Part shown: positions 1-25,310 of the stretch, one piece after another
Layout of the letters: each line of letters starts with the position of its first letter
Numbering within the stretch: the stretch's first letter is position 1
From: a virus
Virus record (IMG/VR): IMGVR_UViG_3300011116_000837
Coordinates: 1-25,310 of that record
Length of the DNA stretch: 25,310 nt
Reading direction: 5' to 3' (one strand)
Made by a program: the position numbers and the translations under genes
The notes under the pieces: generated by a model
What the model was told of the DNA's origin: nothing
The model's database searches: none
Seen by the model: only the letters and a program-made list of their open reading frames with translations

Positions 1-86
1 GCAGTTGAAGAAGCGTTCACCACCGTTGCTGGAGGTGCTGGAATTGGAGGAGGAGCGGGCATCTTTGGTGAAGATGGCATGCACAT
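1..86 (-). CDS. Pro-rich small phage protein, N-terminus only (partial)
   Basis: Only the first 28 codons are in the window; the gene runs off the left edge. The ATG at 86 is preceded by AGGAAAA about 9 bases upstream and lies directly after the preceding gene's stop. The visible product begins MCMPSSPKMPAPPPIPAPP, a Cys-Pro start followed by a Pro/Ala run. This resembles the N-terminus of small proteins that many marine T7-like podoviruses carry just before the portal gene, possibly serving like T7 gp7.3; that role is inference. The same bases read on the plus strand give a Gly-rich peptide, which I regard as the shadow of this gene. Confidence 0.6.
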   Translation of the reverse strand, partial: MCMPSSPKMPAPPPIPAPPATVVNASST

Positions 87-87
87 T

Positions 88-276
88 TTATGGTTTTCCT
101 ATTGTTGAAGTTGATAATATGTTGTTATTTTGTTCTTCTTTTAATTGTTTTAAATATTTAACAACGCTTGATTGGCCTGCTTTGAACCATATAATTCTTT
201 CATTATCGTTCAATTCAGGTGATTTATCAGGGAATTTTTGCTCTAAATAATCGATTAATTCTTGAGTTATAAGCAT
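88..276 (-). CDS. Small conserved-type phage protein, 62 aa, unknown function
   Basis: The product is a short soluble protein, MLITQELIDYLEQKFPDKSP at the start, with a predicted helical middle (residues about 25-48) and no membrane segment. GGAT five bases before the ATG acts as ribosome binding site. It sits between the 106-aa gene and the Pro-rich gene at the left edge. Its sequence style (LIxYLxxKFPDKSP, then FKAGQxSVVxYL) is familiar from small proteins at the boundary of the replication and structural modules of marine podoviruses, but I know no function for it. Confidence 0.7.
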   Translation of the reverse strand: MLITQELIDYLEQKFPDKSPELNDNERIIWFKAGQSSVVKYLKQLKEEQNNNILSTSTIGKP

Positions 277-310
277 ATGTTATCCAAGAGAGCAACCTAA
301 TAGGCGGGTT

Positions 311-631
311 TTAAAGATCATAACCATAATTAATATAAGTAATCTTTAAAATGTTTTTTGTTGGTATTATTATTGCGTTTCCACAATCTTGTAAGATTAT
401 TTTTCCTTCAAATTCGTCAAAACCAAAATCAGAAGTTAAAACTGTACTTTCTTTATTTCTTGATATTAAATAACCAACACTGCAGCAAACGGCGTGTGTT
501 TTATTTTTAGTTTCATCTATATTTTCCCACGTAGTGCTAGATTGTGCATCCTCCCATAAAATAAATGTTAATGGGTATTCAATTTTCTTAATTTTAAGAA
601 ACTGTATTATTTTCTTCAACAGGTTTTTCAT
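311..631 (-). CDS. Hypothetical protein, 106 aa
   Basis: The product begins with a basic amphipathic helix (KNLLKKIIQFLKIKKIEY), then continues as a probable beta-rich globular domain with two adjacent Cys (CCS, about residue 49) and FGFDEFEG near 69. There is no signal peptide or clear membrane span. The start lies inside the end of the 76-aa gene (38-base overlap) without a clear Shine-Dalgarno, which suggests translational coupling. I do not recognise the family. It is part of the minus-strand string after the DNA-metabolism genes. Confidence 0.6.
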   Translation of the reverse strand: MKNLLKKIIQFLKIKKIEYPLTFILWEDAQSSTTWENIDETKNKTHAVCCSVGYLISRNKESTVLTSDFGFDEFEGKIILQDCGNAIIIPTKNILKITYINYGYDL

Positions 632-824
632 CTGGTATTTCTTCTATTGTGCTTCTTTCTTTAAGTGTGTGTAAAATTTTAAATTTAGATTTACTGCTTG
701 GAGGAAATGTTCTTATATCTCCTAATTGTGGAGTTTTAGCGTAAAACTTATCTTCTATTAAAATTTCAACAGTTAAATAAGTCAAAACTTTCCAATGTCG
801 TATTTTCTGTAAATCTATAGTCAT
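594..824 (-). CDS. Hypothetical protein, 76 aa
   Basis: The ATG overlaps the stop of the DUF3310-like gene as TAATG, so it is read by termination-reinitiation. The sequence has a beta-rich first half (VLTYLTVEILIEDKFYAK) and an acidic, Pro/Glu-rich tail (IPDEKPVEEN). No catalytic motif, membrane span or metal site is visible. The tight coupling with its neighbours supports a real gene; its function is unknown. Confidence 0.6.
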   Translation of the reverse strand: MTIDLQKIRHWKVLTYLTVEILIEDKFYAKTPQLGDIRTFPPSSKSKFKILHTLKERSTIEEIPDEKPVEENNTVS

Positions 825-1081
825 TAATATTTAGATATAAAAGGTTTTGCTGGTGCTGCTTCTTTTTTAGACCCATAATCTCTTTCAATAATCATTTCAA
901 TGTAATGAATAGCTTTTTCTAAATCTTGTTTACCGCCTTTATCTCTATGACGGCACAAATATTTAATGGCGTTTCCTTCTGCAAATAATAAATTATTATC
1001 GTTAATAAATTTAGATGGTTGTATAGAAAACTTTTTATAGTGAGATCCGCCAATCTGTTTAAAAAATATTGAATTAGTCAT
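824..1081 (-). CDS. DUF3310-family protein, 85 aa
   Basis: The segment IGGSHYKKFSIQP, then LFAEGNAIKYLCRH and DLEKAIHYIEMII, follows the pattern of DUF3310 proteins, small phage proteins whose family includes part of T7 gp1.7, a nucleotide-kinase-related protein. An early ATG at 1096 has no ribosome site, while the ATG at 1081 has GGAG nine bases upstream, so 1081 is chosen. It overlaps the stop of the small acidic gene upstream and is coupled to the 76-aa gene downstream through TAATG. A role in nucleotide metabolism or replication fits the neighbourhood but is inferred. Confidence 0.8.
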   Translation of the reverse strand: MTNSIFFKQIGGSHYKKFSIQPSKFINDNNLLFAEGNAIKYLCRHRDKGGKQDLEKAIHYIEMIIERDYGSKKEAAPAKPFISKY

Positions 1082-1223
1082 CTTTAGTTTCTCCATTTTG
1101 ATCTGATTTAAAAATACATTCTAAATATAAAGAATAAAAAAAAGATTTTAAATCTTCAGGATATCCTTCTTCTTCACTTAATTTTTTATACTTTTCTGCT
1201 TCTTTTTCTAGTTTTGATTTCAT
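1074..1223 (-). CDS. Small charged protein, 49 aa
   Basis: This short reading frame fills the gap between the PD-(D/E)XK nuclease and the DUF3310 gene. It overlaps the first by 38 bases and the second by 8. The product has a Lys/Glu-rich helical first half (residues 1-19), then an aromatic stretch (SFFYSLYLECIF, 27-38) and an acidic end. GGAG lies 12 bases before the ATG, which is somewhat far. The fit between neighbours is the main evidence. No family is recognised. Confidence 0.5.
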   Translation of the reverse strand: MKSKLEKEAEKYKKLSEEEGYPEDLKSFFYSLYLECIFKSDQNGETKDD

Positions 1224-1533
1224 TTGGTTTACTTTCTCCATTTATGTTTGAAAAATAAAATTTAACTTTCATTTGTTTTTGAATAGAACTTAATGATCTT
1301 GAAATAATAGAATTGTTTTTTTTCCTGCGTGAAACACTTTTTACATCTATTAAATATGAAGTACCGCTATCATCAGTAAGAACAAGATCAAACGGACACG
1401 CTGGATCTAAAGATTTTGAAACAAAATAACCTTGCTTTAAGCAATCGTGAGCAACAGCTAATTCAGCTAATGTTCCTTTTAAAGAAGGTTTTTTACGAAG
1501 TTTTAAATCATTGTATTTTAATACAGGCTTCAT
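1186..1533 (-). CDS. PD-(D/E)XK-type nuclease, 115 aa
   Basis: The layout matches the compact PD-(D/E)XK nuclease fold: an early helix with Glu (LAELA, E24), then PFDLVL (D49) and YLIDVKS with D63 and K65 as the D-xK pair. This is the pattern of small endonuclease or Holliday-junction-resolvase-like proteins (PDDEXK endonuclease family). The C-terminus is strongly basic (KTRKRSRKV), suited to DNA binding. The ATG overlaps the stop of the exonuclease gene (ATGA), giving tight coupling. Its place beside exonuclease and polymerase suggests work on recombination or replication intermediates, or on host DNA breakdown; the exact substrate cannot be read from sequence. Confidence 0.75.
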   Translation of the reverse strand: MKPVLKYNDLKLRKKPSLKGTLAELAVAHDCLKQGYFVSKSLDPACPFDLVLTDDSGTSYLIDVKSVSRRKKNNSIISRSLSSIQKQMKVKFYFSNINGESKPNEIKTRKRSRKV

Positions 1534-2351
1534 ATTTTAGTTCCAAATACGGTTGTAGTTTTTTCAAGACCATCACTGCCTGCGTAAGTTAATTTCACGC
1601 CTACAAGTTTTTCAACTTTTGGAGGATTCCAAAGTGTGTGAGATTTTATTTTTAAATTGTAATCAGATCCTTTTAAAATCCTAGCAACTCTTGCTTGCTG
1701 TAAAGCATCGTTTTCTGTTAATCCTTGACTTTCAAAACTTTCAACTATTTTAGCCCAATAATTTTTACATCCTGCTAAAGCTTTTTCAGCTTTTACAATT
1801 CCAAAAGTAGGACAACCTTTATAATTATCTGATTGATCTCCAACTAAAATTTGTAAATAAAAATTATGTTCAGCTTGTTTTTTAGATATTTTAAAAAATT
1901 CTCTATTAGCTGGATTATAGTGTAATCCTTCAACTTGGTTTAAATCTTTATCTTCAGAACATATAATTTTATTTCCAGGTAATATTTTTGTAGTTGCTAA
2001 TATTCCTATAATATCATCAGCTTCTAATTTAGATTTTGAATACCCGTTGTAATTTTTATAAATATAATCTTTACAAAATTTTAGTGTTAATGGCTTCCTT
2101 TGTGATTTTCTGTTTTCTTTATATGAAGGTAAAATTTCATTTCTAAAATTTAATTTATCTGAAAATGCTGAAACTATTTTAGTGCATTGTGTTTCTTCTT
2201 TTAATCTATCAAAATAATCTACGATCAATCTTTGACATTCAGTTTCATCTGAATGAAGCGTCCACACTTCATTTTCCCATCTTATTGGTGTTTCACTTAC
2301 CGCTGCAATTTTATAAGCAACAATATCTGCATCAACTAATAATATACTCAT
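1530..2351 (-). CDS. T7 gp6-like 5'-3' exonuclease (FEN/5'-nuclease family)
   Basis: The product has 273 residues, near the usual length for phage FEN-type exonucleases. Metal-binding acidic clusters appear in family order: LLVDADIVAYK (D7, D9) at the N-terminus, LEADDIIGIL in the middle, CSEDKDL next, and VGDQSDNYKGCPTFG, which matches the Gly-Asp-x-x-Asp-Asn plus helix-hairpin-helix region. In T7 this enzyme removes RNA primers and degrades host DNA. The ATG overlaps the preceding stop (TAATG), and the stop overlaps the following nuclease start, so three genes form a coupled string. Confidence 0.9.
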   Translation of the reverse strand: MSILLVDADIVAYKIAAVSETPIRWENEVWTLHSDETECQRLIVDYFDRLKEETQCTKIVSAFSDKLNFRNEILPSYKENRKSQRKPLTLKFCKDYIYKNYNGYSKSKLEADDIIGILATTKILPGNKIICSEDKDLNQVEGLHYNPANREFFKISKKQAEHNFYLQILVGDQSDNYKGCPTFGIVKAEKALAGCKNYWAKIVESFESQGLTENDALQQARVARILKGSDYNLKIKSHTLWNPPKVEKLVGVKLTYAGSDGLEKTTTVFGTKI

Positions 2352-2653
2352 TACGCATTTCCTTTTGGTTTAAGTCTGTTTAAATCTAATCTAATTATGT
2401 TAGTGTCTTTTTCTAAATCAGTTCGAAAATCTCCTTTTATAAATTTTCTTTTTACTTCTTCTTCAATTACAACTTCTGCTAACAAAGCGTGGTAGTTATC
2501 TATAGTTTTTAAAAAAGCACTAAACGCAGCTCCAACTTGCAAAGCTGGACTTGAAGCTATTGAGTGCATCGTGTCTGTTGGTAATTTTTTTTCATACACT
2601 GTGTATGTAAGACGTTCGTCTCCAATGTCCGTAAGGACAAATATTAATTGCAT
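2351..2653 (-). CDS. Hypothetical protein, 100 aa
   Basis: This small protein lies between DNA polymerase and exonuclease and is coupled to the latter by TAATG. It has a beta-strand-rich start (MQLIFVLTDIGDERLTYTVY), a helical middle with Ala (SPALQVGAAFSAFL) and a charged end. No membrane span or catalytic motif stands out. In T7-like phages this slot often holds small accessory proteins of unknown function. I do not recognise its family. Confidence 0.65.
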   Translation of the reverse strand: MQLIFVLTDIGDERLTYTVYEKKLPTDTMHSIASSPALQVGAAFSAFLKTIDNYHALLAEVVIEEEVKRKFIKGDFRTDLEKDTNIIRLDLNRLKPKGNA

Positions 2654-2673
2654 GGTTTTTATTTGTGTAGGGG

Positions 2674-4419
2674 TTAGTGTGTTTCAGCCCAATTGCGTCC
2701 TATTTTATAAGACGCACTAAGCGGTACTCTAAGTTTAAAATACTCCCCTGCTTCTTTTATGCTTTCAACTGCAAGTTTGCCCACTTGCTCGGCTATCTCT
2801 GGTTTAGCTTCTATTTGAAATTCGTCATGAATTGTAGCAACTACAAAAGCATCTAATGATTTTAATTTATCCCACAAAATCACAAGTGCTTTCTTCATCA
2901 CTATACCGCCACAAGATTGGATTAAAAGATTAAGCTGTGCGGACTGTGATCTTGAAGTTAAAATTCTTTTATCAATTGCTCTTATAATTCCCGTTGCTTC
3001 ACACTTCTCATAAATGTCTTGTTTTAATTCTTTTAAAAATGGTAAAGCCTTATAAAATTTATCATAAATTTGTTTACCTTCAGTCAAACTACATTCTAAT
3101 ATTTCTGAAAGTTTTTTGTAAGAACAACCATAAAGCAAAGCATAAAACATTCTTTTAGCTAACTCTCTTGAAGTTAACCCAGCTGCTTTCATATTATATG
3201 TGTGAAAATCTCCACTTAAAATTAATTCAACATACTCTTTTCCTTTGGTGTAATTGTAAATATAGTGAGACAGACATAATGCTTCTAGTGAATTAGCATC
3301 TACACCAACCATTAAATATCCTTTTGTTGGAATAAATAATTCTCTACATTCTTTTCCATAAATGGAATGAATATTAGGAACTTGCATCAAATTAGGTCTT
3401 AATGATGCCATTCTGCCTGTAACAATATTAGTTACATATTGAGTGTGTATACGACCATCCTTAACAACCTTTAACCAGGCGTTAGTTCCGTCACTTAACA
3501 TTCCTAATCTTTTTTCCAATGTTAAATATTCGTTTAATAATTTTGCCTCTGGGTATTCTAAATTTTCCAAAATTTTTTCATCTACAATTGGTTGTCCTGT
3601 TTCTGTAAAGTGTTTAGGTTTCCAATTATGTAAAGCTTTAAGTCTATTAGCTATGTGTTGTCGTGATGACGGATTAAACTTTACAACTTTAGTTTTCTTA
3701 ACTGGCACACCTTTTACATATCCAAACTTTTTAGAATTAACTTTAGGTACAAATGTTCCTAAATCTTCAACCCAATCTTTAAATGTCTCATCTAATTTTA
3801 ATTTCAATTCATTTGATTTAGATAATAAAGTTGCGTGTAATTGTTGGGCTTTTAAAACATCAAATCCCATTCCTTTTTTTTCTTGTTGCTTTGTTATAAA
3901 AGTAATTTGATGTTCTAAATCTATTGACTCAAGACTAAAGTCTTTTGTAGTTAGTTTCTCGTAAAGTTTTTTTGTAAGTTCAACATCCCTTATGCAATAC
4001 TCTAACATTTCAGGTGTGAATTTTTCAAAATTAGAAACTTCAAAATCCATTTTAGGAAAACCCAAACGAGTTCCCCAAGCTTTTAAATTATGCTTTCCAC
4101 AAACTGTTCTGTCCTCTCGCCAACTCTTTTTTACATCCACGCTATTTGCGATATCTGGGTAGATAAGGCGACTAAGGCAAAGCGTATCGTGGACTAACTC
4201 TCGTTTATGAGAGTAGTTGTATAATTTATTGAGCACGGGGAGGTCGTACCCAATAACATTATGGCCAACTATTAAGTTGTCGGCGAGAAGTTCTATTCCT
4301 TTCGGAATTTCGTTACCTACAAATGGAATTGTTTTATTTCCATCGTTAATTACTAAACAATGAACAACTGAAGGATTTAATCCGTTTGTTTCAATATCAA
4401 AAATTAAGGTCTGTTTCAT
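2674..4419 (-). CDS. T7 gp5-like family A DNA polymerase
   Basis: This is a replicative PolA-type polymerase with proofreading. The 3'-5' exonuclease motifs are IFDIETNGL (D8, E10), GHNVIGYDLPVLN (52-64) and YCIRDV (141-146). Polymerase motif A is VGVDANSLEA (D374), motif B is RELAKRMFYALLYG (R418, K422, Y426) and motif C is HDEFQIE (531-537). The residue equal to E. coli Pol I 762 is Tyr426, as in T7. At 581 residues it is shorter than T7 gp5 (about 700), so the thioredoxin-binding insertion may be missing; that is inferred from length. The start overlaps the end of the primase-helicase gene by 23 bases. Confidence 0.95.
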   Translation of the reverse strand: MKQTLIFDIETNGLNPSVVHCLVINDGNKTIPFVGNEIPKGIELLADNLIVGHNVIGYDLPVLNKLYNYSHKRELVHDTLCLSRLIYPDIANSVDVKKSWREDRTVCGKHNLKAWGTRLGFPKMDFEVSNFEKFTPEMLEYCIRDVELTKKLYEKLTTKDFSLESIDLEHQITFITKQQEKKGMGFDVLKAQQLHATLLSKSNELKLKLDETFKDWVEDLGTFVPKVNSKKFGYVKGVPVKKTKVVKFNPSSRQHIANRLKALHNWKPKHFTETGQPIVDEKILENLEYPEAKLLNEYLTLEKRLGMLSDGTNAWLKVVKDGRIHTQYVTNIVTGRMASLRPNLMQVPNIHSIYGKECRELFIPTKGYLMVGVDANSLEALCLSHYIYNYTKGKEYVELILSGDFHTYNMKAAGLTSRELAKRMFYALLYGCSYKKLSEILECSLTEGKQIYDKFYKALPFLKELKQDIYEKCEATGIIRAIDKRILTSRSQSAQLNLLIQSCGGIVMKKALVILWDKLKSLDAFVVATIHDEFQIEAKPEIAEQVGKLAVESIKEAGEYFKLRVPLSASYKIGRNWAETH

Positions 4420-5995
4420 ATTCTGTTAATATTCCTTTCTGTGAATCATATTTTAAAGTACATCCTTTGCCTGTTATCCCAGCAAATCTATTTTTTAAAA
4501 TTCTAATAAATGCTAAATTCTTTTGTGCTTCTTCTGAAGTTGATCTCTCAACACCTAATACAATATCACTTAACTGACTTATGCTTGCCGATCCTCTAAG
4601 ATGTCCCAAAGAAGTTTTTAAACCGTCAGTGTGATCTTTATTTCCTTCTGGTCTTTTTAAATGACTAACTAAAATTATACCTATGTTTAATTGTTCTGCT
4701 AATTTTCTAATTTTAGTCATCAGCATGTCTATTGTTTTTCTTTCATCGTAAGTTTCTAAACCGCTTACAATAATGCTGATGTGGTCTATAATTAAAAATT
4801 CACAATCTAATCCAGTAGCAAAAAATTTAATTTTACTTAAAATTGTATCTTCTTCTATACTGCCCCAATGATCGTATAAAAATACATTTCCATTACCTAT
4901 GGTTTCTCGATAGCCTTTTTCTAATTCAGCATCACTTAAATTATCTCTGTTAATATGAATAGGTTTTTGTAAATGTAATCCAATAATACCCTCACAAGTT
5001 CTTTTTAAACTTTCTTCTAAAGATATAATTCCAACTTTATGGTTTGTGTTTATTAAATGTAAAGCTACCTGTTTAGTTACTAAAGTTTTCCCAATTCCTG
5101 AACCACCACAAATAGTTACAATTTCTCTTTTCCTTAAACCAAAAAGTTTTTTATTTAAAGAGTCAAAAGGATAAAATGCTGATGCTTTTTCATTTGGTTT
5201 TTTTATTAAGTCCCAAAGATCAGTACCTGCTATAATTCCATCAGGCCTGTAAGGTTTAGCTTGCCACATAGCTTTAACTACTTCTTCTGTTCTTCCTGCT
5301 ACAAGCATTTCATTAACATCCTTTAAAGGAAGTGATGCTATTTTACATTTACCTACTGTAAATAATTCTGCACATTCTTTACTTGCCTGGACACCTTGAT
5401 CGTCTTGATCGAAAAAAATAACTACTTGTTCAAAGCTTTCTAAATATTCTAAATTCTTTTTAATTGCTTTAACTGATCCTGCTGTACCGTTTGGAATTGA
5501 AACTACAGGGTATTTTAAATTTAATATTTGACTTAATGAAAGAGCATCTATTTCACCCTCAGTAATGCAAATCATTTTACCATTTGGCTGCCATAAGTTT
5601 TGTCCAAACAGTGTTGCTTCGTCTATGTTTCCTACAGTTCTAAAATCTTTATTTTTAAATCTTACTTTTTGAAAACATATTTGTTTATTTTTATTATAGT
5701 AATTTGCTACTTGTACTGCTTCATTATTGTATGTGCCGATTGTGTAATTCCACTTTTTACAAGTGTCTAACGTAATTTTTCTTGAAGATAAACTCTGATG
5801 CGTGCCTTGAATAAAATTAAACGCTGGTACAGTTTGGGTTTTAGTTTCAATATTTTTTGCGTCATTAACATGAGTGTTACACACAAAGCAAAAAGTATGA
5901 TTGTCAGAATATAAAGAATTGCCGTCGGAAGAACCACAAACGCTACAAGGCATGTGTCTAATAAACGTGCTAGTATTATTTTCATCTTTTAACAT
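4397..5995 (-). CDS. T7 gp4-like DNA primase-helicase
   Basis: The protein joins a zinc-ribbon primase to a RecA-type helicase. Near the N-terminus is CSVCG followed by CFVC (two Cys pairs about 19 apart). The TOPRIM fold shows CITEGEIDAL and VVIFFDQDDQG. The helicase has Walker A GGSGIGKT (about residues 297-304) and Walker B FLIIDHIS. The frame stays open upstream to a TTG at 6025 and an ATG at 6007, but the ATG at 5995 has GGGAG five bases before it, so I place the start there (532 aa). The choice matters little because the zinc site is kept. It acts at the replication fork with the polymerase encoded next. Confidence 0.93.
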   Translation of the reverse strand: MLKDENNTSTFIRHMPCSVCGSSDGNSLYSDNHTFCFVCNTHVNDAKNIETKTQTVPAFNFIQGTHQSLSSRKITLDTCKKWNYTIGTYNNEAVQVANYYNKNKQICFQKVRFKNKDFRTVGNIDEATLFGQNLWQPNGKMICITEGEIDALSLSQILNLKYPVVSIPNGTAGSVKAIKKNLEYLESFEQVVIFFDQDDQGVQASKECAELFTVGKCKIASLPLKDVNEMLVAGRTEEVVKAMWQAKPYRPDGIIAGTDLWDLIKKPNEKASAFYPFDSLNKKLFGLRKREIVTICGGSGIGKTLVTKQVALHLINTNHKVGIISLEESLKRTCEGIIGLHLQKPIHINRDNLSDAELEKGYRETIGNGNVFLYDHWGSIEEDTILSKIKFFATGLDCEFLIIDHISIIVSGLETYDERKTIDMLMTKIRKLAEQLNIGIILVSHLKRPEGNKDHTDGLKTSLGHLRGSASISQLSDIVLGVERSTSEEAQKNLAFIRILKNRFAGITGKGCTLKYDSQKGILTEYETDLNF

Positions 5996-6015
5996 CAGTT
6001 CTCCCATAGTTAATT

Positions 6016-6387
6016 TTAAATCCAATCTTTAGGTACTAATTTATCTGCGAATTTAATTCCGTGCTTGTTGCAAAAATCTGCATATGTTGTTTTAGAATTT
6101 TTATAAATTTTGTTTTTAGAATTACCAAAAATAAATCGTATATCGATCTCAGGGTGTTGATTTTTTATAAGTAAATGTTTTTGGCGATCTGACAATTTCC
6201 AAAACCCTTTAACTTCAATAAAAATTCCATTCTCTAGTTCAATATCTGGCTTGTATTTATGTTTTGTACTTGGTTTTAAATATTCAACTGTAGATTCTTC
6301 ATATTTAAATTTAACTTTTCTTTCAGCCAAATCTTTTGCAACGGTAGCTTCTAAGCCACTACGAAATTTAAAAGTCGAATTTTTCAT
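6016..6387 (-). CDS. T7 gp3-like endonuclease I (Holliday junction resolvase)
   Basis: The 123-aa product matches T7 endonuclease I in its active site: E13 (in FRSGLEA), D48 (KYKPDIE), E58 and K60 (FIEVKG). The spacing 35-10-2 equals that of T7 E20, D55, E65, K67. The enzyme cuts branched DNA and helps break down host DNA and resolve concatemers. A TTG at 6393 is also in frame, but the ATG at 6387 lies inside the end of the SSB gene and is a better start. Order SSB, endonuclease, primase-helicase is the T7 order 2.5-3-4. Confidence 0.93.
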   Translation of the reverse strand: MKNSTFKFRSGLEATVAKDLAERKVKFKYEESTVEYLKPSTKHKYKPDIELENGIFIEVKGFWKLSDRQKHLLIKNQHPEIDIRFIFGNSKNKIYKNSKTTYADFCNKHGIKFADKLVPKDWI

Positions 6388-6958
6388 CAGCAATTACAGT
6401 TTTTGTTTTAGCAACTGCTGGTAATTCTTTAGGAATAATTACTTCATACCCATCTTCTGATGAAAACCCGTAAGACTCAGAACTATCTTTTGTCTTGCCT
6501 TGAACTAATTCAGTTATTTGAACTGCTTTTAATTTCAAAGTCACTCCTGAACCAAGCATGTTATTAGTGTAAGTATAAATTTGAAAAGCTACTTTTCCTT
6601 TACTTCCACCCCATACAGAAAAATCTTTGTCTGTAATTAAATTTCCTTTTGAGTCAAAAAGTTTTGGCTTTTGTTCGTAGACAACTCCTGACTTGCTGGA
6701 AATTTTAGCTTTTAATTTAAATGAAAATTCATAACCACCTTCAACTTTTTTATAAGGCTTAAATGAACTAAGTTTTTTTGCATTTAATAATTTTAATGAT
6801 TCCTCAATTTCACTGATTATTGATTTACTGTGTGCATCAGATAAAACTAATTTAGCGTGATACAAACCGTCAGCATTAAATTTTGTATCAGGTTTAACTA
6901 AATGCGGGTAATTTAATACACCGATTTCTGTTGTTATTGTTTTTATTTTATTTTCCAT
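6368..6958 (-). CDS. T7 gp2.5-like single-stranded DNA-binding protein
   Basis: The 196-aa protein has the slot (between RNA polymerase and endonuclease I), the size and the build of gp2.5: a beta-rich OB-type body with aromatic strands (GGYEFSFKLKAKI, KVAFQIYTYTNNM) and a short acidic tail ending in Phe (ADEKFDF). In gp2.5 such a tail contacts the polymerase and helicase. No strong Shine-Dalgarno lies just before the ATG; GGAGG is found about 26 bases upstream, in a motif described separately. The gene overlaps endonuclease I by 20 bases. Confidence 0.82.
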   Translation of the reverse strand: MENKIKTITTEIGVLNYPHLVKPDTKFNADGLYHAKLVLSDAHSKSIISEIEESLKLLNAKKLSSFKPYKKVEGGYEFSFKLKAKISSKSGVVYEQKPKLFDSKGNLITDKDFSVWGGSKGKVAFQIYTYTNNMLGSGVTLKLKAVQITELVQGKTKDSSESYGFSSEDGYEVIIPKELPAVAKTKTVIADEKFDF

Positions 6959-6985
6959 GTTTTATTTTATTTTATGTTTTAGTCC

Positions 6986-7049
6986 TCCAAGAGAGTTCCT
7001 ATGTTCGTACTCCTTTTGATATCAATACAATACTAATATCAATACTAAT
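6986..7049 (-). promoter_or_regulatory. Intergenic control region before SSB
   Basis: The leader of the SSB gene holds two kinds of repeated sequence. A 15-base element AATATCAATACTAAT (7035-7049, plus-strand reading) with a partial copy at 7019-7028 recurs exactly at 7274-7288. The 10-base TCCAAGAGAG (6986-6995) recurs at 283-292 before another gene. On the minus strand the latter reads CTCTCTTGGAGGA, which loosely resembles single-subunit RNA polymerase promoters. This suggests one or more promoters, not proven. Confidence 0.35.
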
Positions 7050-7068
7050 AATAAATGCAATAAAAGAA

Positions 7069-7245
7069 TTAAATATACAAATAATTGCATATAGCTATGT
7101 AGATAAAAATTATGAATAAAATTATTACACTACTTAATGATATAATGTTTATTGTAATCCAAAATATTTTATTTAGTCTTTCTCTTTTATAAATTTTTTC
7201 CATAACCTCCCTTCTAAAATTTTCAAGCATATATTTATTGTCCAT
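7069..7245 (-). CDS. Small membrane protein, 58 aa
   Basis: A short frame between RNA polymerase and SSB that is easily missed. The ATG at 7245 has AGGAAA about seven bases upstream. The first 27 residues are charged and helical (MDNKYMLENFRREVMEKIYK), followed by one long hydrophobic stretch (about residues 28-58, WITINIISLSSVIILFIIF) that should span the membrane. The likely topology is a cytoplasmic N-terminus. It is flanked by copies of a 15-base repeat. Function unknown; small early membrane proteins of T7-like phages often act against host functions or exclude other phages, but nothing here shows that. Confidence 0.6.
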   Translation of the reverse strand: MDNKYMLENFRREVMEKIYKRERLNKIFWITINIISLSSVIILFIIFIYIAICNYLYI

Positions 7246-7287
7246 ATTTTCCTTTCGTTTTTAATACTGTTTCAATATCAATACTAA

Positions 7288-9756
7288 TTAGTTAAAGAAA
7301 TAAGTGCTCTGTTCAATTTTAGATATATCCAAAGTTCCACGCTCTGGCGGCTTTGTAAGCTGATCCTTAGCTTCATCTGGTAATTGATTTCTAAAATCTT
7401 CATAAAGCTTACCTAAGTAATCTTCTTTAAATAAATCTACAGCAACTTTTCTAATTATATAATGCAATTGATCTATTCTGTTAGGTGTTGTTGCAAAACT
7501 GTCGTGAACCATTAATAAATTTGGAATTGGTTGAGCGTCGTGTTTACAATACAAGGCAACCCCCATAGCTAAAGCCGCATCTAAACTATGTGTTAAATTT
7601 GCTGATATGGCTGATTGGTTCTTTAAACTATCTTTTTTTACCATCTGCTTTCTTAACGTCGTGTAAACAAGAGACCCAGCTATAGAAGTTTTAACTCGAT
7701 ACTTTTGAAAATATCTGTAATCTTGAATTACAGGAAATCCCATTGGGGAAACCCATTTAATTTCTAAATTATATTTAGAAAATAATTTAGCTGTTTGCTG
7801 TAACCAAACCATTAATGAACTTACTAAATCTAAAGAAGTTTGTAGATGCTTCCAAATAATTGCTGACAACCATTTACAATCTTGAAAACCGTCATCTAAT
7901 AAACATTTTGGTTTACCTAGTTTTACTTGAGATTTATACTCGTCAAAAATCTGCTGGCGAGCTCCAAAAGGTTTTAGACCGTAAAAATATGTCATTACAT
8001 TGCGTTTTACAATGGATCGATCTATTCCAAATTGTAACCAGCGGTTCGCTGCACCATCACCATCTGCAGCAAGTTTCTTTACATCGTCCTCAACTTGTTT
8101 TGCCAACAAACTGTAAATACTTTGCGGTGTAGTTGATGGAAGTACATTTACCATGCTGGCTGTTTGCTCATCTCTACAAATAATACTTAACATTTGAAGT
8201 CCTGAACAAGTAGCATCCATTGCAACAGGTAAATTACATACATATTCAACACCTTGAATTTGAACTTGTTTAACATGATGGCAGGCTTGTAAAAAAAGCA
8301 TTGGTTTATCTGCTTCATTCCATCCTGTATTTTCAAACGGATTTTCTGCGTAACTGCAAATATCTTTTAACCTTTGCTCAGTCCAAGTATATCTCTCATC
8401 AAAAGATACCTTGTCAAAACCAAAACAATTTGCGGTGTGTACGTACAACCAATACTTCCCACGATGTCCGAGTCTTTCTCCATTTTTAAAAGTCATTAAA
8501 GATTTAATCTTCTGATCTGATTGATAATCAAAAATTGTACTCATGCAATAAATCCTACCTCTCTTGTCTAAGAACAAAACAAAATAAAACTGGTCAAATT
8601 TTTGATACTCCTCTAAAATACTTTTAGTAATTTCACAGGTTAAAACTTGGGATACTCTTGCAAGTTCTTCTTGGTGTACCGCTGTCCTGTCTCTTTTAAA
8701 TTTTATTAATAATTCTTTATCAGTATCTACTCTAGGATCTCTAAATACATTTTTAGGAACTCCATTTAAATCTAATAAACTTTCTCTCTCTGGAAATTGC
8801 CCTAAACTTAAACCTTTGTCCCAAATTTCTAAATATACCTTAGACATTTCTTTATCTATTTGAAATGGAACACTCTGAATGTGATTTACAGCTTCATAAA
8901 CATTGTGAACTGATTGATCTTTTAATGAGTTTAAATAATTAAAATCATTAGTCTTAACCAACGGTTGTTTAGACAAATAATCGCTAACGTAACCTCCGTT
9001 AAATGGAGAATTTTTCCATTCCCTAGGTTTAATAATCATGGGTTTATAATAAGGACTAAGAACGGAACACGCAAAATTCTTTTCGTCAATTTTTTTTAAA
9101 ATTTCTGGCTTAAAAACTAAATGATTTACGGTCTTAAATCTTCCTACATTAAACATTTTAATTTCACACAATCCTGTATGTGTAATTAATAAATCAATAA
9201 GTTGATTTCCAACTAAAACTTTTTTAGGGGCATCCCAATTATCCACCTGTACTTGATATTTTTTTAATGTGTGTGAAAAAACTTTTTGTCTGTGCTTTAT
9301 GTTTTTAGTTCTTTTCATTAAATCTCTCATTATTTTTGTGTAGAGATTTGGTAATGTGTTTTTAAACTGCTTAGAATGAACCTCAAGTTCAATCATAGAA
9401 CCTATGTTGTTTGCGATGTGAACTAAGGTTTTATTTAATGATATTCCATCTATTGCCAATTTTATAGTTAGTAAAGCTACCTTTTTACTGTCACTTAAAT
9501 CTTTCAATGGTTCTGCGGCTGTTTTTCTAACTCCTGCTTTTCCTGAATAAGACTCATCTACAAAATTATCTATCGCTAAAGATAAAGGTAATAATAATTC
9601 TTTTTGTAAATAAACATAAGCAGGGGTTACTGACTGCCTACCTTTTTCTAAATTCTTTTTTAAGTTTCTATTAAATCTTGCGGCACCTGCACCAATCATG
9701 CCTTGGCCTTCTAATTCTAATTCTAAATTATATAACTGATCTTCACTCATTTCCAT
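7288..9756 (-). CDS. T7-type single-subunit RNA polymerase
   Basis: This phage RNA polymerase transcribes middle and late genes from its own promoters. With the ATG at 9756 (AGGA six bases upstream) the protein has 822 aa, against 883 in T7; an in-frame TTG at 9762 is less likely. Palm aspartates lie in VAMDATCSGLQ (D514) and MVHDSFATTP (H751, D752), matching T7 D537 and H811-D812. The O-helix region VKRNVMTYFYG (K584, Y592) matches T7 K631 and Y639. DKRGRIYCMS (about 397-406) fits the T7 DxRGR segment. All catalytic residues are kept, so it should be active. Confidence 0.96.
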   Translation of the reverse strand: MEMSEDQLYNLELELEGQGMIGAGAARFNRNLKKNLEKGRQSVTPAYVYLQKELLLPLSLAIDNFVDESYSGKAGVRKTAAEPLKDLSDSKKVALLTIKLAIDGISLNKTLVHIANNIGSMIELEVHSKQFKNTLPNLYTKIMRDLMKRTKNIKHRQKVFSHTLKKYQVQVDNWDAPKKVLVGNQLIDLLITHTGLCEIKMFNVGRFKTVNHLVFKPEILKKIDEKNFACSVLSPYYKPMIIKPREWKNSPFNGGYVSDYLSKQPLVKTNDFNYLNSLKDQSVHNVYEAVNHIQSVPFQIDKEMSKVYLEIWDKGLSLGQFPERESLLDLNGVPKNVFRDPRVDTDKELLIKFKRDRTAVHQEELARVSQVLTCEITKSILEEYQKFDQFYFVLFLDKRGRIYCMSTIFDYQSDQKIKSLMTFKNGERLGHRGKYWLYVHTANCFGFDKVSFDERYTWTEQRLKDICSYAENPFENTGWNEADKPMLFLQACHHVKQVQIQGVEYVCNLPVAMDATCSGLQMLSIICRDEQTASMVNVLPSTTPQSIYSLLAKQVEDDVKKLAADGDGAANRWLQFGIDRSIVKRNVMTYFYGLKPFGARQQIFDEYKSQVKLGKPKCLLDDGFQDCKWLSAIIWKHLQTSLDLVSSLMVWLQQTAKLFSKYNLEIKWVSPMGFPVIQDYRYFQKYRVKTSIAGSLVYTTLRKQMVKKDSLKNQSAISANLTHSLDAALAMGVALYCKHDAQPIPNLLMVHDSFATTPNRIDQLHYIIRKVAVDLFKEDYLGKLYEDFRNQLPDEAKDQLTKPPERGTLDISKIEQSTYFFN

Positions 9757-9905
9757 ATCCAATCCTTAGTGCAATAAACCATTGTAGGTTTATCTTTTGT
9801 TTTCATTTGTCTCACTATTTTAGTGGCAACTTCTACACAGCCATTGTTTATTGATGTCTTTTCAACCACTGTCATTCCTGAAGAAAAATAAACAATAACA
9901 ATCAT
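9747..9905 (-). CDS. Possible small protein before RNA polymerase, 52 aa
   Basis: An open frame of 52 codons fills the gap between the zinc-finger gene and RNA polymerase and overlaps the latter's start by 10 bases. The product starts hydrophobic (MIVIVYFSSGMTVVEK) and then becomes basic (RQMKTKDKP), with two Cys. No convincing ribosome binding site precedes its ATG, so the call rests mainly on position and overlap. Confidence 0.4.
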   Translation of the reverse strand: MIVIVYFSSGMTVVEKTSINNGCVEVATKIVRQMKTKDKPTMVYCTKDWIWK

Positions 9906-9932
9906 TACTTTTAACAAGACCGCAAACCCTAA

Positions 9933-10154
9933 TTAATTTACCTGAATTTTATGCTCGCCAGATCCTTGACAAGATTCACAGGTTGTAATTTTAGATTTGG
10001 TGAAATCAACAAGGTCTAAGACCGCAAATTTGTATCCATTTCCTTTGCAATTTGAACAAATAATTACGCTTGCGGTGTAATCCTGGTGAGCTTCTCTGTT
10101 TCTGCCGAAATGTTTTGTATCGAACGATTTTGTACTTTTTTGTTTGTGTAACAT
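9933..10154 (-). CDS. DnaJ-type zinc-finger protein, 73 aa
   Basis: The product has two CxxCxGxG units, CSNCKGNG and CESCQGSG, about 24 residues apart, which together can bind one zinc ion as in half of the DnaJ Cys-rich domain. The N-terminus is basic. GGAG lies six bases before the ATG. There is no J domain. Short proteins with this double motif are common in phages; a role in protein or nucleic-acid binding is plausible but unknown. The motif TAAGACCGCAAAT, repeated elsewhere, falls inside this gene. Confidence 0.8.
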   Translation of the reverse strand: MLHKQKSTKSFDTKHFGRNREAHQDYTASVIICSNCKGNGYKFAVLDLVDFTKSKITTCESCQGSGEHKIQVN

Positions 10155-10193
10155 AAATAACTCCGAATTGTTGGGGGTTATTTGATGTCAATT

Positions 10194-10235
10194 GGATTTT
10201 AAGTCCTTTGTGTCTACCAATTCCACCACGAGGGC
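10194..10235 (-). other. attP: attP core: 5' half of a tRNA-Leu(UAA)
   Basis: Read on the minus strand, 42 bases match the start of a bacterial tRNA-Leu: acceptor 5' strand GCCCTCG, D-arm region GTGGAATTGGTAGAC, and the anticodon arm GGACTTAAAATCC with anticodon TAA. Beyond the anticodon arm the tRNA pattern stops, so this is not a working tRNA gene. It lies 18 bases after the integrase stop on the same strand, the usual site for an attP core. Integration into a host tRNA-Leu(UAA) gene is the natural reading. Confidence 0.82.
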
Positions 10236-10253
10236 TTAATTAACCGCTTGAAA

Positions 10254-11111
10254 TCAACTAACCAGTTGTTTTAACCTTACCTCTTTAACTGCATCTCTAA
10301 GATCATCCTTTGTAGGATGGTTGTATCTCTGTGTCATCCTGATGTCCTTATGTCCGACAACTTTCTGAACAACGTCGATACCTACCTTTCTTCTTAGAAG
10401 TCTTGTTATAAAGGTATGTCTTAACGAGTGTATTACAAAATCTTTCTCGTCTTGCATACCCATAGCTTTCCTAATCTTCTTCCAAGTATTTTCTACTGAT
10501 GAAAGACTGTAAGGAAAAGGCCTTTCAAAACCTCTTTGTTTTCGTTTATTCAAGATGTCTTTAACTTTATCAAAAATAGGAACGTATCTGTTGTCTCCAT
10601 TTTTAGTATCGTTAAAATAAACGAAACTTTCGTCTATATCTTCCCATTTGGCATTAAGCCACTCAGAAAGTCTGCAACCTGTTTCAATTAAACAAATCCA
10701 CAAATCGCATTTATCCTTGTAACCTAGCATGTGTGATGTGGTAATTAATTTTCGTTCCATATCATCTGTAAAAACAAATTGTCTTTTATTGTTTTCACGT
10801 TCATACTCGATCATAGGCGTACCCCACTCAAATTGAAAACCTCTAACACCTTTAGAATAAGTTAATATTTTAGAAAGTGCTGCAAGTTTTCTATTTGTAG
10901 TGCCTTTAGTGTAAGAAAGTTTATCTTTACAATAAAATTTAAACTCCCTTACAGTTTCTGTAGAGACGTTGTTTACAGTTTGATCTATGCCAAACCATTT
11001 AGAAAAAACGTCTATATTCCTAAGACTATTTTTCCCATCTTTTTGACTAGACCATTCCATAATCCAAACTTTCTCTATTGCTTCTTTTAGAGTTACTTTA
11101 GTGTTGAGCAT
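10254..11111 (-). CDS. int: Tyrosine-recombinase integrase
   Basis: The 285-aa protein has an N-terminal SAM-like core-binding domain (about 1-105) and a C-terminal catalytic domain with the full active-site set: R147 (ETGCRLSE), K170 (DTKNG), H228 and R231 (HSLRHT), H254 (VVGHKD) and nucleophile Y263 (TQRYNHP). A longer frame begins at 11126, but AGGAGG sits six bases before the ATG at 11111, so that start is chosen. It should integrate the phage at the tRNA-Leu site whose core follows its stop. An integrase in a T7-like phage points to a temperate life cycle. No separate excisionase is recognised. Confidence 0.95.
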   Translation of the reverse strand: MLNTKVTLKEAIEKVWIMEWSSQKDGKNSLRNIDVFSKWFGIDQTVNNVSTETVREFKFYCKDKLSYTKGTTNRKLAALSKILTYSKGVRGFQFEWGTPMIEYERENNKRQFVFTDDMERKLITTSHMLGYKDKCDLWICLIETGCRLSEWLNAKWEDIDESFVYFNDTKNGDNRYVPIFDKVKDILNKRKQRGFERPFPYSLSSVENTWKKIRKAMGMQDEKDFVIHSLRHTFITRLLRRKVGIDVVQKVVGHKDIRMTQRYNHPTKDDLRDAVKEVRLKQLVS

Positions 11112-11132
11112 GGATTTCCTCCTCATTTAAGG

Positions 11133-11513
11133 TTATCCCCCCAACAATTCGTTAAGTTCCTCTTTAAGCTTATTTCCTTTATTTGTTAAGTATAATCTTT
11201 TCACTCTAAAATCTTTTTCATCGACTTCAGTTCTTAACAAATTTAAACCTTTACTGTCTTTTCTACTTCTGGGATGTGTACACAGAAGATGAAAATGCAG
11301 CGATATTCTTGTTTTAGTTACTCCAAGCAATTGAGATAAATCCATATTGGATAAACCTTCTTGCATAGCAACACAAACAAAAATATTTATAGTTAAAGCA
11401 TCTATTGTAGTGTCTAACTCCATAAATTTATCACAAGCTTTTTTAATTTTAACAAGTTGTGTTAAATTTAATTTTGCTGGTTGATAACTTTCCCTATCAA
11501 CTTTATTTATCAT
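11133..11513 (-). CDS. MarR-like winged-helix regulator, 126 aa
   Basis: The protein looks like a winged helix-turn-helix regulator. A helix near the N-terminus is followed by INIFVCVAMQEGLSNMDLSQLLGVTKTRISLHFHLL (helices 2-4 with the recognition helix in GVTKTRISLH, about residues 64-73), a wing, and VKRLYLTNKGNKLKEELNELL, a typical MarR end (LTxKGxxL) used in dimer formation. It lies just before the integrase and after the early host-type promoter, so it is a candidate lysis-lysogeny or early-gene regulator; that is inference. No strong Shine-Dalgarno precedes the ATG. Confidence 0.72.
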   Translation of the reverse strand: MINKVDRESYQPAKLNLTQLVKIKKACDKFMELDTTIDALTINIFVCVAMQEGLSNMDLSQLLGVTKTRISLHFHLLCTHPRSRKDSKGLNLLRTEVDEKDFRVKRLYLTNKGNKLKEELNELLGG

Positions 11514-11581
11514 AAGTATATTTTTCTTTCTTTTGTTATTAACATTATTTTAAATATAGCAATGGTTTTAAATTAGTTATT

Positions 11582-11740
11582 TCAGTTTGGTTTACCAAAT
11601 GTTATTAAACATTTACCAAAAGTAATACAATCTGTAGTATCTTCTGGAAGGTTTATTGGAACATTGTAATATTCCACAACTACTATAAAAAATAAAAAAT
11701 TTAGTACGAAATGCCATACTATTTCTGGTTTTGCAAGCAT
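11582..11740 (-). CDS. Small membrane protein, 52 aa
   Basis: A short frame between the early promoter and the MarR-like gene. The ATG at 11740 has GGGAAAGG upstream with suitable spacing. The first half is hydrophobic (VWHFVLNFLFFIVVVEYY, about residues 8-25), one membrane span; the second half is short and soluble with two Cys. As the first gene after a strong host-type promoter it would be made very early. Function unknown. Confidence 0.6.
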   Translation of the reverse strand: MLAKPEIVWHFVLNFLFFIVVVEYYNVPINLPEDTTDCITFGKCLITFGKPN

Positions 11741-11801
11741 GTTAACCTTTCCCTGAGTGTAAGTTAATTATTTTTTTTATATAAAGATATTAAATATATA
11801 T

Positions 11802-11830
11802 TCTATAGATATAAATTATATCGATGTCAA
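11802..11830 (-). promoter_or_regulatory. Sigma-70-type early promoter
   Basis: On the minus strand TTGACA (11830-11825) is followed after exactly 17 bases by TATAGA (11807-11802). This is a near-consensus host promoter pointing into the 52-aa membrane gene, MarR-like regulator and integrase, and it is well placed to start early transcription leading to the phage RNA polymerase. Confidence 0.65.
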
Positions 11831-11857
11831 TACTATTTTAATATCAAAATATATTTT

Positions 11858-11902
11858 ACAAAAGCAATTGTAACTAAGTAAATACAAAAGCAATTGTAAC
11901 TA
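11858..11902. repeat. 19-base direct repeat upstream of the early promoter
   Basis: ACAAAAGCAATTGTAACTA occurs at 11858-11876 and again at 11884-11902, 26 bases apart (about 2.5 helix turns). The core CAATTG is palindromic. The pair lies 28 bases upstream of the -35 box of the early promoter, where an activator or repressor could bind. No protein is assigned to it by sequence alone. Confidence 0.6.
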
Positions 11903-12150
11903 CGGTGATAGTGAATTTTTGAAAAAAATTTTTAAAGTGTTAAGTTTAAGTTTAAAATTTATATATAAAGTTTGTACTAATTTAATTTTAATCCGACTAA
12001 TTTTGTAGGAATTAAAAAACATAGATAAACATCTATTTTATTAGCTAATTTAAAATTATTAGAAATTAATAATAAATTTAGACCGCAATATATTTATTAA
12101 ATATTAAGTAATTATAATGAAAAATTAAATCTAAATTTAAGAAATAAATC
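11903..12150. other. AT-rich non-coding stretch
   Basis: No supported gene lies here. A small hairpin ATAGAT-AAAC-ATCTAT (12021-12036), followed by TTTTATTAG, could weakly end plus-strand transcription. One copy of the GCGGTCT motif (minus strand, 12080-12086) is present. Otherwise I see only AT-rich sequence. Confidence 0.4.
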
Positions 12151-12303
12151 CTAATAATTTTTAAGGCAAATAATAGAAATTGCTAAAAATATTAAATTTA
12201 ATGGAAATTGACCTAAAAAAATAAATATTAATACTAATGAAGATAAGCCCCCAAAAATTCTTAATGAATAAAATAAATTAGTAATTGATTTAATGTTTTT
12301 CAT
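12151..12303 (-). CDS. Small membrane protein, 50 aa
   Basis: A short frame with AAAAGGGCGG shortly before the ATG at 12303. Nearly all of the product after residue 13 is hydrophobic, with two likely membrane segments (about 16-30 and 33-47) separated by GQFP. It is transcribed toward the early promoter region and lies divergent to the amidotransferase gene. Its leader AAAGGGCGGTAC resembles that of the plus-strand genes at 12544 and 16022. Function unknown. Confidence 0.55.
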   Translation of the reverse strand: MKNIKSITNLFYSLRIFGGLSSLVLIFIFLGQFPLNLIFLAISIICLKNY

Positions 12304-12543
12304 GTACCGCCCTTTTATATTTAATGATTAAAAACCTAAGAAATTAAACAATTTTGAATAAAAATTAATTTTTTAAGTGATTTGTTTTTACTATTTACCA
12401 TTAAAAAACCTTATAAAACAGCTCATTTTTTACTGAAAAAGCTATATAAATCAATGGTTTAATTAGATTGTTTTAATATTATAAATAGTATTAATATCAA
12501 TATTAACTGGGTAATTAAAACTAACTAAAAAAAGGCGGTCTAA
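12304..12543. promoter_or_regulatory. Divergent intergenic control region
   Basis: This 240-base AT-rich stretch separates a minus-strand membrane gene from the plus-strand amidotransferase gene and must hold promoters for both. Several AT-rich boxes (such as TATAAA near 12479) could be -10 elements, but none has a clear partner. The plus-strand leader ends AAAAAAAGGCGGTCTAA before the ATG, so the ribosome site overlaps a copy of the GCGGTCT motif. Confidence 0.35.
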
Positions 12544-13521
12544 ATGTGTGTAATAATTTGCGGAAATCCGAACAATATAAAAACGGAACAGTTAAAAAAT
12601 GCTTACGAGAAAAACCCTCACGGGTTTGGCTTAATGTATTTAAAAAATAAAAATATTGTTGCTGTTAAATATTTGCCAAAAAATTTTAAACAAGTTTTAA
12701 AAACTTTTGACAAGCATAAAAATAAAACAAATCAAATCGCAATACATTTTAGACTAGCAACAGTCGGTTATAAAAATAATTTTAATTGCCACCCTTTTTT
12801 CATCACTAATGAAAAATTATTTGGCGACACTTTCGACTGTGCTTTAATGCACAATAGCCCGTTAATACCCGCCCCTCTATTATCTGAAAAATATTCTGAT
12901 AGTTATTATTTTAGTAGATATATTTTAAGACCAATATTGAAAAATAAACCCGAATTAATTTTAAATCAAAGTTTTTTAAATGCTTTAGATAAAATAATAA
13001 ATGCGGAATGCGATACCCGAGTTTTATTATTAAATAATAAAAACAATTCATTTATTTTTCTTGGCGAGTGGCACGATTATAAAAATTTAAAAGTATCGAA
13101 TACTTATTCACTAGAAAATTATTTTGGAAATTCAATTTCTAGTGATGATTATTTTAATACACCATATAAAAGCGGTCATAAATATTTTAATGATGATGAC
13201 AGCGATTATAAATTCAAATCATATTCTAAAAAAGATTTAACAGAATTAAAAGAAAATGATGAAAAAATATTAGATCAAGTAAATCAAGATCAAATTAAAT
13301 TAGAGGAAAATCAAATTCAAATTGATGACACTAATTTAAATGATGAAAATAAATTATTTAAAAATGAAAGTAAATTAAATGGTGAGGAGATAAACCATTA
13401 TAATAATATTTTTTCAAATTCATCTTTTGAGGAAATTTATAAAGAAATTGAACATTTAACACCCGCAGAAATTGCGATTTTACTTTCTGAAATTCAAAAA
13501 AATAAAAAAGAGGTTGCTTAA
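12544..13521 (+). CDS. Class II glutamine amidotransferase-like Ntn hydrolase, 325 aa
   Basis: The protein begins MCVIICG, so removal of Met would expose Cys2 as the N-terminal nucleophile of a class II amidotransferase. Typical elements follow: NPHGFGLMY (24-32), the substrate-binding segment IHFRLATVG (67-75), NCHPF (81-85) and the MHNSPL turn (102-107). Such domains release ammonia from glutamine or cut amide bonds. Residues after about 215 form an Asp/Asn/Lys-rich, poorly ordered tail. The stop is followed at once by the amidoligase ATG (GCTTAAATG, with GAGG upstream), so the two are co-translated. Paired amidotransferase and amidoligase genes are known in comparative studies of phages and bacteria; the joint product is not known. 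Confidence 0.8.
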   Translation: MCVIICGNPNNIKTEQLKNAYEKNPHGFGLMYLKNKNIVAVKYLPKNFKQVLKTFDKHKNKTNQIAIHFRLATVGYKNNFNCHPFFITNEKLFGDTFDCALMHNSPLIPAPLLSEKYSDSYYFSRYILRPILKNKPELILNQSFLNALDKIINAECDTRVLLLNNKNNSFIFLGEWHDYKNLKVSNTYSLENYFGNSISSDDYFNTPYKSGHKYFNDDDSDYKFKSYSKKDLTELKENDEKILDQVNQDQIKLEENQIQIDDTNLNDENKLFKNESKLNGEEINHYNNIFSNSSFEEIYKEIEHLTPAEIAILLSEIQKNKKEVA

Positions 13522-15477
13522 ATGATTGATATTAATTTAGAAAAATATTCAAATTTAATTTTAGATAAACAACTTATTTCGGTTTTAAGGTGGTTTAAAA
13601 ATAATAAAGTTTATTCTTTTGTAGATAATTTCAATAACATTTTTGATACAAGTTTAATCCGTGAATTTAGGTATCACAAACCACTTTTTGAAAGTTTTAA
13701 AAAAAATAGATTAATTGAAAATTTTTCAGTCACTACAAATGAAAATTGTGAAACTATACCAAGCGGGAAAACTGATTTAAAATTTTTAGTTCAAATCGAA
13801 CATTTTTTAAATGCAATAATATTAAAAAGTTTTTACAGAAAAAATACAACTTGTAATGACGGCGGTTTAATACCTAGCCCAATTCACGATAAATATAAAA
13901 ATGATTTTAAATTAGAAAGAACAGTTTTAAGAAATAATTATTATTGGCATTTTAAAGATTTAAATTTATTTGAAACTTATTATTTATCGAGATTTAAGTT
14001 CAAAAATGTAATTTTAAATTTAATTGATAACGAATTAAATGACTATCGTTATAATTTTGAAAAATTACAATCATTTATAAATATATTAAATGATCTAAGA
14101 AATTTATTAAAAGATTTAAATATTAATTTAGATAAATTAGCGATTAACCAAGACGCATTAACGGGCTTATATTGCCATAAAAGTTTACTATCATCTTTTT
14201 ATAAAAACATTGAAAAAAGAGAGTTAAAAGAAATTATTTGCAATCATCATCATTTAAAAATTTTAGCAAGTCAAATTGATAACAATTATAATTTTGATTG
14301 TGATAAATATATTTTAAAGCCGTTTGTAATTAATTTTAAAAATATTAATAACAGTCAACTTTCATTAAATCGCCATGCTTATATTTTAAGTCGGTACAAC
14401 AATTCGGGCGGATACGATAGCCCCGAATTTTATTTCATAGAAGAAATTAACACAGTAATAAATAAAAATGATAAAAAATTTATTGAATTTAATTTCATTA
14501 ATTTTAAAACTAATAATAATTGTCTTAGATCACGGGACGCAGATATTACACAAATGTTCCCGTTCGGTCGGTTATCTTTTGAAAGTTTAAATTCAACTTT
14601 TTTCGGGGTTGAATTGGAATGCTATGTTCGTGAAGATTATCTTGATGATAATAGAGGAAAATTGCCTTACAAATTACTAGAAGAAGAAATCCTTAGAGGA
14701 ACGGCAATTTGTAAAGAGGACGGAAGTTTAGGACAATACGGGGTTGAATTAAACACAGTTCCAATGACTTTAAACTATATTCAAAAAAATGATTATTTTT
14801 TAAAATTTTTTGAACAAACTAAAAAAATGTTAACTAGCTACGATCGAGAGGAAACGGGTATTCATATTCATATTAGTAGAAATAATTTATCAAGGGTTGA
14901 TATAATGAAAATCCAACAGTTTATAAACGATCAAGTTAATTTAAAATTTATTGTTAAAATGTCGGGTAGAAATCCAAATAGATATTGTCAAGTCAATGAC
15001 CGCTTAAAATTAAATCAATTTAAAAATAATTTATTTAGATCAGATGAAAAATTTTTAGCGGTTAATGTATCTCACAAAAATTCTATTGAATTAAGAATAT
15101 TTAAAGGAACAATAAACCCTATTACAATCCACCGACAAATTGAATTTTGTGCGGGGTTGGTGCAATTTGTAAAGAGTACCGCTTATAATCAACTATCATA
15201 TCAAGATTTTATTAAATTTATTCAAAGTTATAAAAATATATTCCCTTTATTAAATGAATTTAATTTAAAATTTATTGAAAATCCCGCTTTCAAAATTTCT
15301 GAATTAAAGGGGATTAAAACCTATACTAATAAATGTTTAAAACAAATTGAAAAAAGAAATATAACTTTAAAGCCCCCAGTATTTAAAATAATTAAAAACC
15401 ACGATTATAAATCGCCTAGAAAAACTAAATTAAAAACCGATCATTTTTTCACTAATGATGCAATCAACGAAAATTAA
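13522..15477 (+). CDS. Amidoligase (glutamine-synthetase-fold COOH-NH2 ligase), 651 aa
   Basis: The C-terminal half carries the amidoligase signature: FFGVELECYV (360-369) with E364 and E366, KEDGSLGQYGVEL (398-410), TGIHIHIS (445-452) and NSIELRIFKGT (520-530). These match the metal- and ATP-binding strands of the amidoligase family, which joins a carboxyl group to an amine. The first 340 residues are a long Asn/Lys-rich helical region I do not recognise; it may select the substrate. The partner amidotransferase immediately upstream could supply ammonia or trim a peptide bond. Targets could be a peptide, a cell-wall peptide or a virion protein. AT-rich codons and the opposite strand set it apart from phage core genes. 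Confidence 0.82.
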   Translation: MIDINLEKYSNLILDKQLISVLRWFKNNKVYSFVDNFNNIFDTSLIREFRYHKPLFESFKKNRLIENFSVTTNENCETIPSGKTDLKFLVQIEHFLNAIILKSFYRKNTTCNDGGLIPSPIHDKYKNDFKLERTVLRNNYYWHFKDLNLFETYYLSRFKFKNVILNLIDNELNDYRYNFEKLQSFINILNDLRNLLKDLNINLDKLAINQDALTGLYCHKSLLSSFYKNIEKRELKEIICNHHHLKILASQIDNNYNFDCDKYILKPFVINFKNINNSQLSLNRHAYILSRYNNSGGYDSPEFYFIEEINTVINKNDKKFIEFNFINFKTNNNCLRSRDADITQMFPFGRLSFESLNSTFFGVELECYVREDYLDDNRGKLPYKLLEEEILRGTAICKEDGSLGQYGVELNTVPMTLNYIQKNDYFLKFFEQTKKMLTSYDREETGIHIHISRNNLSRVDIMKIQQFINDQVNLKFIVKMSGRNPNRYCQVNDRLKLNQFKNNLFRSDEKFLAVNVSHKNSIELRIFKGTINPITIHRQIEFCAGLVQFVKSTAYNQLSYQDFIKFIQSYKNIFPLLNEFNLKFIENPAFKISELKGIKTYTNKCLKQIEKRNITLKPPVFKIIKNHDYKSPRKTKLKTDHFFTNDAINEN

Positions 15478-16012
15478 TAAATAAATTTCCAGCACCAGCA
15501 CCAGCACCAGCAACGACAGCAACATTAGTGGCAGTAAAGCCCACCTAAAAAAACAAATATTATCAACTATCATTGTTTTATTTTGCGGTCTAAAAACCTT
15601 GCATTTCTTTACACCGCAAATGAAATCAAATTTATTTAATGTTTTTTAAATTATTTTTTTCCCCGCACCGTGTAGAAACTAAATTTAAAACAATAAAATA
15701 TATTAATAAATTTAATTATAATTGCGGTCTTTTAGGGATAGTTCCCGCCCTAGTGCATGGCAGAAATATTAATATTATTATTTAATTATATTAAAAGTTT
15801 TTACGGTCTTAGTATTATTGATGAAATTATGACCGCATATATTTTTTAGTTTATTATTTAAAATTAAAATTTGGGGTACTCAGGTAGCCACCCGCCCCCT
15901 GAATCGAAGTCTAATGCAATCCTAATAAGTTTTTTTCTAAATGTTTTTGTATTAAAATTGATATTGTATTGAATTTGATATAATAATACTTTTATAAACA
16001 AATCAAAAAAAG
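15478..16012. other. Non-coding region with GC-rich hairpins and repeats
   Basis: About 0.5 kb with no well-supported gene. It begins with four tandem CCAGCA units (15489-15512). GC-rich patches stand out in AT-rich DNA: TTTTAGGGATAGTTCCCGCCCTA (about 15730-15752) can form GGGA-TAGT-TCCC or the competing TAGGG...CCCTA hairpin, and 15872-15896 can pair TCAGG with CCTGA. The GCGGTCT motif or variants occur at 15585, 15724, 15803 and 15830. A 30-codon frame (15757-15849) lacks a ribosome site. A terminator or small RNA after the amidoligase is possible. Confidence 0.4.
15958..15984 (+). promoter_or_regulatory. Candidate host-type promoter for the small-gene cluster
   Basis: TTGATA (15958-15963) and TATAAT (15979-15984) are spaced by 15 bases, slightly short, on the plus strand. 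They lie about 40 bases before the first gene of the small-gene cluster, which has a strong AAAAAAAGGTGG ribosome site. Confidence 0.45.
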
Positions 16013-16021
16013 GTGGTTAAT

Positions 16022-16219
16022 ATGTTGGATAACTTTTTAGATGACACGCTAATAATACTTTTAGGGGTTGCTTTAAGTTTTATTTTTCTAGGGTTGGCGA
16101 CAATGTTAAATAATTATTTAGAAGATAAATATAAAAAGAAATCAATCAAAGATACTTATTTTTATTATTTAATTAATAACAACAAGAATAATAATAATAA
16201 AAATTCTGGGGGGTTTTAA
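16022..16219 (+). CDS. Single-span membrane protein, 65 aa
   Basis: The ATG at 16022 is chosen because AAAAAAAGGTGG precedes it; an in-frame GTG at 16013 lies within that ribosome site. The protein has one hydrophobic segment (about residues 9-29, LIILLGVALSFIFLGLATML), then a charged part and an Asn/Lys-rich end. It is first in a string of four small plus-strand genes, and its stop lies close to the next start. Function unknown; membrane attachment is the only inference. Confidence 0.65.
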   Translation: MLDNFLDDTLIILLGVALSFIFLGLATMLNNYLEDKYKKKSIKDTYFYYLINNNKNNNNKNSGGF

Positions 16220-16221
16220 TT

Positions 16222-16419
16222 ATGCCAATTAAAACTTTTGAAAATTTAGATCAATATAAAATTGAATTAAAATCAAAACACAATCAAGAATTATTAAAAA
16301 TATATTATAGCTATAATGATAATTTAAAATTGGGGTACGGGTTGCCTATTGAATTTGATTTGGTTTATTTAGAATTAGAAAAAAGGGGCTTTCAATTTGA
16401 TGGCGAAAGGGTTGCTTAA
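16222..16419 (+). CDS. Hypothetical protein, 65 aa
   Basis: Soluble small protein, MPIKTFENLDQYKIELKSKH at the start, with a likely helix then LGYGLPIEFDLVYLELEKRGF. GGGGGG eight bases before the ATG is the ribosome site. Its end (GGTTGCTTAAATGA) overlaps the next start and is identical over 14 bases to the junction between amidotransferase and amidoligase. No family recognised. Confidence 0.65.
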   Translation: MPIKTFENLDQYKIELKSKHNQELLKIYYSYNDNLKLGYGLPIEFDLVYLELEKRGFQFDGERVA

Positions 16420-16734
16420 ATGAATATAAATTTACAGAAAAGATTTTATTCAAGAAAATTAGATCAATTAAATTTATATGATCTAATTAAAATTCTAAAT
16501 AAAAATCTAAATGAAAATCAAGATAAAATAAAACTTCAAAAAATCTTAGATCAAGTAATTATTACTTATAACTTTAATAAACACAGATCAAATTTGCGGT
16601 CTAAGAAATCCAAGCAGGTGGTTAATCAAGTCAAGACCGCAAATGTAATTAAGTATCTTAACACTTTTGATGAAAATTTTAAATTAACTACCTGTGAAGG
16701 TGCGGAAGGTACTGGACTGAAGGTTGGTGTTTAA
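16420..16734 (+). CDS. Hypothetical protein, 104 aa
   Basis: A basic, helix-rich protein (Lys/Asn/Leu) with a short Gly-containing tail (CEGAEGTGLKVGV). The start follows the previous stop directly (TAAATG), with AAGGG as ribosome site. Two copies of the GCGGTCT motif face each other inside the gene: ATTTGCGGTCT at 16593-16603 and its exact reverse complement at 16634-16644, an 11-base inverted repeat with a 30-base loop. No known domain is seen. Confidence 0.6.
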   Translation: MNINLQKRFYSRKLDQLNLYDLIKILNKNLNENQDKIKLQKILDQVIITYNFNKHRSNLRSKKSKQVVNQVKTANVIKYLNTFDENFKLTTCEGAEGTGLKVGV

Positions 16735-16738
16735 TATT

Positions 16739-16945
16739 ATGGTAAATCTATTTAAAAATAAAAAGTTATTAAACGAGGTCTTTTTAAGTCATTTAAGCAA
16801 CTTTCAAGATTTGTATAATAAAGCTATAAAAGAAAATAAAAAATTTATTGAGTGGAACAATAGGAAATTTTCAATAAATTATAGTAAAAACCTTTTGGAT
16901 TATTTTAAGTCTAAATATAGATTGCCCAATTTAACCAAGCATTGA
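16739..16945 (+). CDS. Hypothetical protein, 68 aa
   Basis: The frame is open from a TTG at 16724 but the first ATG is at 16739, four bases after the preceding stop, so coupling is likely. The product is basic and helical (LFKNKKLLNEVFLSHLSNFQ at the start) with an aromatic-Lys-rich end. It is the last gene of the plus-strand cluster; a terminator hairpin lies about 140 bases downstream. No family recognised. Confidence 0.55.
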   Translation: MVNLFKNKKLLNEVFLSHLSNFQDLYNKAIKENKKFIEWNNRKFSINYSKNLLDYFKSKYRLPNLTKH

Positions 16946-17085
16946 ATTTTATTTAAAGGGCAATAAAAGGTTTTAATCGTTTAAACTATTGCGGAACAAA
17001 TCAATTATAAATAAAAAAAACTGATAACGGGTGGGAACTCGTTTAAACATAAATAAAATTTACAATTATCAATTATATTTAAAAT

Positions 17086-17108
17086 AAAGGATTGCTAATC
17101 CTTTTTAC
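17086..17108 (+). terminator. Rho-independent terminator, possibly two-way
   Basis: AAAGGATT (17086-17093), a GCT loop and AATCCTTT (17097-17104) form a perfect 8-base-pair stem followed by TT and T-rich sequence. It ends the plus-strand small-gene cluster. The other strand also has A/T-rich flanks, so it may act both ways. Confidence 0.6.
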
Positions 17109-17476
17109 TTTGTCGATCAATAAACTAATAATAATGCGAACAATTTAAACCCGCAATTTTTAACACAACTGGGGGTTGCACGGGGGGTTTTTTGGATAGT
17201 GAAGAAACCGAGATACCCTTTCATATTTTTTTAACAAAACAAAAGCCTGCCTTAATTTTCGACACGCTAGTAATTAGGATGCCCTCTTGGAGTGTGGACT
17301 TAAGGTTTACTTTAGATCTACTTATAAGTGTTACTTATAAGTGTTACTTATAAGTTTAATCTTATTATTGTTATCTATATATAACTTAATACTTATAAGT
17401 TTAACTTATAAGTTAAACATTAAGTTTAAACATATAGGTATAGACCACTGCAGTCGATACCCTTACATGTCGACAC
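17109..17476. other. Non-coding genome-end-like region downstream of terminase
   Basis: No gene is supported. It contains two G tracts (GGGGG and GGGGGG near 17169-17186) that can pair in part with ACCCGCAA upstream and are followed by T6, the element AGGATGCCCTCTTGGA (17276-17291), and a group of palindromic repeats described separately. Lying between terminase (the usual last gene) and the island, it is a good place for packaging or terminal-repeat signals. Confidence 0.45.
17320..17413. repeat. Five copies of the palindrome ACTTATAAGT
   Basis: The perfect 10-base palindrome occurs at 17320, 17333, 17346, 17391 and 17404. The first three and the last two are spaced by 13 bases and the gap in the middle is 45 bases. 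The array begins 64 bases after the terminase stop. Short repeat arrays next to the terminal repeat are known in T7; a similar packaging or regulatory role here is inference. Confidence 0.75.
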
Positions 17477-19108
17477 TTAGGTGTCCATCCATAAGTCGCC
17501 TTTAGGTTTTCTACCTATGGCATGTTCCATAAACTTCTCAAGTTCCATATTAAGCTGCTTCTCTTTATGGCTTTCAACTGCTCTACTATTATCCACTGCT
17601 AATTGTTCAATCCAATAAGCTACAGCTATAGACAACGCATCTATTCTGTCGTCATTTCTAAGTGAGCCTCTATCTTTTGTTATTCTAGTTAATTGATAAA
17701 ACAATTGATAATGAGGGTCTTGAGTGTCGAAATCTTGTCGAATAACTTGTGGACTTACAATTAATCGATGTTGGTTCATTAAAGGCTCTAACGTATCTAT
17801 GATACGTAACTCCTTTTGTTTACTATGGTTTACTTCTTCAATGTGAACAGGATGATATTTATTTACAATTGGTTTTAACAATTGAGTAAACATCCCATCT
17901 CCAAAGTTACTTTCAACTACAATTGCATTTACTTTAGCATCTCTAGCTAAGGTAGCAATTTTGGTCAGATTACTTTCGGAGTATCCACCTTGTAGTCCGA
18001 CACAAAGTTGAACATACAAGTTACCGTGAAGTTGTTTTACAATGCAGACTCCGAGTTCATCACTTCCTCGACCACTAGGGTCAATAGCCATTACTGAACC
18101 TTGATACGCTGTAAATTCATTTGAAACAAACATAGGCTTATGAAACCTGTCTCCTGTAAATCCAACACTTGGTAAATCTTCACAGATATATTCTGGGGAT
18201 CCTGCCCAGGCTAATTGAACGGGTGCAATATTGTTGTCGATATCCATAACAACTAAATCAGATAATTTTAATGGAAATCTTTCTTTGTCGGACAAACTGG
18301 TGTCCAGCATAAATTGTAAAGCAAATCCTGAACGTCCATAAGACGCTTCTCGTTCTTTTAAATCTAAATCAGTAAATCTTAAAGGATCTATAGGTTGTCC
18401 TTCTTCTAAATTTTGATTAACAATAAATGGTGCTAATTTATTTCCATACTTAGCAATCCTATCTTTTAATGGCTGCCTAGCTGTCCATATTCTAGTTTCA
18501 TATCCTCTACTTGGAAGATCATTATACAAAGACATATCTGATTGTGGAGTTCCTAAAAATATAATTTTACCATTAGGAGATAACACCGCTTCAAATTCTT
18601 TTACGTTATCAGATAACTTATCTCTCATTCCTTGTGTTAAAGAATTATTTAAACTTTCACAGTCATCTGAAATAATAAAATTAGCACGTGAACCTGTAAG
18701 TTGGCCTGTAATTCCTACTGACTTAACACTCGGTGAGTGAGACGCAGTAGCTGGTGCAACATCAAAACTTACATTTGACCCACGCTGGTCACTACGGGGA
18801 GCAAGATGTTGTAATATGTCCATCTCTAAAATTAGACGTTTTGTAAATGTTGAGAAATCATCGGCTCTGTTTTTAGATGCCGACACAACGAGGAATTTTA
18901 GGTTTGGATCTTTTAAAAGGTTCCAACACACAAATGCAGAACAAATCCACGATTTACCTACACCTCTAAAAGCTTGTATTACAGAACGTCTAGGGGAGTT
19001 TTGTAGATAATTTGCTATATCATACTGTACGGGTGTGGGATTAGGTAATCTTAGGTGTTTCCAAGCTAAATACAGAAAATTCCTAAAATCGTCCTTAACT
19101 TCTTTCAA
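17477..19108 (-). CDS. T7 gp19-like large terminase subunit
   Basis: The 543-aa packaging motor has an ATPase domain with Walker A AFRGVGKS (about 46-53) and Walker B FIISDDCE (about 143-150), a coupling motif FLGTPQSD, and a nuclease domain starting MAIDPSGRGSDE (D342). This fits T7-type terminases (586 aa in T7). The best start is TTG at 19108, with GAGAGGG four bases upstream; there is no nearby in-frame ATG. It is the last minus-strand gene of the late region and follows the small terminase-like gene, as in T7 (18-19). Confidence 0.93.
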   Translation of the reverse strand: MKEVKDDFRNFLYLAWKHLRLPNPTPVQYDIANYLQNSPRRSVIQAFRGVGKSWICSAFVCWNLLKDPNLKFLVVSASKNRADDFSTFTKRLILEMDILQHLAPRSDQRGSNVSFDVAPATASHSPSVKSVGITGQLTGSRANFIISDDCESLNNSLTQGMRDKLSDNVKEFEAVLSPNGKIIFLGTPQSDMSLYNDLPSRGYETRIWTARQPLKDRIAKYGNKLAPFIVNQNLEEGQPIDPLRFTDLDLKEREASYGRSGFALQFMLDTSLSDKERFPLKLSDLVVMDIDNNIAPVQLAWAGSPEYICEDLPSVGFTGDRFHKPMFVSNEFTAYQGSVMAIDPSGRGSDELGVCIVKQLHGNLYVQLCVGLQGGYSESNLTKIATLARDAKVNAIVVESNFGDGMFTQLLKPIVNKYHPVHIEEVNHSKQKELRIIDTLEPLMNQHRLIVSPQVIRQDFDTQDPHYQLFYQLTRITKDRGSLRNDDRIDALSIAVAYWIEQLAVDNSRAVESHKEKQLNMELEKFMEHAIGRKPKGDLWMDT

Positions 19109-19151
19109 AATGCCCTCTCAGGTTGATTTAAACGCACGTATATGCGTGATT

Positions 19152-19391
19152 TTAGTTAAATTGATCTTCCCCTATTATCTCCTTTAAATCGCTTAATTTA
19201 AAGGGTAATTCTTCGGCTAATTTCGATACTGTTCTATTTTCAGTACCAATACAGTCTATGTTGTTATCTTTTAAAAACTGCCTAGCTACATTGAGATCAG
19301 ATGCCTTAACTTCTGGATCTCTAAGTCTTTCTAGGAGTTTTTGTGCTAAAAGCTCGTGTAGATTTTCTAATTTGTTTTTTGGTTCTTGCAT
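19152..19391 (-). CDS. Probable small terminase subunit, 79 aa
   Basis: The protein is small and helical, with ASDLNVARQFLKDNNID (about 34-50), a pattern seen in small terminase (DNA maturase A) proteins of T7-like marine phages. T7 gp18 has 89 aa. It sits directly before the large terminase. The start overlaps the Cys/Lys-rich gene by 25 bases. A short hairpin (ACGCA...TGCGT, about 19131-19146) lies between its stop and terminase. Confidence 0.75.
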   Translation of the reverse strand: MQEPKNKLENLHELLAQKLLERLRDPEVKASDLNVARQFLKDNNIDCIGTENRTVSKLAEELPFKLSDLKEIIGEDQFN

Positions 19392-19507
19392 TTACATTCT
19401 TTACATTTACACTTAGGTTTACATTTACAGCTGTCTAACAGTGAGCAAAAGCCAGCCCACAATTTCCACACACAATAAAATCTTTCTTTTGCATTTTTGT
19501 ATTTCAT
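19367..19507 (-). CDS. Cys/Lys-rich small protein, 46 aa
   Basis: The ATG overlaps the stop of the 77-aa gene (ATATGA) and has GGAG seven bases upstream, which strongly supports translation. The C-terminal half is CKCKPKCKCKECKCK, alternating Cys and Lys, with eight Cys between residues 27 and 40. Such a tail could bind metal or form disulfides. The N-terminal half is aromatic (FYCVWKLWAGFC) and may touch the membrane. It sits among lysis/terminase genes; the function is unknown. Confidence 0.7.
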   Translation of the reverse strand: MKYKNAKERFYCVWKLWAGFCSLLDSCKCKPKCKCKECKCKNQKTN

Positions 19508-19737
19508 ATTTTTTCTCCAGTAATTTCTATACACTCCATAGTTACAATTTCTTGTAGTTTTATTTTGTCTTGGTATTGAAATTGTTTTTCTATGTCTAAA
19601 GAAATTGTTGAATAATTATTTTTTAAAAATTTTTCACAAGATTGTTTATTATTAAATGAAATATTCGGGTTATAAACAGGTAACATTTCACTGTATCCGT
19701 TACTAAAAAATGATAACCAAATAATTATATAATACAT
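19504..19737 (-). CDS. Exported or membrane-anchored small protein, 77 aa
   Basis: The N-terminus MYYIIIWLSFFSNGYS looks like a signal peptide or membrane anchor without a strong positive start. The rest is soluble with two Cys (about 34 and 69), suitable for a disulfide outside the cytoplasm. Its position between holin-like and terminase genes could suit a spanin-like lysis protein, but no lipobox or coiled coil supports that strongly. Its end is coupled to the Cys/Lys-rich gene. Confidence 0.6.
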   Translation of the reverse strand: MYYIIIWLSFFSNGYSEMLPVYNPNISFNNKQSCEKFLKNNYSTISLDIEKQFQYQDKIKLQEIVTMECIEITGEKI

Positions 19738-19738
19738 T

Positions 19739-19810
19739 TTATTTCTTTTTTAAAAATTTTTTACTTTTGGTTATTACCTTTTTAAATCTTACTATTCTTT
19801 TTAAAGGCAT
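19739..19810 (-). CDS. Tiny cationic peptide, 23 aa
   Basis: A 23-codon frame starts inside the stop of the holin-like gene (TAATG) and ends just before the next gene. The product MPLKRIVRFKKVITKSKKFL plus KKK has 12 Lys/Arg and no acidic residue, and could form an amphipathic helix. The coupled start supports translation, though a peptide this short needs experimental proof. It may act at membranes during lysis, or bind nucleic acid. Confidence 0.45.
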   Translation of the reverse strand: MPLKRIVRFKKVITKSKKFLKKK

Positions 19811-20190
19811 TACTTTTTATTGAACACATCTAATGTGGGTTTAAGTCCGTAAATTGCCCCAAATATGCCAACAATTAACCATTGATACCAACTAGGGAAT
19901 TTACCAAAGTAATCAAAAAATAAATCTAGTTTAGATTTGATTAATGGGTCATCAGTAAAAATAGCATACGATAAAAGAACTATGGGGATACAGACGATTA
20001 TTAAGACTGCTTCGTCTTTCCAAGTCTTGTCTTGTTGATCTGATACATCTCTTTGATATTCTATTTCACCACGAGCCATACGTTCATAGTATCTACGTTC
20101 AGCTTCAGATTCTAAAAATTCTGATTGCTTATGGTTCTTATAAATCTCAGCACCAGTTTTAACAATTGTCGGTATTATATTCCACCACAT
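19810..20190 (-). CDS. Holin-like membrane protein, 126 aa
   Basis: The N-terminus MWWNIIPTIVKTGAEIYKNH is amphipathic, followed by a charged helical part (about 22-58), a first membrane span (62-80, AVLIIVCIPIVLLSYAIF) and a second (about 99-117, WYQWLIVGIFGAIYGL). Similar two- or three-span proteins sit in the lysis region of marine podoviruses and are annotated as putative holins. No endolysin is nearby in the window, so the lysis role is inferred. Confidence 0.6.
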   Translation of the reverse strand: MWWNIIPTIVKTGAEIYKNHKQSEFLESEAERRYYERMARGEIEYQRDVSDQQDKTWKDEAVLIIVCIPIVLLSYAIFTDDPLIKSKLDLFFDYFGKFPSWYQWLIVGIFGAIYGLKPTLDVFNKK

Positions 20191-20191
20191 A

Positions 20192-20434
20192 TTAATTTTT
20201 ATATTGAACTCTTAATTTTCCTCTGTTTAATTTTGCTGAAACAACTCTTAAATTGTCTGGGCTATTATCTTGAGGGTTACTATTTTTATGATCTACGTCT
20301 TTGCCATCGCCTTTATGAACTAATCCTTTTGCCATCAATTCTCGTCTTGCTCTGTTTCTAGCTGCTCTGTCTAATTTTTGAGAAGGCGATGATTGGTATT
20401 TTCTATATTCTTCTTTGTAATTTCTAGTTGACAT
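20192..20434 (-). CDS. Small HNH endonuclease, 80 aa
   Basis: The core KDVDHKNSNPQDNSPDNLRV and the following NRGK match the HNH motif (D-H at about 46-48, Asn at 60, and N-R near 69-70), with a basic N-terminal helix that can bind DNA. Free-standing HNH proteins of this size are common in marine podoviruses near the lysis and terminase genes and may help packaging or host DNA breakage. AGGAAAAC precedes the ATG, which overlaps the end of the 87-aa gene. Confidence 0.85.
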   Translation of the reverse strand: MSTRNYKEEYRKYQSSPSQKLDRAARNRARRELMAKGLVHKGDGKDVDHKNSNPQDNSPDNLRVVSAKLNRGKLRVQYKN

Positions 20435-20687
20435 GTTTTCCTAATAAATATTGCCAAATTGTAAATATTGTTCCTAACAGAGCGGCAATTCCTGCAAGGA
20501 CTTTTAAGCCACCTTTAGACATGGCTATTTCTTCTTTTAATGTTTGAAGTTCCTCGTGATTACGATTAACGTCTTTGTGCAGATCATAAATTTTATTATT
20601 TATGTCTTTTAGGTATTGTAATAACAAAGTGTCTCTTCTAAGTCGTTGTAATTTAACTCTTTTATAAGTATTATTTGTTCTCGGCAT
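20424..20687 (-). CDS. Coiled-coil protein with C-terminal membrane anchor, 87 aa
   Basis: The N-terminus is basic (MPRTNNTYKRVKLQRLRRDT), the middle (about 28-55) is a heptad-like coiled coil (INNKIYDLHKDVNRNHEELQ) and residues about 61-80 form one hydrophobic span (VLAGIAALLGTIFTIWQYLL). Such tail-anchored coiled coils occur in phage lysis regions as holin- or spanin-like proteins; the exact role is unclear. It starts right after a hairpin terminator candidate and overlaps the HNH gene. Confidence 0.65.
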   Translation of the reverse strand: MPRTNNTYKRVKLQRLRRDTLLLQYLKDINNKIYDLHKDVNRNHEELQTLKEEIAMSKGGLKVLAGIAALLGTIFTIWQYLLGKHVN

Positions 20688-20698
20688 TTAAATTGAAA

Positions 20699-20729
20699 GT
20701 CGGTTGCATCTAAATAAGTAACAACCGAC
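20699..20729 (-). terminator. Hairpin, candidate terminator
   Basis: GTCGGTTG (20699-20706) pairs perfectly with CAACCGAC (20722-20729) across a 15-base loop, between the acidic-protein gene and the 87-aa gene. On the minus strand it is followed by TTTCAATTT, a weak U-run. It may partly end or process late transcripts. Confidence 0.5.
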
Positions 20730-20745
20730 CTCCCCAAATTTTTAA

Positions 20746-20931
20746 CTAATCTTCGTCAGATTCTTCAAAATCAGTATCTTCAAAATCATTTGAGTCATCC
20801 CATGAATCTTCATCATCATTTTCAAACTCATCATTTTCATTTTCTGATACTTTATCTTGAATAGCTGCAAGTTGATCTTGCACTTCTTCTAGCATTTCAG
20901 AAACAGTTTTCTCAGCTTTTTTTCTTGCCAT
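20746..20931 (-). CDS. Acidic coiled-coil protein, 61 aa
   Basis: A basic start (MARKKAEK) leads into a short coiled coil (about 9-30, VSEMLEEVQDQLAAIQDKV), and the last 30 residues are almost all Asp/Glu/Asn/Ser. AAAGG lies upstream of the ATG. The acidic tail may mimic DNA or bind a basic partner. No family recognised. Confidence 0.6.
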   Translation of the reverse strand: MARKKAEKTVSEMLEEVQDQLAAIQDKVSENENDEFENDDEDSWDDSNDFEDTDFEESDED

Positions 20932-20962
20932 TACTCGTGTTGCCTTTTGTTAGTTGTTAGTT

Positions 20963-21112
20963 TTACTTTTTGTTATTTTGAAAAAATACTTCAACAGACT
21001 TTGTGTAGTCTTTGAAAGCATCTGTCCAAAATTTTTGAACCTGACTTACGAAATTTTCAGAAGTCTTTTTAACTTCTTCGTAAGATGGAATTTCAAATTT
21101 AGGTGTGAACAT
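20963..21112 (-). CDS. Small helical, phasin-like protein, 49 aa
   Basis: The frame is open from an ATG at 21169, but that ATG has no ribosome site, while the ATG at 21112 has AAGGAG five bases upstream. The chosen product, MFTPKFEIPSYEEVKKTSEN at the start, is amphipathic with aromatic residues (FVSQVQKFWTDAFKDY), recalling the start of phasin-type proteins. The likeness is weak. A 68-aa form from the upstream ATG cannot be excluded. Confidence 0.55.
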   Translation of the reverse strand: MFTPKFEIPSYEEVKKTSENFVSQVQKFWTDAFKDYTKSVEVFFQNNKK

Positions 21113-21181
21113 ATTGTCTCCTTGTTGTTTGTTTAAAAATTGTACTTCTTCAAAAGTGTAAGGTGTCATTATTTTTTATAT

Positions 21182-21751
21182 TTATTCAGGTTTAAATTGG
21201 TTAAAGTCTTTATGATAAAAGTTTAAAGCTACACTTATTCTCTCATCATCAGACATATTAGGTTCAACTGAATGAACTATGTAAGCAGGAAATAGAATTA
21301 AATCGCCAATTTTAGGGGTTATTCTGTAATAACTTCTACCACTTACTAAATGACCTTGTGTATTTATTTCAAATTTTTCAATAAAAGACATCGCACCTCT
21401 AGGGTCGTGTAATAATAAATCACCACATTTATCAGAAGTTTTTACATAATAAACTCCAACAACAGTATTAGTATTGTGATGATGAGGAGTATTAAAACCA
21501 AACTTTTTTGTTATTGTAGTCCAACTTTTAGTTATAAATAACTCTACTGTTTTATTATTATTTAATTCTTTTAAATATAATTCGGCTTCATCTATAAATA
21601 TTTTATTTAGTTCAATAGCTTCTTCTATTGGAAGATTATCAGTTAAGTTATTTTTAAAACCTAACTTCATACATTTACCAATTTTTCTTCCTAATTCTTC
21701 AAAATTAGGCATTGATATAATTTTAATTGGTGTACTAAATAAATTTATCAT
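21182..21751 (-). CDS. Putative 2OG-Fe(II) oxygenase, 189 aa
   Basis: The double-stranded beta-helix signature of the phage 2OG-Fe(II) oxygenase family is clear: TPHHHNTNTVVGVYYV (88-103) gives the first iron ligands, DLLLHDPRGA follows (111-120), FPAYIVHSVEPN holds the distal His160, and ERISVALNF holds R171 for 2-oxoglutarate. Such enzymes hydroxylate proteins or small molecules. The first metal motif is His-rich rather than a plain HxD. The start lies directly after the SPASM gene stop (TAGTATG). As the last gene of the modification cassette it may act on the same target as its neighbours. Confidence 0.82.
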   Translation of the reverse strand: MINLFSTPIKIISMPNFEELGRKIGKCMKLGFKNNLTDNLPIEEAIELNKIFIDEAELYLKELNNNKTVELFITKSWTTITKKFGFNTPHHHNTNTVVGVYYVKTSDKCGDLLLHDPRGAMSFIEKFEINTQGHLVSGRSYYRITPKIGDLILFPAYIVHSVEPNMSDDERISVALNFYHKDFNQFKPE

Positions 21752-21752
21752 A

Positions 21753-23204
21753 CTAATAATTCATTACTGTTTCAGGTTTTTTCATTAACCTATCTATGAA
21801 ATCTTGAGAAATAATTTCAATTTTGTCGTGCATATTATCTCGTCTTGGAGTTCCTTCTATGTAACGTAATACTCCGCCTGTAAGTCTGTATAATGCAGAA
21901 GCTAACATAGCTACGTTGTAATTGTATGAAACATCACAGGCTTTAGTCCAATATTCATTTTCTAAAAATAAACACGCACCTTTACAAAGTTGAACTACAG
22001 GACATCTCACACATTCACTTCTAGTTCTAAAGTGATGAACTAAAGTCATTTCAATAGCTTTAATATCTTTATAAGTTCCTGTGTTATGTCTTGGAAGATT
22101 TGCATTAACATTCTGACAAGTCATTGTGTTGCCTTTTAAATCTACTGCAAGAATTTCAGGATTATCCATTCCGCACTTTTGACCAAATACTGTAAATGGT
22201 CTTTGTGTTTTTATAGAGTTAAAAAAATCATCTAGTTTTTGAAAAACTGTAGATACACTTAAAGTAGAACCAAAAGCCGCTTCTTCAAATAAAACTTCTT
22301 TCATTTCTTTTTGTTCTTCAGGAAGTGTTGGAGATAACATCATTCCACCAGCATCGTAAGGAAGCATTATTTCTTCTGTTGTCAGAGGAATGTCGAATGG
22401 TTGTAATCCCATTTTTTCTGCTATGTATTCTCTAACTTTATGTAATGAATAATTCTTAACTGTAAGAACACAGTTAAAACCTATTCTGCCTTTAGGAAAT
22501 AAAATTTTGTAAGCATATTTAACTGCTTCTAAAGTTTTAGGTACAGTAAGAATATCCTCTCCCCTTTGGTCTCTATAAACTGCACCATCGTGAGATATAC
22601 CTACTTGAAAATCTAAACTATCTAACCAATCAACAATCTCAGGAGTAAGCATTGATGCGTTAGTGATGATATTAAATTCAGCTTTAGGAAATTTCTTCCT
22701 TAATCCTTCTGCCAATACTTTTAATACTTTTATATAAACTAATGGTTCTCCACCCCAAAATTCCCAACGAGTATTATTACCATCTCCTTTAAACCAAGTA
22801 TCTAATTCATCTAAAAACTTTTGTGCTTCAGCAGGATTTCCTTGAAATGAATTTGGTACAAATTGAGCTTGGTTACAATAACTACAAGAGTAATTACATT
22901 TTAAACCCATCTGAATTTTTACATTGTTTGGCTTATCAGATTTTTTTGCAGGGTTACTTGGGGAGTTAGGTGTCCACTCGTGAAAGTGTCCCTTAGTATA
23001 TTCCATATTTATACTCTCTAACGATACAGGTATTCCATTTTCTGTAAGTTCAGAAGTATGCGGTTTATACATTAAATATCTCCAACCCTTTGGGTACTGA
23101 AGATGTAATTTGTATTCTGGTGGATTACTGGTATCGTAAGTTTTAATTATCTCTGGTTCTTTTTTCTTCCAAGAAGCAAAGTTATACTCTTTTGAGTTAC
23201 TCAT
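21753..23204 (-). CDS. Radical SAM/SPASM peptide-maturase-like enzyme, 483 aa
   Basis: The radical SAM cluster motif is CNYSCSYC (C103, C107, C110), with FWGGEP (149-154) for SAM binding. The C-terminal part has the full seven-Cys SPASM pattern: C344-x13-G-x4-C363, then C398-x2-C401-x5-C407-x3-C411, then C423, which binds two more iron-sulfur clusters. SPASM enzymes usually modify peptides or proteins (sactipeptide, ranthipeptide and sulfatase maturases). The first 90 residues are an extra domain that could recognise a substrate. It lies between two 2OG oxygenases, in the late-gene string with two virion-type proteins upstream. No ribosome site is obvious at the ATG. The reaction is not known. 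Confidence 0.9.
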   Translation of the reverse strand: MSNSKEYNFASWKKKEPEIIKTYDTSNPPEYKLHLQYPKGWRYLMYKPHTSELTENGIPVSLESINMEYTKGHFHEWTPNSPSNPAKKSDKPNNVKIQMGLKCNYSCSYCNQAQFVPNSFQGNPAEAQKFLDELDTWFKGDGNNTRWEFWGGEPLVYIKVLKVLAEGLRKKFPKAEFNIITNASMLTPEIVDWLDSLDFQVGISHDGAVYRDQRGEDILTVPKTLEAVKYAYKILFPKGRIGFNCVLTVKNYSLHKVREYIAEKMGLQPFDIPLTTEEIMLPYDAGGMMLSPTLPEEQKEMKEVLFEEAAFGSTLSVSTVFQKLDDFFNSIKTQRPFTVFGQKCGMDNPEILAVDLKGNTMTCQNVNANLPRHNTGTYKDIKAIEMTLVHHFRTRSECVRCPVVQLCKGACLFLENEYWTKACDVSYNYNVAMLASALYRLTGGVLRYIEGTPRRDNMHDKIEIISQDFIDRLMKKPETVMNY

Positions 23205-23223
23205 ATATGCTTTTAGTTAGGGG

Positions 23224-24069
23224 TTAGTTAAAACTTAATAGATTTTGTTTTGCTAAATCGTATGGGTGTGTTTTTCCATAATGATGATTTAGTGAATAAG
23301 AATTACTTGTTGTGTCGTAATTTAACCAAGTAGCTAAATTAATAATTAAACTTGTTCTTTGAAAATTAGATTTTTCACTTACAAAAGTTCTATGTAATTT
23401 ATCTGTATTAACTACTAAATTATCTCCCCTTTTCGTACAAATAACCTTTTTATTTTGATATTCAATTCCGTGATTACCTTCAGTATCAATCATTACATTA
23501 ATTCTTAATGCTTCGAAGGGACAATCGTCTGTATGCCAACCACCATTTGTTATTTGAGTTGGGTATACTAATAAGCCATTTACTGTTCTTGATGTAACTC
23601 TAATGACAGGAAAATTAAAACTATTTAGTAATTTATAAAGATGCGGTTTAGTTTTAACTTCAGGAAGTAAAGTATTAAATGAAAGACTATCTAAATAATC
23701 ATCTTTTAAATGATGTTCTTTATCATTCATTACTGCTTCGTAATAATCGTACGAACTATAAACTTTATATCTAGGGTGTCCAAAACAACCACGTTTCCAA
23801 TTATCTTTTGAATGATTAGGATTATAAGTTAAACTTAATCCATAAAGACCAACACTATTTTGTGATTGCCAAGTAACAGCACCAACAGATTTATATAAAC
23901 TTAAAAGTTCTTCTAAAACTTTATCTGCATCAAATTTAAGATTAATTCTTAAATCTAAATCTGCGTCATCATCTCTTTTAAGAGAATTAACAGCTTGTTC
24001 CCAATCTGTTTTTGATTTTATGTAATTATAAAATGTTTGATTATTTGGTACGTCTTTATGCCTGAACAT
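23224..24069 (-). CDS. 2OG-Fe(II) oxygenase-like protein, 281 aa
   Basis: The C-terminal half has the cupin-type iron motif GGWHTDDCPFEALRINVMID (H179 and D181), then KLHRTF (H226) and FQRTSLIIN (R238), the HxD...H...R set of 2-oxoglutarate dioxygenases. The N-terminal 150 residues include a region of unknown role (YGLSLTYNP, GHPRYKVYSS). The frame is open to a TTG at 24105, but ATG 24069 overlaps the stop of the 246-aa gene by 14 bases and is chosen. It is followed by the SPASM enzyme, so the two are likely co-expressed. Protein hydroxylation is likely, its target unproven. Confidence 0.8.
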   Translation of the reverse strand: MFRHKDVPNNQTFYNYIKSKTDWEQAVNSLKRDDDADLDLRINLKFDADKVLEELLSLYKSVGAVTWQSQNSVGLYGLSLTYNPNHSKDNWKRGCFGHPRYKVYSSYDYYEAVMNDKEHHLKDDYLDSLSFNTLLPEVKTKPHLYKLLNSFNFPVIRVTSRTVNGLLVYPTQITNGGWHTDDCPFEALRINVMIDTEGNHGIEYQNKKVICTKRGDNLVVNTDKLHRTFVSEKSNFQRTSLIINLATWLNYDTTSNSYSLNHHYGKTHPYDLAKQNLLSFN

Positions 24070-24796
24070 CTGCTGAAACAACGTTAGAAACATACTTAAA
24101 GCCAAATTCAGCTTTCATACTTTCTCCCTGTTCCAAGCCATAAGGTATTACTTTAAATTCAGCAGTACCATTAGCATCAGTATAAACTTCTCTATTAGCA
24201 ATATAACCACTTGCTGATTTAGCAAATACTCGTATATCTGCTTTAGATAAATCGCTACCACCTAAAGTTAATTGAACTTTTATTTTAGTCCATTCCCCAG
24301 ATTTGGAAGTATTAATTACTTCTAATCTTGGAGAATTAGCATAATAAAATTCTTTAAATGCTTCTTCAGTATTTGCAACTCTAATAGCATCGGGTACTAA
24401 TTCTAATAGTTTAGCAACATCTTCTTCTTTAATATTTAATCTAATTACATATTCATCTTCAGAACTATCTTTAAATGGTATGTAAATTTGAGCAATTAAA
24501 TTAGGAATATTATATTTAATAAATTCCATTCCACCCATTTTTGTTGGATAGGTTTCAACCATTTTAAAAATTGGTTTAGATAAATTATTATTATTATCTA
24601 AATTTATATAAATATTATTACCTTCTGAAATTAATCGTGTAGGATTGTCTAAAATTTTATCAACATTAGATTTACTAAAACCTAAAGAAGAATTTTCTCC
24701 AATCTCATCATTCCATTTAGCAAAAACAACGTTATTGTCGTCTTTAATAAATTTAACATTTTTTGAATTTGGATTTATTGTATAAGCTATTTTCAT
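24056..24796 (-). CDS. Probable virion protein with Ig-like C-terminus, 246 aa
   Basis: The last 75 residues (ADIRVFAKSASG, VYTDANGTAEFKV, MKAEFGFKY) look like a bacterial Ig-like beta-sandwich, common on phage tails and capsids. The first 100 residues are beta-rich with an Asn/Asp loop, and the middle (KEEDVAKLLELVPDAI) is helical. AGGAT precedes the ATG. It sits between the Cys-tailed protein and the first oxygenase and could be a structural partner or a target. The family is not recognised; assignment is by fold impression. Confidence 0.55.
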   Translation of the reverse strand: MKIAYTINPNSKNVKFIKDDNNVVFAKWNDEIGENSSLGFSKSNVDKILDNPTRLISEGNNIYINLDNNNNLSKPIFKMVETYPTKMGGMEFIKYNIPNLIAQIYIPFKDSSEDEYVIRLNIKEEDVAKLLELVPDAIRVANTEEAFKEFYYANSPRLEVINTSKSGEWTKIKVQLTLGGSDLSKADIRVFAKSASGYIANREVYTDANGTAEFKVIPYGLEQGESMKAEFGFKYVSNVVSADVQA

Positions 24797-24808
24797 TTTT
24801 TTATCCTA

Positions 24809-25310
24809 TTACCCGTTACCACCGCCACCACAATCACACTGACACGCACACGCACAATTACAGTTACAGTTTGTTCTACAGTTGAAACTTCCGCAATTAC
24901 AGTTTTGAACTGTTCTTGATTGATAAGTTCCGCCTAATTCATCGGTATTAGACCAACCGCTAAATATGTTCTCAACAGTTACAGGTTGGAATGAAGATGA
25001 ATAACCACCAGCACCATCATAAGCACCATTGTTGGCACAATTTGATGTTGGTACTCCTGTAAATCCCCAACCAGACCATTCCCACCAATTTCCGTTTCGT
25101 GGCTTTTTTAAATCCATTGAATAGTTTACGTTTTGACCACTTGGATTTTCATACGTATTTGTTGTGTTGTAAGTTGGGTCTTTATCTAATGGGTTTGTTA
25201 CACCAGAAGCATTTGAAATTAAACCTGCGTAAGGTGTTCCTGTATTAATTAATGTTGCACTTGTTGTTGCTCTATCTAAAGCATCAATAGGAGTTCCGTC
25301 AGCTTTAACC
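24809..25310 (-). CDS. Virion-type protein with alternating-Cys tail (partial, N-terminus outside window)
   Basis: The frame is open from the right edge, so at least 167 residues are coded; the in-frame ATG at 25117 is internal, with continuous coding sequence upstream (for example LDRATTSATLINTGTPYAGL). The visible part is rich in Gly, Asn, Thr and Trp (GNWWEWSGWGFTG), like tail or capsid proteins. It ends with CNCG...CRTNCNCNCACACQCDC followed by GGGGNG: ten Cys in the last 31 residues, seven of them alternating. This is like the core of Cys-rich modified peptides, and a SPASM enzyme and two oxygenases follow in the same operon. The virion role is inferred from composition and place. Confidence 0.7.
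   Translation of the reverse strand, partial: VKADGTPIDALDRATTSATLINTGTPYAGLISNASGVTNPLDKDPTYNTTNTYENPSGQNVNYSMDLKKPRNGNWWEWSGWGFTGVPTSNCANNGAYDGAGGYSSSFQPVTVENIFSGWSNTDELGGTYQSRTVQNCNCGSFNCRTNCNCNCACACQCDCGGGGNG

Follow-up and report, generated by a model that had tools for sequence, protein, structure and literature searches.

What do two abutting genes of a T7-like phage produce, and of what use are they to a virus whose core genes run in the other direction? The question is raised by positions 12,544 to 15,477 of a viral DNA (IMG/VR record IMGVR_UViG_3300011116_000837), analysed here over its whole length of 25,310 nucleotides and called the window below. The product of phage amidotransferase-amidoligase pairs was reportedly predicted by Iyer et al. 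in 2009, and that prediction is said to have stood open since; in the literature the product is guessed at by prediction only.

Genome Context of the Gene Pair

The window has an HTVC019P-like gene order, with a single-subunit RNA polymerase and a T7-type terminase, in agreement with the T7-like phage proposed by an initial annotation of this DNA. The integrase mentioned there is also present, and all listed core genes indeed lie on the strand opposite to the pair. The features of the region are the following:

10254..11126, minus strand: tyrosine integrase (profile matches)
11133..11513, minus strand: phage transcriptional regulator (phrog_9665) adjoining the integrase; its HTVC019P counterpart is annotated as MarR-family
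11514..12543, no strand: AT-rich intergenic stretch from regulator to pair, with an exact 20-nt direct repeat and a mini-frame
12544..13521, plus strand: class-II (Ntn, N-terminal Cys) glutamine amidotransferase-like protein, 325 aa (profile, fold model, residues)
13522..15477, plus strand: PF12224 amidoligase, 651 aa, with the core at about 355-595 and a lineage-specific N-terminal region at 1-345 (Pfam, fold model, residues)
16013..16219, plus strand: small protein, found downstream of the pair in relatives as well, with a hydrophobic segment that on visual inspection probably spans the membrane
16222..16419, plus strand: small protein with a conserved counterpart in L003, a close relative
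16420..16734, plus strand: small protein conserved in L003
16736..16945, plus strand: small protein, 97% identical in L003 (dN/dS 0.027)
17164..17240, no strand: stretch separating island and terminase, conserved at 80-85% identity in relatives; a candidate genome-end or packaging element

The pair had been described as an inverted island flanked by non-coding DNA, and each half of this description needs qualification. The inversion stands as far as the strand is concerned, but no colinear operon has been interrupted by it: the island sits between the terminase and the regulator/integrase, which in HTVC019P lie near the right and the left genome end, respectively. The window is a partial contig, apparently assembled across the genome ends. 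The same placement between terminase and integrase recurs in all seven related records that reach 1.5 kb past the integrase; the lineage comprises 12 distinct related contigs, several locus identifiers (e.g., L014, L100, and L195) denoting one contig. Upstream, the flank is the AT-rich intergenic stretch, whose repeat occupies 11857-11876 and 11883-11902, whereas downstream four small plus-strand frames (16013-16945) have homologues in L003 with dN/dS of 0.03-0.32. The last of them weakly resembles a 65-aa island protein of L014 (24% identity, pairwise E 0.006). The hydrophobic mini-frame at 12151-12303 (minus strand) is not counted as a conserved part of the locus, as among eight loci examined it occurs in three (the window, L019, and L021) and is absent from L014, L015, L016, L018, and L020.

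Two Predicted Enzymes

The amidotransferase domain spans approximately residues 1-195 of the first protein, the C-terminal part being predicted at low confidence. The initial annotation had called this protein an N-terminal-Cys Ntn hydrolase, and both residues and fold agree: of 33 aligned amidotransferases, 32 keep Cys2 (for the remaining row the chosen frame does not include the start), and R70, H103, N104, and D119 are found in all 33. The R, HN, and D motifs belong to the glutamine site of class-II amidotransferases. The Gly following the Asn of this motif is Ser in the window protein, as in six of the 33 rows in all. Taken alone, the window protein gave no match in a single-protein scan and scores below the Pfam class-II cut-offs (14.2 bits for GATase_4, cut-off 23), while GATase_4 recognises 23 of the 33 members at E 0.01 and the family profile retrieves GlmS from the PDB at 3.9e-8. 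Its model matches the glutaminase domain of GlmS with Z 14.0 (rmsd 3.7, 173-175 aligned residues) and, about equally well, EgtC with Z 13.3. The product of 12544-13521 is, as judged from conserved residues and a modelled fold, a putative class-II glutamine amidotransferase, predicted to hydrolyse glutamine.

The ligase frame is not a chance one, as it matches PF12224 with 24.5 bits (cut-off 22); 39 of 46 aligned homologues match the same family at E 0.01. The amidoligase core motifs noted earlier are conserved throughout, with E364, E366, E409, H448, R483, N515, E523, and R525 present in 46 of 46 rows, so that loss of Cys2 or of the metal-binding Glu residues in homologues, which the initial annotation had named as evidence against its proposal, was not seen. 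A profile search of the PDB with the ligase alignment returned no credible match. The predicted core is superimposable on YbdK (Z 13.1 and 12.8; rmsd 3.6 over 217 residues for the top match) and plant glutamate-cysteine ligase (2gwc; Z 12.0), with glutamine synthetases slightly lower (Z 11.7 and below). By its model the ligase core is of the glutamate-cysteine ligase/glutamine synthetase fold, for which ATP-dependent amide formation is predicted. Identity to the solved structures is 9-14% in the top three rows for the ligase and 13-15% in the top five for the amidotransferase.

Gene Junction, Linkage, and Selection

No base separates the amidotransferase stop codon (last base 13521) from the ligase ATG (first base 13522), and a GAGG closely precedes that ATG, which makes the translational coupling suggested earlier plausible. 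In 19 of 33 clusters the two genes touch or overlap. Linkage of the two genes elsewhere, whose absence would have told against the pair, proved to be the rule: the ligase adjoins in 67 of 71 viral loci found with the amidotransferase alone, and the amidotransferase adjoins in 78 of 80 loci found with the ligase alone, although these two sets are not independent, as they have contigs in common and the ligase set is limited to the best 80 of 566. All six misses are at contig ends.

An ATP-grasp ligase follows the pair in 22 of the 71 loci and is associated with it in 45 of the 80 ligase-found loci (best 80 of 566), and a gamma-glutamyl cyclotransferase lies beside it in one locus, L024. In a survey of flanking frames (145 chosen by script from 33 representative loci, 111 of them scanned) ATP-grasp was found five times and every other family in at most two members. 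None of the models of known anti-phage systems match the pair.

Low G+C (24.0%, vs. 31.9% for the RNA polymerase gene) would suit a functionless passenger carried by an AT-rich stretch. Such a passenger is extremely improbable, given a dN/dS of 0.098 against a relative 88% identical, indicative of purifying selection, together with the invariant catalytic residues and the conserved layout; spurious frames were rejected on the same dN/dS and residues.

The N-Terminal Region of the Ligase

The initial annotation had left a 340-residue N-terminal region of the ligase unexplained; it can now be accounted for in part. The region, most of which is modelled at low confidence, is common to this lineage and occupies the place of a cysteine ribbon in other ligases. 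Outgroup ligases carry two CxxC pairs before the core (C253, C256, C270, and C273, invariant in 8/8 rows), whereas no CxxC pair was found in the equivalent part of six out of six members of this lineage. Note that the ribbon marks a subgroup of phage amidoligases and does not define PF12224. The region mostly evolves fast: in four pairs its dN/dS is 0.26-0.40 and that of the core 0.09-0.13. The comparison with L003, over the sequence the two have in common, shows no such acceleration (0.111 before the core, 0.098 elsewhere), and values of 0.5-0.8 between the window and distant relatives are unreliable, dS being high or saturated. Comparing this region between phages could reveal the target of the enzyme.

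A Putative Amide-Forming Module

We favour, at somewhat better than an even chance, the reading that the pair is a glutamine-dependent amide-forming module, with a probable envelope or peptide target, that hinders competing phages or host functions. Glutamine would probably be the nitrogen source for an amide formed on a target molecule. Cys2 of the amidotransferase would hydrolyse the side-chain amide of glutamine, releasing ammonia; the conserved Glu residues of the ligase would bind ATP and metal, and the ligase would activate a carboxylate as an acyl-phosphate, from which the amide could form. We infer that ammonia is transferred between the two enzymes, as we do the substrate class and the biological role. 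The substrate, most likely recognised by the fast-evolving N-terminal region, would most likely be a carboxylate on a peptide or envelope component of the host cell, the envelope being a guess. Its modification, in the early phase of infection or after integration, could work against competing phages or host functions. Besides the folds, residues, linkage, and purifying selection described above, this reading draws on the assignment of published cassettes with the same parts to peptidoglycan modification, on the conserved small hydrophobic protein downstream, and on the ATP-grasp and cyclotransferase neighbours seen elsewhere, which suggest that amide or peptide bonds are made or broken at gamma-glutamyl-like groups.

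EgtC is a gamma-glutamyl hydrolase in ergothioneine synthesis. As its score about equals that of GlmS, ammonia donation is not singled out, and the pair might instead attach and remove gamma-glutamyl groups, the ligase adding one to an amine and the Ntn hydrolase removing it later. This would fit the slightly higher scores of YbdK and glutamate-cysteine ligase over glutamine synthetases, and the gamma-glutamyl cyclotransferase gene found beside the pair in L024 and among the parts listed for the UFV-P2 cassette (PMC3890496). The gamma-glutamyl-binding residues fit both uses, hence they do not decide. In metabolism, an amidotransferase adjoining an amide ligase is the prevalent layout, and we regard attachment and removal as rather unlikely.

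Possible Roles in Infection

Two readings of the biological role, each compatible with either reading of the enzymes, were weighed. Lysogenic conversion was put forward in the initial annotation; the pair would be expressed from the prophage, by a promoter directed against the lytic genes and controlled by the adjoining regulator, and would protect the lysogen against superinfection. The opposite strand, the adjoining regulator and integrase, the recurrence of this layout in the seven related records, the small hydrophobic protein downstream, and the intergenic repeat, a candidate operator, are consistent with it. In the form stated, however, the proposal was not supported. No attachment site or tRNA-like match was found in 9700-17500 by a covariance search, which short tRNA pieces would escape (its sole match, to a microRNA family at under half the cut-off, was taken as chance). 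The lineage ligase alignment found no relative among genome contigs that could be a host or prophage copy; with the amidotransferase alignment there was nothing beyond a weak Micrarchaeota match (E 3e-5). A promoter scan gave 50 hits against 47.9 expected from shuffles, i.e., no excess. Only eight of 33 clusters have the pair mostly opposite to its neighbours (≤0.3), compared with 13 mostly co-directional (≥0.7) and 12 in between, in a survey of 74 pairs whose frames were picked greedily, a crude method that suffers most in G+C-rich loci. In many other phages the pair lies among replication genes. T7-like cyanophages bearing an integrase integrate without stable lysogeny, according to PMC8776855, so that an integrase in a T7-like phage need not imply stable lysogeny and lysogenic conversion is weakened. 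We consider it possible but doubtful.

Alternatively, the pair may be a lytic host-takeover gene set in the genome-end slot of T7-like early genes, amidating a host protein or metabolite during infection. The island does lie in the genome-end region, pairs in phages MEP401 and MEP402 are beside primase and helicase genes, and the early products of phage SU10 seen by mass spectrometry include an amidotransferase and an ATP-grasp-like enzyme, as given in PMC4281155. However, the pair is transcribed oppositely to the remaining early genes and the promoter scan picked out no early promoter, and we hold this reading tentatively, at somewhat short of an even chance. A more specific and quite speculative idea, which we think improbable, is that in integrating T7-like phages the island works on its own as a unit that modifies the envelope and so excludes superinfecting phages; it would consist of the amidotransferase, a ligase in which a fast-evolving target-recognition region stands in for the cysteine ribbon, and the small membrane protein, which would bring the enzyme to the inner membrane.

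Comparison With Known Systems

Amidotransferase-amidoligase pairs are common in phages, and the window pair is a divergent version, corresponding to the core of a published podovirus cassette. This "peptidoglycan modification cassette" is described for PSA-HP1, RIO-1, phiEco32, LUZ24, tf, and PaP3 (PMC5498523) and includes that of UFV-P2 (PMC3890496), and the assignment of cassettes with the same parts to peptidoglycan modification is given as a hypothesis (PMC5498523; PMC10580990). The initial annotation was right that published work proposes functions for such pairs: the literature, as partly accessible, predicts cell-wall modification and superinfection exclusion, and the same portions report neither an activity nor a product. 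As in the podovirus cassette, amidoligase and class-II amidotransferase genes are close together in the window, but here they are on the opposite strand, with the amidotransferase first and no cysteine ribbon. The OM43 phages MEP401 and MEP402 also have an amidoligase (PF12224) and an amidotransferase, overlapping by 10 bases (PMC10580990). Differently from the window, their genes are in reverse order and co-directional with primase and helicase, and their ligases, 22-24% identical to ours, have the cysteine pairs. The Manatee Spring podovirus ctgrD200 (MW202733) likewise has an amidoligase and an amidotransferase together with an integrase and a phage RNA polymerase within a single stretch; unlike in the window, its pair is on the strand of the integrase and RNA polymerase, with the ligase first and a cysteine-rich N-terminus. 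YbdK and glutamate-cysteine ligase, on the one hand, and GlmS and EgtC, on the other, share the catalytic-domain folds predicted for the two window proteins.

Neither ATP-grasp (phrog_2599) nor gamma-glutamyl cyclotransferase (PF06094) was detected in any of eight records (the window and seven related, partial ones), and ATP-grasp was absent from the window frames. What is new here is the placement of the island between terminase and integrase, with a small, probably membrane-spanning protein and with no ATP-grasp or cyclotransferase gene found, as is a ligase that has, in place of the cysteine ribbon, a lineage-specific N-terminal region mostly evolving faster than its core; with fewer partners, this lineage is a simpler setting of two enzymes for seeking the reaction directly.

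Gene organization and phage lineage

The virus record, 25,310 bases in length, carries two adjoining frames on its plus strand:

12544-13521, plus strand, amidotransferase of 325 residues
13522-15477, plus strand, amidoligase of 651 residues

The stop of the first frame abuts the start of the second and GAGG lies upstream of the amidoligase start, a gapless arrangement consistent with the coupled translation proposed in the initial annotation. The pair does lie opposite the phage core genes, as had been claimed: the remaining large genes (DNA polymerase, RNA polymerase, integrase, regulator, terminase and radical SAM protein) are all on the minus strand. Their order is that of Pelagibacter phage HTVC019P read in reverse. 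The terminase is ~59% identical to those of pelagiphages and Rhizobium phages, whereas the RNA polymerase is merely ~33% identical to pelagiphage enzymes, which by sequence comparison places the window phage in a T7-like lineage of its own. HTVC019P has a linear genome with the terminase close to its right end and the regulator and integrase close to its left; the inverted island, located between these genes, would therefore fall where the two genome ends meet, and assembly of the contig seems to have run across this point. Between island and terminase, a stretch (17164-17240) that is 80-85% identical among relatives adjoins ACTTATAAGT repeats (17319-17422); together these may be elements of the genome ends, as in a T7-like phage.

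Elsewhere in the window, a protein with a terminal run of Cys-X repeats is found near a radical SAM/SPASM gene resembling peptide maturases and a TIGR02466 family protein (24809-25309, 21753-23204 and 21182-21751, all minus strand). The same Cys tail accompanies two radical SAM genes in the related contig L003 (7785-11452), and in both phages the setting looks like one in which enzymes modify a phage protein.

Conserved residues and predicted folds

The amidotransferase begins Met-Cys and had been described as an N-terminal-Cys Ntn hydrolase. Loss of Cys2 was looked for, and the residue is kept in 32 of 33 homologues, the exception lacking its start in the frame used; R70, H103, N104 and D119 are present in all 33. 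After the conserved HN, Ser replaces Gly in 6/33 rows, including the window. The domain spans residues 1-195 (10-residue mean pLDDT at least 85 up to residue 190), and its model resembles the glutaminase of GlmS (Z 14.0) and EgtC, the gamma-glutamyl hydrolase of ergothioneine synthesis (Z 13.3). By sequence, the family profile reaches GlmS at 3.9e-8; the window protein alone scores under the Pfam cut-off. This profile also matches (E 4e-36) a phage C75C1 protein (OQ984151; viral locus L011, 5001-5897) labelled gamma-glutamyl cyclotransferase, a label that, given the match, looks wrong or partial.

The ligase core motifs likewise held up. The protein matches PF12224 (24.5 bits, cut-off 22), and E364, E366, E409, H448, R483, N515, E523 and R525 are invariant across 46 ligases, including the predicted metal-binding Glu residues E364/E366, whose loss was looked for. 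The predicted core (residues 354-596) resembles YbdK (1tt4; Z 13.1, 217 residues aligned at rmsd 3.6), plant glutamate-cysteine ligase (Z 12.0) and glutamine synthetases (Z about 11). Most likely, the amidotransferase would free ammonia from glutamine, and the ligase, using ATP, would join it to a carboxylate. By analogy with ergothioneine-synthesis enzymes, the two proteins could instead be a gamma-glutamyl ligase and a gamma-glutamyl hydrolase; the residues and fold are common to this rival and to ammonia transfer.

Ligase residues 1-345 could be aligned only within the lineage in the alignments made here, and their predicted structure is weak across most of the region. A structure search found the uncultured phage protein A0A6J5M539, aligning along nearly the entire length (26%). 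Two CxxC pairs precede the core in other ligases (8/8 rows), and none was found there in the six lineage members examined. In four pairs of related phages, dN/dS is 0.26-0.40 for the N-terminal region versus 0.09-0.13 for the core; this contrast is absent between the window and L003, since over their shorter common stretch the pre-core value is 0.111 and the whole 0.098. We infer that the N-terminal region acts in target recognition.

Linkage of the two genes

With the amidotransferase alignment as query, 71 loci were recovered from viral contigs, and 67 of them also contain an amidoligase frame; in the other four (L020, L079, L080, L083) the amidotransferase is at a contig end or within ~300 bases of one. 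When ligases of eight other loci were aligned as the query and the top 80 of 566 relatives were kept, the amidotransferase was present in 78/80, always on the same strand (78/78), and in the two remaining loci (L127, L155) the contig stops at the ligase or just after. The two sets share contigs. The initial annotation had considered that the genes might never be linked elsewhere; they are. When the pairs are grouped into 33 clusters, the two frames touch or overlap in 19 of them. A phrog_2599-type ATP-grasp ligase occurs near the pair in 22/71 loci of the first set and 45/80 of the second (the top 80 of 566); L024 has a gamma-glutamyl cyclotransferase nearby. In another phage lineage (L024 1-9234, L025 1-8629) the pair is ligase-first, with the cyclotransferase gene adjoining in L024, and is, as judged by eye, opposite terminase-like and portal-like genes.

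The T7-like lineage comprises 12 related contigs, some broken off inside the pair: ten found via the amidotransferase (L014-L023), L003 and L199. Ligase identity to the window is 88% in L003 and about 29-34% in the others. Contigs long enough show integrase and amidotransferase separated by 0.7-0.85 kb, then ligase, small proteins and terminase, with the pair opposite RNA polymerase. An RNA polymerase-only search returned 25 loci, and all seven extending at least 1.5 kb past the integrase have an amidotransferase beyond it, on the opposite strand. Downstream of the pair, a small protein (61-68 aa) that contains a hydrophobic segment occurs in the window, L003, L014, L019 and L089; L021 has a similar frame by inspection, outside the alignment. 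Relatives with full terminases 79-81% identical have ligases 30-34% and amidotransferases 42-48% identical (63% for partial L023), the pair being far more diverged than the terminase. Its G+C content in four phages is 20.8-25.4%, versus 30.3-31.9% for RNA polymerase. The pair is a real, selected and conserved module.

Among four small island frames tested, 16736-16945 is the most conserved (97% identical in L003, dN/dS 0.027). A hydrophobic 50-52 aa mini-frame (window 12151-12303, minus strand; L019 7599-7757; L021 3515-3673) is oriented divergently to the pair and located 223-244 bases ahead of it in 3/8 loci examined. Counting both strands, GCGGTCT occurs eight times in the window (0.34 expected), mainly in and around the island (9917, 10019, 12080, 12535, 15585, 15724, 16596, 16634), once directly before the amidotransferase start; L003 (1540-2522) has four (0.18 expected) and other island contigs checked at most one each.

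Relation to lysogeny

Lysogenic conversion, suggested earlier, is possible but not supported in that form. The window phage has an integrase and a regulator; a covariance search around the island (9700-17500) found no tRNA-like attachment site, genome contigs scanned with the lineage ligase alignment gave no prophage copy, and a promoter scan gave no excess. In the parts of the literature consulted, a related T7-like phage is reported whose integration site, in a freshwater SAR11 genome, is a tRNA-Leu gene (PMC6811365), and T7-like cyanophages integrate without stable lysogens (PMC8776855). By a crude count the pair is mostly co-directional with its neighbours in 13/33 clusters and mostly opposite in only 8/33; as a general rule, then, the pair has no fixed tie to lysogeny. 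An exact 20-nt direct repeat, TACAAAAGCAATTGTAACTA (11857-11876 and 11883-11902), between regulator and pair, is a candidate operator.

Comparison with known phage enzyme pairs

The description of such gene pairs reportedly goes back to Iyer et al. 2009. A later article does no more than cite that work (PMC7824862). Genes of this kind are attributed, by prediction, to the modification of peptidoglycan and to superinfection exclusion (PMC5498523, PMC10580990, PMC11318856), and related ligases are discussed in the setting of phage-host conflict (PMC4431377). UFV-P2 is listed with genes for amidoligase, amidotransferase, ATP-grasp and AIG2 (PMC3890496), and phage tf with the pair (PMC3517423). 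Early gene products that mass spectrometry detected include, in another listing, an amidotransferase and an 'ATP-graze' enzyme (PMC4281155). A literature search, in which subscription journals were thinly covered, did not turn up any account of the pair from this T7-like lineage. The label of full podovirus cassette was rejected because neither ATP-grasp ligase nor cyclotransferase was found in the window and seven related records, all partial. The module is a variant of an already known phage enzyme pair, and the variant itself is new.

Follow-up and report, generated by a model that had tools for sequence, protein, structure and literature searches.

The window, a 25,310-nucleotide stretch of viral DNA, contains at 21182-25310 five co-directional genes, all on the minus strand and transcribed from 25310 towards 21182. 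A sequence-only reading had described here a string of genes for a Cys-tailed protein, an Ig-like protein, a 2OG oxygenase, a SPASM enzyme and a second 2OG oxygenase, and our analysis confirmed this arrangement. The features, in order of transcription, are:

24809..25310, minus strand: tail-type (tail-tip/short fibre) protein, the proposed substrate; C-terminal 166 aa, the gene being truncated at its 5' end where the window stops
24812..24904, minus strand: Asn-Cys (NC) repeat tail NCNCGSFNCRTNCNCNCACACQCDCGGGGNG, the proposed modified region, at the C-terminal end of this protein; 10 Cys in 31 aa
24056..24796, minus strand: Ig-like companion protein, 246 aa (cluster CL0; AF2 model)
23224..24069, minus strand: candidate 2OG/Fe(II) oxygenase, about 281 aa (HxD...H...R motif)
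21753..23204, minus strand: radical SAM/SPASM peptide-maturase-type enzyme, 483 aa, phrog_1802 (Pfam, NCBIfam, conserved Cys, AF2)
21182..21751, minus strand: 2OG-Fe(II) oxygenase of the TIGR02466/PF13759 family, 189 aa (profile matches)

Enzymes and companion protein of the cassette

The radical SAM enzyme matched the Pfam Radical_SAM profile with 38 bits (cut-off 29.5), and its CX3CX2C motif (C103/C107/C110) is invariant wherever the 61-62 aligned family members have residues at these positions. The complete SPASM signature noted earlier, CX9-15GX4C-CX2CX5CX3C-C, was verified, its seven Cys residues (C344, C363 with G358, C398, C401, C407, C411 and C423) being invariant in the 61-62 aligned members with a residue there; the generic SPASM HMM TIGR04085 scored 24.4, just below its cut-off of 27. 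The family alignment (61-62 members) contains no further conserved Cys, with C245 present in only 14/62. AuxI would therefore have no Cys ligands beyond the three that the SPASM motif supplies, as in the thioether-forming CteB and unlike anSME.

The AF2 model of the enzyme (pLDDT 92.5) contains a partial TIM barrel and a SPASM fold. The nearest structures were CteB (5why; Z 23.2, 350 residues, 4.2 A), ChlB (Z 20.3), anSME (Z 19.0-19.7) and EpeE (Z about 15). The top NCBIfam profile was QhpD, and the scores lie far under the cut-offs of the characterised equivalogs (QhpD, 67 vs 453; CcpM, 58 vs 500; PapB, 54 vs 340; SCIFF maturase, 27 vs 425). The model has no helical RRE-type substrate-binding domain; the N-terminal region 31-56 is modelled as a small three-stranded sheet without helices, and may be a reduced RRE.

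With 84.1 bits against PF13759 (cut-off 27) and 80.1 bits against TIGR02466 (cut-off 62.5), the oxygenase encoded at 21182-21751 exceeds both curated cut-offs; homologues of it are present in 37 cassettes. The candidate oxygenase at 23224-24069 is absent from most cassettes, occurring at 7 loci of the set, and gave no Pfam or PDB-sequence match. Its HxD...H...R residues (H179, D181, H226 and R238) are invariant in 7 homologues, and from this motif it is likely a 2OG oxygenase. The earlier call of two such enzymes is thus secured by profiles for the former and likely, from the motif, for the latter. Comparison of their profiles gave no match and did not support placing the two in one family. 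The 23224-24069 gene more likely starts with the ATG at 24069 than with the TTG at 24105.

The Ig-like companion is the commonest partner gene, present in 63 of about 88 loci. In agreement with its earlier description, its AF2 model, with a mean pLDDT of 84 and values mostly >95 for residues 155-246, shows an intimin/invasin-like, Ig-like C-terminal domain. This domain has a VIA Z of 10.8 both to intimin 1f00 and to the neck of phage Chi (8vhx), in alignments of 86-93 residues at 2.4-3.2 A. A Foldseek search of the PDB with the companion returned nothing at E<=0.001, and its N-terminal 150 residues had no clear structural match among results dominated by the Ig domain. The protein may serve as a chaperone, an adaptor or a co-located tail component.

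The Asn-Cys tail and its pairing with the radical SAM family

The tail-type protein gave no Pfam or PHROG match of its own. Its full-length relatives are about 198 aa long, and their genes immediately follow one for a tail fibre of the T7 gp17 type (PF03906; locus L034). The tail-proximal regions that bear the NC tail belong to about 12 families mutually without detectable similarity, some of them collagen-like. The substrate-type proteins range from roughly 67 to 726 aa; most are full tail proteins, with short ones (67-133 aa) in some loci. Gene position and fused fibre or collagen domains support the identity of these as virion tail proteins, which would place them in the particle.

NC units are kept throughout the whole family. 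Asn precedes 71% of the Cys residues in NC-tail proteins, compared with 9% Asn overall, and 77% of the isolated ones; the first Cys of each run has Asn at position -1 in 93% of cases and at -3 in only 8%. An NxxC register of the NxxcA type, with Asn at -3 relative to Cys, is attractive for NCNC, but was rejected as the universal unit since it fails to account for the conserved isolated NC units. From these frequencies, NC is the better-defined unit. The spacing of NC units varies from 1 to 10 residues, so that no single Cys/acceptor register fits, and in four loci (L279, L242, L131 and L142) the units are irregularly spaced through half of the protein.

Co-occurrence was examined in both directions. 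Among 81 non-redundant radical SAM loci with enough upstream DNA, 72 encode an NC-tail tail-type protein just upstream of the enzyme; a further 3 have variant tails, and 6 have no recognisable tail. The reverse search used a 24-base DNA pattern for NCNCNCxC, blind to the enzyme, and a radical SAM enzyme of the family was present at 37/37 in-frame matches with at least 3 kb of downstream sequence. The SPASM gene is thus not often found without a Cys-tail gene, the observation named beforehand as speaking against a link between them. As a within-locus control, NC-type C-termini were counted in 215/2312 ORFs just upstream of the radical SAM gene and in 2/8958 other ORFs of the same loci, showing that the NC tail does not lie next to this gene by chance. 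On the two-way co-occurrence and this control, chance or synteny was rejected as the source of the pairing. Up to 10 genes (0 to 10) intervene between the two, in varied gene orders, and the isolated Achromobacter phages JWF, a siphovirus, and 2-1 carry the pair. The pairing of NC-tail proteins with this radical SAM family is strongly supported, and many uncultivated bacterial viruses, that of the window among them, carry it. Radical SAM proteins of Campylobacter phages, which align to 23-32% of the query at about 28-33% identity, were set aside as a different context; in Campylobacter phage WX1, no annotated tail gene lies directly upstream of the radical SAM gene.

At least 549 stretches of IMG/VR match the radical SAM family. 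Carriers of the cassette are found among T7-like phages and among phages with lambda-like or contractile tails, and prophage-like regions contain it too. A restriction to T7-like phages was rejected, as five loci contain tape measure and J-type tail genes (L048, L060, L104, L132 and L142) and one a tail sheath gene (L279). The five-gene build held up in part: the tail protein and the radical SAM enzyme recur together, but the oxygenases are not fixed parts. From the gene content of the loci, this pair is the minimal unit of the cassette, and the oxygenases are optional, modular extras.

A Hint self-processing domain directly follows the NC tail in 11/88 radical SAM lineages (JWF, 2-1 and nine others), and was gained or lost at least 7 times. 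In JWF gp28, the PF05203 Hint profile directly behind the tail scored 47.5 bits (cut-off 32.1). The last tail Cys occupies the position of the Hint nucleophile in the relatives with this domain. Hint/hedgehog-intein domains (PF05203, PF01079) are absent from the phage of the window, and no splicing extein partner was recognised in the NC-tail relatives.

Proposed modification and alternative explanations

We propose that the locus is a virion-protein maturation cassette acting on tail-tip NC units, and consider this explanation as a whole to be probable. The radical SAM/SPASM enzyme would act on the C-terminal Asn-Cys units of the tail-tip/short-fibre protein, presumably while particles are being assembled in the infected cell; that its catalysis is directed at the NC-tail substrate is very probable. 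The reaction would bond a Cys sulphur to a carbon atom in a residue close by. The single most likely product is a thioether of the ranthipeptide/QhpD type, to which we assign about the same chance as to other Cys chemistry taken together. QhpD forms Cys-Asp/Glu thioethers and NxxcB forms Cys-Asn thioethers, linking Cys23 to Asn20 (PMC8326336). The resulting tip would be covalently locked, protease-resistant and redox-insensitive, and may contribute to host contact or stability. Hydroxylation of the tip or a neighbouring residue would fall to the TIGR02466-type oxygenase and, probably, to the other oxygenase as well. In some relatives, the Hint domain would cut itself off after the last unit, leaving the tip exposed. 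The earlier proposal that the phage modifies its own particle protein is favoured by the two-way pairing, the unrelated tail-protein bodies and the siphovirus JWF.

One alternative is that the enzyme is an anSME-like oxidase, which would convert the tail Cys to formylglycine (or another non-crosslinked product), the aldehydes then reacting with host-surface amines. The two share a fold (Z about 19.5), anSME likewise acts on Cys of a protein, its structures are among the nearest matches, and the JWF enzyme is labelled 'anaerobic sulfatase-maturating enzyme' in GenBank. However, the tails have many Cys each and no C/S-x-P/A-x-R sulfatase-type motif, no sulfatase is encoded nearby, and CteB is the better structural match. 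anSME also has an extra AuxI Cys ahead of the SPASM motif, which is absent from the present family. We regard this alternative as unlikely. It is very unlikely that the enzyme instead modifies the Asn of the NC unit, for example by epimerisation or formation of a carbon-carbon bond, with Cys as a hydrogen-donor partner or structural residue. EpeE-type epimerases use an extra barrel Cys as hydrogen donor, and the family has no such conserved residue; the full SPASM motif and a fold nearest to thioether formers also argue against this, even though epimerases such as EpeE have the same fold and Asn almost always directly precedes the first Cys of a run.

The tip of T4 gp37 is an iron-binding HxH repeat, with alternating ligand-type residues at the fibre tip. 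The NC tail shares this alternation, though with Cys for His and with a near-obligate radical SAM partner, and could similarly be a metal- or Fe-S-binding needle, with the radical SAM enzyme acting elsewhere or only assisting. In extended strands, the CxCxC alternation would bring the Cys residues to the same face, suiting a trimeric metal ladder, and the tail-tip location agrees. We consider a needle quite unlikely, because it leaves unexplained both the near-obligate pairing with one radical SAM family and the tails with irregular spacing through half of the protein. Mere linkage, in which the tail and radical SAM genes are neighbours through phage synteny with no mutual action, is extremely unlikely: the genes are syntenic in the lineage to which the window belongs, and the relatives are for the most part closely related, but the pairing holds across unrelated tail regions, phage types, gene orders and numbers of intervening genes.

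Within the preferred reading of tail-tip maturation, a broader proposal is possible but doubtful. The NC units would define a new class of post-translational modification, set by the Asn-Cys dipeptide and not by a fixed donor/acceptor register, which a phage-specific radical SAM/SPASM enzyme would install on tips across all three tail types. Hint self-cleavage would then expose the modified C-terminus, possibly via a thioester attaching the tip covalently.

Relation to known systems and significance

The ranthipeptide/SCIFF maturases (CteB, PapB and NxxcB) resemble the enzyme in the window in having a radical SAM core, a seven-Cys SPASM motif and an adjoining gene for a Cys-dense substrate; a Cys-rich core encoded beside its maturase, a ranthipeptide/RiPP trait, was found here in both search directions. 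In contrast to their short secreted peptide substrates, a tail-type phage protein would here be modified at its C-terminus. In addition, no canonical helical RRE is predicted and no protease or exporter genes were recognised, with oxygenases and an Ig-like protein present instead. QhpD (TIGR03906), the quinohemoprotein amine dehydrogenase maturase, is a SPASM radical SAM enzyme that puts thioethers into a protein subunit and not a peptide natural product, but acts on another substrate in another context.

In the open-licence literature, we found no phage tail protein modified by a radical SAM enzyme, although one described in a subscription journal could have escaped this search, and no NC tails with Hint domains or Hint domains associated with a radical SAM-linked tail. 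To our knowledge, no phage has been described that alters its own infection tip by means of an Asn-Cys tail and a radical enzyme.

Two isolated phages, JWF and 2-1, offer a direct test of the proposal; cultured Limnohabitans and Roseobacteraceae, with their prophage-like regions, may offer another. If it is true, a large unexplored radical SAM family would gain a defined substrate signature and a biological setting, and its members would be maturases for repeated Asn-Cys units, usable in peptide cross-linking. Phages would then build chemically modified infection tips using the enzymology of peptide natural products, adding covalent radical chemistry to the known phage adsorption devices.

The cassette and its genomic setting

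The window phage is T7-like, encoding a T7-type RNA polymerase, a family A DNA polymerase and a T7-type terminase on the 25,310-base IMG/VR virus fragment. From the right edge inward on the minus strand, its cassette comprises:

24809-25310, minus: protein with a C-terminal run of Asn-Cys units (NC tail), start cut off
24056-24796, minus: Ig-like protein (companion)
23224-24069, minus: candidate 2OG oxygenase
21753-23204, minus: radical SAM (rSAM)/SPASM enzyme
21182-21751, minus: TIGR02466-type 2OG oxygenase

The gene is complete in a relative, L034 (L-numbers denote loci of related rSAM genes), where the 198-aa NC-tail protein comes directly after large virion genes and a tail fibre gene of the T7 gp17 type, and therefore sits in a tail-fibre position. 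The NC-tail protein is probably located in the virion.

Elsewhere the window contains a tyrosine integrase (PF00589; 10254-11126, minus) and, at 12544-15477 (plus), a glutamine-amidotransferase-like ORF, for which no Pfam match was found, followed by an Amidoligase_2 protein (PF12224); the latter two are a candidate second, separate peptide- or wall-modifying pair. A 55-aa ORF (19367-19534, minus), kept in a close relative (L016/L040), has the C-terminus CKCKPKCKCKECKCKNQKTN, with Lys-Cys rather than Asn-Cys units.

Linkage of the NC tail and the rSAM enzyme

Relatives of the rSAM were sampled from viral contigs (at least 549 matching stretches) and bacterial genomes (102 matches). Reduction to 80% identity left 81 loci with at least 4.5 kb upstream. 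Within 6.5 kb on the upstream side of the rSAM, 72 of the 81 encode a protein whose Cys form a cluster of three or more that includes two NC units. Three of the other nine have variant tails by inspection: ACDCACACDCACNC (L092), one beginning NCMSYCSYCSYCSYC (L197), and an NC tail with a Hint-type extension (L229). Conversely, viral contigs were scanned, ignoring the enzyme, for DNA that could encode NCNCNCxC, with a degenerate pattern of 24 bases. The family rSAM was encoded at 37/37 in-frame matches with at least 3 kb downstream; of 14 matches that lacked an in-frame ORF of 60 aa or more, one only, at a contig edge, had it. As a control, NC C-termini in the same loci occurred in 215/2312 near-upstream ORFs, versus 2/8958 elsewhere. 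The co-occurrence of SPASM and Cys-tail genes in related phages, on which the sequence-only reading had turned, thus holds in both directions, and the NC-tail protein is very likely a substrate of the rSAM.

The interval between the two genes contains no gene at 7 loci, the companion alone at 18, the companion and a TIGR02466-like oxygenase at 13, the companion followed by a second, different rSAM gene ahead of the main one at 7 (including L060:11191-12213, L065 and L159), and the companion and a member of the 23224-24069 family at 4; larger sets include further oxygenase-like and membrane desaturase-like genes. Given this range, the minimal unit is the tail protein and the rSAM, and the oxygenases are modular. 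The Ig-like protein, present in 63 loci, is a frequent companion. Genes found alongside the cassette include those for T7-type terminases, for tape-measure and J-type tail proteins, and for a contractile sheath; bacterial contigs carrying it belong mainly to alpha- and betaproteobacteria.

At L046:11969-15360, uncharacterised ORFs, some of them membrane desaturase-like, separate the NC-tail gene from the rSAM. An elaborate version (L224:3051-11662, minus) encodes a 79-aa protein with the C-terminus ACNCNCNCNCTRGIL and a family rSAM about 7 kb off, with several further genes in between, one having a start like another rSAM.

The Asn-Cys unit and the predicted chemistry

By single linkage at E<1e-3, the 90 residues next to the tail sort into about 12 families, some with collagen-like stems, and several loci have S74-type fibre genes upstream. 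Common to these families is the Asn-Cys unit: Asn precedes 672 of 944 Cys, while making up 8.9% of residues. Because loci were chosen on NC runs, isolated Cys are the fairer sample, and 233/301 of these follow Asn. The middle residue of CxC (n=410) is N in 264, A in 69 and D in 51. Some proteins (L279, L242, L131, L142) have irregularly spaced NC units across the C-terminal half; at L203, L274, L303 and L317, three tandem short NC-tail proteins (about 92-110 aa) with related N-termini precede one companion and one rSAM. The variable spacing argues against a single register of modification. An NxxC register was rejected as the general unit, as it does not cover isolated NC units.

Modelled with AF2 (pLDDT 92.5), the rSAM best matched CteB (Z 23.2, 4.2 Å over 350 residues), followed by ChlB, anSME and TigE. 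Beyond the three Cys of the rSAM motif and the seven of SPASM, none is conserved in the family. AuxI would then have three Cys ligands, the number in the CteB structure, instead of the four in anSME. The invariant D347 could be a ligand. The enzyme is also kin to QhpD; QhpD and NxxcB both make non-alpha thioethers (PMC8326336). Because of the presumed CteB-like AuxI Cys set, the Cys-dense substrates and this kinship, Cys thioether formation is our best guess for the reaction. The enzyme itself belongs to a known type; the literature searched describes no phage tail protein as an rSAM substrate, no NC unit and no such Hint fusion.

Hint domains and cultivated phages

Achromobacter phages JWF and 2-1, together with nine further lineages, have an NC tail that leads directly into a Hint domain (PF05203 in JWF), with the last tail Cys at the Hint nucleophile position. 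On an IQ-TREE phylogeny of 88 rSAMs, the Hint state requires 8 changes, and well-supported branches force 7 or more of these. That the fusion recurs at one and the same point suggests that freeing the C-terminus of the tail is important; a stop codon would serve in place of Hint in the window phage, giving a free C-terminus. A modified tail might act in adsorption or stability, with covalent tip locking, protection and receptor contact as candidate roles.

Cultivated isolates are rare, JWF and 2-1 being the only ones among 50,697 phage records. JWF is a siphovirus of host strain CCUG 48386, judged temperate from UV re-induction and turbid plaques (PMC3899368); lysogeny genes were not identifiable in a later comparison (PMC7996906). 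JWF offers a practical test system for the cassette.
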